Of a DNA stretch of 64,000 nt, positions 1 through 64,000 are shown piece after piece. A model generated the notes under the pieces. It ran no database searches, was not told the origin of the DNA, and saw only the letters and a list, made by a program, of their open reading frames with translations. The first letter of the stretch is position 1; the number at the start of each line of letters is the position of its first letter. The position numbers were made by a program, and so were the translations under genes. Origin of the DNA: Phytoseiulus persimilis (taxonomy: Eukaryota > Arthropoda > Arachnida > Mesostigmata > Phytoseiidae); NCBI GenBank assembly GCA_037576195.1, contig CM075101.1, positions 21,080,001 to 21,144,000 of the forward strand. Reading direction: 5' to 3'.

Positions 1-74
1 AGATGGCGAGATCTTGTTTCGAAATAAAACCACGTTCGTCTCTGGATGATGACGACGGACGATGATTTTTCTTT

Positions 75-357
75 GGTTCTCGTCGGTTAGGCGGGTAGCG
101 AGTAGCGAGCTGCGCGGTTCTTGTCGGTTAGGCGTCAGCCGAGTTAAGCAGCCGAAATCGGCGGGCTATTCCGAGCCTAACCTCACTCAATCCCCCCGCA
201 TTGCTATCAGGCCACTTGCTGTCAGTCTGTTTGCTTGGCTCCGCGCGCTCGCCAGTTCGAGTCCCTTGTCTCGCTTTCCGCGACGCCAGCGGGCCGCTTT
301 CGTCTGCTACGGCTAGCAGCAACTCGCTACCCGCCTAACCGACAAGAAACAAGAACC
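75..357. mobile_element. Foldback MITE-like element, copy A
   Basis: Bases 82-103 and 322-343 form a perfect 22-bp inverted repeat containing GGTTAGGCGGGTAGCGAG. Both outer ends carry GGTTCT-type sequence. About 220 bp separate the arms and no transposase is encoded. The interior resembles the element near 1541-1952, so this is a small dispersed family and not a chance hairpin. I could not define a convincing target-site duplication. Superfamily unknown. Confidence 0.6.
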
Positions 358-1150
358 GGTGCACGGCAATAAGACCGGATTCAAAATGGCGATCCTCCGC
401 TAGGTTAGCGGGACCCGGGATAGGGTAACTCATGCAATGCGATTCCCTCGGCTCAATGAACTCTTTGAAAGCTTCTCTGAAATCAATGCCTACAGACTAT
501 ACGAACATGGTTCTGCGAGCCAAAAATATCTCAGAGAAACTAGGGTCCTCAGATCTCACGCAGTTCAGTGCTCGAAGTTTCTCCTCTCTGAGCGATTCTG
601 TCAATCTCGCTGCCTAATTTCGGGGAAGCAATGACCTATTCTGTCAATCGATCGCCGATTCGAACATCCCCTGCAGTCGTGCCACCGCAGTGTCTAGTAT
701 GAACAGTCGGGCTCGACTCAGAACGTGATTGCGCTGTTGTGCAATCTACCATTCATAGTCCACCATTCATTCCATTCGCAGACAGCTTTTCCGAGCATTG
801 GTCTCCTGAATATTTCATTCATAGATCTCCGCGAGATTCTTCCATTACTGAGACTCGGGTTAAGAGCACTTGGCCGCGTTCCTGCGCGATAGGTTTCCAG
901 AACCCTCAACATTTGAGAATTCGCGCTTCTAAGGTCTGCTCGCCGTCCGAATCGTCGGCAAACCGCCATTCTGAATCCGGTCTTATTACCTAGAGCCCAA
1001 GAACCTCCGAGTTTCCATACGCCGAAGCAGTCGGAGAGGGGAGAGGAGGTAGGGAGAGAGGCTGCTCCATAGCAAGACTGAGCACATGGAAACGGTTGGC
1101 TCGGTCTTCAGCAGAGACGATTGGAAGAGCTGAATTCGGGCTCCATGAAG
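358..1150. other. No gene recognised
   Basis: Short open frames occur on both strands, but none shows a recognisable domain, splice pattern or repeat structure. Confidence 0.5.
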
Positions 1151-1297
1151 CGCGCGCGATCGATTGTCCCTTTTGATTCCATCTAGATGGCCGGGCCATG
1201 AACCTATTTCATCTCGCAAGCATGCACTGCAGGCTCGCAAGAAGCATCGCCGCGCGCAATCGATTGTCCCCTTTTGATTCCAACCGCATGGCCAGGC
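1151..1297 (+). repeat. Two direct copies of a ~47-bp segment
   Basis: A segment containing CGCGCGATCGATTGTCCC, then TTTTGATTCCA, then ATGGCCGGGC occurs at about 1151-1197 and again, slightly diverged, at about 1251-1297, a spacing of 100 bases. This is a local duplication with no coding content seen. Confidence 0.6.
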
Positions 1298-1540
1298 AAT
1301 GTATCCATGCTTTTTCGCAAGAGTACGCTGCTAACTCGCGAGTGGTGGGATCTCTCTCATCTCGATTCGTTCCTCGTTGAATTCGCCTGGCGAAAGCACG
1401 TGGCTGGCAAGGCGTTCGACGCAATTCTTGCCGCCATTGCTTTCATACATCCCCCTCGCTGGCGATGCCCTCCCAGCCAGTAACTCGGCACCACGGCGCC
1501 TCGGCTGGCATGCGCCTGTCGCCTAACAGCTCAGAACCAA

Positions 1541-1952
1541 AATACCTTTTCTTTTAGGCGGCCTAAAATGTAAACGAACTTCTCCCAAACACGCCGCTTT
1601 GGCGAGTTGACGGTAGAGAGAGGAGGTGGGAAGAGGAGGACTGGGAACGAAACCTACCGGCGTTAGAGCTCGCGAAGGACACCAAACCTCACCCATTCCC
1701 CCGCACTTCTCTGGGTTCGCTCGCTGTGGGTCTGCTCGCATGGCTTCGCTCGCTCGCCAGGAACCTAACCTAACCTAGCCCAACCCAACCCAATCTCCCG
1801 CACTTCTCCGGGTCCGCCGGCTGTCGGTCCGCTGGTATCGTTCCGCTACCTCGCCTATCGCGATGCTGGCGGAGTGTCTCGCCTCACGGCAGCGGACCGC
1901 TTTCGTCCGCTGCGGCCAGTATCAACTCGGCAGCCGCCTAACATAAAAGAAC
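1541..1952. mobile_element. Foldback MITE-like element, copy B (diverged)
   Basis: The left end carries TTTTAGGCGGC and the right end GCCGCCTAACATAAAAGAAC, an imperfect inverted pair. The right half matches the right half of the 75-357 element (the GCGG-CCGCTTTCGTC-GCTGCGGC stretch, then the GCCGCCTAAC end). The left half shares the CCCCCGCA and GCTGTGGGTCTGCTCGC portions. No coding capacity. Left boundary is approximate. Confidence 0.45.
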
Positions 1953-2700
1953 CGATTTCAGTTCTGGTACGGAAATTCGAACACGGGTCAGCAGCGAACC
2001 TGCTGCTGTATGTGTTTGACGACGGCTGTAGAGGATCAGATCATGATACGTGCATTGTCAGACGAGAATATCATCGGCACCTCCGGAAGTCTCCTTTGAA
2101 GGGCCTCCAGTGTTCAGACTCGAGCAGCAGAAGCCAAGCCGGCGAGAGCTACAGTGGACCAGGGTGGACGCCCGGAATCTATTTCAAACGTTATGGACCC
2201 TTCTGAAACCGCCATGGAATCCAGGGGGTCCACCTGGACCCCTTCCGGAAACACTGATCTGGAGCGACCGCGCATAGGCGGAGACCCGCGAATACGCCGG
2301 GCCCTCGGGGAGATTCTGGTCCTATGAGAGACTCCAGATGGATGAATACTCTCACGATGCTCAAATGAATGGAAACTTCCGAATTCATCGTCGTTCCATC
2401 CTGAGTTCTCTAGGGTGCCGTGTGGAGCTTTGCGATGTCGAGGTCGTGGAGTCTGGGCGAGTTCCGTTAGCTTGGACGTAGAGGTCGGGGTCGGATCTGA
2501 TTTCGTCGCGGTGATCCCGCCCCTGCTTACCGTGACGCAGCTCTTTTTGTCACTCGACTTCGAGTTTCAGCGCTGCTACGCCCGTCGAAGGCCTCACAGC
2601 GGCGTTGACTCACTTTCCCTTAGAAAGATGGATCGGAACCGTCTCTCTCGGCCACTCTCTCAGCGAGTTTTCTACCACTCCGGAGTAGGGCATCAGCATC
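1953..2700. other. No gene recognised
   Basis: Open frames here are short and lack recognisable motifs. A proline/glycine-rich frame near 2205-2260 is too short to interpret. Confidence 0.4.
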
Positions 2701-2707
2701 ATCGAAG

Positions 2708-3375
2708 TCATCCGTCTGCTTGAACTCGATAGTACGCATGCACGATGCCTGTTGGGGATCGGAGCTTGTAAATTCTTAGTAGTTTCTGAGAGTAGTTCGT
2801 GAGGGGTATAAATTCAATCGTCCAAGACGAAATATTCAGAAATTTCGTCACAATACCTGGATAGTTGTCGATGGGCCCCACGGCACAATCGCTGGCACAA
2901 GCGGCTGCGATTTGGTTGAGCTGGAAATCCTTGACCGCTCCCTCGAATGCCGCACTGACTTCTTTCCTGGAATCACAGTTGACGAAGTCTGCTGTAACAT
3001 CTGCGACGTTCCCCCTGAGGAAGATTTGCACACACAGGTGAAACCTCGAGTACAGCGGTCTTATTCTCTCGGTTCCCATTCCGTCCACTCGTACGAGCCA
3101 CCGACTCAATCCCAAGTGGTCGGGATATTTGTGTATAAGCTCTCGGTGGAGTGTTAAAGTTTCGGAGCTCTCGAACATTACCAGAACCTTCCTTTTCGCT
3201 GATTATCTCTTCGAAACATGTTTGAACAGATCGGTAGCGTTGCTCATCGTCATGTAACTCATGTTCAACAATGCGCTCATCTCCTTCACACTGCCGGAGC
3301 GAGCTTCATAGATGACTAGCTCGGCCCGGAACTTCACACTGTAGAGAGTGATCGGCGCTGCGATAGCCGAGCACA
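2708..3375 (-). pseudogene. Divergent ionotropic receptor (IR) pseudogene fragment, inverted
   Basis: Read on the minus strand, this is a third copy of the N-terminal half of the IR genes at 6280 and 15116. It begins with the VKFRAELVIYE region (about 3330) and runs through LIHKYPDHLGLSRWLVRVDG, FLRGNVADV-ADFVNC and VTKFLNISSW, where the other copies have nearly identical text. Two features show it is dead. A tyrosine codon near 3196 (SKRY in the paralogue) is TAA here. Homology is also lost near 2765, before the first transmembrane segment, so the channel half is absent. It points the opposite way from the two full copies, so it arose by a separate inverted duplication or a rearrangement. 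Confidence 0.85.
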
Positions 3376-3426
3376 GAACGGAACAACTGTGTGTGTTTCA
3401 AACTGTTCCAGCTGATGAGAAGCGGT

Positions 3427-3451
3427 CCCCCCCCCCCCCCCCCCCCCCCCC
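3427..3451 (+). repeat. Poly-C tract (25 C)
   Basis: An uninterrupted run of 25 cytosines immediately beyond the IR pseudogene homology. Such tracts are often mis-sized in assemblies, so the exact length is uncertain. Confidence 0.95.
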
Positions 3452-3703
3452 GTCTAGAAGAGCTGAAACGGACAAGTCAGTCGTCGAATACATTCATCGA
3501 TGTTTTCAGCGATCTCAGGGTGAAGCCGAGAGAGCATCAGGTTTGCACATGTCATAGTCCTCTACGTGCTCTAAGGCCTGGACTCTCAGAGGAGGGGATT
3601 TCAGGGCGATTCGCATTGTACCCGTCCAGTACAACATCGAGGTAACGGAGACTTGATGAGGGAAATTAAGGACGTCGTTGTGTTCCCGAGGAGGGGCTTC
3701 AGT

Positions 3704-3848
3704 CCGGCTCGTTGGCCGTGTGGCATAAACCTGTCCGGCTCGTTGGCCGTGTGGCATAAACCTGTCCGGCTCGTTGGCCGTGTGGCATAAACCAACGCCT
3801 TGGGTGCCACGCTAAGCTAGCAATCGCGGGTTCGATCCCCGGCCGGGA
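3704..3848 (+). repeat. tRNA-like (SINE-head-like) sequence with a tripled 5' half
   Basis: The 31-bp unit starting CCGGCTCGTTGGCCGTGTGG begins at 3704, 3735 and 3766. Each copy contains an A-box-like TGGCCGTGTGGC. After the third copy comes GGGTTCGATCCCC (about 3829-3841), a good B-box, then GGCCGGGACA, which can partly pair with GTCCGGC at 3764. The anticodon arm does not fold cleanly, so this is a tRNA-derived repeat or pseudogene and not a functional tRNA. The repeated A-box is the odd part. Confidence 0.5.
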
Positions 3849-3939
3849 CAACAAATTTCTTATGTGGTAAAAAGAGGATTTAATTTATATCAGAATTAAA
3901 TCTGAACCATCTTAAGACCCAAGCCCACCGCCCGCAATG

Positions 3940-4930
3940 GGATTTGCGAGGCGATAGGGAGTGTTACTGAAGCAATACCGAAAGGTGAATCCGGGACACT
4001 CCTGAGGGCTGGCTGAGAGGTTCAGCCGAAAACAGAGAGGAGGGGCTTCAGTGTTGAGTCCTGAGGCACTCCCGCCGTTACCGGCGAAGTTCTTACCTCG
4101 TAGACATTGGTCTTTTCCGATGAGTACGATGTCATGCTTCCCTGACATGGGGGGAGACCGCGGCGGAATCGAGGGCCATGTTGATGGCGTCCCATGAGAT
4201 AGTGTTGAAGGCGTTTTTGACATCGAGCAGGACCATCAGACAATGACTCGTGGTTCGGAGGTCCGAGGCGGCCATGGTGTCGGCTATCTCGAGCCTCTTA
4301 CCGATCGCCATGTGCGTGGTATCGCCCTGCCTGGAGCCGGACCGGTGCGGAAAAGAGAAGATCGACGAGTCGATCTTCCGGTCGATGCGAGAACAAAGGA
4401 GATGTTCTGCTGCTGTTGAGATGGCAGGAGAGTAGCTTATGGACCGGAATGCGGGGAGCCCTGCTGGGGCTCCCGGTTTTGGAGCAAGGACTATTCTCAC
4501 GCCCTTCCATTCCCGGCGCCATATTCTCGAGGAGAGGATGCACCCCATCATCTCGGGGAAGGCGGAAGGATGGAGCGTTATGAGGCTTTTTCAACTTCAA
4601 CGGGGACGCCCTCGGGGCTTGGAGCCTTGCATGGCTTCGAGCGGCCAGCGATGGAGGCGACCTCGTCGTTTGAGACGCGGTTCCACGCGAACGACTCGGG
4701 TTCGGAAAGGACAGAGAGGATGAAGGGAGATATACAGAGAAGAGGGCTCTCATTACCTTCTGGGACTCACCCGGACTGAGGACCGGAGAGGGTTCGCACA
4801 GTTTTCCCGTCGCAATCTTGTAGGCTAGTCGGAAGGGATGGTTTTCCTCGCTGAGGTCCCCCGGAATAGTTTCCCACAGCGCCGTTTGCTCGCCCTTATG
4901 GTCGTCTTGAGGGCTCTGCGCGCATCCGGC
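3940..4930 (-). pseudogene. Non-LTR retrotransposon reverse transcriptase relic
   Basis: The minus-strand reading gives successive pieces of an R1/Jockey-type reverse transcriptase in shifting frames. A linker resembling the AFRRAIR-type segment lies at about 4930-4850. Then come WKGVRIVLAPKPG (about 4500), LLDVKNAFNTISWDAINMAL (about 4230-4170) and AGVPQDSTLKPLL (about 4060), the equivalent of the usual GVPQGSVLGP box with substitutions in key positions. Stops and frame changes separate the pieces, and no FADD/YADD active-site segment is seen, so the copy is inactive and 3'-truncated. Clade assignment comes from motif appearance only. Confidence 0.8.
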
Positions 4931-5765
4931 ACTCCTCTCTGGATGAACACGTCAATCAAACTCAACAATCAAAAACTTGAACGGCTTCCGCCACCTGGAC
5001 GTCTGGTTTGCCTCAGCTCAACGCTTCCCGGAAGTTCCTTGAATCGCGCTAATTTGTCAGGATGGGGCACCACAAAACACGGTAGATGGACCCACGGGTG
5101 CATCCCTGACGTCAGAAGGCAGGGCGACAGAAAATTCGGCGATCTCGACTGTGACACATCACAGGTGATCAGCGGCCATGGAGTTTTTCACTCCTATTTT
5201 TCGCGGATCGGAAACACACTATCGCCTTCCTGCGTGCATTACCAGGAAGTCCGGTTGGACACCGTGTGACATACGATCCTTAGATGCCCAGCGTTCGAAG
5301 TGCAGAGAAGGAATCCTTCGGCCCCCAGCATTTCCGTGCTGGTCGACCGTATGCTTCCAACTGAGACAGAATGGAGAGAAATCTCCGAAACGTTTCAGAG
5401 AGTCTTTTCCAGAGAACAGCACCTGGGTGCCAGAAGGCTGGCGAGATTTGACGCAGGCGTCGCTTGCCAGGCAGCAAGCCCGGCGAGGCCGCCTCGATGA
5501 TGACAGATGGACAAGTTGACGCGCAAGCTCAAGATGTTTCCTGAGTACATGCGGCACGGTTGCAATGCAAGACGGGTCGAAAAAGACGAGTTATCGACCA
5601 CGGGTGTGCGGAGATGGGGGGTTTTAGTGGCCACAACACACTACCGAGGCGACGGACCCAGGCCAACCCTCGGTGTCGGAAGTGATTTCCCCGGTCTCCT
5701 TGATGAAAAAAACAACTCCTCAGCTTATTGAAACCATTTTCCCCTTCCAAGTATTCGTCATCCTC
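4931..5765. other. No gene recognised
   Basis: Several overlapping open frames of 60-147 codons occur on both strands, with no domain I can name. The last ~20 bases before 5766 (CTTCCAAGTATTCGTCATC) recur at about 14340, the left shoulder of the segmental duplication. Confidence 0.4.
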
Positions 5766-8235
5766 AATATGCCCAAGCCCGTGTACGGCCCGGAAGCTGG
5801 AGGCGTGTTCGAACTCGGGCAGTTCAGGATTCTGTCGGTGTCCCCGTCTATTCGATTTGAAGTTGCTGTATTGGCGGAAATACCGATGAGTTATACAAGA
5901 CAATGATACAGCTCTGCTCATAGAACAGCCTTCTATGCCAAGAATGAGAAGCGAGTTCTCGAAGTTACACATCGTCTCGTTGGAGGCTCGCGGACTATCC
6001 CGACTGGAAACCGACGATCATCTTGAGAAACGGGCGTCACTGTGTGCCCTGGAATCGAGGACTCCTCCTCGGGCAAACTCGCTCGTTCGAATCGCACGTC
6101 ATCGAGTTGAGTAGATCGCTTGCGGATCAATCAGTTTATCGGTGAGAGCGCGGGTAGAGTACCTTGTTGAGGAATTTCGCCGATCATCCAGGTGGCCTTC
6201 GACTATAAAGTCATCATTCAACTGATGAGCCTCATAAAACCGCGTGCTCTCCTTGAGTCTTCATCTCCGACTGAAATTCATGAGAATGCAGGAATCTGAA
6301 CCGCTCGGAAACATTTCGGCTGTCGCAGCGCTGATCACTCTCTATAGTGTGAAGTTCCGGGCCGAGCTAGTCATCTATGAACCTCGTTCCGGCAGTGTGA
6401 AGGTCATGAGCGGATTGTTGAACATGAGTTACATGACGATGACCAACGCTGCCGAACTGTTCAACCATATTTTGAAGAGATATTCGGCGAAAAGGAAGGT
6501 TCTGGTAATGGTTGAGAGCCCCGAGAGTTTACAACTTCACCGGGAGCTTATACACAAATGTTCCGACTATTTAGGATTGAGTCGGTGGCTCGTACGAGTG
6601 GACGGAATGGAAATCGAGAAAATCAGACCGCTGTACCCGAGGTTCTTCTTGTGTGTTACTATTTTTCTCAGAGGGAACGTCGCAGATGTCCCAGCAGACT
6701 TTGTGAACTGTGAGTCCAGGAAAGAAGTCAGCGCGGAGTTCGGGGCAACGGTCGAGGATTTCCAGCTCGACAACTTCGCGGCCATCAGTACGAGCGATGG
6801 AGCTGCGAGGGAAATCGGCAACTATTTAGGTTTTGTGACGAAATTTCTGAATATTTCGTCTTGGACCATCGATTTTCTGCCCGATACGAACTACTTTTGG
6901 GAACTACGCAGAATTTTGAAGGAACGCGAAGCGCTGCTTTCCGTCCAATTGATGCCCGTCGACAGCCGGATTTTTCCCCATATTCATTTTAGCATTCCCC
7001 ACTCTTTCGGCGCCCATCGCTTCATCTCTTTGCGACAACGTTTCAACAGTCCAGGGAGCGAGGGTTTGACGGAAGTTTTCGATTTATGGGTATGGCTCTG
7101 GATATTCGTTTTGGCTGTTGGGCAAATCCTCCTTTCGCCTCTCTTTTTCAAGCGAGATTTTTCATCCGCGTTCGTCTCGGTTTCGTCTTGTTTCCTAGGT
7201 CAGCCGTTAAGACTCAACGGATGCTCAAGAGCTTGGGCGATCAACATCTATTGCCTTCATTTCGGAACTTTCTTCCTCTGCTTGATCTTCAAGAACAAAC
7301 TGCTTTCATGCCTGAACATATCCGGTTCGCTCACTCTGGATGATTCCAGAGATTTACACTACCTCTCTCAACATAACTTGATCAACCGTGTCTGCATTCC
7401 TTTTGACTCTTACATAAGCCAAATGATCAACGAGACCATCTCCGACCCCGACCTTCTCTACTTGAGGCAAAGCGAAAGTCGGAACCTCGTCATTCATGGG
7501 GAGTACAGAGATTGCTTCAACTTTGTGAGACACAATAGGGACAACGCTGCCTTGTGGTACTTCACCGAAGATGCATTCCGCACCGCATTCGACCGATCGA
7601 ATCTTCAGATAGGAAAAAAAATTATTGCTCCCGTCATGCTCGGTTTCGTACATGCCCCGTGGCTGCCTTTCGAACACGACTTCATCATCCTGAATATGCA
7701 TCTTTTCGAAACTGGCATTCCTCTCGTGAGCAACTATGCCACTTTCATTAACGCTCGTTTCCAGCCTCTCAAACCTTCTCAAGAGGGTCCCAAGGCAGTT
7801 GCTCTGACGAATTTGGACATCGCGTTTTTCCTTCTGCTCATCGGATGTGTCGTCGGCGCATTCGCGAGTTTGCAAACGTTGAAGAGGGGAATGAACCAAG
7901 GATACGAGGATTGTTCTTGACGCTGTTTCAAGTCGAGAGGGGGACCACCGAGAAGGTCTCCGGAGGCTACGGATAATGTATCTCAACCACTCGGAAAAAA
8001 GAACGCATTTCAGTCCGAAAAATCTGGCGTCGCTTGTCGACGGCCCGGAACGGACCGCAATGAGGGTGCAATGGAAGGAGCGCCCACAACGATTCACGGT
8101 ACCATTGGACTCGTCCACTCTCTGTCTCGCGATCAGTCGAATCAGGGTGCCTCGAACCGTGATTCTCCGCCAAGCCTGGGCAATGCGATTGAAGAAGTTG
8201 GAGTAGGCAACGAGCAGACTCCTTGAAGGCCCTCC
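5766..8235 (+). repeat. Segmental duplication, unit 1 (IR-bearing)
   Basis: This stretch is highly similar to 14602-17106 in the same orientation, starting at AATATGCCCAAGCCCGTG and ending at the shared AGGCCCTCC. It carries the intact IR gene. The flanking degenerate repeat (9677-10950 versus 17307-19342) is also shared, so the original duplicated block was probably about 4-5 kb, with later insertions altering each copy. The 5' noncoding parts are nearly identical, which indicates a young event. Confidence 0.9.
6280..7920 (+). CDS. Divergent ionotropic receptor (IR), copy 1
   Basis: A single open exon of 546 codons, starting at the first in-frame ATG (6280) and ending TGA at 7918-7920. The layout is that of the IR branch of ionotropic glutamate receptors, cation channels used in arthropod chemosensation. 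It has a short extracellular N-terminal part with ligand-binding half S1, then TM1 at about residues 266-290 (VWLWIFVLAVGQILL). A pore loop plus TM2 follows at about 306-345 (WAINIYCLHFGTFFLCLIF), then S2 containing LTLDDSRDLHYL, then TM3 at about 512-531 (LDIAFFLLLIGCVVG) and a short cytoplasmic tail. The classical iGluR SYTANLAAF motif is absent, as in most divergent IRs. No clear signal peptide is present at the chosen start, so an upstream exon is possible. The ligand cannot be predicted. The paralogues at 15116 and on the minus strand at 2708 show local family expansion. Confidence 0.8.
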   Translation: MRMQESEPLGNISAVAALITLYSVKFRAELVIYEPRSGSVKVMSGLLNMSYMTMTNAAELFNHILKRYSAKRKVLVMVESPESLQLHRELIHKCSDYLGLSRWLVRVDGMEIEKIRPLYPRFFLCVTIFLRGNVADVPADFVNCESRKEVSAEFGATVEDFQLDNFAAISTSDGAAREIGNYLGFVTKFLNISSWTIDFLPDTNYFWELRRILKEREALLSVQLMPVDSRIFPHIHFSIPHSFGAHRFISLRQRFNSPGSEGLTEVFDLWVWLWIFVLAVGQILLSPLFFKRDFSSAFVSVSSCFLGQPLRLNGCSRAWAINIYCLHFGTFFLCLIFKNKLLSCLNISGSLTLDDSRDLHYLSQHNLINRVCIPFDSYISQMINETISDPDLLYLRQSESRNLVIHGEYRDCFNFVRHNRDNAALWYFTEDAFRTAFDRSNLQIGKKIIAPVMLGFVHAPWLPFEHDFIILNMHLFETGIPLVSNYATFINARFQPLKPSQEGPKAVALTNLDIAFFLLLIGCVVGAFASLQTLKRGMNQGYEDCS

Positions 8236-8239
8236 CAGG

Positions 8240-9640
8240 GAATCGCCAGGGGAAACGAGCAAGGAATGATAGCGTGCTTCCAAGACTGCTCCCGAGCCTT
8301 CGACGGAATCGACCGCGAAGAACTGTGGAAGATTCTACGCAGACTCTGAATGGAACCCAGCTGGGTCGGCCTGCTAACACGCATATACAAAGTCAAAGTT
8401 GTTCACGCCGAGATCAGCTCAGACTGGTTGGACTCTCACGGAGGTGTGAAACAAGGTCTACCCCCTGAGCAGCATTCTGTTCATACTACACATAACAGAG
8501 CTCGAGAAACGACTGATCGAAAGTGAACGCGAATTTCGAATCAGGAGGAGAGGAAACTTTTGGAATACTCGGGAGCCAAACACTCCGTGCTACCCGGGTT
8601 CTTCTTCGCGGATGACATGGTGCTACTTGCTAACAACCGCAAGGATCTACAGGAGCTTCTAATCATCAACTCGGCATTCGGATGGCTTAGAAGATTGATA
8701 TTCAGCCCCACGAAGAGTGCAGTGGTTGTGTCACTCGGTTGGCGACTGCGACGGCCTCCAGATACAAGGCAAAGCCCTGCCTGTCAGCCGGGAGCACACA
8801 TATCTAGGGATCACCCTGAGTGACGGCTTGACGACTCCAACTACCTTTCCAAGCAAGAAGAGAAATGGAAGACGGATGCGAAGAAAGTCCTTAACCAGAT
8901 GCACGCCCAGGCACCATGGGGATTCAACAAGTTCGAACTGTCCAAAACATTCTGGAAAGGCGTCGCGAACATAGCGAGCGAACTAGAGAAAAACTGAACT
9001 GGGTATACCAGAATTGGAGGTAGCAAACGAATACCTTTCATCGGAGCTGAGCTGGAACTCCTTCGAAACGAGGGGAGCCAAAAGTAAGCTTAAAACGGAA
9101 GCCTACCTGAGAATGGGAGTTCTCAGAACCAAATTCGATCGCGACACACTGACGATCGAGCACGACCACGAGAACCGAGCTCTCCTTGGAGTCTACCACC
9201 GGAAGCTATCCGAAAAAGTTGAGACCATACAGGATAAGGCCTGGGAATACGGGATGGAAAAGAGATCCACTCTCGAGCTGTACCGAGCTTACAAAGAGTC
9301 AAGGACCACAATCACCCACATATATGGCAATAGTAGAGGATCCTCCCTACTAGCCCTAGCGGGAGCTGGGACCCTCCCAACAAAATGTCATAATGATTTA
9401 TTCCTGCCTTCCTCACACAGATTCTGCGACCGATTTGGCGCTCACCCCGAAACAATGGCACACGTGATCTTCGGATCCAATGAATTCTACTACACCAACG
9501 AAGACCTCGCCGCTCGCCTCGGCCTAAGCAACGAGCTGAATCATTCATTGGTGAACACGACTAAGCAACTTCTCGAAGCATGGGGACGCAACAAGGAAGG
9601 ATTCGCTGAGCGTGGTCGTGCCTGAACTGAAAGGTTGATT
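8240..9640 (+). pseudogene. Non-LTR retrotransposon RT 3' half, degraded
   Basis: Plus-strand pieces in different frames follow the order of a non-LTR reverse transcriptase. AFDGIDREELWKILRRL lies at about 8300-8345, then GGVKQGLPPEQ (about 8440), then the active-site box FFADDMVLLANN (about 8602) and the long C-terminal part 9014-9625. That last part contains a CCHC-like cluster (FCDRFGAHPETMAHV) and ends in a tryptophan-rich tail. Stop codons and frameshifts occur near 8465, 8990 and elsewhere, so it is inactive. An AT-rich 3' tail (GATTTATAAATACAAAATC) follows. It interrupts the interval between the IR gene and the downstream repeat in unit 1 only, so it inserted after the duplication or was lost from unit 2. 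It differs in sequence from the relics at 4 kb and 25 kb. Confidence 0.85.
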
Positions 9641-9676
9641 TATAAATACAAAATCAGATCCAATAGACCATGTGAA

Positions 9677-10950
9677 AATATAGAGGACAGCTAAGACTAT
9701 TATTGTTGGGACCTGGGTCTTGCCCAGGCCCATTTAGTTGGCCTGAACGCTGACCGCGTGTGTTCTCAGCTCCGAGTAGCCTAACGATCCCAAGGTTGAC
9801 GCAGTCAGCAGGATAGTTGAGTCATACGTCACAATTAAGAGGAAAAACTCAGCGATGAGACGATCAGAGGTGGGTTTGAGGCACTACGAAGTTCTCAAGT
9901 GCAGGTTGGGTGAACCGCCCGTAGCAAAGCCGCCAGCAATATTCCCCAAAGTTCCGCGGAGGCCCGTCCTCTCACGGTTTCCTCAGGGGAGGCTGCCTTG
10001 ACGGAGCTGAAAGGAAGACTACTGGAGCTCGACGCGGGTACGGAAAAGTTATTGCGCAACCGAGGAGGAGGCAGAGGACTGGGACCCACGCTGGCGGGTC
10101 GGTGTTCGGAGTACGAGTTGAGCATCAACACGGCGTTGAGCGAGCTCGATGGCCAGATGACGGGGCTTTCCACGCCTGCCGCCCGTGGGAGAGAGGGCAA
10201 CGTGGCGTCCGATACCGTGTCGCCATCTTCCGACTCCAAAAAGTGTCTATCGGCCCGAAAGCGATTCCTGGTCCCCACCACGACTCCCAGACCGGTGGGG
10301 ACGTTTTCTGATGAGTCCTCCAAGAGGGCCAGGTTCAAACTGTGATGTTTGATAATGGGGCAAAACAACTAGCGTAGCAAGGTACGGAGGCGCGATCCGC
10401 CCCGGTCCTCACATTGCTGGGGGCATCAGAGTGCCTTCCCGTTCTGCCTGGGAGATTCATACACAAAGTCCTCAGGGTAAAGGAAAAGTCCGACTGTTGC
10501 ATCTGAGTTCTCGGCCTCTTGACCAACCATCATCCATGTTGAGGTCTCCTTCATTATCGGAAGCGGTACTGGGAAGTGCCCGCAGATTCGTTAAAGCGGG
10601 GCCATCGGAAACGACGATAAAAGAGCGGGAAAACGCATACAAATCATTCCTCTGTGTTCTCCACTTCCGAACGCCGGGTCGGGCTTTTCTAAGGGTTACT
10701 GTGGCTGCCATGTGGTTGTGGAGCAAGATCGTAAGGAGCTATTTATCGTTATTGTTGACGACATGAATTGGGGAATCCTGGCGGGATCGAAACGTTGACC
10801 GTGATGGCTTCCATGAGGAGGGCTTTGTTTCTCGTGCTTTTCAAGGGAACGTTCGGCGTCTCGATGGGAGCTCAGATTGGATCCACTCAACGATAAAATA
10901 TCATGTCGCGACGCTCATTCAACCAGACTCCGTCTGACTGCTAGCGCCTT
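9677..10950 (+). repeat. Degenerate retroelement-like repeat, copy 1 (unoccupied site)
   Basis: Closely related to 17307-19342. It opens with AATATAGAGGACAGCT, then TGTTGGGACCTGGGTC, which has the TG start of an LTR. A frame follows reading LTELKGRLLELDAGTEKLL, a charged, helical stretch reminiscent of BEL/Pao Gag N-termini. No intact gene product is encoded. Importantly, at about 10371 the sequence AGCGTAGCAAGG runs on uninterrupted, giving the pre-insertion state of the MITE found in copy 2. Assignment to BEL/Pao is tentative. Confidence 0.6.
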
Positions 10951-11738
10951 CATCGACATCTCTGTTTGGATGATACCTGGCGCCTGCATAGGAACAATGC
11001 ACTTGATGTCATCCTTGCTGCCAAGGACGCCCTGATTGCCACTGGATCTGTGGAAGTTCGAATCCCACCGATCTCCATGTTTTGAATCTGGCGCTGGGCG
11101 AGATCTGTTTTTCTCGTCAAGCGGCTAGGCTCGCGAGATGGACGCCCTCCTGATTGGCACTGCTTTTTGTCTTAGAAGCCATATTCCCTCTGAGAGTCAT
11201 GGAGAGTTCCCGATCAAATATGCTGTCATGAGACTGTACTGAAAATGAGTGCTGCAGATGAGTTCTGGGCAGTCTCGAAGCCTTGAAACTCTGATGACAA
11301 GTAGGAATCAGGGCCATGTACTACTGAACGGTACGTCTTTATTTCTGCTCATAAAGCGGCCGATATACCACTGCCACTTACATTCGCGCCCTGAGAGACT
11401 GTCCCTCCTGGGGCAGTCTTCCACAAGGTTGCGCAAGGTAGCACTCTCTGACACCTTGTCTTTTGAAACACGATCCTTCTGGGAACGCCCTTGATTTCTT
11501 GTACGACAGTGATGCAAAATGGTCCGGAAAATGTTGTTCTTTTCACAAAATTGTTCCGAACTGAAACTTCATCGCCTACCGCGGATCTCGGGCGGGCGAA
11601 GTTTCGGGATCTCAGCGTTACGTCTCCTGTCGAACTTTCTTTCATGTACTCGGTATTCGCTCTCTTGTTCGGGCGAAAATCTTTCTTCATGAAGTTGTTA
11701 CCTGCCGCGGACACCAAGTCTTTAGGGAGATAGGTTAG
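10951..11738. other. No gene recognised
   Basis: Overlapping open frames up to 122 codons on both strands, without recognisable motifs. It may be further decayed retroelement sequence lying between the two better-supported blocks. Confidence 0.35.
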
Positions 11739-14040
11739 TTAGCTGTTCAAAGCGTTTGGGGAGCATCCGATGATTCTGCGACCAGAACGGCCATGATTAC
11801 GAACATTGAGAGCAGCTCTCCAACCTCCACGGATACTAGGGTACATTGAAACGAGCGTCTTCAAATCCCAAACTAGGCTCTCCGCCAACCCATCCGATTG
11901 TGGGTTAAAAGGACTGTCAACCTGGAGTTCTATGCCCCTTCCCGAGGCCGAAATTCTCAACTCCCGACTCTCGAAAACGTTTGGGTGATCGGAAACCACC
12001 ACGCGAGTATCATCGAACACCCTCTGGTTCAACAGACTCATGATTGCTTCAGCGTTCTCCTAATCGTTCACCCCACCGCAAAACGTATTTTCGGATCCAT
12101 CGCGACGATGGAAGCCCTCGTCGTTTTTGACGTAGGATACGTATCATCAGGATCGAGACGGCTCCGAGACTTTTCGGCTGCAAGACGTTTCGCCCTCAAG
12201 ACTCTCCGGTCTTAGCATGCCGTCCATGGAAATTCCGGCACCTAACGGCGGCGCTCATACGAGCATGAGACTATACATGGTGCTCCTGTGCATAGAGACC
12301 CTTCAATGTTCTTATTTAATACACATATTTTATGCTTCAATATCGGTAGGCGTCTCCGTGAAAGTGGGGCTTTTTGCAACCGTAGACCAACGCAGGACCC
12401 GACACGAAGCCTCGTGCTGATCGCTACGAATTGTCCACGGATACATCACCCGGGCGTGTACCTAGGATTTCGCTTGGAGGTGGCCAACTTCTCTCTCTAT
12501 TCCTCGGGGGCGTTTGTGGCGCAGTCAAATGATTCTCATCATATTTCATTTAACCAACAATGGATGAGTTGCTAGAACTCTACGATCCATTCGTCTGAGC
12601 GCGAGTTCCCATGCTCCCAACTGATTTTATGACTCATACCATAATACCGGATCCAACCTTATTGAAGTGTGTGCGAGAATGTCAAGTTTTTCATGAGCGG
12701 TGACAATGATGTACAGGTTCATGCGCATCGATATCGAGCCAATCAACCTATCTTCGGCCATAACTGGAGCCTCGAAGCTTATAAGTTCTTCGGAATCATA
12801 CCCTCGTTGCAACTGATTAATTCCAAGTGATTGATGGAGCAATTTGAAAAATCGCTCAAACTCCCAGGCTCTAGTCATGCCCGACCAAGAGCATCTTGTC
12901 AACGAGCGTGGTACACTGGAAGCTCGTTCGTCGACGAAGTTGTCACTGGTAAGACGGCGACGATCTGCAACAGCGCAAATTTTCAGAGAATCAGGTATTG
13001 AGCGCGTAGATGGCTGTACTCGGTCTGGTTTCCGAGGGAACGGTGGCCCACTTTGCTTCCCGCCTCTCATACTCTTCGTTTGGTATATTTGTGCTACCGC
13101 CGAGATCGGTTTCGTGAGATGAGAGAACGGCCGCGATGTCATCTGAATGACTCTCTGCGATGCAATGCGGATGCAAGAACTGAGTTTTCAGCGCATTCTC
13201 TTGCAGATCTGTGAAACGGGAGGCGAACGCTTCGATCAACCCATCGGCAGATGGCAAGTGAACAACAACCGCGGAATACTCTTCGAAACTATTGACGGCG
13301 TAGTTTGGCATTCTAGCCTGTCCGCCTGTTTGCCGTGGCAATCGAACTCCGATTTCAAGAGCGAACGGAGTTAAGGCTTCCACAAAATCTATTCGATATC
13401 CGAGTCCGCAGTCTCCCTCGGTGCCGTTCTCAACTTCGCTCAACATATCCCATGCCTATCCAATCACAGCTTGTCAGCAGCAAGCCTGTAGACGATTCCG
13501 TGAGATTTCGCCGCCGATACCCAGTACCCCAACTCTGCACCGATTTGCGGCTTCCACGGTCTCAATCCAACCTCTACAAATGATATTCGAACGCACGAGA
13601 GTGACTCGGTCGCTTCGAGGGGCGGGAGCCTCGCCAGTTCCATACGACGAACGCCACTGACATCGGCCCCGAACTTCTGTTCTACAGAAAGCAGCTCTCG
13701 AGCAGAACGGAGAGATAACTAAAAGCTCAACGATTCTCTTGGAAGGCGTCGTTCCCTGCGGTTCTGGCCTGACTTCCGTCGGTCCCTCAAATACCTGTCT
13801 TCCACGAATGAAGAGCTTTGCTCGCGGCCAGACTCCACAACCTAGGGGACAGGTTACGAAGAGTGTTTGGACACTTAATTTCCACTTTATGATCGTTGCT
13901 GCGATCGACTCCTATTAAAACAGCGATCTCGAGCGACGCAGAGTCTGCGGACACACAGTCGGCGAAATGGTTCCCAACATGGAATCTCTGTGCGTTCTTG
14001 GCCAGTGTGGGGCTCGCACCCACCGAAACTCCCCGTTCGG
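11739..14040 (-). pseudogene. BEL/Pao- or Gypsy-like retroelement relic with integrase core
   Basis: The strongest part is at 11739-12041 on the minus strand. The text TRVVVSDHPNVFESREL followed by FNPQSDGLAESLV matches the integrase catalytic core pattern: VSDxxxxF, then about 30 residues, then PFNPQSNGLAE, with the second Asp and the Glu in place. Upstream on the same strand, 12700-12760 reads like the zinc-binding N-terminal part of BEL integrases (EDRLIGS and HEKLDIL). Around 13900, LEIAVLIGVD resembles the end of a BEL protease. The order protease-(RT)-integrase is correct for a minus-strand element. No convincing RT motif is visible, and stops are frequent. The integrase call is fairly firm. 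The BEL assignment is inference. Confidence 0.6.
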
Positions 14041-14601
14041 CCTCTGGGTGCTCAGGGACTCGTAGAGGCTTCTCCGTTTGGTATTACTTCCGAGACACTC
14101 GAGGCCAACGATGTTGGAAACCACTGTACGCTAGCTGAGTTTTTTTGCTCTTCTCAGCATCTTGGTCATCCTCTCATTTCTTTCTTCTGGCTCTCTTTCA
14201 GGCTGCCCCGTTCGCGGTCCTTCTCCTTGGACAGCTTGCCAACCCTGACGATGCCTATGAAGGCTATAATTCTTTCGAAATACACATTCGACCTTTCTCG
14301 TGGGCTAAAAAAAAAGCCTATCGTAGCCGTTTTTCCCTTCCAAGTATTCGTCATCTTCAGCATAGCAGACGCCCGCATCTGCTGAAGTTTGTCGCTCCGT
14401 AGGTCGCCGTTCTTCCTTCTTCCACCAATAAAGTCATGTGAACCAACTCGGACTGACCCTTCTGGATCGCGATGCTCTCGCGGAAAACATTCATTGAACC
14501 GAATATCCATTTCTCAATCTGCTTGCTCTCTGATGGACGTGAGTAAACATGAACATGCGACTGATCACGCTATCTGGATTCGATCATTGAGTGTGAAGCA
14601 A
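14041..14601. other. Left shoulder of duplication unit 2, no gene recognised
   Basis: Around 14338 the sequence CTTCCAAGTATTCGTCATC repeats that found just before unit 1. About 240 bp then follow that are missing from unit 1 (between 5765 and 5766), so either an insertion occurred here or a deletion occurred there. A minus-strand frame at 14166-14510 has no known motif. Confidence 0.5.
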
Positions 14602-17106
14602 AATATGCCCAAGCCCGTGTACGGCCCGGAAGCTGGAGGCGTGTTCGAACTCGGGCAGTTCAGGATTCTGTCGGTGTCCCCGTCTATTCGATTTGAAGTT
14701 GCTGTATTGGCGGAAATACCGATGAGTTATACAAGACAATGATACAGCTCTGCTCATAGAACAGCCTTCTATGCCAAGAATGAGAAGCGAGTTCTCGAAG
14801 TTACACATCGTCTCGTTGGAGGCTCGCGGACTATCCCGACTGGAAACCGACGATCATCTTGAGAAACGGGCGTCACTGTGTGCCCTGGAATCGAGGACTC
14901 CTCCTCGGGCAAACTCGCTCGTTCGAATCGCACGTCATCGAGTTGAGTAGATCGCTTGCGGATCAATCAGTTTATCGGTGAAAGCGCGGGTAGAGTACCT
15001 TGTTGAGAAATTTCGCCGATCATCCAGGTGGCCTTCGACTATAAAGTCATCATTCAACTGATGAGCCTCATAAAACCGCGTGCTCTCCTTGAGTCTTCAT
15101 CTCCGACTGAAATTCATGAGAATGCAGGAATCTGAACCGCTCGGAAACATTTCGGCTGTCGCAGCGCTGATCACTCTCTATAGTGTGAAGTTCCGGGCCG
15201 AGCTAGTCATCTATGAACCTCGTTCCGGCAGTGTGAAGGACATGAGCGGATTGTTGAACATGAGTTACATGACGATGACCAACGCTACCGAACTGTTCAA
15301 ACATGTTTCGAAGAGATATTTGGCGAAAAGGAAGGTTCTGGTGATGGTTGAGAGCCCCGAGAGTTTACAACTTCACCGAGAGCTTATACACAAATGTTCC
15401 GACTATTTAGGATTGAGTCGGTGGCTCGTACGAGTGGACGGAATGGAAATCGAGAAAATCAGACCGCTGTACCCGAGGTTCTTTCTGTGTGTTACTACTT
15501 TTCTCAGAGGAAACGTCGCAGATGTCCCAGCAGACTTCGTGAACTGTGAGTCCAGGAAAGAAGTCAGCGCGGAGTTCGGGGCAACGGTCGAGGATTTCCA
15601 GCTCGACAACTTCGCGGCCATCAGTACGAGCGATGGAGCTGCGAGGGAAATCGGCAACTATTTAGGTTTTGTGACGAAATTTCTGAATATTTCGTCGTGG
15701 ACCATCGATTTTCTGCCCGGTACGAACTACTTTGGGGAGCTACGCAGAATGTTCAGGGAACGCGAAGCGCTGCTTTCCGTTGAGTTGGTGGCCGTCGATA
15801 GCTGGTGTTTCCCTCATTATCAATTCAACATTCCCCACTCTTTCGGCGCCCATCGCTTTATCTCTTGGCGACAACGTTTCGATAGTTTAGGGAGCGAGGG
15901 TTTGACGGAAGTTTTCGATATATGGGTATGGCTCTGTTTATTCGTTTTAGCTGTCGGGCAAATCCTCCTTTCGTCTCTTTTGTTCGTTCGAGATTTTTCT
16001 TCCGCGGTCGTCTCGGTGTCGTCTTGTTTCCTGGGCCAGCCGTTGAAACTCAACGGAGGCTCAAGAGCTTGGGCGATCAACATCTATTGCCTCCATTTCG
16101 GGACTTTTTTGCTGTGTTTGATTTTCAAGAACAAACTGCTCTCATGCCTGAACATATCCAGTTGGCTCACACTGGATGATACCAGAGATTTACATTACCT
16201 CTCTCAACATAACTTGATCAACCGCGTCTGCATTTCTGTCAACTCTCACGCGAGTCAAATGATCAACGGGAGCATCCACGACCCCGACCTTCTCTACTTC
16301 AGGCAAATAGGAAGTCGGAACCGCGTCACAAATTCGGGGTCCAAAACAGATTGCTTGAACTTCGTGAGACGAAATAGGGAGCACGCCGCATTGGTATACT
16401 TCAACAAAGATACACTTAGTACCACATTCGACCGAACGAATCTTGAGATGGGAAAAAAATGATCGCTCCTGTCATGCTCGGTTTCGTGCATGCCCCGTGG
16501 CTGCCTTCCGAAGACGACTTCCACGTCCTGAACATGCGTCGCTTCGAAACTGGCATCCCTTTCGTGTGCGACTATCCCGGTTTCATGGGCGATCGTTTCC
16601 AGCCTTTCAAACCTCCTCAAGAGGGCCCCAAGGCAATAGCTCTGAAGCATTTGGACATCGCGTTCTTCCCACTGCTCATCGGATGTGTCATCGGCGCAAT
16701 CGCGAGTTTGCAGTCTTTGAAGACGGGAATGAACAAAGGATCCAAGGATTGTTCTCGACGGTGTTTCAAGTCGAGAGGGGGAGCGAAAGCTCAGACACCG
16801 AGAACATCTCCGAATGCTACGGATAATGCATCTCGGCAACTCGGAAATAAAAACGCTTTTCTGTTCGACAAATCGGGCGTCGGTTGTCGACGGCCCGGAA
16901 CGGACCGCAATGAGGGTGCAATGAAATGAACGTTCACAACGATTCACGGTACCATTGAGGGTGTCCACTCTCCCCCGCGCGATCATTGCGGTCTCTCCCG
17001 CAATCAGTCGAATCCGGATGTCCCGAACCGTGATCCTCCGCCAAGCCTGGGCGATGCGATTGAAGAAGCTGGAGCAGGCAACCAGCAGACTCCTCGAAGG
17101 CCCTCC
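14602..17106 (+). repeat. Segmental duplication, unit 2 (IR-bearing)
   Basis: Direct repeat of 5766-8235 with scattered substitutions that become denser in the 3' half of the IR. The duplicated noncoding leader (14602-15115) is almost unchanged. Confidence 0.9.
15116..16929 (+). pseudogene. Divergent ionotropic receptor (IR), copy 2, frameshifted
   Basis: Homologous to the 6280-7920 gene along its whole length, with the same start context. The frame runs open to a TGA at 16460-16462. There, copy 1 has a run of eight A after GG and copy 2 has only seven. That single missing base shifts the frame just before the segment corresponding to IIAPVMLGFVHAPW. The downstream part, including TM3 (about 16650-16720), stays open in the shifted frame. 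The original stop is also lost: TGA in copy 1 corresponds to CGA near 16757, so the frame would run to 16929. Everything up to S2 is preserved (TM1 about 15912-15980, pore and TM2 about 16035-16150). It is either a young pseudogene or an intact gene with a homopolymer sequencing error. The lost stop favours relaxed constraint. Confidence 0.8.
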
Positions 17107-17306
17107 TTCATTCGCTCAACTGAGAAATCCGTAGTTGGGAATGCACCTATGCTCAGAGCCTCAAACCCGGCACTGGTAATTGTGATTGAATTTGCGTCGT
17201 GAATTCCGAACAACCTGTGTCAGAGATTACTGGAGGCGATGTCCGAGCGCAACGAGCAGTTCCAAGTTGGGACCTCGTGACGGGTGAGAGCGCTTCATTG
17301 AGAGAC

Positions 17307-19342
17307 AATATAGAGGACGGCTGAGATCATTATTGTTGGGACCTGGGTCTCGCCCAGTCCCACTCGATTACCTAAATAAAAAATTGGCTGTATTGGCCTG
17401 AACGCCGACTGCGTGTATTCTCAGCTATAGAAGTCTCCCTCCGAGTAGCCTCAGGATCCCAAAAATGACGCAGTCAGCAGGATCGTTGAGTAATGTGTCA
17501 CAAATCAGAGGAAAAACTCTGCTATGAGACGATCAGAGGTGGGTTTGAGGCTCTACGAAGTCCCCAAGTGCAGGTTCGGCGAACCGCGCGTTGCAAAGCC
17601 GCCAGAAATCTTTCTCAGACGCGGTGGCCAGTCCTCTCACGGTTTTCGCAAAAGAGGCCGCCTTGACGGAGCTGGAAGGAAGACTCATGGAGCTCGACGC
17701 GGGTACGGAGAAGTTATTGCACAACTGAGGAAGTGGACCGGGATGCGTTCGAGGATCGGTGTTCGGAGTACGAGTTGATCAACAACACGGCGTTGAACGA
17801 GCTCGATTGCCGCGCAACGGGGCCATCCACGCCTGCCGCCCGTGGGAGAGAGGGAAACGTGGCGTCCGATACCGTGTCGCCGTCTCCCGACTCCCAAAAT
17901 TCTCAATCGATGACGGTCCGAAATCAATTTCTGGTCCCCACCACAACTCCCAAACCGATGGGGCCATTATCTGATAAATCCTCCAAGAGTGCCAGGTTCA
18001 ACCTGCGGGTTCTGATCATGGGGCCAGACCACTAGCGTAGCGAGGGGATTCAACAAGCCGAAACGCATGAAGCCGACAAATCGAGCCCGAAAAGCATGAA
18101 GCCGGAAACCTCCTCTCCCAACGGCGGGGTGGTCGGGACTGGTTTGGCGGGATGGAAAATTTATGTCGTTTCGTCGATCTGTACCTTTGTGAGATTACAT
18201 CGGATGACACGCATCGCTGCGAAGAATCAGTGAGTTCGACTCGCCGCTCTGTGCCAATGAGAGTCCCAGGCAGGTTACAGGCTCATTGAGGTGGTTCGGG
18301 AGCACCGACATGTGATATCACCGAACCGTCTAGTTCACTGAGTCACTTGTTGACCACGGAGTACACAGGCCGTGGGTGGCTTCGACGATTCACTTCCAGA
18401 CAGCGGAACAATCGCTGATCGATTCCGGTTCTCCCCTTCCGCAGGAAAAAATAAGGTGTTGTAACAGCGCATTCTGCGAATAGTACTAGAGCTAGAGGTG
18501 AAGGTTCCTCTCCAGTTCTGGCAAGTTGACCTCGGAAACTTCAAGATTCCCGTTCAGCAGATTGCTTCCTGTGGCAGCCACACCTTCGCTCAGTTCGAAC
18601 AAGGGACCATAGATGCGTAACAGCGAGGCGTGAGCGAGGCAAAAGGAGTAGGTAGGCTGAGCGTAACGAAGCTGTAATTCCTTCCCGCTGAACCAGTCCC
18701 GACCGCTCCGCTGTTGGGTGAGGAGGTTCTCGGCTTCATGCTTTTCGGGCTCGATTTTTCGGCTTCATGCATCTCGGGATCCAGGGTATACACCAGCGAG
18801 GTAGGGGGGCGGTCCGCCCCGGGCATCACATCGCTAGGGGCATCGGAATGCTTTTCCGTTCTGCCTGAAGGATTTATTCACGAAGTCCTTGGGGTGAAGG
18901 AAAAATCCGACTGTTGCATCTGAGCTCTCGGCCTCTTGACCAACCATCATCCATGTTGAGCTCTCCTCTATGATCGGAATCGGTACTGGGGAGTGCCCGC
19001 AGATTCGTTGGAGCGTGGCCATCGGATACGACGATAAATGAGCGGGACATTGCATCCATGTCATTCCTCGGTGTTCTCTACTTCCGAATACTGGGTCGGG
19101 CTTCTAAGGTTTTAGGTGGCTATTTATTGTTATTGTTGACGACATACATTGGGGCAATCATGGAGAGATCGAAACGTTGAGCGGAATGGCTCCCATGAGG
19201 AGGGCTTTGTTTCTCGGTATTTTCAAGGGAAAGTTCGGAGTGCCGACGGAGCTCAGATTGAATCCAATCAACGATAAAATATCATGTCGCGACGTTGATT
19301 CAACCGGACTCCGTCTGACTGCGAGCGTTTTCAGAGACGCTT
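17307..19342 (+). repeat. Degenerate retroelement-like repeat, copy 2, split by a MITE
   Basis: Collinear with 9677-10950. It has the same TGTTGGGACCTGGGTC start, the same LTELEGRLMELDAGTEKLL frame (about 17662 on), and the same closing segment (AAAATATCATGTCGCGACG, about 19275). It is interrupted at 18046-18794 by a MITE. No functional reading frame was found. Confidence 0.65.
18046..18794. mobile_element. 749-bp MITE with long inverted ends, copy 1
   Basis: Flanked by AGCGAGG at 18039-18045 and 18795-18801. The paralogous site near 10371 has the continuous, uninserted sequence, so this is a genuine insertion. The left arm holds tandem AAATCGAGCCCGAAAAGC and ATGAAGCCG units followed by CCTCCTCTCCCAACGGCGG. 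The right arm repeats the same in inverse orientation (CCGCTCCGCTGTTGGG, then GGCTTCATGCTTTTCGGGCT). The interior contains AAGGTGTTGTAACAGCGC and GTTGACCTCGGAAACTTCAA, shared with the element at 61263-62325. No transposase is encoded. A 7-8 bp target duplication suggests hAT, P or a similar superfamily. The extreme ends (GGATTC and TATACACC) are not good inverted repeats. Confidence 0.85.
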
Positions 19343-20300
19343 TGTAACAATCAGGTAATTGGTTTCATGTTATCCTCGGGATATGTCTTCCAGAGCGTAT
19401 TCCGCCGCACCGGAAATCTGGAAACCTGTGGGGACTTTCCGAAAATCCAAATGCTCTGGAGCGTGGGGAAGGGAGCGCGTTGAATTTCCAGCTCCGGAAA
19501 TAGGGAAATTCTCAGTTTCAAAATTTGCGAACCGTCAACTAATTGAGAATTTGAAACGTTTTCCGGCTTTAACCTCTCAGTGGTAGTTTCTCCCAACCAG
19601 TTCGCGCTTCTCTTGCGACGTGTAACATGGCAATGTACCCTTCGGAGGCCAGAGAAGAAGCCTATTCGTTATTCTTGAGTGCTACCTACATATCTGTGAG
19701 CCGGATCTTCCCACGGTTGAGCTCTTTCTTGATAACAGGAGCTTACTGATTGCTTTCATCCGTTGTGGTCATTAAAATTGATTGTTCAAGCATCAATTCT
19801 GATGATTCCAGCCCTCAAAATCCGAAAGTTGAGGTTTGCCCTGGTGACGGGCTCAGTTCCAATCTCGGACACCGAAGCACATAGCCGTCAGCACACAGAT
19901 GGATGTTTCATCGCTTCTTTTTCCATCAGTTATGAGATCAGGATCGGTGGGGCTGAACGTCTACTGGAGAGGAAAATACCCCTCGAGTACTGAAGGGAGT
20001 GCCTCATCCGAATGAAAAGCCCAAACTACGAGGCGCGTTGAAAACGTGGCGCGAGGCGAGTCGAGAAGATTTCTGCTCATTACGGAACAGAGTGACTCAA
20101 ATGGAACAGCATAGCTAGGAGCCCCTTGGATCGTGGCCGGATCAATGCTCCACAGTTGAACTTGATGACAAGAAGTCGTCCGACAGTACTCGAACGATTT
20201 CATGATTTTGTGTAAATATCGATGCTCGCCCTGTTCCCGCCTAAAGTTGCGTTCTCGTGGAATCCCGGATTCATTTCTGCCCTTGCCATCGATCGGAATC
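19343..20300. other. No gene recognised
   Basis: Both strands carry only short open frames without motifs. The sequence GGAAATAGGGAAATTCTCAG near 19496 is somewhat repetitive, but no element boundaries could be fixed. Confidence 0.35.
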
Positions 20301-20332
20301 AAATGGGAGAAAAATGAAGCCCGAATATTCTA

Positions 20333-21276
20333 TCAACATTCGACGATTGTATTGCTCCTCCCGTTCTCCTCCCATGAGCCGAAATAGCTGGAAACAATCC
20401 GATCGTCAGCCGAAATCATCGCCGGACCGCTCACCTCGATTCGTGAGGCGTTCACGGCTGGACCAAAGCTGAGGTTGTTCCAGCAAAAGGTATCGATCTT
20501 TTCGAACTCAGCGTTCTCTGACCGCATCCCGTGGCTCAAACCTTCGGAGCCTACGGGGAGGCACCAATCTCCTGGAACAGTTTTGAGTGGTGTTATAAGA
20601 CTCGGATGAATCTCCGTAGTTGTCATTTGGTCAATTGTGGACTTTCCTGTGTGATTTCACAATATTTCGATATTTTTACACGAGAAGCGGGGCGATCCGA
20701 ATCGATGCACTCCTGTGCGATAACGAGCTCCGTCTCTGATTTTTCGCAAAAAAGAAAGGAAGTTGTCGCATTGGTTCTCCTGTTGTGGTCATCAGCCCGA
20801 CTCATGAGAGAAATTTTGCGAGACACGTGTCTCTCGAACGATGAATCTTAATATAGAATGATCACGATGGGACAAGATGGAGCGCAGGAAGAGGAGAATT
20901 AATTTTTTTTTTGCCTAGACCACTAAATTTGCATGGTACCACATTGTAGACCAGATGGTTGAGGTTTTCCGGAATTCCAAGGGGGGCCTAGCGGATACTT
21001 TCAGGTGACTCAACACGTTATCATTTCTCTGACTAAGCAGTTCGGAGGAACTTTGAGGCTCTTCTTCATTAGACCGTATCTTTCTTTCACGAAATGTGGT
21101 GTCATTATTTTCATTCTGCTGACATGCTGATTGAGCTGAGAGTATTCAACGGGGCCGCCACCGGAATGGCGGAAATGCTCAACAATCAAGCCTGCCATGT
21201 GGCGCAATGAAAATTGGGTGATATAGAAAAAAATAGGTTCTCTTTCCTGCGCCCCTTCTTGTCCGATCGAGATCAT
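20333..21276 (-). pseudogene. Possible BEL/Pao-like retroelement remnants
   Basis: On the minus strand, 21010-21276 contains LRHMAGLIVEHFRHSGGGPVE, which resembles the H-x(n)-H segment of retroelement integrase N-termini (HHLTDLIIEHxHxxxxHGG type). A second frame at 20333-20626 contains SENAEFEKIDTFCW, faintly like the integrase SDNAxxF box. There are stops between the pieces and the similarity is weak, so the call is tentative. Confidence 0.35.
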
Positions 21277-21906
21277 TCTGGTCTCGGGCCTATGCCATCG
21301 TTTGAAGGATATTTACCAGCCGTTCTGCTATTCGAATATTCGTCGTTCGAGAGTGACGCGTCCCGCAATTTTTTTTCTCACGGGTCTGGTTGATGATCCC
21401 AACAAGAACACTACTGCAGTAACTTCGTTGTTTCCCCCCACAAATGAAGCTCACAGACTCAGCCTGTTTCCACACAGGAGTGCATCGATTTGAATGGCCT
21501 CGTCTCTCGTGGGAAAATATTATTGTGTCATCACACAAGAGAGTCCCGTTGAGATTCGGAGCAATCCGTATTCTCCCATGATACATCTCTCAACCTCATC
21601 CGGTGACCTCGAGGAGAGGCCAAGGAGTCTAGCTGGCGACATATCGGGGCGGTGCACCTTATCGTCAGGATTCGCTTGCCGGTGATAGTATGGAGGGGGT
21701 AACAGTTGGGGTAAATAGCGAGATTGGAGGAGGGGAGGCGGGCTATGTCCTTCTTTGTGCGCCGCGCTACAACATGCTGTTGGTTCCACGTCGATCCGAT
21801 CAATCCTGGAGGAGTTCATTGGGAACGAACACACGAATACGCCGAACTCTGATCTTCGTACAAAAAGTTGGATATGCTGTGTAAATAACGTTATCTTATA
21901 TATACA
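21277..21906. other. No gene recognised
   Basis: Several short minus- and plus-strand frames without motifs. The last ~20 bases (ATAACGTTATCTTATATATA) are AT-rich and form the insertion context of the element end that starts at 21907. Confidence 0.35.
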
Positions 21907-21990
21907 CCAGCTAGCCGCGCTGCGCGCGGTTGGACGGCGCTCCCCGCCATCGAGGCACTTTTCTCCTTCTTCACTGCGGCAGCATCATGA
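21907..21990 (+). mobile_element. Element end block, plus orientation (Helitron-family terminus)
   Basis: CCAGCTAGCCGCGCTGCGCG followed by CGGTTGGACGGCG and ATCGAGGCACTTTTCTCC is clearly homologous, in inverse orientation, to 35400-35500. It continues into the minisatellite just as that block does. It lacks the internal double hairpin (GGCC-AAA-GGCC and GGCCGACT-CC-AGTCGGCC) present at 35470-35494. I read it as the 5' end of a second, non-autonomous member of the family that owns the Helitron at 26.8-35.5 kb. Confidence 0.6.
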
Positions 21991-24715
21991 TTTTGAAAAG
22001 TATGGTCAGATTGGTCTCGGAATCATCCCTCCAGAGTTGGGAAGTAATGGTCAGATTGGTCTCGGAATCACCCCACCAGAGTTGGGAAGTATTGGTCAGA
22101 TTGGTCTCGGAATCATCCCTCCAGAGTTGGAAAGTAATGGTCAGATTCGTCTCGGAATCACCCCATCAGAGTTGGGAAGTATTGATCAGATTGGTCTCGG
22201 AATCACCCCTCCAGACTTGGAAAGTAATGGTCAGATTGGTCTCGGAATCACCCCTCAAGAGTTGGAAAATTATGGTCAAATTGGTCTCGAATCCCCCCCC
22301 CCCCAAGCTTGAGAAAGTATGGTCAGATTGGTCCCGGAATCACCCCTCCAGAGTTGGAAAGTAATGGTCAGATTGGTCTCGGAATCACCCCACCAGAGTT
22401 GGGAAGTATTGGTCAGATTGGTCTCGGAATCATCCCTCCAGAGTTGGGAAGTAATGCTCAGATTGGTCTCGGAATCACCCCACCAGAGTTGGGAAGTATT
22501 GATCAGATTGGTCTCGGAATCATCCCTCCAGAGTTGGAAAGTAATGGTCAGATTCGTCTCGGAATCACCCCTCCAGAGTTGAAAAGTAATGCTCAGGTTG
22601 TTCCCGGAATCACCCCTCCAGACTTGGAAAGTAATGGTCAGATTGGTCTCGGAATCACCCCTCAAGAGTTGGAAAATTATGGTCGAATTGGTCTCGAAAT
22701 CCCCCCCCCAAGCTTGAGAAAGTATGGTCAGATTGGTCCCGGAATCACCCCTCCAGAGTTGGAAAGTAATGGTCAGATTGGTCTCGGAATCACCCCACCA
22801 GAGTTGGGAAGTATTGGTCAGATTGGTCTCGGAATCATCCCTCCAGAGTTGGAAAGTAATGGTCAGATTGGTCTCGGAATCACCCCTACAGAGTTGGGAA
22901 GTATTGATCAGATTGGTCTCGGAATCATCCCTCCAGAGTTGGAAAGTAATGGTCAGATTCGTCTCGGAATCACCCCTCCAGAGTTGAAAAGTAATGCTCA
23001 GGTTGTTCCCGGAATCACCCCTCCAGACTTGGAAAGTAATGGTCAGATTGATCTCGGAATCACCCCTCAAGAGTTGGAAAATTATGGTCAAATTGGTCTC
23101 GAAATCCCCCCCCCCCCCAAGCTTGAGAAAGTATGGTCAGATTGGTCCCGGAATCACCCCTCCAGAGTTGGAAAGTAATGGTCAGATTGGTCTCGGAATC
23201 ACCCCACCAGAGTTGGGAAGTATTGGTCAGATTGGTCTCGGAATCATCCCTCCAGAGTTGGGAAGTAATGCTCAGATTGGTCTCGGAATCACCCCACCAG
23301 AGTTGGGAAGTATTGATCAGATTGGTCTCGGAATCACCCCTCCAGAGTTGAAAAGTGATGCTCAGATTGGTCCCGGAATCACCCCTCCAGACTTGGAAAG
23401 TAATGGTCAGATTGGTCTCGGAATCACCCCTCAAGAGTTGGAAAATTATGGTCAAATTGGTCTCGAAATCACCCCCCCCCCCCCCCCACCCCCCAAGCTT
23501 GAGAAAGTATGGTCAGATTGGTCCCGGAATCACCCCTCCAGAGTTGGGAAGTAATAATGGTCAGATTGGTCTCGGAATCACCCCACCAGAGTTGGGAAGT
23601 ATTGGTCAGATTGGTCTCGGAATCATCCCTCCAGAGTTGGAAAGTAATGCTCAGATTGGTCTCGGAATCACCCCACCCGAGTTGGGAAGTATTGATCAGA
23701 TTGGTCTCGGAATCACCCCTCCAGAGTTGAAAAGTGATGCTCAGATTGGTCCCGGAATCACCCCTCCAGACTTGGAAAGTAATGGTCAGATTGGTCTCGG
23801 AATCACCCCTCAAGAGTTGGAAAATTATGGTCAAATTGGTCTCGAAATCCCCCCCCCCCCCCAGCTTGAGAAAGTATGGTCAGATTGGTCCCGGAATCAC
23901 CCCTCCAGAGTTGGAAAGTAATGGTCAGATTGGTCTCGGAATCACCCCACCAGAGTTGGGAAGTATTGGTCAGATTGGTCTCGGAATCATCCCTCCAGAG
24001 TTGGGAAGTAATGCTCAGATTGGTCTCGGAATCACCCCACCAGAGTTGGGAAGTATTGATCAGATTGGTCTCGGAATCACCCCTCCAGAGTTGAAAAGTG
24101 ATGCTCAGATTGGTCCCGGAATCACCCCTCCAGACTTGGAAAGTAATGGGTCAGATTGGTCTCGGAATCACCCCTCAAGAGTTGGAAAATTATGGTCAAA
24201 TTGGTCTCGAAATCACCCCCCCCCCCCCCCCCCCCCCAAGCTTGAGAAAGTATGGTCAGATTGGTCCCGGAATCACCCCTCCAGAGTTGGGAAGTAATGG
24301 TCAGATTGGTCTCGGAATCACCCCACCAGAGTTGGGAAGTATTGGTCAGATTGGTCTCGGAATCATCCCTCCAGAGTTGGAAAGTAATGCTCAGATTGGT
24401 CTCGGAATCACCCCACCCGAGTTGGGAAGTATTGATCAGATTGGTCTCGGAATCACCCCTCCAGAGTTGAAAAGTGATGCTCAGATTGGTCCCGGAATCA
24501 CCCCTCCAGACTTGGAAAGTAATGGTCAAATTGGTCTCGAAATCCCCCCCCCCAAGCTTGAGAAAGTATGGTCAGATTGGTCCCGGAATCATCCCTCCAG
24601 ACTCGGAAAAGTATGGTCAATTTGGTCCCGGAATCACCCCTCCAGACATGGAAAAGTATGGTCAGCTTGGTCCCGGAATCATCCCTCCAGGCTTGAAGAA
24701 GTCTAGTCAGATTGG
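21991..24715 (+). repeat. 45-bp minisatellite array, plus orientation, with poly-C-marked higher-order units
   Basis: About 58 tandem copies of a 45-bp unit that contains GGTCAGATTGGTCTCGGAAT, then CACCCCTCCAGAGTTGG, then AAAGTAAT. The period is a multiple of three and the unit is free of stops, so long frames are open on both strands. The plus strand reads repeats of NGQIGLGITPPELES. The array is organised into higher-order blocks of about 315-411 bp. Each starts with AAGCTTGAGAAAGTATGG and is preceded by a C-run of 7 to about 19 bases (near 22300, 22705, 23110, 23475, 23855, 24217 and 24545). The open frames are a by-product of the period; I do not regard them as genes. Confidence 0.95.
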
Positions 24716-24779
24716 ATCCAGATTTTTTCCTTTTTGGCGAGAGGGGAAATCCCGTCGGAAACAAGAGATAGGACCTACT

Positions 24780-25480
24780 TCGGTTGCCCTAGTTATGAGG
24801 TGTGTCCTCTAAAACCCCTCCCTCCGCCTTTTTGAGCACCGTCCCCCGACATGAGCCACATTCCACAGGGTCGGTCCTAACACCGAACCCTGCGGAACTG
24901 CCGCTGAACTGCCGCTGACCTTTCATTCGATGGGTTCGACCTTTCTCGTCAACGATCCATCTATTTTGCAGTTAGCAGCTCAGTATTCTCCGCATGTAAG
25001 GGGAGATCTGCCTCTCGGGTTCCGGTGTTTTGCGGAGCGCGATTCGATCGGCAGCGTCTATAACTTCTTTATTGGTTACTTCGAGGATATATTCTTCATT
25101 GATTGATAAGTTTTCTCTCGAAATCGGTGCCCTCCGGGAAGACGTCCGGGACTGCCTTGTCAATTGTATTGGAGGATAGCTGTCGCCTGTGTCGGCCAAC
25201 CTTATCTCAGATATCTTGTACGGAAGACTCCACACATCCTGTCTGAGGTTCTCTAGGAGCTCCCTCCAGCTCGCGCGTTTTGCGTTCGAGATAGTCTTCA
25301 TGTACTTCTTTTTTTGCAGTGAGTATCTCGTCAAGGACTGCTGCGTTGCTTCGGGATTTATGTGTATTGTTCTTCTCGATCGCACGTAGTTTCTTCGTGC
25401 TGAGAGGCAAGTTTTTCTCTGCTCCGCGACTTCTCGCGTCCACCAGTACGCTGGCTTTTCTCGGCCAATCTGGTGTGGTG
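24780..25480 (-). pseudogene. Non-LTR retrotransposon linker/RT relic
   Basis: Minus-strand reading downstream of the endonuclease part at 26343-26830. Around 25460 the text AYWWTREVAEQRKTCLSARR appears, then KRASWRELLENLRQDVW with LPYKI (about 25280-25190). Then comes AADRIALRKTPEPER (about 25030), the APGPDG-type RT box with altered residues, and then VPQGSVLGPTLWNV (about 24870). About 60 or more residues carrying RT blocks between APGPDG and PQGSVLGP are missing, so there is an internal deletion. Together with 26343-26830 this gives the endonuclease-linker-RT order of an R1/Jockey-like element. It is broken by the hAT-like MITE and truncated at 24780 near the minisatellite. Confidence 0.85.
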
Positions 25481-25488
25481 CTCTCGAG

Positions 25489-26334
25489 TAGGGGTCGCAA
25501 AAAAAACCGCCAAGCGGTTACCCGCGGTTACCTCCGGTTCCTAGGGATTACCCGCGGGTAGCCGCTGCGAGCCCGCGGTCCCTGGCGTTTACCCGCGGGT
25601 ACCCACCAGTCCGGTGGTTACCCGATGGTCTACGAACTCATCTCTGGCGCCATCATCCATGAAGCGATCACAAAACCCTCTCTTTAATCGCTCATATGAG
25701 CCTCATGAAATCGCTCGTGCCTATGGAGAAGCACGGAAAGACAGACTTGATTTTCCTTCCGGAACGTGCGCGTTGTATGATTGACAGAACGAAAATGTAT
25801 GGGATCGGCGCGCATAATTTATTATTCTCGAGTCGCTCGAGTCGTGAAACTAAATCGAGTCGAACGAAGTTCTGATCCAATACAATTTCGCCTCGAGTTC
25901 TCAGTGGCCTCGCTGGATTGCTTTGTAGTCGAAGGCTTTCCGAACGATGAAGATGTCGTCCAAAGTCGACTGCCTCAGTCGTGTGCGGTTTTTGCCGATG
26001 ACAAAGTTCAACAGGCTGAACGCTCCACATCTTGTGGAAGCTGCTAGAGACTAAGCTGCTAGACAAGGGGCCATTGGTCTATAATACTGAGAACAAGCCG
26101 TCAGTTGTCAGGCTCCCCAACAGACGGGCAGCTGAAAACCGCGGTCTGCGGTCGTGGGTGCCCGCTCGGAACCGCGGGTAAACCGCGGGTACCCGCCAGG
26201 ACCAGCGAGAACCCGCGGGTTGCGAGTATTACTCGCGGTCTCGAGGGAGGTCCGCAACCCGCGGGTCATACCCACGTCCAAGGGAGACCTCGCGGTCCCG
26301 CGGTTCCGCTTGGCGGTTTTTTTTGCGATCCCTA
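25489..26334. mobile_element. 846-bp hAT-like MITE nested in a retrotransposon
   Basis: A perfect 8-bp duplication CTCTCGAG flanks the element (25481-25488 and 26335-26342). The termini are inverted: TAGGGGTCGC, eight A, CCGCCAAGCGG at the left; CCGCTTGGCGG, eight T, GCGATCCCTA at the right, with a single mismatch over about 29 bp. TAGGG-type ends with 8-bp duplications are typical of the hAT superfamily. Subterminal regions are packed with ACCCGCGGGT-like palindromes on both sides (about 25515-25630 and 26150-26300), likely transposase-binding sites. The interior has no recognisable transposase, so it is non-autonomous. Confidence 0.92.
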
Positions 26335-26342
26335 CTCTCGAG

Positions 26343-26832
26343 GATGCTTCCTGACCGGCATTGCGTAGGATCTTCAGGATATTATGTTCGTCTACATTCA
26401 TATTGAGATCTTTAAGTCTCTTGCATTCCTCATCTATGCTTTGCGCGAGGATCTCCTGGTCGGGTTACCTTGCAATCCAGCCGGTCTGTCTTTCTGGTAT
26501 TTGTTGTTCCTCTCCTACAGCTTCCATCTCCAGATACAGACGGTCGCTGAGCGATTCGAATTCATCATTGACTGTCCTTCCTGAGATCCCGGACCTGATT
26601 CTTGCTGCAGTCATGTCGATGAAGGTATTCCTGTGTGTGTGTGTGGAATGTGGGGGTCCTGTTGCCGTTGAGTATATACAATCCGTGTCTTGCCAGTAGC
26701 TCCTCCAGGGCATTTTCCTGGTTGTGTTGCGAGCACTTCCCCAGGCCGTTGATGCCGCATTGAAGTCTCCCGCGACGATAAACTGTCCGCTCGTTCCTTC
26801 AACGACGTTTTCCAGTGCTTCGATATATTCAA
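26343..26832 (-). pseudogene. Non-LTR retrotransposon endonuclease domain fragment
   Basis: The minus-strand frame contains EYIEALENVVEG and then FIVAGDFNAASTAWGS (about 26780-26735), the AGDFNA motif of apurinic-like (EEP family) endonucleases. It continues to TFIDMTAARIRSGISG and ESLSDRLYLEME (about 26630-26540). In active enzymes the last motif is SDHRYI, where His is catalytic; here it is Arg. The 5' part of the element beyond 26832 is replaced by the Helitron end. With 24780-25480 it forms one minus-strand retroelement relic. Confidence 0.85.
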
Positions 26833-27024
26833 CCAGCCGGCCTTCGGGCGACCGGAGTCGGCCGCGCTCCGCGCGGTTGGTTTCACGCGTGTTTGTACGG
26901 GTACATTTTTTCCCCTTCATTAAGTTAGTTTCGTTTTGATTAGGTGCACATTGTGCATTTCCAGCATGGTGGTTCGCTTGTGTTTCTCTATCTGAATTTT
27001 AATTCGTGAATGAAGAGAGTGATA

Positions 27025-28790
27025 TCAGTTACGTAACGAAAACGGTTTATTCAGATGACGTTCCGCAGTACGACGTTTTTTAGAATGTTGTTCGGCGCTT
27101 TCATCTTCAGCTGGTTGGGATGGCGAACCCTTGAAAATGCCACGTACAGTTGACCATGGCTTGAAAACTTGGCTTTCTAAAAACAGCCCGACTTTTGAGA
27201 AGGTTTGCCCTTGACTTTTGTTTATGGTCAATCGCGAAAGCTAGCCGCACTGGGAATTGTCGTCGCTTTTAAACGGAATGGGATCCGCGAGTCGCGATAG
27301 TTGTCGATCCGAGGTATGATGACGAACTCGCCCGCCTCACTCCAGCGATGAATGGCACCCAAGTGTATATCGACCTAAAGATTCGATTTTTCAGCCTTGT
27401 TCCGTTGCAAAGACCATGAGTGACATCCAGATTGCGTAACAACATAACAACGGCGCCCTTTCTTTAGGTTCAACTCATGAGGAGGCATACCCGTGGGTGT
27501 TAGACTGTTGAGGTATTCTGTTGGGAAGAAAGATTTCTCTCCTTGGTTGTTTTCAACAATTACATCGATGCTTTTGTAGATCTGTTCCTCAGAGGCGTGA
27601 TTTTCAGAGAGCCGGTCGAGTATCCTTTGATTCAAATTCGTTGGTGCTAAAATCGCTTTTTCGGCCAATTCATCAAAGTTCCCGGGCTGTATTACAGATC
27701 CGTAAATTTCATCTATGATATCATTTTGGCACATCAGTTCCAAAGGAACGGTCACGTGGCCCTGGGCATTCCCGGATTCCCCGTTTCCAATATGAAGAAG
27801 GAACTCCTGCCATTATGAGTCACTACCTCTTGAACGAATATTCTCAGTCAGTTCGAAAGTTTCGAAATCATACCACAGTCCCGATCGTGGAACGCAAGCT
27901 TCGAGGGTATCCGCTGCCGAACCTCGTTCAACGATCGGCAGTGTTTGGCGGAGATCTCCTCCTACGACAACAATGAGACCACCGAAAGGAAGGTCATTTT
28001 GGAAAATGTCTCGGAGGAGCGTAATCAACTGCTTCGAACTCTACTTTAGGCACCATGGAAATTTCGTCCCAAATGATGATGTCCAACTCCGCCAACTTTT
28101 TGGCTTCTTTCTGTTGGCGGCTCATTGTTGATGTGCGGTTATTGTCGTTGACGTTCAATTTGAACATTGAGCTCACGGTGCGACCGTCCGGTAACAGGTT
28201 TGCAGCTATTCCGGTCCAGGCAACGCACAGTACGCGACGCCGTTCACCTACCGCGAGGTTATATATTGTGTTGTATAAATAGGTCTTTCCGGATCCACCG
28301 GGACCGTCGATGAAGAAGTAGCTCATTCTGGATTCTCTCAGAGCTCCGAGGATCTCGTCAGCTGCCTTTCTCTGATTTGGGTTCAAGTTCGCGTACATGA
28401 GAGCGCCTTCCGAAGAGTCAGTTGTTGTGAGCTGTGGGATCTCGCATTGCGGAATTCGCACTATGTTCTGGAATTGAACGCCGAGAGTCGCCAATATTTC
28501 AGAAATGCCGTGATACGCTAAAGCAGACGAAACTTCGGCTGAAAAGCCACGACGGAAGAAATCTTCAGCCAAAACGTCAGAAAAATCATTCCAGAGAGTT
28601 TGAATATCGCAAACTTCACAAAATGCGATGAGACATGCGAAGAAATCTCGCAGAACTTTCGGACTTTGGAAAGACGACGCTTCTTCGAGGCTGCTTCGGA
28701 AACAGGTGTCATCATTGAGAAGCCTTGCAGCATCCATGAACGTGGGGTAATATGTTCGAACGACTTGGGACTCTTGACGTTCAACAGAAG
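27025..28790 (-). pseudogene. Helitron PIF1-like helicase region, frame-broken
   Basis: Superfamily 1 DNA helicase motifs appear in correct order on the minus strand. Walker A is GPGGSGKT (about 28300), with the preceding LNPNQRKAADEIL. Walker B is DIIIWDEISM (about 28080-28050). Then GGDLRQTLPIVERG (about 27960-27915), TENIRS (about 27840), a middle segment with LAPTNLNQRILDRL (about 27650), and MTINKSQGQTFSKVGL (about 27225-27180), the motif V/VI region. In the last part the VAFSR box is not in frame. At least three frame changes (near 28740, 28020-27990 and 27800-27370) and a deletion of about 70 bp are evident. In an active element this domain unwinds DNA during rolling-circle transposition. 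Confidence 0.9.
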
Positions 28791-30850
28791 TATGCGAAGA
28801 GCATACCGTTCCGTGTCTCTAGGGGAAACTGTGTACATTCGCCCGATAATACCTTTAGTGGCTCGTTTCCTGCGGGTCCAACCTGTTCTTGGCTTGAAGA
28901 CGAAATATTCTGGGATTTGGTAGTGGAAGAGGTTTCTTTGGTCCCAGATACCGAGGGTTTGCCTGTTCCACGTGGAGTTCAACTCGAAGAAAGCCGTCAG
29001 GGTGGTGAACTTGTTCGTTGCACTTTCGAGTGCAGATTGCTCTTCGCCGTCATGGGAAATGATGTTCTGTTGGTTGGGCAAGTGTATGGCGAGTCTCAGA
29101 ACAGTGTGAGATCTATCTTGGAGCTCGAGTCCGAAAATACGATGCAAAGCTTCTGGAGCACAAACCTGACGCGCATTCAAATGTTCTTTTTATCTCATCA
29201 CAGTCGTCTTCAGTTTAGTTGATTTCGATGGATGCACGGTCCCAGCCTTTGTAAACGTACTTGTAGAGGTATTTCACGGAAGAAATCATGCCACAGATTT
29301 CAACGTTGATGTAACATCCATACTTAAGCAGGAAGTACGGATTATAAGGCACAACCCATTCATCACTATAGGCAACGTGTCCGATTTGCGCTGAAAATCG
29401 CGTTCTTCTGCGCAGATGTGGGTAGCCGTCGTTGGCTATAGATGTTTCACATCGTAACTCCTTCGGAAACTTCTTCGAGCATCGGCCATCTTTCATACAT
29501 GGAGCTTCAGGGTTGGATACTCCACAGTTCCGATGAATCATGAAAGCTTTAACAGCCTCGTGCAAACGTGGCTCCGCGATCGGGTCTGGTATCTCCCCAC
29601 AGCAAACACGATCAACCAATTCAGCGGCGCGAGGCTTGAATTGCTCTTTTAATATGAGCAATGTGTGGCAGTGTGGTAAACCACGCTTCTGAAATTCCAC
29701 CACCATGACGTATGCTTCGATGTCACCGAACACTTTCTTCTGTAATAAGTCGTTGAAAATTTCTTTCAGATTGTATTTGAAGAATTTCGATACCAAATCC
29801 GGGCGATTTTCAGCGGCCTGTCCAGGATACAGATTTCCTCGTATTTCTCTCCATTTGGGATTGCAAGTTATTGTCATGAATATGTCTGGTTTCCCGAAAC
29901 GGGCAACAATGGCCATCGCGTCGTGATAGCTCTGTTGCATGTGCCGTGGGGATCCAATGAAAGTGGATGGCAACACTATACGACGATCTGCAGGACCTGA
30001 ATTGTCGTCGCATTCGACCAAGAAATCCTGAAGTTTTTGATACGATTCTGCACGTATTTGAGCTTGGTTCTGTCGATAGTAATTCAATCTATTTTGCTCG
30101 ATTTTCACGGAAGAATCAACAGCGAATTGCTGAAATAGCTTCCCAGCGTGCTGGATGGGATTGAAAGATTCTCGGACAGCGAACAAATAGGAGTAAAATT
30201 GCTTTTGAGTAATTCTTTTCCCCCGGTTGTCTCGCAGAGAAGGTTCCCAACTATCTTCTCCTGTGGGGAAAAGTAGAGGGTATGTCAACGGATCACAACG
30301 TCTGTCCAGGTGCGAGATATTTACCAGCGTACCTCCTCTTTCATGAATGCAAATGGATCGTGTAGGTGGAAAGTCACCATCGTCTCCGACGTATACAACT
30401 GCAACTTCGTTTGTTGTTGGCAGGTCGTATAGTTTTCCTTGGGTTCCTCTCGGACGAACATCATCAAAAACCATGGTTATATTCAGGGGGGGGCGGTTTT
30501 CTAGTTGTGCAGCCATCATCTCGGCTTTTTCGAGTTCCGCCATCATCCTGTAGGATCGCGCGTAGGGGTTCACCGCAGCGATGAGCGCACCCAAGTTTTC
30601 GAGTAGCCTTGGGTTGCATTATATGTTCTGTGGAAGTTGTAACCTTTGAGCCGCCGCTTCTGCTGTATCCAAGATGTAAATCTGCCCGAATTGTCTGTTT
30701 TCTTCATTGGCAGGGTGCAGTGGCCCGATGTTATGGTATATCTGCCCATGTTTACGAAAGGTGTACGGTCCCCTTCCACGGGGTTTGATGATTTGCGCGC
30801 CCATGGAAGCCATCGCGAGTGAGGAGTTGAAACTCCGATCAGATCATGGA
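28791..30850 (-). pseudogene. Helitron Rep (HUH endonuclease) region, frame-broken
   Basis: The longest piece is a 459-codon minus-strand frame (29215-30594). It shows the Helitron-like N domain (DPLTYPLLFPTGEDSW, about residues 101-116), the IFMTITCNPKW segment (238-248), and the HUH metal-binding motif as GLPHCHTLLIL (305-315; two His around a Cys). Near the end is KYLYKYVYKG, with the paired catalytic tyrosines used for strand nicking. Upstream, 30615-30815 contains MASMGAQIIKPRGRGPYTF and GQIYHNIGPLHP in another frame. Downstream, after a TAA at about 29215, 28790-29180 continues as NARQVCAPEALHRIFGLEL and HTVLRLAIHLPNQQ. The catalytic residues are all visible, but the gene is split by one stop and several frameshifts. 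Confidence 0.92.
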
Positions 30851-31215
30851 AGTTCTTCTGCAGATGCAGGAACTCAGCGCTGTTGTCTGATCCGCGTACC
30901 AAGAGTTGTCGAAGAACATGAGGAAAATTCTCGAATTTGTTCAGAAGAAATCTTCCAAGATTGCAACAACCCAAGTATAAATTTGGATGCTGTGGTTTCC
31001 GTTCGGCCGCGAAATCTTCTGCGCGACAGTGTTCGCATTGGTAACACGTCGGACCTAGATAATGCGCTTCGACTTCTCTAGAGTCCAGAGCGATTCGTGA
31101 ACTTAGATTCATAGCACGCATTGATCGATGTAGTTCGGCGTCAGATGAAAGGCGCAGGTTGCGTTCTGTTGTGGTTTCTGAAGCTGTTTGCGTGGCTCTT
31201 GCTCTAGCCTCTCGT
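30851..31215 (-). pseudogene. Helitron N-terminal zinc-finger-like region
   Basis: The minus-strand text contains RNLRLSSDAELHRSMRAM, then YLGPTCYQCEHCRAEDFAAE with paired Cys, CCNLGRF, and FPHVLRQLLVRGSDNSAEF. This is the usual region between the basic repeats and the GRGPY segment of arthropod Helitron proteins. A one-base shift near 31215 separates it from the repeat-rich frame (TLRQTR then EARARATQ), and another near 30830 separates it from the MASMGAQ segment. Confidence 0.75.
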
Positions 31216-32634
31216 CTGTCGCAGAGTTGTTTCTTCGGCGGTTTCAGAGGTTCTCCGAAAGGTTTGAGCTTGAGCTTCTCGATTTCGACGCTTGAAAATT
31301 TCTCCGGCTGTTTCTGAAGCCCTTTTAGTGGATTGTGCTTCAGTTTCCCCAATTCGACGCTGCATCATTTCTGTGGCTGTCTCTGAAGCCTTCCTTTTGG
31401 ATTGTGCTTCAGCTTCTCGAGTTCGTCGTTGGATCGTTTCTTCGGCTGTTTCTGAAGCTCTCTTCGTGCGTTGCGCTTCAGTTTCTCGTACTCGACGTCT
31501 GAATGCTTCTTCGGTTTCTTCCGAAGCCCTTCTTCTGGATTGCGCTTCAGCTTCTTGAATCCGACGCTGAGCTGTTTCTTCTGTGGTTTCTGAAGCTCTT
31601 TTCCAGGATTGCGCTTCAGCCTCACGAATCAGTCGCTGACCTGTTTCTCCCGAGGTTTCTGAAGCCCTCCTCAAGCATTGCGCTACAGCTTCTTGAATCC
31701 GACGCTGATCTGTTTCCTCGGGTGTTTCTGGAGCTCTCTTCGAGGATTGCGCCTCAGCTTCTCGTAGTCGACGTCCAAATCCTTCTTCGGCTTCTTCCGA
31801 AGCCCTTCTTCTGGATTGCGCTTCAGCTTCTCGAGTTCGCCGTTGGATCGTTTCTTGGGCTGTTTCTGAAGCTCTCTTCGTGCGTTGCGCTTCAGTTTCT
31901 CGTATTCGACGTCTGAATGCTTCTCCGGTTTCTTCCGAAGCCCTTCTTCTGGATTGCGCTTCAGCTTCTTGAATCCGACGCTGACCTGTTTCTTCCGAGG
32001 TTTCTGAAGCCCTCCTCAAGCATTGCGCTTCAGCATCTCGAATTCGACGCTGGATTGCTTTTTCCGTTCTTTCTGAAGCTCTCCTCCTGGCTTGCGCCTC
32101 CGCTTCTCGAGCTCGACGCTGAGTTATTTGTTCCGATGTTTCTGAAAATCGTCTCGCGGATTGTGCTGCAGCTTGTCGCATCCGACGTTGGAACGTTTCT
32201 TCGGTTTTCTCTGAAGCTCTCTTTTTAGACTTTCTTTCAGCGTCTCGAACTCGACGCTGAGCTTTTTTCTCGGCTTTATTTGGAACAGTCTTCTCGGATC
32301 TCTTTTCGGATTCTTGATCTTCTCCGCTTCTCTCTTCTGATGCCGCGTATGTACGTTCATGTTTACTCACAACTTCGTAACGTGTATCACTGTCTTCTGA
32401 TGCCGCGTATGTACGTTCATGTTTACTCACAACTTCGTGACGTGTATCACTGTCTTCTGATGCTGCGTATTCACGTTCATGTTCACTCACTACTTCGTAA
32501 CGTGTATCACTGTCTTCTGATGCTGCGTATTCAGGTTCATGATCACTCACTACTTCGTAACGTGTATCACTGTCTTCTCCTGAGCTTCTCGAACCCATTC
32601 GTTCAGCAGTTTGTAAAAAAGTCGGATTATTCAA
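31204..32634 (-). CDS. Helitron-associated repeat protein, 476 codons (N-terminal part of the element's polyprotein)
   Basis: This frame is open for 476 codons and consists almost entirely of two repeats. Residues about 19-100 hold four copies of a 20-residue acidic unit around DSDTRYEVVSKHE and RTYAASE. Residues about 130-470 hold roughly 15 copies of a 22-residue unit around RRASETAEETIQRR and REAEAQS, strongly charged and predicted helical (coiled-coil-like). Similar basic-acidic tracts precede the Rep domain in arthropod Helitrons, so I interpret it as the amino end of that protein. It is separated here from the rest by a frameshift near 31215. No enzymatic motif is present. It may simply be a repeat expansion without independent function. 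Confidence 0.6.
   Translation of the reverse strand: MNNPTFLQTAERMGSRSSGEDSDTRYEVVSDHEPEYAASEDSDTRYEVVSEHEREYAASEDSDTRHEVVSKHERTYAASEDSDTRYEVVSKHERTYAASEERSGEDQESEKRSEKTVPNKAEKKAQRRVRDAERKSKKRASEKTEETFQRRMRQAAAQSARRFSETSEQITQRRAREAEAQARRRASERTEKAIQRRIRDAEAQCLRRASETSEETGQRRIQEAEAQSRRRASEETGEAFRRRIRETEAQRTKRASETAQETIQRRTREAEAQSRRRASEEAEEGFGRRLREAEAQSSKRAPETPEETDQRRIQEAVAQCLRRASETSGETGQRLIREAEAQSWKRASETTEETAQRRIQEAEAQSRRRASEETEEAFRRRVRETEAQRTKRASETAEETIQRRTREAEAQSKRKASETATEMMQRRIGETEAQSTKRASETAGEIFKRRNREAQAQTFRRTSETAEETTLRQTRG
32345..32580 (-). repeat. 60-bp coding tandem repeat (four copies)
   Basis: Four near-identical 60-bp copies containing GTGTATCACTGTCTTCTGAT (plus strand) begin at about 32345, 32395, 32455 and 32515. 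They encode the 20-residue acidic repeat at the amino end of the Helitron repeat protein. The two left copies share GTACGTTCATGTTTACTC and the two right copies TTCATG-TCACTCACTACT, showing stepwise expansion. Confidence 0.9.
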
Positions 32635-32639
32635 ACGAT

Positions 32640-33110
32640 TCTACCACGTGGATCGCTGGTTTTCAATCAAAATGAAAAGTCCTGCCATCGTTTGCAGATG
32701 ATTCGAAAGGGTACAGCACGTGAACAGAGTTGTCCGTTTGAATGGTCGTAGCGTCTCTGGGGTCGTTAGTATCCCTCTGCTCAAGACTCTAGAAACGCCC
32801 CGATTCCGATCCCATGTTTGGTGTAAACCCCTCTCTCAAATAGTTCCACACTCTCGATCGCTTTCTCCCGCATCGGATAGGTCTGGATAGCCCCCTTTTT
32901 TCACATTCTTCAGGATCTCTCACATGAGGGGTTCTAGGAGCGGTTGTTTAAATAATCAGAGATGGTTCTAGAGGCACTTGTGGACGGTTCTGTCGAATCG
33001 TGTGTACCCTTGAGGAGGTCCCATGGTCTTCAGCAGACTCTGGTGAATGGTTCTCTAGATTCTCATAGAACTTCTCCAACCCTGTCGAATAGAATAGTAG
33101 AACTCTATGG
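32640..33110. other. Helitron 5' noncoding segment
   Basis: Lies between the start of the repeat-protein frame and the minisatellite. No coding frame or clear promoter elements. It would hold the element's promoter on the minus strand if it were transcribed. Confidence 0.4.
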
Positions 33111-33481
33111 ATTTCGAAAAACATGGTCTGATTGATTTCGGAATAACATCCATAGGCCTCGAAAAGTATGGTTAGATCGACTTCGGAATTGCCTTCCTGA
33201 ACATTTCTCCAGACCCAGAAAAGAACGGTTAGATTGGTCTCAGAATTACCCCTCCTGACTCGGAAAAGTACGGTCAGACCGGTCCTCGAATTACCTTTCC
33301 GGACTTTGAATAGTATGGTCAGATTGGCCTCGGAATCAACCCTCCAGAGTTAGAAAGTAATGTTCAGATTGGCCCCGGAATCACCCCTCCAGAGTTGCAA
33401 AGTAATGCTCAGATTGACCCCGGAATCATCCCTCCAGAGTGGGGAAGTAATGCTCAGATTTGTCTCGGAATCACCCCTCCA
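33110..33481 (+). repeat. 45-bp minisatellite, plus-oriented diverged segment
   Basis: Seven to eight units in the same orientation as the 22-24.7 kb array. They are badly diverged at the left (33110-33320, with TATGGTTAGATCG and ACGGTCAGACCGG variants) and near-consensus toward 33481, where orientation flips. Confidence 0.85.
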
Positions 33482-35390
33482 AAGCATTATTTTCCAACTC
33501 TGGAGGGGTGATTCCGAGACAAATCTGAGCATTACTTCCCAACTCTGGAGGGGTGATTCCGGGGTCAATCTGAGCATTACTTTCCAACTCTGGAGGGGTG
33601 ATTCCAAGACCAATCTGAGCATTACTTCCCAACTCTGGAGGGGTGATTCCGGGGCCAATCTAAGCATTACTTCCCCACTCTGGAGGGGTAATTCCGAGAC
33701 CAATCTGAGCATTACTTTCCGACTCTGGAGGGGTGATTCCGAGACCAATCTGACCATTACTTTCCAACTCTGGAGGGGTGATTCCGAGACCAATCTGACC
33801 ATTACTTTCCAACTCTGGAGGGGTGATTCCGGGACTAATCAGACCATTACTTTCCAACTCTGGAGAGGTGATTCCGAGACCTATCTGAGCATTACTTTCC
33901 AACTCTGGAGGGGTGATTCCGGGGTCAATCTGAGCATTACTTTCCAACTCTGGAGGGGTGAGTCCGGGACCAATCTGACCATTACTTTCCAACTCTGGAG
34001 GGGTGTTTCTGGGACCAATCTGGCCATCACTTTCCAACTCTGGAGGGGTGATTCCGGGACTAATCAGACCATTACTTTCCAACTCTGGAGAGGTGATTCC
34101 GAGACCCATCTTAGCATTACTTTCCGACTCTGGAGGGGTGATTCCGGGGTCAATCTGAGCATTACTTTCCAACTCTGGAGGGGTGAGTCCGGGACCAATC
34201 TGACCATTACTTTCCAACTCTGGAGGGGTGATTCTGGGACCAATCTGGTCATTACTTTCCAACTCTGGAGGGGTGATTCCGGGACCAATCTGACCATTAC
34301 TTTCCAACTCTGGGCGGGTGATTCCGAGACCAATCTGACCATTACTTCCCACATCTGGAGGGGTGATTCCGAGACAAATCTGACTATTACTTCCCAACTC
34401 TGGAGGGGTGATCCCGGGACCAATCTGACTATTACTTTCCAACCCTGGAGGGGTGATTCCGGTACCAATCTGACCATTACTTTCCAACTCTGGGCGGGTG
34501 ATTCCGAGACCAATCTGACCATTACTTCCCACATCTGGAGGGGTGATTCCGAGACAAATCTGACTATTACTTCCCAACTCTGGAGGGGTGATCCCGGGAC
34601 CAATCTGACTATTACTTTCCAACCCTGGAGGGGTGATTCCGGGACCAATCTGACCATTACTTTCCAACTCTGGAGGGGTGATTCTGGGACCAATCTGGTC
34701 ATTACTTTCCAACTCTGGAGGGGTGATTCCGGGACCAATCTGACCATTACTTTCCAACTCTGGGCGGGTGATTCCGAGACCAATCTGACCATTACTTCCC
34801 ACATCTGGAGGGGTGATTCCGAGACAAATCTGACTATTACTTCCCAACTCTGGAGGGGTGATCCCAGGACCAATCTGACTATTACTTTCCAACCCTGGAG
34901 GGGTGATTCCGGGACCAATCTGACCATTACTTTCCAACTCTGGGCGGGTGATTCCGAGACCAATCTGACCATTATTTCCCACATCTGGAGGGGTGATTCC
35001 GAGACAAATCTGACTATTACTTCCCAACTCTGGAGGGGTGATCCCGGGACCAATCCGACTATTACTTTCCAACCCTGGAGGGGTGATTCCGGGACCAATC
35101 TGACCATTACTTTCCAACTCTGGGCGGGTGATTCCGAGACCAATCTGACCATTACTTTCCAACTCTGGACGGGTGATTCCGAGACCAATCTGACCATTAC
35201 TTCCCACATCTGGAGGGGTGATTCCGAGACAAATCTGACTATTACTTCCCAACTCTGGAGGGGTGATCCCGGGACCAATCTGACTATTACTTTCCAACCC
35301 TGGAGGGGTGATCCCGGGACCAATCTGACTATTACTTTCCAACCCTGGAGGGGTGATTCCGAGACCAATCTGACCATACTTTTAAAAACC
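33482..35390 (-). repeat. 45-bp minisatellite, minus-oriented array
   Basis: About 42 units of the same 45-bp sequence in reverse orientation (ATTACTTTCCAACTCTGG, AGGGGTGATTCCGAGAC, CAATCTGACC). Frames are open over the whole array on both strands: 716 codons on plus (33360-35510) and 560 codons on minus (33660-35342). The encoded 15-residue repeats are LWRGDSETNLTITFQ and NGQIGPGITPPELES. Variant units such as the ACATCTGG type recur at 180-, 225- and 270-bp spacing (about 34347, 34527, 34797, 34977 and 35197), so higher-order units of 4-6 monomers were amplified. I treat the open frames as consequences of the period, not as genes. Confidence 0.95.
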
Positions 35391-35500
35391 ACGACGCTGA
35401 ATGCTGACCCAGTGAAGAGAGAGAAAAGAGCCTCGATGCCAGGGAACGCCGTCCGACGGCGCACAGCGCGGCCGACTCCAGTCGGCCAAAGGCCAGCTGG

Positions 35501-37000
35501 TTTTATATAGTAAGGATCGAAGTTTATCAGTAAGGGTATCCAATCAACTTCGGGGAGCTCACCGTCTTCCCTGCGCAGCAACACCGTCATGCATCAGACA
35601 GCCTTCGAGGACGCTCGAGGGAATTTGAGGACGTCCTATCTGTCAGGGACAACAGAGATTCCAAATACAATCTTCGGATGAAGTGCAATAGCACTCGGAG
35701 GGAAGATAGCCGGGTCTTACAGAGTGGAAAGCTCGGAGGAGGAGAAAAGCGACGACTCTTGTCTCCTCTGTCGTCTCAGGAACAGGGGATAACAGTTGAG
35801 CGATTCTCCCGCGGCGCTGAAGTCTCGAGCGCTAAGGATCCGGAGGTTTTTGAGCTCCGGTGGTACTCGCGAATTCCTCGGCAGTACTTAAGGTGAATTC
35901 CAAGAGATTTTTTCTTGGTAACCAGTTTCTTGAATTCCTTTCTTGAAGCCCTCACTGGCCCAGCCGGTCGCAGTCGTTTGATGATTTTTTCACCGATAAT
36001 GTACAGACAGTATACGACAGAGCGCGAAGCTAAGACAATTTTTCCTGATTTCCGGGTTGAGGGCCCAAGGTTGGGCACCGGTCGGGGAGTTCAAGGGAGC
36101 GATTCGTCACCTTTAGATTGAACCCGAACAGCTCAAAGAAGCCATCGAACATTACTCGGAATGGGGTTTTCAACTCGGGGCCGCAGCGAAAAAGCGTTCT
36201 GTGTCGTACACAACTTCGCGAAAACGGGAACCAGACTGCTTTGGTTCCACCCGAGGAGTCTGTTCTTGCAGCCTTCCTGACCGTCTCTTCGTTACGAGGA
36301 ACCTCTCTTGGGAGGCATGATCTGAGAACCTTCGGAAATGGAACAAAATTCGATGTCAGGACAGAGCGATTCGTTGGAAGAGTCGCCGACTCGATCACAG
36401 TTAAGATTGAGTCCTTGAGCTGCCGATCGGGTGCGGAGCGAGAATACTCGTTCTATCTGCGAGTCCGACGAATGGGTCCTAGAATGTTTCCTCCTGGAGG
36501 CTGCGATGGAACTATTGAAAAAAATATTCTATGGCGACCAATATGTTCGTTAACTTCCTTGGATGGTGTGTGTATTGAGTGGTTGATCATCGAATGCATT
36601 GAACGTTCCATGGACTTGAGAGCCTCAAGGTTTCCGGCTAAGCCACTCAGGCTCATCCTCAAGACTTGAATAACGTTAACTGCAATCGTAAGATGAGAGC
36701 CTCAACTCCCTTCAGATCAGACCCCTGCATGCTCACTTCTAATTCACCGTGCTCTAATCGTTCCGATCATCACATGACCCCTCAGAGACTGAAACGAGCA
36801 TAGTCAAGCTCTGATTCACTTTCCGGCTCTTTAGACTCGTTTCAAAAGTGAAGCATGTTAAATAATGGAACCAATCCCAGATCATCGCCTCCACAGACAG
36901 CTCTCTGATGCGTATCTGTTTGATCCATCGATTTGGCTGTACTATCGACGAGCGGAAACAGGAGCACCGTGTTGTCCTCTCAGAACCGCGATCAGCGGCG
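35501..37000. other. Right flank of the Helitron; unrecognised open frames
   Basis: A plus-strand frame of 183 codons (36118-36669) and minus-strand frames of 122 (36030-36398) and 100 codons (35776-36078) overlap. None contains a motif I can name, and no splice pattern or repeat supports any as a gene. The endonuclease sequence seen left of the Helitron is not found here, so the retroelement was not simply split by it. Confidence 0.35.
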
Positions 37001-38366
37001 AAGAAATCGCCTCCCGGCCGGTGGAAAATCTCCTTGAAAGAGTTTTTCGAGCACATTCAGATGATTGAGACTTAACTGTGGAAACTTTGAATTTCGTGAT
37101 ACAACGACTAAGATTTGCTTCTTGACGGCCAGACGGAAGAGGGCTCTCATTACAATTGAACTCCGCTAGAGCAAGGAGTTCCAGCGGTGGTAGTGAGGAG
37201 GTAGTTCTGTAGGGACCACATGACATTTTCACGGGCCGGGCCACCATGGTATACTTTCTCATTGACTCTTGAGTCGTAGAATGTGGCCTGGACGCTCGTT
37301 CTGCTTTGCTCCGGACGATTTTACTGTTTCACTTCCTCTAGACTGGTATCAGAAATTCCACTGCGGCGAGCACATCCAACGCTGTGTTTTTCTTCCGCTA
37401 GCCTTGTGAAACTGTTTCGCTTGTGTGCTCTAGGCGGAATGGGTCCGCACGCAACTCGGAGAGTTTTCGAGCTGTTCGTCACCCGCGCCTTGTTGGTGCT
37501 TTGCCCCGTTCCCGGTCCCTTCACGCCGGCAATGTTGCAACAGCGGAGTTTATGTCCATTCAGTCGAGACCCCGGGAAAGTCCGAGCTCATCGGACATTC
37601 GCCTGGATTCCGTCGCCGAGCGATAAATGAATTAACTGCGAGCACAGCTACATTTCATCTTGTAAAAGTAAGAACGACCGAGAACTCTTGCTCCATTCAG
37701 ATTCTAGTCTCGGCACTGTCGTGCCGACCCTCGACGTTGCCCGGGGCGGACTCTCGGCCTTACGCCCCATGTCGGCTCCCGCAACGCGTCGCGTTCCAGA
37801 TCATGAAAATGTATTTCATATTCATGTTTATGGATGGAATGGAAACGCAACACGCAAGTTGAGTCTCGACGTCGGATACGATTATTCTCCAAATTGAGAT
37901 TCGACTTCAATATTAGGGGGTCGTGGAAGACCATCGGATCATGCTATCATATCCGAGGAAGAAGAACGGCAAATTCTCCGGTCAGATGAGTCGCTTCGTT
38001 TCTCTGGAACATTACTTGGATAACGTGGGACCTCCAGTCCAGGAATAAAATGTGACAGGTGCGTGGTTTGAGAGAGTCTGTTCCAGTCTGCATCACTGAA
38101 CGTTTTTTCCGAAACACCGAGGTGGCATGTATGCCTAGCTCGTTAGAATCCCAGTTATAAAGCTCCGAGAGCGCATCAAGACATCCACTGCTTCGCATTT
38201 CTGTGGCTCCTCGAAACAATCGGATCATCTGGTCGTTCCAGTCGCGTTTCCACATAAGTAGGAGCAAGCCTGTGGAGAATTCGAACTGGGAACTTCCAGC
38301 CAGGTAATTGATTTGAAGAGGTTTCACAATTCTGTGAGCGCATGCGCCCTGACATTCTGGGATCAC
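36942..38366 (-). pseudogene. Possible decayed ionotropic-receptor-like gene
   Basis: Speculative. The minus-strand frame 37947-38366 (139 codons) ends with TCHILFLDWRSHVIQVMF and LTGEFAVLLPR, which has the flavour of the IR amino-terminal domain (a short beta strand with ILFLD, then a helix, then a second strand). Farther along the strand, 36942-37262 reads MRKYTMVARPVKMSCGPYR, vaguely like the S1 segment before TM1. The two are separated by stops and frame changes over 37300-37940. No TM1, pore or S2 was identified. It is not detectably similar to the IR copies at 6.3 and 15.1 kb. It may be noncoding. Confidence 0.2.
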
Positions 38367-38399
38367 GCGTCTACGAGAGAGGAGAAGTAGGGCTCCAGC

Positions 38400-41300
38400 T
38401 TCCCCATCCAGGCTTATCAGGAGACGATTGAAGTCAATTGACGAACGTCAATCATCACGAACGTTCATTTTCTCTGGGAATTCTACGGAAGAGAGTCGCG
38501 AACAGACGGATCATCTCAAAGAGTGTGTGAGCGCGTTGCACCCACAGGCCCCTAGAATTGCAACATTCGAGATGATGTTCCATGACGTGCCCGACGAGCC
38601 GGGGCGAGACCTCCGAGAAAAGTGCTCATGATTGAACACGTCGTGGCCGACGGCTGCACGTTTTCACCGATGCATAATTTGTTATATTATCCCAAATTTC
38701 TTGTTGCGTGCCACCTTTTTGAGAATTAGCCGCGTTTTTGATTCCGTGAACTTGAATTCAGGAAAAATCTCGAGAGTCAGGCTTGAGCGGTTTTACATAG
38801 CGTAGCATATTCCGCTGTTGAAGAAGAAACAGAAAGATCGAGGACCCCCGCGGGGAACAGCCACGCTGACCTTTCTGGTCCGTCTTGATTGCTCTTTCGG
38901 AGAGAAATGAATTCGAGAGGAGTCTTGCAATGATCCGCAACTTCTCGGCAGACAAATAGAGGATGGTATTGAGGTTCTGCACGAAGTTCTCGGGTTCTGT
39001 TTCGAACGGAGCGGGACCTGATTTCGGTGCCCGTATGCAGCCCTCCGCAGGAACAAACGTCGCCCCAGCCACCGGATTCCGGTAGCAGAGCTCAGACTGC
39101 ACCCGGCCCCAGACGCTCTTAGAGGGCTACATAAAAACGTTTCCTCCTCATGTTCATGTCATGTTCGGAACTCGGCCCGGTCCATCATAGGTCATTCACA
39201 CTCACGAGAGTCCCAGGCAAAAGAGGGGTGTGGATTCGTCCATGGGGAGTGCAATCCCGTGAAGGCTCACCAAGGGCGAAAGGAGACTAAACCCGAAGAG
39301 GATTGGACACATGAGAACCATTCCGGGAAGAAAAGCGCCAGGGCTGGAACGAACGTTGACCGATCGTACTGGAATGCAATATTCTTTGAAGATTTGGGAA
39401 GTATCATACTGTGGTCTGGAAATATTATATGGTTGGTCGAAGATGGTTTTCGATATTTCCATGATGTTTAGCCACATCCTCAAAGAAGACTCACAGAAAA
39501 TCTCGATTTATTTCAAGAGGTGAGATCAGACCGACCTCGAAATCACCTCAACGGGCTCCGGAAAGTTTGATCTCGATATCATTCCCATCGACTCTCAAGA
39601 AATCATATCAATTAACTCTACTGTCGACCTCGGTGGTCTATGAGTCAGATTGGTTTGAGAATCACTGGTCTAGGTCATACGCCTCAAGAGCTCTTCTCAG
39701 AGCAAACGCGTGGGATTCCGCGGAGAGCGACGACTGTTTGATGGTTGGGCGAAGTCGAGGCGAACTACAATGATTAAGGTTGTTTCCTGAGAGCTAATAT
39801 ACCCAATAAGACACTTTTGCGCCACACTTGCGCCGGGACCGGAGCCTTATCCAATTCAGACTGAAACTCGGGCGTACGAGAAGCTCGGGTCAGGTGCAGG
39901 CTTCCCTCAAGATAACCAGGCCGTGTGACGGGCTACGAAACGGTGTCTGGAATCTCCTCGGTTATCTCTGGAACAAGACATAGAATCACCGTTGGAGGGC
40001 CCACGGTTCTTTGGCCCTATGATAGTGCCTCGAACAACGGAGAGTTGTGAATAAAAATGTCAGAATTGGGCCTGGCCGATGCCAAGCTAGGAACAAGTAG
40101 CGTTCCAAGAACGAGGCTATGGCTCGGCGTTTATACTGTCAAAGTTGAGGCTCCGCGCCGAGTGCTCAATATTTTGGGAATTTCTCAGGCGATTAGCACT
40201 CGGAAGAAAAGTTTCACCTCCCCGCCCCCTCATGACAGAACCCTTGGCCGCAACTTCATGAACCCTGAACTCGACAATTCTTCCATGAACGCACAACAGG
40301 TTCGCTCGGTTACTTGTTGGCGAAAAGAGTTGCTCATGCCGTGAGTCGAAGGAGAGGCAGAAGGATAATTTCCTGATCCTCGAGGCCCATCGGAGTTTTG
40401 TCATTCGAATGAAGGACACCTACGGCTCATTCTTGAATGTTCCGACTCGGTCCACGATCCCGCCAGAGTTAGCGGAAAACTTACATAATGTGTGTCGACA
40501 ACGGGATACATGGAGCTCGGGCTGAGAATCGCTGGCTGCGGCGTTCGCATGCCGCGTTGTTCCATTTCCAAATTGTCACATGCCAGGTACGTTTGACATA
40601 GACCTACATGTAAAACTCTTTGGACCCATGAATAAAGCCTGTACTCTCTAGCATTGAAGATCAAAATTTCCAACGATTCTCATCCCACTCTCTGATCTCA
40701 CATTCCGCTGATCAAATGGAGGGTTAGATGAGTCCGAATAGGTACGAAATATTCGGAAACCTGAGAGAGGCCATCGGGAGCCAAGATCGTCAATCTTGGC
40801 TCTTCACAACCAGCGAACTCCGCTCGCCCCTTGTAACTCTGGCTTTGCGTTTAGGCATTCTATCAATGTGAAATACACTGACAATCGAAAGAATAACTGA
40901 GCGACGAACTCTCCGATCGATCAAAGAGTGAAGGCCAGGGACTTTTGAAGCCGAGAACCGTTTTCAACAGGTCCTCAACACCGACTGCGAGCCTAGTTCA
41001 TAACTCCCAGTCCGCATTCTGTCACGCGGTTTTTCGTCCCGAGCTGAGTGAGTTTTTCGGTGCAAACGGGGGGTCGACTGCCTTGCGAGCCGTCAGCTCT
41101 CCGGGGAATCGTCCGGATTGTAACGCGCCATGGCGTCCTGGAACAAACGATCGGGCGTTTAGCGTTCACCCAGAGTCGGGAACCGCGAGAAGTTGGGGTC
41201 TTTTTCACTCGAAGCTCGAGAGGAAATTAGTTTTCAGCTTTTCCCAGCATCCCCAGCACGGATCAGCTTGGGGAGGCCACCGCGTTGCGATAAGGAGGAC

Positions 41301-43830
41301 CGATTCCGATGAAGATTACATCCTTGACCTCTGTGCCGCGATGGAGAATTCAGATTACAGGGTCAACGCCAGGGCCAAGTCGTCGATTGGCCTCCCTCAC
41401 TCCGTGGGAAGATTCAGAATCTTCGAGCTCCCTTTTCAAATGATGCGGTTTCCCTTCCGACGCATTCTCCCACTGCAATGCTTGGTATCTGTGATGCCGA
41501 CCGGGACGAATCGCTGAGATTTTGCCAGGTGAATCATCAGCGAGTATCGAAATGAACCCCCGAATCCAGCACACTCGCGGAGTTTGTGATCGATACGAAG
41601 AAGGTTTTTCGTCGGAGCGAGGGCTCTAGCTCCTCTCGAATCGGACGCGGGACGAAGGGCAACAGTCATTCCAGGAAGAAACAAGCAGCCAGCGGACTTT
41701 TGAAATACCTGGATGCAGGAATCTCCCCTCGTCGGGGATACCCTTGTGTCAGCTTTAATTCTGGAGCTCTCGCTGGACGCGGTGAACATCGCTGTCGGTC
41801 TTCGCCATTTGGAAAGTGGGTCTGGCTCAGGATGAATACCACCTTGACCTAGTGTGGCGGGCACACATACGCTGACGTCCCAACAAAGTCTCTCGCGGCG
41901 AAGAATGAGCTTCGGGGAGGAGAGCTCGGGCCGCCAGGCCAATCTGTCTTCCTTTTCGTTTCTGCTAAGGCCGAAACGTCAGCTGCACGCTGTTTGTTCG
42001 CTGCTTGCTGCCGATTCAATTGACAGGGGCTCAAGATCACTGTTCTCTCGCGATGGTTAAGCTTTCCTCCCAGCGTTCGGAGTCTTTCTCTAGGCATTGC
42101 GCGACGTTTGTCACGTTTGTTACAGCTGAGGGCTCCCGGATCCGTATTCGCCGCATTGGAGCTGAAGAGAAGCGTCTCTTGAATCGGTTCCGTGCGCTCG
42201 GAAGAGAGCCGCTTCGCTATCACCTGCTTTTTCTTTGCGTGGCAGCGCAACGAGCGATCCAGGGGACGAAACCTCATTCCCTTGAAGAAGCTCACATTTG
42301 AAGAAATTGGAGAGTGTGGGCACTTCGCGTTTTTCTCCGCAGCCGGAAATGGGTCACGCTGTCGTCGGCGCCGGCCCTCGACTTGGGAGGTCGCGCGATT
42401 TGCGAAACAATGGTTCCACCTCTTCTAAGCGGGAGTCGGCTTCAATCCATCCAGCGGAGTCCTCGCCTATCTCACTGCCGTGCTGTGCGATCGCGGCGAG
42501 GGCGAAGCCACTCGCCTACTTTCAGAAAGACCTGGATAAACGAAGGCGACAGTTTCACTTTGTCTCTCCCTCTTCCTTGTACGTTTTCTCGTTGATGCGC
42601 AGGCTGCCCAGACGTCACAGTGGGAGCCTAAGTGCCGTTCTACAAAAGGAGCACGCAGAGGAAGACATTGTTTCATAAGTGTGCCGTCACTTGGAACACA
42701 ATGCTGCGAATTAATTTCTCCACCAGCTTGCTCCACCAACGCTGCCGCGTCATCGCTATTCATGGGGGGGCGAATTTCCACTGAACCTCGATTGAGGCAT
42801 TCGTCGGGTTCAAGTGACCTAGACGCATCGGCGTCTCAAGCGAACTGATGAGATTTTTCGCCACCAGAATCAGAAACCAGGCCGCAGTCCCGAGAGAGGC
42901 ATCCGATGCTCGCAGTCTCCAATGAAGAAGCACTCGGGTACTTCATTCAGAATCTACATCTTGGTTGAACGTGGAGTGTAGGCGGTCTACGGCAACCGGC
43001 CTACAGAAGAGCATGAGCGCGCGCTGAAGTTTTCGATTGATTCTCCGTTAAGAGAATCAGGCCAGCCTCTGGAAAGGGAATTTTGTTCCGGGAAGAACAA
43101 AGTGTTTCCGCACGCGTCCAGGAGAAGCGAGAACCGCAGACCGAAGTCCGCGGATAAGTCTCGTTAGCAAACAGGTCGAGTTCGTTGAGAGGAGCATTCG
43201 AGCGCCGTTCTCCTGTGTTGGGAGTATGTTGTCAACAGCTTACCCTACTCTTCCAATGCAGCTTATGAGCCACTGCTCACAGTTTTGGAACCGCTCTCTG
43301 CCAGCACTTTTGCCGAATAATTGCGTTCTCTGTTGGAATCGAAGAGAAGAGGAACACAGAACGCAACGCCAATCGCTAGGAGAGGATCGTAATTGGCGCG
43401 GGTACAGATGGGTCTCCGGCGGAGACACGTGAAGCTTCCTCCTGGCAAGCCTGAGCAGCGAGGTGCTCCCCCCGGAACGCTCTTGTATTCATGTGGCCAA
43501 AGTTGCCCTCAGATCTCGACGCGCACACGATAGGGTCGGTTCATTGGCGAGCGAATTGGGCGTGCTCGATTCGATCGAAGGCAACTAGAGCACTCCTGCC
43601 GCGGGCGCGTGTTTCATGTGTCCGCTCATTCGGTCAGCCATGACAGCGGCATTACTTCAAACTCAAAGGGAGGAACGTTTGACGAGAAGATTGACGAAAG
43701 AATTGTGAGTCTCCGGCCCCCAGCCTACAGAAAACCTTCCGGCCGAGGCACAATTTCATCGGCACGTCCGAAAGACTTCCGTCCTGATGTTCGGTGTCAT
43801 CGGCTCTTAGCCGTTGAACAGTAGGAAGAT
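38400..43830. other. No recognised gene over 5.4 kb
   Basis: Open frames of up to 190 codons occur: plus 40945-41517, minus 41436-41942 and minus 41849-42295. They overlap one another on opposite strands and have no domain, membrane or repeat signature. I also see no splice-linked exon series. It is probably intergenic sequence with decayed inserts. Confidence 0.4.
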
Positions 43831-43831
43831 T

Positions 43832-44350
43832 CTACGGGCCACCAGTCATATGAAGCGCATATCTGGAGGGAAGACCCCACTTCGTCTGCTTCCGAATAAA
43901 CATATTCACATTATGGCAACTACAACGTGGCTTCCGTCTAGAGGAGGGCCTCCGCGTGTACAATTCCAACTCATAAATCAAAGCTGAGCCCATCGGAACT
44001 TTCTTCAAGCGAAGTTTCGCGATCCCTCTGTTATTCGGATCTATGGCCACTGTAGGAGACGCAACGTATTGCGCAAGTACGCGTGTGCTGGCATCAAGTG
44101 TCGGAGCTGAGTTTGCAGCTTCCACGAGTCGGACGATCAGGAGTTCCACTGACGGAGAGAACTCTTCAACAAACTGATAAGATTGAAAAGCAGCGAACGA
44201 TTGGATATTGGCACAGAGCAGACAAGTATCCAATCCAACGTAGGTTTTGTTCGCCAGATCCTCCGTGATGAGCCCTCTCCAACCGTACACGGGAACGTGA
44301 GCCGGTGATTCGATTCGTCTCGCTTTTCGTTGTGCCCCGGGAGCTCCCAC
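43832..44350 (-). CDS. Unrecognised open frame, 172 codons
   Basis: The cleanest open frame in the 38-45 kb interval. Its middle (residues about 20-130) reads like a soluble alpha/beta protein, with VELLIVRLVEAANSAP and IAKLRLKKVPMGSALIYELE. A cysteine pair, CSCHN, and a basic stretch follow near the carboxyl end. There is no signal peptide, membrane segment or known motif. It could be an exon of a minus-strand gene or a chance frame. Codon choice is not obviously different from the surroundings. Confidence 0.25.
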   Translation of the reverse strand: MGAPGAQRKARRIESPAHVPVYGWRGLITEDLANKTYVGLDTCLLCANIQSFAAFQSYQFVEEFSPSVELLIVRLVEAANSAPTLDASTRVLAQYVASPTVAIDPNNRGIAKLRLKKVPMGSALIYELELYTRRPSSRRKPRCSCHNVNMFIRKQTKWGLPSRYALHMTGGP

Positions 44351-45470
44351 TCGATCTCCTACTCCCGCTCGGCGAGAGCAGCCGCGGTTCTCCGATATTG
44401 AAAGTCAGAATCGGAAAATTAATTTGGCGCTCGCGTGGAAGAGATCGACGAACTTGCGCCAGCTACCGAGCTCAGGTGCTCGATTTGACGGCAGCTCGGC
44501 AACAGTTAATAAGTTCCCGGAACCGGTTCGCCGACTCTGGACGCGAGATGAACACCATCGATTTCTCCAGCATCTTCCGACTACTGATCGGAATCACCGC
44601 CCATTCTTCATGGTGTCGCGTGATCGCACAGAGACTACATCCACGAATGTCTCGAGAGCGTCGTTAGCGGATCCATCTGAGCCGTGTCCGGTGATCGCAG
44701 CAGTCTCTGTCGCGATCTCTCGTCCGGAACCGAGATGATCTGCTGGAGGGAGCCATATTTTTCAGGGGATTGGCAGGAGATTCATGGGAGTCGTCCTTAA
44801 AAATGTCCGCGAGGGAAACCCGAGCCAAAAATGTAAGATGACACAGCGGAGCGAGGAAAACACGCATCAAGCCGGGCTGACCCGACAGAGCCCCTATCTG
44901 GGCCCTACATTCATGAATCTAAGTCGGATGCGAGCTCGGCATGAAAGATGAATGCTGTGCTTAAAAATGCAGAGAGGGATCGGGGAATTGAAGAGTTCGG
45001 CGTGGGAGCCGGAATCTCGCGACGTCGCGGCCGACGAAGTCCGTCCGGGAATCTCAGCGAGCAGGGAGTGAGAGATCCGACGAAGCAGCCGTATAATGCC
45101 GGACAGTTGGGAAACAGATCGAGCCCCGAACAGAGAATGTCAGCCTTCGTCACACTCTACACAGATCCCCTTAGCTGAACGGTGTCTACGGGTTCGATTG
45201 TAAAATGACTGACAGAGGGTTGGGGGCAGGGACCCGGGTCTGGCGGATGAGTCGGAGTGTGAATTCCCAAGTTTCTGGTCGGGGACGGCTTGTTGAGTGC
45301 TGGTGTTGGTCATGCGAGCGCTGGTCCTTTCCAAGGGTGGTCGAGCTCGTTCGTTCCCTTTCCAGGAAAGTGGAGGAGTCTTGCGCCTCCGACGCTTCAC
45401 GCATGCGCCACAGATCTGGCAAGCCTCGAAGAGTGCTTGCTGCCAGGACGAGCTTACGAAGGCCAATCAA
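44351..45470. other. No gene recognised
   Basis: Overlapping short frames only, no splice-supported exon. GC-rich toward the right end, approaching the trinucleotide-rich segment. Confidence 0.35.
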
Positions 45471-45477
45471 CAGGGGT

Positions 45478-45540
45478 AGCTCGGACGTCGTCGTCGTCGC
45501 CGCTGCCGCCGCCGTCGTCGTTGTTGTTGTTGTCGTTCGG
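45478..45540 (+). repeat. Trinucleotide-rich tract (GTC/GCC/GTT)
   Basis: Runs of GTCGTCGTC, GCCGCTGCCGCCGCC, GTCGTCGTT and GTTGTTGTTGTC follow each other in register. In one plus frame they encode valine/alanine runs. Such tracts commonly lie in 5' untranslated regions near promoters. Confidence 0.8.
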
Positions 45541-45544
45541 AGAA

Positions 45545-45878
45545 CGAACGACCATCTGACTTCAGTCTCTGTCCGTTCGTTCCGCAGCGATCTGTCCGGA
45601 CCGGTAATGCAGCGAAGCCGTTGCTTGTTACTGTCGAGAGCGAACGCACGTCCGGCGCCGCGTCAGCCGCGGAAGTGCTGCCGGCAACTACAAACGCTGA
45701 GCTGAACTATACGACGGCAACTCGAACCACAATCATAGTGTAGTGCATTGTCATTACCACGATTGCTGCTATCGCTATTCTGCTAGCATCGCTTGCATTC
45801 CACTGACCAATCCAAACATAGCCGCCTAGAAGCCGCCTGGATCATCGTCGAAGTCTGCTTCTTCACGCGCAGATAAAG
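45545..45878 (+). promoter_or_regulatory. Candidate promoter and 5' untranslated exon (speculative)
   Basis: A strong consensus donor, AAAG then GTGAGT, is found at 45878/45879. It follows a segment with CpG-rich sequence and an initiator-like TTCAGTC at 45561-45567. No ATG-led frame with a plausible product leads into the donor, so if used this would be a noncoding first exon. It could feed the GABA receptor gene whose coding exon begins at 49234. Transcript evidence is absent. Confidence 0.25.
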
Positions 45879-48800
45879 GTGAGTTGGAAGCTCGTCATCC
45901 AGATAATCGGAGTTGCCGATGAAGACTGGGGGTCGGCCGCTATGTTTCCTGGCTCGATCGCTCCTCTCCGAGGCGTTCGAAACCGGGTCCTGCTTACGCC
46001 CGTCCCGGATGCTCGCCCGAGCTGGGTGTTTCGGTGTCGTGGAAACCGTTTCGGTGAGCGAACGACCCGGGGCGTGACAGCCTCAACGTGACCCCAGATT
46101 CTCTTCGGCCCTCGGTCGTGTCAATCGAACGCAGCTCGAGAAGGTTGGCTGCTCGTTGAACGTTTCCGCTCGTCCGTGGCGATTCCATCGATGAGGTATC
46201 GAGAGAAGTGTCACGGTTTCGAAAATCGGGAAAAGTTCAGTCCCCGTGGATCCTGCTTCTCTCTCACGTCGCTGTCCCTCCTTCTACGCCCACTCCTAAA
46301 ATGTTCGGGCCTCTCGGAATACATTGACCGGAAAAAGCTCGGGAATAGAACACTTCCCTCAAAACAGATGAAGGAGAAGGGGTCGGAAAATCATTGACCT
46401 CGAGTAGCGGTAGCTGCGACCAGGGCTTCGAGCCGCGCCGATCCGAAGTCATCTCGGAGTTGAGCGCGACAAGTCACAGGGTTTGAGCGAGGAGCCCCGA
46501 GAGCCAGCGGAATTTTTTCTCAAAGTCGTCGAGTAAATACAGGAGGGCCGGAGGGCACGAGAGCTACGACGTGGCAGCAGAGAGGCGCAGCAGCAGACTC
46601 ACCGAGATACCGGAGTCTCTTAGATTGGTCCTTCACTGATCGCGTTGATGTCTATTTATAAAGCCACTCGGAAGATTTATCATTCTGAGGAGCCGTTCGC
46701 CCGCGTGAAGCCCCTTATCGGCTTCGAGCGGCCCCAAGACGAGGGCGATGATCACTCGCTGTCGCATTCCGTCGTTTATCCCTTCCGTCAGCGAGGTTTC
46801 ATCGTAATCCTCACACTCGTACTCCCCCGAACGCCTCCGCGAACTCTTATCGTTGGGAACTGTTGTACTCGGGTAACAATGAGCGTGGCCATTTGAGACA
46901 AACGAACGCGACTCGGATCCTTCGTGTTTGTCGATGACCCTCAGTGTGGGGAATGACGCGACCATCCGTGGCGTCTTCTCGGAGTTTTTCCGCCGGGAGA
47001 AGCGAGCTGGAGTCGGCATTGCTTCCAATTGGAGCGAGTCCGTTAAGTGTTTTCTGCGCTCTCGACAAGAAGGCGGCATTTTCGTCCACTCCGCTCGCAA
47101 CCTCGCTTGGCTGCGCGGTCGAGTAGGAACGGCCTTCGCGGCTCGCTGGCTGCTGAGCGAATGCTTGGGAACGTCGTTGCGAGAATCTTGTATTGTAGAC
47201 CACCTTTTCGGGCGGCACAATCGACCTGGGCCACGTATGGAACCTATGCCGGTACCAAATTGAGGAAACGTTCCATTTGTGATCGACATCGTACGTTCGT
47301 TCTCTCATAAGGAGCGTTTTCTGCTGCTGCGGCGGTTGCTGCTCCGATTGCTGCGCCTGCCAGTTCCGAATAGCGATGTCGCCAACTCCGTGGGAGCGAT
47401 CGTTCCCCGACGGTAATCATGTGAATCAAACAATAAACACCGAAGACGAGGATGAACTTTTGCCAATCATTCGCCCACCACAGGCGCGGGTTTGAATCCG
47501 AGAAACATCCAACCCTGACCAGCTTGTTCAACTCGGGGATCATGCTCGCTCCCGGACAGAACGCAAACGTTTGGGGCCGGCGCACTGAAAAAAAAACTGC
47601 TCGCTCAGCACAGAGCGACAGAAAGAAGCGGCGAGCGAGAAACGTGGAGCGAAGTGAGCGAGGACGCTCCTGCCTGCGTCAACAAACCCATTCCGCATCT
47701 GCCACGTCAACCCAGTTTACATTCTGGTGCTCTCTCCGACTCTTGTGCCGTTATGAGTTCTCACGAAAGAAACTAATAGCCACGGCTCATTCTCGTGAAT
47801 GCGAATCAGCACTTTCTCTGGGAGTACTTTCGGACAGCGTCTACGATAGGCGATTCTCCCGACTCAAGGAACTTCTGAGCCGCAATCCTAGCTCTGGGTA
47901 GCGAGCTGCTCGTAGAAGTTAGGATTCCGCGTCGCCATGTGTTTGTTCGTTGTCTACGCCGGGGGGGTCAGAACGATGGTTGGAGGGGGGAGATGTGGGG
48001 GGGGGGGCGGACCCACACTGTGGGCGTTTGCGGTAACAGCTCAAGAAGCGAGGCGCAGAGTGCGAGACCTATTCTCGGGTTCAGGTGAAGGCTAACGACT
48101 GCAAGAGTGCAAGAGCGCACAAAAGACGTCAGCACGTTAATGGTGTCATGGGCCAAGCAGCTTAATCTTGCCACGCCTCGCGCCCAATCGTCGCAGTGTG
48201 CTACTCTGGGAGTTGCTTTTGTGCCAACTGACAGAATGCTAAATTTAACGTCGAAACTGTCGCGGTTGATCCTCTCCCCTCATACGAACCGCGAGCTTCG
48301 TAACCGCCACAGCGAACATTTTAGACTTCTTAAACGGCATCCGTCTCGAGCCGGATGCGCGATACCTCGCTTATGACGCTAGCTTCACTACGGATGCTTT
48401 CAACGGAAGCAGCTCATTGAAAACCTTCTCCCACTGGTCCTCATTCCTCGTTGGTCAAACGACGAACACGGCATCGATCTGGCTTTGAATGTGGGTCCGG
48501 CCTTCCGAGCAGGCCCGCCTTTCCTTTGCTGTGAAAACTTCTCGTTGGACACACATGGATTAAAGCTACAGTCTCACTTCTATTCGAAGCTCATCCGGTT
48601 ACTTTGAGTAATTCCATTGGGTACCAGTGAGCAGCGCCGGAAGGCGTTTTCTCCGCAAAAGTTGCTTCCTCTTTCTCCCAAATCTTCGGGGTTCCGTTTC
48701 CCCGAAGAAGGTCGGGGACCACCTCGGGATCCTATTCCCGTCCCGACCCGCCTGGTGGGCTTCGATTCCTGGAACGGAAACTCATGCTCGTCGCGTGACG

Positions 48801-49233
48801 CTTCCCGAGGGCTCGCGTGTTTCTTGGCTCCCTGAGAGAACTCTTTCGGAGACCAGCGAACGACGCTGTACAGCGTATCGCTGTTTGTGGGAGCTGTGAA
48901 CGCTAGACCTAGGTATTCCGATGCGACCCTCGTACCCGGAGTGATCCTCGATGTCCGCGACGCCAATAATCCGTGATTTCCTTTCCAGGCAGGCCTTCGC
49001 TTCGCGAATCGCGATGCTCCCACCTCAGGAATCAGCCCAACGTCGTTTTATTCGCCTCTCGATTCAAACCCTGCGTACGAGCTGAGGCTGGCTCGAGCTG
49101 AAGACCAATCGTGCAGCGGCGGCGGTCTTTGGTGGAAGTCCCACTGGTGTTATTCCGATCGAAAGCTCTCGACATCCGTTGACCATTCATCATTCTATCA
49201 ACTACCTGTGCCTCGGTGGTCGTTGAGATCACG
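45879..49233. other. No coding exon recognised upstream of the GABA receptor start
   Basis: Contains overlapping frames (largest minus 46633-47289, 218 codons, and plus 47452-47901, 149 codons) without motifs, and an 11-base G run at 47997-48007. It is likely the promoter region or first intron of the GABA receptor gene. Confidence 0.4.
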
Positions 49234-49370
49234 ATGCCGATAGTAGGTACACAGTGGAGCTGTTGCCTCTACTCGTGTATACTCCTCGGATTTCTGCTTC
49301 TGTCCGCCGCAGTACAGCAAATTGAAGCCCATAAACCCAAGGACAGCAAACTTTACAAATTGAGGCCAGG
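49234..49370 (+). CDS. GABA receptor subunit, coding exon 1 (signal peptide)
   Basis: The ATG at 49234 opens a frame of 45 codons plus two bases, ending at 49370 before a consensus donor GTGAGT. Residues 10-27 form a hydrophobic core (CCLYSCILLGFLLLSAA), a clear signal peptide. A polar, basic mature start follows (EAHKPKDSKLYKLRP). The two leftover bases GG join the first base G of the next exon (56598) to make Gly, so the reading frame continues as RPG-QTERGQNITHIL. Phase agreement, signal peptide and donor strength together support this as the first coding exon, although the intervening intron is 7.2 kb. The exon is too short to stand out as an isolated frame. A further exon in between is not excluded. 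Confidence 0.82.
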
Positions 49371-52300
49371 GTGAGTCAACATGCCCTAGATATTGATTTG
49401 AGTTTTGACGTCGATCCTCGTCGGCGACTCGTTTGCTCGAAGTGTTGCCGAGCCGAAAAAGTTCGAGCATGCACACAACACGTTGAATCGTTGATGATGT
49501 CGAAGTTGCGCGATGGGCGCCAGACGATGAGAAACAAGGGGTGAGCTCCCGGGAATGGTTATGAGCGACCAGGACGAGACCAGGGTCGGGCTTTCGGAAG
49601 AACAACACGAGACAATTAACAGATGAATGAATATAGTGATCCGTCGTCCGGAGTTCCGGATCTCGTCGTCAGGGTCAGGGCACCGCGGGATTTATGTTCT
49701 TCGCGTGTGTGTTTCGGTCGCGTCCGGGCGGACGGCGCGTCCCTTCGACCGAGGTTCGGAAGAGCGGGCCGTGAGCGCTCGCTGGAACAGGACGAGCGAA
49801 AAAAAAAGATGGCGGGAAGATTGTGGGGGTAAGTGATCGCGCGTTTCCTGTCCTCTGCTCTGGGACACAGCAGCTATTTCCTTTTTGCGGCTGAGAGTTG
49901 AACGTTAAAAAATGTTCCCATTGCCGTTCTCCTCGACTGACTTCTCTCCCACAGGAGCAGCATCGGGACTAGCAGCACCTACTTCTATCGCTGTTTCAGC
50001 TTTTCGCTCCGAGAGTTTGTCTCACTGTTGAACGAGCAGGCCGTTGCACGTTGATTTGTAAGGATACTTTCTCGGGACATCTGAGTCATCCACCCCGCTG
50101 ATTTGTCTCGCGACGCTTCCTCCCATCGCTTCAAGTCTTTGTCGTCGTCCTTGTACCTTCTCTCAACGTCGAATTCCAGCCAACATCGCGATAAAGAGCA
50201 ACGGATCCCTGGTCCTGGAGACCGATTGGAGCGGATGCCGTCATGCAGGACGCGAACGGTGTCCGGAGTGACTCCTGACAGGAAAAATAGAAATCCTCGG
50301 CTTCAGGGGATTCCGGGAACGGCTTCCTTGCCACGGAAGCGCGCGCATCAGTACTTGCACGCATCAGGCCGATGTGTATGTTAACGACGTGCCATCGGCC
50401 TGTGGCATATTCGGGGAATATCGAGAGACAGTTTCCTGAGGATGTTTCTCGTTTCGGTTTCCTTCTGCATGGGGTCGTTGGCGCGGCCTCGCAAAAACGG
50501 AAGACATCCTGAGAGCAAAAGAATTCTCGCAATCGAGAGCACACACTTGCGAGCGCACGCGCACACAACAATGAAGAACTTCGGACCGCTGCATTGTTGA
50601 CATCTCGCCGAGCTGGAGATAGGAACGGCTTCCATCCTCAGAACGATGCCTCTTGAACGACCGGGGAAGGAACTGAAAAAGCGAGCGACCGCGCGGCGGC
50701 TTCGTGACCTACTTCCAAATGTTTTGAGTGAGCGACTTCGGTCTGATCCCAGTCCTTAGTCGCAATTGCAGGCCTCGAGCCTTTGTTCCTCCCTTTTTTC
50801 TCTCTCTCCCTCTTCCACGCACTCTCTCAACCGGTTTCTCCCGCTATCTTGAGCTCTTCCGGAGCAACGTCATCCTTTGAAAGCTCCCTCCGATCGCAGG
50901 GGAGCAGGAGCGTCAGTATTTCGATATAAGCTCCTGTCCCAAAATTGCGGAGGCTGTTGTCATCCGGCAACGGGATTGTCAATAAATATTTGATCCGGCA
51001 GTTGGACTTCTCCACGCTCTTCGGAGAGCACTGCACGTGGGTGGAGCTCGGATCTCCACCAACGATTCCCTCTATCGCCGCTCCCGAAGACTGATCTCGA
51101 GGGAAGTCGGAGATGGGCGTCAGCGATCATCCGGAACGTATTTTCGCATCATGCTGCACATCGATCGCCATTCTTTATCCGAGCCCGTTTCATTGGAAAA
51201 CGGCTCAAATAAAGAGGTCTGCTCGCGTCTAAACGTTCTATCCACGAAAGCATTTCGAAGTTTTGAGCACTAACTCGTGGAGCGTGTTGTTCGCGGCTTC
51301 GCGAGGTTCCGAACGCGCCACAGTCGACGTGCCTGTGTGATTAGTGGACATTTCCAGAACAAGCGGCGAGAACGACAAAATGGAAGACAGCCTCCGACAA
51401 AGAGAGGCGGTGGCGAGTGAGTGATCTCTTTCAAAAGATGGCTGGCTGGTGGGCTCTCTCGACTTGCCATCGGAGAGCTTTCCGCCTGGCTAAGCGACTC
51501 AAGTTGGGCTCTTCGTTTGCTTCTGCTTCGAGTCGAGAGGAATCCCGGCCGACTGTTTCGTTGCTTGCTTGGCTGGGTAGATAGACCGAGACCGGGAGTC
51601 CCTGGCCCGGTCCCACCCGATTCCTACCGTACTCCGCGTCTCTGGTCTCCAACTCCGAGAACGGCTCGCCTCAGGTCGCGTTCGGAAATCGCGTTTTCGG
51701 TAACTGCTATGTCGGCAGCGCTTCATCCCACCACCGCGGAGCTCGTGGTCTTCTCGTTCTAGGAGGATCCGAACAGTTCGATCTTGGCTTTCCCGAGATC
51801 ATCGGATGCCGCGTGGGATTTTCATCCCCTTCAGACATTCGTGACATTGTCTCACACCAAGCCTGTGTCGCCGTCAAGTTCATCACTCTCTGAGCTTTCT
51901 GCTGCCTACTACTTGAAAAAACTCCGGGCTGGCAGCTCGCGCGGCGTTGATTCACTTCAAGTTGCTCCCTATGTCGCGGTCGTCGCTGCACTTTTGTTCG
52001 TCTCCTCGTTTCTCTTTCGCACAGAAACTTCCATTCAGTCAAGCTCCGTATTGCTCTGCGGAGTTTCACCACTGAGCCCTCGCAGATGGTTTTTTCTCTG
52101 TTCCTGTCTCCTTCCTCGTTCCCGAGAGCTTCTCTCAATCGCCCCATTTCGCCCACGAGGACTTCTTCCAACTCTTTAAGTATCGCCTTATCTTCCACGT
52201 TCTCCTCGCATCTTGTTAGAGCTCCTCTATAACGAGAGTCTCGTCGATGGAATTTTTACAGCAGCTGCACGGAATGATGAGAGATATCAGGTTCCCTCCT

Positions 52301-55300
52301 TAATTGAAAAGAACACATGACAACGAGGTTCATGCATCGAGATCAAACTTCCCGACGCTTCCTGTGAGCATCAGGGAAGCAGGCTCTATCTCAACTTGCT
52401 TTGTAGAAAAAGCTCAAGCTTGACATCGTGCCACGCAAGAAGGCCGTCAGAACGGCAGGGAAATTCACCTCAAGCCTTCCGTCCGTGCCGGAACCCTCAA
52501 TTCTTGATCTGCTGAGCCCCGGTAGCGCGGTCTCCATCTCTCGAGATGATTACCGGAGATGGTTCGCTCATGACCCATTCATCAATCACTATCCATCAAT
52601 TCGTGGATATAGTAACAGAATGATAATGTTCGATGACCGCCAGTGCTGGAGATCCAATCCACCCGTGACGACCCGGAATTTTAGTCTCGAATCGATACAG
52701 AATGATACGACATATATCGACGATGGAAGATTCTGAGCGATGGACTCATATTCCGCATAATTTATTCCGTGTAATAAGACACTTCAATTTGCCTCGCCGC
52801 TCCCGTTGCTCGGAGATAAGCCAGACGAATCAGGTCATGCTCTTCACTACCTTCTCGCTCTCTCTAGCCACTTCAACGCCACGTCGGAGGCCTCGTAGGC
52901 TTTCGCGGCTTATGGAGGTGCAGGAAAGTTCTCTCCTTCCATCGACAGAGGAGAAGAAAATAACTTCCCTCCACTTCCATCTCATCTTCAGAAAGATCGT
53001 GGCGGCGCTTATAATTCCATCGTTGTTCAAAATGGGGAAGGATTCGAATGGTGCATCTCAGCCATTCTTCAACATTGTCCGTGTCACACTCCTCGAATCC
53101 CTCATGTCCGCGGAGTTGAAATAATCGGGGTTGGACTCCAAAAGGTTTAAATAATCGGGGTTGAAATAATCGAGGTTGTAATGTGTTTTAATATTCGCTG
53201 GTCGGTTCACGAAGCTAAAGAAAAATCTCGGTTCCTCTCGGGTTGCGTTCGGACGCGGTTTCCGTTCCGATTGTTTCCACTGATTGGCGAGCCACATCGT
53301 GCCCGATGGGTGTTTGTTGGCGTGCAAGAGAGCTGCATAAGAGAATGCTTGCGGCTTTGAGGACAGCAACCAACGCTGGCGTCTCCCTCTACTGCGTCTG
53401 CCCTCTTCCATCTTCCCTCCTCTGGACTGTTCGTCGGTGTCCTTCATTCCCCGTCTCGTCTGCTTGGAATTCTCTCTGAGAAGTAAGCTCGCCCTGTCTC
53501 CGCCATATTGCATGCCAATCAACGATTGTTTCCCAATGGTCTTCGCTGAGTAGCCAATCAGCCGTTTAGATTCCTCCTCTTCGTTCTCCACGCGGTGCTC
53601 CCCCTCCTCCGGATCGCTTCTCTCTATTTCCCTTAGCGGTTGTTGCAAGGACACTTTGTGGAACGATCGTTCACTTGGTCGTCGCTCGCTCGCTCGCTGA
53701 CGGGACTGCCTTCGTCTCCGTTCCTCGTTCTGCTTCTGTCCGCCCGTTGGTTACTTGGTTGGGATGACCCTCGGAGGGATATTAGGCCCGGAAAAAATCG
53801 GAGAGGAGGTCACAAATCCTTCAGTGTCATCCGATGGCGCGGGCCTGTCGTTCTCACCCCGCGCGCGGTCCTTTAGCTCAAATGAAGCCGAAAGTACTGA
53901 GAACCGCGGCCAAAACCTCTGAGCCCGAGGAGAAGGCCAACTCGAGCCGAGTGCGGACAATAAATTTCGGAAGAACGAGGCGTTGGGGCCCGAAGCCAGC
54001 GGCTTACAGAGCGGAATTCCCTTGCGCGGAACTCGGTCCGGCTGACTGAAATCAAGAATGCCATAAGTCCAATTGCCCTCCCGCAAACTGGGACTCCGGG
54101 CTCATTAGATCGATAGGAGCGGATCGGCGGGCGCACGCAGAGAGAGCAGAACAAAGCTGGACGCTCAAAACCGCGATATCGGAATCGCCTCGGCCTCGAT
54201 TGCATGGCCGTGACATGCTTGGAGGCGCCAGAACCCGCATCCGTCGTCTGGTGGGGAGAGTGCCGGGAACAGCGACAACGGATACAGCAGCACAACGTGG
54301 AGAAAAATGCCAGTGCCGCTGCTGTTCTCCCTATCCGCAGGCATGAGGGTTTCTCATTCGGTGACTCGTCGGGCGCGGCTTCTCCCTCCGCCGGGAGCGT
54401 GAGGCTCAAGCCGGGTGCTGGACGAATGAAGCTGCCGGCAGTGAGTCTCACAAGCAGTACATCTGTGGGAGATCGCACGTCTCCCTTCTAACGATCCCTG
54501 GCGAACCATGACCTCATTAGGATTGTGCCTGAGGAGTGGATCTCCCGTCTCTTCGGCGTCATCCTTCTTTCCACGGGGGTCTGATGAAGTCCGCAGACAA
54601 AGTAAATAGGGAAGACATCGCACCGCCAGTCGTAATTAAACCCCAACGAGCGCGATTGAAAGCACCAGCAATCCTCTGACGACAATACACACGTTGCAAT
54701 GAGAAGCGGTCGTTTGAGCAGACCGCTCAGGGCATACGAGTCAATTCGCGTGGCGCGGAGTCGTTCGTTTGAGCTGCTTGCAAAAAGTTCATTCAACGAA
54801 TCGACTGCTCCGCGGCTCGCCGACCAACTACTGGTGAGCTCGAGTTTGGTTGGCCGACTGTTTGTTCACTCCCAACTACGCCTTGGCAATCAAAACGCGG
54901 CTCGGGCGAGTCTGCAGACGACTCGTTGCGAGTCCCGGGAGTCAGTAGACTAGAGAGCTGGAGAACCTCTTTCGATCCATTCATGTACCGTTTCATGTAA
55001 GTTTTGCGACTGTACCGAAGTAGCGTCTGGTCTCACAACGGCTATCAGGGAGCGACCAGGGAGCGGAGGTCCTCGTTATCAGATGCAGCCAGAGAACGCG
55101 TGCGTCTCCGCCAGCACCACAGCCGCAAAAAGTACGGCTGATAACAGTAGCGTATAAAAGACGGCGTCCAGTTATAATCTCTGGTTGGTGTCCATGATGA
55201 GTGGCGAAGTCTCCAAGAACGCTCTCCGCAGATCACGTTAGCCTATTCACTCAGAGTTTCGTTCCTGCAAATTGAACTGACTCATCAGTTCCGAATCGCC

Positions 55301-56597
55301 GATGAGCAGCGCAGCGTCCATGCATCTTCAGCGTAAATTAACTTTCTGAACACGGTGTTGTTTTCTCTGACTCGCGCAGTCCACTGCTATATCTCAAGAA
55401 CCGGTAATGAAGGTTCCACGATCGAACGAATTCTATGCTCGACTTCCGGAGCGGAAGTGAAGGATTTCCGAATTTTTCCGAGACTTTCGCCTCGCCGGCT
55501 CCGTTTCCTCGCTCCCCCCCCCCTCCCCGCGCCTACGTCTGAGCAGGGAGGAAAGATTGGCCGAACTTGAATATGCCTTTTTTTCTATACAGGCCCAGCA
55601 TACGATGATGAGATGGAGAATAGATTCGAGAATTTAAATTTCCTTCCAAGAATGACCGGCTCAACCACAATTACTGCAGCCGTGCGGTCATTACTTGGAC
55701 AGAGTTATGCATGGACTGGGTTTTGTGATCCGGAAGCCGCGGCAGACCGGAACAAAAACACAGAGAAGTGCACGCGATCCTTCGAGAGGGGATGTTGAAT
55801 GGGGTAGAAAAGTTTTCTTGGGTGGGAGAGGCTGCCGATCGTGGAGGAGGGGGGGGGGCGATGAAGAACGCATCGAAGAATAGACAAGGCCGGAAGGAAC
55901 GCGCGGCTGAGTTCGAAGAGCGAGGTCCGGTTCCCTCAACCCGGAAAGTCGCTCGCAGGATCGGAAGTTTTGTCCAAGAACAACTCAACAATAAGAGAGG
56001 AGGACGATCGGACTTGGGAACAGCTGGCGTTAGGGTTTCCGTTCATATCGTGGCTCGAGGCTCCGAGTAATAATAGGAGCAAGCACAAATCGAGCTCTGG
56101 GGAAACTTAGAGCAGCAGGTTCAGCCGCCGGCTGGTAAACGGGATTCCCACTGTCCTCGACCTCCCTCTCCGTTGTCGTTGTCATCGACGTCGCCATTGG
56201 TTCAGCCCTTTTCAGATCGTCTTCGGACCGAGCAAACCGATCACGCAGCAATAAACGCAATTGGTTCTAACCCGAGAATCCGAGAACGACGGCCAAGCGA
56301 TTTACGAGAGGTCGACGTGCATAGGAACGACTCGCTGACGACGATTTCTTCGAACGATTTCCGAAACAGCACTTCGTTTTTTGAAAGGAATACGCTCGTC
56401 GGATGCTCGGCCCGATCGTCCATCCATTAGATGATCGCTCACACACGCGTTTCTTTATGAATCATTGCATGGTGACTCGGGAATCGGCACTCGTGAATCT
56501 CGGGAGAAAGCTCACAGTGCAGAACCGTCTGATTTCTTCGAATCAATGACATCATGGCCAGCTCGGAATCTCATGGTACCATGGTTTTCATTTGCAG
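49371..56597 (+). other. GABA receptor intron 1 (7.2 kb)
   Basis: Bounded by GTGAGT at 49371 and TTTCATTTGCAG ending at 56597. I recognise no nested gene. Many short frames on both strands lack motifs. Near 53121-53180 three imperfect copies of AATAATCGGGGTTG occur. Segments at 53.6-53.7 kb have CGCTCGCTCGCTCG. A purine/pyrimidine-biased stretch with CCCCCCCCCTCCCCGCGCC lies at about 55515. Confidence 0.6.
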
Positions 56598-56686
56598 GCA
56601 AACGGAGCGCGGTCAGAATATCACGCACATACTCAACTCGTTTTTTACGAAAGGCTACGACAAGCGAGTCAGACCAAACTATGGAG
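56598..56686 (+). CDS. GABA receptor subunit, exon 2
   Basis: An 89-base exon with acceptor TTTGCAG before it and donor GTAAGA after it. It encodes QTERGQNITHILNSFF and TKGYDKRVRPNYGG. YDKRVRPNYGG is a signature of the start of the extracellular domain in RDL-like GABA receptor subunits. NIT is an N-glycosylation site that corresponds to the NIS site in that family. The exon ends after the first base of the second Gly codon, completed by GT at 61113. The exon boundary falls at the same codon as in insect Rdl genes. Confidence 0.93.
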
Positions 56687-59600
56687 GTAAGACGAGACCG
56701 AGATTCCTCGCAGTCCTTATTTTTCTGACGAGAAACCACTTTCCGGCTCGACGTCAGCAGGAGAACGGTTCCTTGCTGAGGGCAACCACGGCTCTTACCC
56801 GTGTCCTCTGGAGGAAGAATATCCGAAGTCCTCGAAGAAATCAAAACCTCCCTCCTCGTAGTCATGGAATCTTGTCGAACACCGGATTTGACGGGACGCA
56901 GAGGCGATCGCCTCACACGTAGTCGAGCGAAGAGTGCGAGAGAAACAGAGAGTTTTCGCTGAAGATGGCGATCCCTCATCTCATCCATTTGCGCTCACAG
57001 ACTCGACTCGCGAGGATTAAGAGAGTGAGAGAGAGCCACTACGAATACCGTTCACGCTTATTCATTCCCGCCACGACGGAATTGAAAGAGCCATCATTGG
57101 CGAGCCTCAAGGCTGTAGAAGTCGATTTCGCCCGGTCCCCATGTTGCCTAATTCATCCTACTCCCCCGAGAACAGAACCTGTTCCTTGCTCTGTGGCATC
57201 TCATGACCAGGCTTGGCAGCTGCATTGCTGCGAAACTTCTCTCGGGAGCACACCCGCCGCCTTTGAGTCGGTCAGAAACTCGCCAAGTACCATGTAATGA
57301 CTTGTGGTCCGGCAAACTGCCAGCTAGCGGAATAGCGGCCGTGATTTCCGTTCATCGGCGCGCATCGAGTGAACCGGCCTGCCAGCGGCGAGGTGAGGCT
57401 GACTCAGGTAGTTCGGAAATCCGCGAAACTTCCAAAAGCTGTCGAATTCAATCCGGTCACCCTGGGCTGATCGAAGAAAGCTGCATTCCATCGCAAAGTG
57501 CGCCACCTGGTGGGATTCCGAACATTGCACCCAGGACGAACTCTGCCGTTATCCGAAAAGGCCTTAACGGGGCCTGAGCTTTCCAATGTTTTTCAAACCC
57601 AGCTTCCGTTGGGATTGTTTATTATCGGAGCATTGCAGGATCGCCGCCACTTCAGAGCCGCGTGCCTGACTGGAGCGATACGTCCTATGGACCTTGGTTC
57701 CAGTCCGCCCTGAAAATTCCCGCTTCGCAGGCGAGCATTCATTGAGAATCAGCAGGCGGCTCGAAGAATCTCAAAGAGAGAAGCTTCAGTCTCCGCAGCT
57801 GTCTTCAAGCTTCTTGTTGTGGCTCCTCGCTCCCATCAAGAGCCTGACTCAAACTTATACAGCATCGACTCATATGAAGCACACATCGGCTTCCGGGAGC
57901 TTCTCCGTTCCTATTCTGGATTTTCTCTCTCGAACCGGTATGGGAATCGGGTAGAGAATCAGGAGCACAACACGAGGCCCCAGCTGAAGGAACTGCTCCC
58001 CAGATCCATCGAATCAGCTGTGCTGTTGAATTTGATCATTGCAGAGGCCTGTCGCTGAGGCCGGAAGGAACAGCGCTTGATATAATCGAAAAATAACATC
58101 ACCCAAGTTCAAGTTCGATCGGGCTCTCGAGCGAAGCGAGGCACAGCCTTAGGAATGAAGAGTGTCGGCAGCGTGATATTTTTGAAGAGCCTCATGGGTA
58201 AAGGGAAGGCCCTCGAACTCCTAAATCTTGCCAGCGAGGAACCGAGGCAGCTTTTGATGTTCAGTGCCTGGAGTAGCCTCCACATCCACAGGAACCCTTT
58301 GGACCGACCGCTGAATAGCCCAGAACCACTTCAGACACTGTGCTGCTTTCCAAAATACGATTCCAATGTGGGCGAACGATGATTTTGTGCAATATTCTCC
58401 GAATAGATATTCAGCTCAGGTTGACGATGAGCTTTTTTCATTCTGAACGTTTGCTTTATCATATACGTACATAGTTCTTCAATGGCATGGCTCGAGCTCT
58501 TGAATGCCCGGAACTCTCATCGGAGGAGCCCACGTGCAGTTTTGAGCATGCGTGGTTTGAATCTGTGCAGAGCGTGTTCGAGGCTCTGAAGAAGTTCGGA
58601 AACGATTCAGTGCTCTCGCGACTGCTTCCTTTTTGGAGCAGTAGTTCCTGTCAGGGTACAAGCTCGCCACCGGCAGCTCGTAATAGCCTTGCCTGTTTGC
58701 CCCAATGCCCGGCTCGCGCTTTCCGTGGGAGCGTCGCTGGTCACCATTGAAATCGTATCTTCGGAAAGGGCTTCCGGCCCGACAAGCTCTCAGTCGAGTG
58801 AGCTTCTGGTCGGATGACTTTCCGGACCGGAGGCTGTTTTCAGCGTGACCTAGTCCGAGAATTTCGTCAGTGGGTCGGATATCGAATTGAATCGAAACGA
58901 GTTTATTACGAACTGCGCAAAGGAACCCACGTTGCCATCTCCGGTTCTCTCCTTCTTGTCCGTGCTTACGCTTCTTCCGAGCTTGTCGAAGGGGCCTGAT
59001 AGGCTATCGTGGCGCCGAACGAATCCAATGCGTGGTACAGCCGTACGCGAAATAGAGCGCTGTATGTTCGGCTCTCGCGTATCTCCCACTCATAAACTAT
59101 ACCGAGTTACGCGGCAACAGCTGCCTGTTTTGCTGCAGGGTCTGTTGCATACGTTCATACATATAACTAATAGCTGTTGGGGGAAGCGGGCAGGTGGAGA
59201 GCCGACAGGCAGGAGCCCGGGAACGCTGACTCACGCGAGCACGCACCGGAATTTCGTTTCCCGAGGGAAGATAGACAGATAGGGGGCTTGGAAGAAAACG
59301 TAGTGGGAACAACGCGCAAGATGTATCATCATCGCAATCATCAGCGACCCCGGCGGGAGCGACATTGCACACAAAAGAACTCGAAGCTCTATTGTGTTGA
59401 AAATGTTTTGCAACTTTTGCGATGCAGCGGCCGTCAGCTCCATCGGAGGCGCTGGCTGAATGGCTGTTACGGCCTTCCCAGTCCGCGCGATACGCAGCGA
59501 CGTCCGTTCGCCTGGTCGACTGCCAGAGTGCTCCAGTTTTCCTCAGCCGGTACTTTAGAAAGAACTCAACAGTTGACTGGATTGGAGTCGAGTCAGGCCA

Positions 59601-61112
59601 CGCTAGGCCCAGCCGAGTCGATCTTGTTTGCTTCGTATATTACGCGTCGATTCAATAATCGATAGCTGCTTCCAGCCTGTAGCGGATGGATGGTACACTA
59701 TAGAAAGTATGAAACGGTTTCTCGATCAACGAACTTTAGCGCGGGTCGGCCGATCAGCGGAGCCGCCGACCAAGCGGCCAGCCCACGGGCTCAGCGGAAA
59801 AAGTGACTGAGAGAAGAAGAGCAGATAACGCGTCGAAATCGACGTCCAACGCCGAGACGGAGCTCGAACGCGGAACTCTGTTGGCCTGAGTTTAATACGG
59901 AGCTTTGGAAATTGGCGAAATCGCCCTCCTTCGCCTTCAGACGATGTCTCGAACAATGCGTTCCTGGTGATCCAGATGCCTGCGCGCAGCCCAGGAGCTC
60001 ACGAGAGTTCTTAAGGCCAGCTGCTTTCTCGAAAGTCCCAGCGGACCTTGGAACGTTATAATTTTCCCCAGGAGTTTTCTATGAGTTCCCTGCTGTGCTT
60101 TCCCTGTGCCCTGACCGTCGCTTGTCTCCATCTGCAGCCTGTTTTCCTGGAAGTCTGCCCGCCTGCTCGCTTTTCGGTTGTTCACTCGCTCTCTTCCTCC
60201 TGGTTTCCCGAGCCGGAACAGTGATGGCTGGCCTGTCGAACGACTGGCTCTCTGAGGCGCTCCGGAGCCTAGATTAGGGAAGGACTGCTCGACTGAGGTA
60301 TTCGCTCGCCCATGGTCAGAACGTGATCCAGTACCATCGTCCGTCGACTGATAATTATTGGTCAAGACGAACTCATGCCTCTAGCAGATTCCTCCGGCCC
60401 GCCAGCATCTTTGGATATTATGCATGGAGTTTTCCATGAGATCCGTTTAATGATGCTGTATCTAACGAGACTTTCCAGAGAAACTCGACTCCTTGTCATT
60501 GGAGAGAACCTCCACATAATCTCAATGAATCTTATCCAGGACCTTGCTCGCTCGGTGAAGGCAAACAACCAATGTTCTGCATATCCTTGGGCGATCTGTG
60601 AATCATCATCGGGGTTTTCCAGGGTACCTCGCTTTCCGTGGTCCCCGATTCCCGAGGCTCCCTTATGAGGGAAAGCGAAGTGTGGCACGCACTCAGTTTG
60701 CTGTCGGAATCTGATTTGTAACTCGGGGTTTGACCAGTGGTCGCGACACTTGGATGCTGCGAATATTCGATTCCTCTCAAATCGCTGGGCCATCGTGGCC
60801 ATACCATGCGGGAATATACGAATTTCTCTTTGAATCGATCCGCAGCTACGATTTTTCTTGAAGAACCTCTCTGCGGAAATCCGCGCTCCTTCTCGTTGCT
60901 AAATGTCACACCTGCGCAAGCTGTACGATCGTTCATACGCGACTCATTGGTCACAGCCTGATCCTCATTCGTCACGACCAATCGTACCATCTCGTCTCAA
61001 TTTCGAACGCGAGTAGAACACGGTCGGAGCGAAGGCGCTCACGATGCATAGTTTCGAGGCTTCCCTCCGCGCCGCGAAGAACTTCTCTTGAAGCACTCGT
61101 CTTTCGTTTCAG
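56687..61112 (+). other. GABA receptor intron 2 (4.4 kb)
   Basis: Bounded by GTAAGA at 56687 and CTTTCGTTTCAG ending 61112. No nested gene or repeat element with clear boundaries was seen. Open frames up to 162 codons (plus 59177-59665) carry no recognisable motif. Confidence 0.6.
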
Positions 61113-61180
61113 GTCCCCCAGTAAAAGTAGGCGTCAGCATGCAGATTGTCAGTATCAGTGCCGTCTCCGAAGTTCAAATG
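61113..61180 (+). CDS. GABA receptor subunit, exon 3 (68 bp)
   Basis: Acceptor TTTCAG and donor GTAGGT bracket 68 bases encoding PPVKVGVSMQIVSISAVSEV followed by QM. This is the conserved beta strand after the YGG segment in anion-selective Cys-loop receptors. The 68-base length and boundaries equal those of exon 3 of insect Rdl. In insects that exon has mutually exclusive alternatives. I searched the adjacent introns by eye and saw only this version. Confidence 0.95.
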
Positions 61181-61262
61181 GTAGGTGCTTCCAACTATTA
61201 ACGCCGCTACTTTAACAGTAATGACTTCAACCTTCCTCGGGCGCTGCTGGAACAGTTTCCAC

Positions 61263-62325
61263 GGTTAGGGTCCGACAAGCCGAAAATTCGAACCCGAAAG
61301 GCATGAAGCCGAAAAATCGAGCCCGGAAATTCGAGCCCGAAAAGCATGAAGCCGGAAACCTCCTCTCCCAACGGCGGAGTGTTCGGGACCGGTTTGGCGG
61401 GATGGGATTTCTGTATCGTCTCGTCGATCTGTACCTTTGTGAGACTCATTCGGAACGACTGGGAGACGTTCTCGGATGAAATGATGACAACGGCTCAGTA
61501 TTACTCCAGAGCACGGCGAAACGATGGAAGAACCTTTTTCCCGATTCGCTCTCTGATATGGAACATTTCGCACGAGCGCTTTCCATCAGCGTGTCCATTT
61601 ACGGGAATGGGTCATTCTTCTAGGCACGCAAAGCGCCCCTGCGCGCTCATCCTGAGTTTGAGTGTTGTCCTTGGTCAAGGGCGCCTCCATCTCATCATCG
61701 TCAAATCATTGACGCCATAGGAACTGATCGTCCGTTTAATAGGAACGTATGACTCGTCTGCCGGAGTGCGGGCGATCTTTGTAGATGCTCTAGGGACTGA
61801 TCGTACTACTGCGAGTGGAGCTGACAAACGCGGATTCCGGTTCAGTCGAGTTCATCTGAGCCTTCAACAGGCAGCGGATGTACTGTGACTGCGGAAGAGG
61901 GTTTCCATGCCGGTTCTCCCTTTTCGGTGGGAAAGAACAAGGTGTTGTAACAGCGTATTCTGCGAATAGTACTCGAGCTGGAGGTGGAGATTCCTCTTCA
62001 GCTCTAGCGAGTTGACCTCGGAAACTTCAAGATTCTCGTTCAGCAGATTGCTTCCTGTAGCAGCTACACCTTTGGTCAGTTCGAACTAGGGACCGTAGAT
62101 GCGGAACAGCGAGGACGTAAGCGAGGCAGAAGAAGTAGGTAGGCTGAGCATAACGAAGGTGCAATTCCTCCCCGCTAAGCCAGTATCGACCGCTCCGCTG
62201 TTGGGACAGGAGGTTTTCGGCTTCACGCTCTTCAACTTCATGCCTTTCGGCTTCATGCTTTTCGGGCTCGATTTTTCGGCTTCATGCATTTCTGGCTCGA
62301 TTTTTCGGCATCCAGGGTATACACC
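61263..62325. mobile_element. 1063-bp MITE, copy 2 (same family as 18046-18794)
   Basis: An exact 8-bp duplication GTTTCCAC flanks it (61255-61262 and 62326-62333). The left arm contains AATCGAGCCCG, AAAAGCATGAAGCCG, CCTCCTCTCCCAACGGCGG and TCGTCGATCTGTACCTTTGT, shared with the 18-kb copy. The right arm is an inverted version with GGCTTCATGCTTTTCGGG. Interior segments AAGGTGTTGTAACAGCG and GTTGACCTCGGAAACTTCAA are also shared. A ~300-bp middle segment (about 61450-61910) differs from the shorter copy. The ends are GGTTAGGGTCC and CCAGGGTATACACC. No transposase. Confidence 0.88.
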
Positions 62326-63359
62326 GTTTCCACCGTTACGGCATCCATCGTCGATGTGGTTGCCGTGCAAGTGTGACCCCTGAGCAAACTGTGCCGAAGT
62401 TGACTGCCTGTCGGTTGTTGTGACGGTGGTCGTCGGAGCTCCTGCGAAAGCCCGACACTGTGTCGGTGATTGCTCGCTCGCCTGTCCAGGCTGAGACCGC
62501 CGGACAGACAGACTGGCTGACTGACTGACTGATGGTTGGGAAGGGAACGGAAGCGGTTCTCATGCTCACTTCCCATTCCGGTGTGGCTGAGTTATGTTGT
62601 TGCTCTCGCCGACTCCCTCGTTCGCTCGGTCAGTGTCGACGTAGCCGCCGTAACTGAGGGCTCTTTGGAGTCCAGACAAGAGACAGGTTGGACGAATGCT
62701 GTCCGCTTCCGAGCGTACATGACGCCAAATTGCAGACGGTCTACTCCGTGGGGTGCATACGAAATCGGCGTGCCTTCCGTCTGGGGGACACCTAGACGGT
62801 CGGAGCGAACTCAGCGGAATGCGACGTCCCGGCCCAACACTATTACTCCCGAAGCGATCGATTCGATCACTGCGTGTCCCTTAAAGTTCCTTCTACTCCG
62901 TTACACTGACATGCTCCTCTTTCGAGCTGTCGGTCACGGAGCTCCTGACGTGTTCTTCATAGACGCGAGCTGGAGAACGTGCGTGAGCTCATCTCGAGTG
63001 AACCGCTGGCCAGGCATTGCTGTGCCGCGACGGCCATCACTCCCTGCAAACAACAGGACCAGCAGCCGTCGGGGGCTAGAGCGGTGGCTGCCAATCGAGG
63101 GACGAAAGACAAAGGGAAGAAGGCCACCATGAAGCAAGAAAGCGACTCGGTCGTCTCGCCTCCCCGCGATGAGATGATGATGCTGCTGGCAATGGTCTGA
63201 ACAACCCTGATCCGGAAACGAGGACCATAGCCTGCAGGACCCCGTACAGTTTGTGTTATGAAGGGCGGCAATCAAGATATGCGTGTGAAGCTCCGGATGG
63301 GTGGCTGGTTCCTCAGTTGATTTCTGGCTTCGTTGCTCCGTCCGCCCGACCGTCTGCTC

Positions 63360-63383
63360 ATCCATCCATCCATCCATCCATCC
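63360..63383 (+). repeat. (ATCC)6 microsatellite
   Basis: Six uninterrupted ATCC units about 120 bases before the acceptor of GABA receptor exon 4. Confidence 0.97.
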
Positions 63384-63506
63384 CCGTTCCGGTTTCCAGA
63401 GTGCATGCTCAAATGAGGTATCAAACGGACAAGGTCGTCCGACGCGTCGCTGAAAAACCGGTCCTCTGTCCAGCTCGATCATGTGGTTGTTCGCTTCTCG
63501 TTTCAG

Positions 63507-63733
63507 GATTTCACCTCAGATTTTTACTTCCGACAGTCGTGGAGAGACGAAAGACTGTCTTTCCCTCGAACAAATGAACTCAGCCAAATGACGGTAGGCG
63601 CAGAAGTGGCCGGGAAGATCTGGGTGCCAGATACGTTCTTCGCCAACGAGAAAACCGCATATTTCCACATCGCAACGACCCCAAACACTTTCCTGAGAAT
63701 CGGATCAGACGGCGACGTTTATCGAAGTATTAG
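63507..63733 (+). CDS. GABA receptor subunit, exon 4 (ligand-binding core)
   Basis: A 227-base exon between acceptor TTTCAG and donor GTGAGT. It follows directly on exon 3 (SEVQM then DFTSDFYFRQSWRDERL) and includes the loop D segment DFYFRQ, with the Phe and Arg that line the GABA site. Loop A follows as IWVPDTFFANEK, then YFHIATTPNTFLRI and RSIR, the start of loop E. In canonical RDL the loop A region reads FFVNEK; here it is FFANEK. The MTVGAEVAGK segment also differs, which suggests a non-RDL branch (GRD-like or an arachnid-specific subunit). The protein would form part of a pentameric chloride channel in the neuronal plasma membrane. Confidence 0.97.
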
Positions 63734-63982
63734 GTGAGTGCGAGGTCCGGTTCGACGGAGCCCTCCGATCGGCGAGAACAAACGAAGCTCCATGGAGCTC
63801 GAGGGTTTCGCATGGTTCCGCTGCGAGGGAGAGTCCCGTCGAAATAAATTCGCTGCTGACGCTCGGATGTGTGTGAGGGGTTTGTGAGGAGTCGACGCTC
63901 CGAGAAACGGCGTCGCCGGCTGTCTAATCAGTGGACTTTCCAGAATGCTCCATTACTCACAGTGACCCACGATCTCTTTCAG
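63734..63982 (+). other. GABA receptor intron 4 (249 bp)
   Basis: GTGAGT at 63734 and TCTCTTTCAG ending 63982. Short, and it splits an Arg codon (AG then G). Confidence 0.95.
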
Positions 63983-64000
63983 GTTAACCGTCACAGCCAG
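63983..64000 (+). CDS. GABA receptor subunit, exon 5 (partial, runs off the window)
   Basis: The first 18 bases complete Arg and encode LTVTA plus a partial codon, continuing RSIR-LTVTAS of the beta strand before the Cys-loop. The Cys-loop, the four transmembrane segments and the rest of the gene lie outside the window. Through this point the joined coding sequence is 539 bases (about 180 residues). Confidence 0.92.

Follow-up and report, generated by a model that had tools for sequence, protein, structure and literature searches.

An RDL-type GABA receptor subunit gene with a methionine at pore position 6', with three RDL paralogues found elsewhere in the genome of Phytoseiulus persimilis

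The window, that is, the whole stretch of 64,000 nucleotides that was analysed, corresponds to contig C1, bases 21080001-21144000, of an assembly of 181 Mb and 127 contigs. At its 3' end lie five exons, which almost certainly form the 5' half of a gene for a subunit of the GABA-gated chloride channel RDL (Table 1). Four RDL paralogues were found in this genome, and the one in the window is called copy A here. The continuation of the gene was read from 39.5 kb downstream of the window with an overlap of 500 bases, and exons 6-10 were located there, at most 6.4 kb past the window end. Other features of the window are given in the same table. The two closely similar open frames on the forward strand had no Pfam match at E 0.001, and it is our impression only that they may be divergent receptor genes, perhaps of the ionotropic-receptor type. 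An RNA-family scan at gathering threshold and a tRNA scan found none in the window.

Table 1. Exons of copy A, other features of the window and further receptor loci (positions refer to the window unless a contig is named)
Feature	Position	Strand	Length	Content
Exon 1	49234..49370	+	137 nt	Start codon (ATG), predicted signal peptide; end phase 2
Exon 2	56598..56686	+	89 nt	QTERGQNITHILNSFFTKGYDKRVRPNYG; ligand-binding domain begins
Exon 3	61113..61180	+	68 nt	GPPVKVGVSMQIVSISAVSEVQM
Exon 4	63507..63733	+	227 nt	Loops D and A; WVPDTFFANEK
Exon 5	63983..64000 in window, to window-equivalent 64065	+	83 nt, 18 inside	RLTVTAS (loop E), Cys-loop
Exon 6	beyond window		242 nt	M1
Exon 7	beyond window		162 nt	M2 and first part of M3
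Exon 8	beyond window		129 nt	End of M3
Exon 9	beyond window		324 nt	Variable M3-M4 loop
Exon 10	beyond window; gene end at window-equivalent 70355 (G000:C1:21150355)		273 nt	M4 and stop
Open frames	6244-7920 and 15080-16462	+	558 and 460 residues	Closely similar to each other
Repetitive open frames	about 21.8-24.7 kb and 33.4-35.6 kb	both		Long frames with QIGLGITPPELESNG-like units
LINE-like fragment	26468-26920	-		Endonuclease-reverse transcriptase, PF14529, 1.2e-9
Helitron pieces	27997-30594	-		Helitron_like_N 1e-60 and PIF1 helicase 4e-27, in adjoining open frames
Copy B (L014)	C2:44.71 Mb			89% identity to copy A, core
Copy C (L013)	C2:21.37 Mb			85% identity to copy A (260 columns), core
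Copy D (L015)	C4:27.80 Mb			82% identity to copy A, core
L016	G000:C3:33549501-33559500			GRD/8916-group-like

The coordinates, splice sites and phases given for the five exons in the sequence-only reading of this DNA proved exact. Exons 1-5 have GT donors and AG acceptors throughout, end in phases 2, 1, 0, 2 and 1 and keep the frame open, the final S of RLTVTAS being completed by the first base past the window. The peptide of exons 2-5 (128 residues), when compared with a set of solved structures, matched the RDL chain 9she_A with E = 1.9e-48, which excludes chance for these exons. The full prediction comprises 10 exons and 577 residues with no stop or frame break, all nine introns being GT-AG, and it contains the Pfam domains Neur_chan_LBD (5.9e-53) and Neur_chan_memb (4.9e-44) and a Cys-loop with 13 residues between the cysteines, CPMDLRYFPMDRQSC. 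The claim that a genuine GABA-type receptor subunit gene lies here is thus upheld by the match to the RDL chain, by both domains and by the intact open frame. Since four copies were found, one could be redundant and copy A a decaying pseudogene of the RDL family; we consider this very improbable in view of the ten uninterrupted exons, the nine regular introns and the intact cysteines and ligand loops. Exons 9 and 10 are less certain than the others, as they are placed by splice sites and reading frame; the donor of exon 9 is weak (ATG/gtgcgt), and the frame survives skipping of this exon. In Drosophila, alternative copies of RDL exons are found within the gene. A relaxed search of 73.5 kb for exons 2, 3, 4, 6 and 7 of copy A recovered these five known exons and no second copy of any of them, the six other matches having E 0.14 or worse.

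Exon 1, which had been put forward as a cryptic signal-peptide exon, is without distant homology of its own, and we scanned for open frames having an ATG, a hydrophobic core and a phase-2 donor. On the forward strand between window positions 36000 and 56590 (20.6 kb) the sole candidate was exon 1 itself, with a best 10-residue hydropathy of 2.76; an in-frame stop lies upstream at 49180, with 17 codons between the stop and the ATG. Three weaker candidates (hydropathy 2.43, 2.32 and 2.15) turned up on the other strand of this stretch; chance can thus produce such frames, and the scan alone is not proof of the exon. The stronger argument is provided by paralogue B, where the same scan over 3.2 kb gave one candidate, ending in phase 2 as ...NNGLRP/G and followed by QTQRGQNITHIL. 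In copy A the junction reads ...YKLRP/G and is followed by QTERGQNITHIL, and both copies join as LRPG/QTxRGQNITHIL. For copy D no candidate was seen in the 3.8 kb scanned. That the true first coding exon lies elsewhere and the frame at 49234-49370 is a chance one, as the three opposite-strand frames and the 7.2 kb of intron 1 would allow, appears improbable to us, because the frame is the only one on the coding strand, scores above all three controls and has in paralogue B a counterpart with the same LRP/G end, phase and continuation. The proposed signal-peptide exon is therefore likely, and well supported by the like-designed exon of paralogue B.

To place copy A among the receptor genes of the genome, a first genome-wide search was made, which gave 77 ligand-domain and 49 membrane-domain matches, counted by exon, and 20 further loci of 10 kb each were modelled with a purpose-written spliced aligner. 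In a self-test on copy A the aligner recovered exons 4-10, less the stop codon, and it also produced spurious upstream exons when the sequence given to it contained none; in the other locus models the outer exons are therefore untrustworthy. Three of the 20 modelled loci are RDL copies (B, C and D), which together with copy A makes four found. When the genome was searched with the M1-M3 part, the top six rows were all exons of the A-D loci, and the next locus had 56% identity. Exons 2-5 are equal in length in copies A and B (89, 68, 227 and 83 nt), and exon 2 of copy B is 93% identical to that of copy A. On the other hand, copy B lacks intron 6 and has a fused exon of 404 nt, equal to the 242 and 162 nt of copy A; the automatic model of copy D has exons 2 and 3 fused and exon 6 split into 122 and 120 nt. 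From these models it appears that introns have moved among the RDL copies.

The sequence-only reading had called the gene non-canonical and GRD-like, and had itself asked for a phylogeny. We built a tree of 20 rows, consisting of 14 loci (3 RDL and 11 others), the window gene and five references, L018, L022, L028, L029, L031 and L032 being left out as poor or distant models; a 17-row tree was obtained by removing the long-branched L020, L025 and L030. The four copies grouped with the RDL reference in a clade supported at 100/100 in the 17-row tree (91/100 in the 20-row tree, with the three long branches kept), on the basis of a single RDL reference, a copy C row shortened by its missing first exons, and no named arthropod GRD, LCCH3 or HisCl rows. 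Copy A thus clusters with RDL, apart from the LCCH3/beta, GRD/alpha, GluCl and glycine receptor groups, and this full support inside RDL, the very outcome that the sequence-only reading had named as refuting its non-canonical placement, refuted that placement on the rows used. Within the clade, A and B are sisters (100/99), and the four copies are held together with only 83/88. Against solved structures, the best match of copy A was 9she chain A, which we take to be insect RDL (E = 6.5e-176), followed by human beta-3 (5.3e-101).

Three loci, L016, L021 and L024, are presumably members of the GRD/CG8916/HoCas group, as judged from the tree, and L017 was called LCCH3-like from its place in the tree. 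A grouping of copy A with the three GRD-like loci and human alpha-1 was rejected in the AU test (p 1.3e-58), which places it outside the GRD/CG8916/HoCas group as represented by these loci, and so was its grouping with L017 and human beta-3 (p 9.1e-6), which places it outside LCCH3 as represented by L017. Moving A and B together to the three GRD-like loci was likewise rejected (p 3.0e-14), and a placement of copy A with the RDL reference alone was not (p 0.10). GRD, 8916 and HoCas are described as separate arthropod clades, HoCas including a member from Galendromus occidentalis (PMC11275251).

A GABA subunit outside RDL, GRD-like or specific to arachnids, had been suggested because the protein reads FFANEK and RLTVTAS where canonical RDL, and likewise the reference chain used here, has FFVNEK and RLTITAS. 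Both motifs are present as stated, but they are no sign of a separate subunit. All four RDL copies found carry FFANEK and RLTVTA, and these are therefore features of the lineage; FFANEK is also seen in human glycine receptor alpha-3, and the three GRD-like loci differ at that site. Moreover, copy A is 73% identical to 9she_A over 305 columns, as against 44% to L021, 43.5% to L024, 39.5% to L016 and 49% to L017. Combined with the clade support and the rejected GRD-like placement, this leaves a position outside RDL extremely improbable, while the acarine flavour noted for the subunit is supported. Similarly, the 68 bases of exon 3, which had been likened to insect Rdl, are correct in length but not diagnostic, as 68-base segments are also present in the automatic models of the GRD-group loci L016 and L021. 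Copy A is, in short, an ordinary RDL gene, correctly read and misfiled as non-canonical.

Furthermore, we compared the functional residues of copy A with those of the RDL chain. In the residue table FYFRQ, RSIRLT, ESFGYT and TGNYSR, which we take to be the GABA-contact loops D, E, B and C, are as in the RDL chain, and the PAR motif before M2 (ATPARVALGV), which goes with anion selectivity, matches as well. Against these shared loops, motif and core identity stand the differences of copy A from 9she_A, which are FFANEK, RLTVTAS, an alanine for threonine at the end of M3, and H, M, S and Q at positions -7', 6', 20' and 21', where the reference has N, T, A and A; position 2' of copy A is alanine. 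Copy B has 2'S with 6'M, a V in loop B and an I in loop F; in copies C and D, 2'A goes together with 6'T. A methionine at M2 6' is found in L016 too (GRVAVGSMTVLT), where it is apparently independent of the RDL copies. In M3, the glycine G3', which has been named in connection with fluralaner and broflanilide (PMC10337980), is apparently kept in copy A; the position was identified from an alignment with beta-3, where it is M.

This pore has a precedent in Varroa destructor. The RDL clone VDK00020745-3167 of Price and Lummis agrees with copy A in -7'H, 6'M, 20'S and 21'Q, and the account of the clone reports no departure at 2' (PMC4261083). The sequence YVKSIDVY after M2, which in the clone comes from the primer, is present in copy A and not in copy B (IDVF); the account of the clone covers a product of 140 bp (PMC4261083), and the likeness seen here concerns that stretch. 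The published forward primer differs from copy A at 5 of 26 bases, with the same peptide encoded, so the two are not from the same species. For the three Varroa primers (26, 26 and 24 nt) the mismatches were 5, 4 and 7 in copy A, 6, 5 and 6 in B, 6, 4 and 7 in C (the third away from exon 7) and 7, 6 and 6 in D; these counts fail to separate the four copies, and orthology to the Varroa clone therefore rests on the residues. Vd-RDL1, which is characterized by 2'S, 6'M, V in loop B and I in loop F, shares 6'M and the alanine at the M3 end with copy A, while its 2'S and its changes in loops B and F are found in paralogue B and not in copy A (PMC9146934). Of the four RDL genes of Varroa, three are reported to form homomers (PMC9146934). 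As in ticks and G. occidentalis, where GABA-1 (RDL) exists in several forms differing at a pore position, three GABA-1 copies of the latter varying at 2', this genome holds several such forms; the tick variants, as in Ixodes, arose through exon triplication in one gene, whereas here four separate loci are involved (PMC9219234). Repeated duplications of Rdl in insects are accompanied by changes of the pore at 2' and, in the scale insects, at 6' too (PMC10482695). The residue agreement with Varroa and the number of RDL copies would by themselves suggest a parasitiform mite.

Changing 6' from threonine to methionine in fly RDL abolished the block by picrotoxin at up to 100 uM, lowered the GABA EC50 from 5.9 to 1.0 uM and altered modulation by thymol (PMC4261083). 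Vd-RDL1 was hardly blocked by fipronil at 30 uM, and picrotoxin at 100 uM blocked it by 20% (PMC9146934). Vd-RDL1, with its 6'M, is less sensitive to GABA, whereas the T6'M fly RDL is more sensitive (PMC9146934, PMC4261083), and the authors of the Vd-RDL1 study hold that residues outside M2 also matter (PMC9146934). A homomeric channel with 2'A and 6'M would be expected, by analogy with the T6'M change made in fly RDL by others, to be insensitive to picrotoxin-type blockers. We infer that copy A is transcribed and assembled, and its action may be pictured as follows: the signal peptide of exon 1 would direct the subunit to the membrane, where pentamers would form from copy A alone or with other RDL copies; GABA would bind through the conserved loops A-F and chloride would then pass through the PAR-type pore, in which 6'M together with 2'A would resist picrotoxin-type blockers. 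A more specific and rather doubtful proposal makes copy A, perhaps orthologous to Varroa RDL4, a regulatory subunit of a 2'A/6'M class. It would be inactive alone, enter pentamers together with the 2'A/6'T copies and tune how sensitive these are to plant terpenoids and to insecticides that block the channel. If that were true, the genome would keep a standing mixture of two blocker-sensitive and two blocker-insensitive RDL genes.

Cyclodienes, fipronil, isoxazolines and meta-diamides all have RDL as a target (PMC4261083, PMC10337980). As the 6'M pore was already known from Varroa, and multiple GABA-1 forms from ticks and a predatory mite, copy A extends a known pattern; if two of its four RDL copies naturally have a 6'M pore, this would influence the range of blockers that the animal tolerates.
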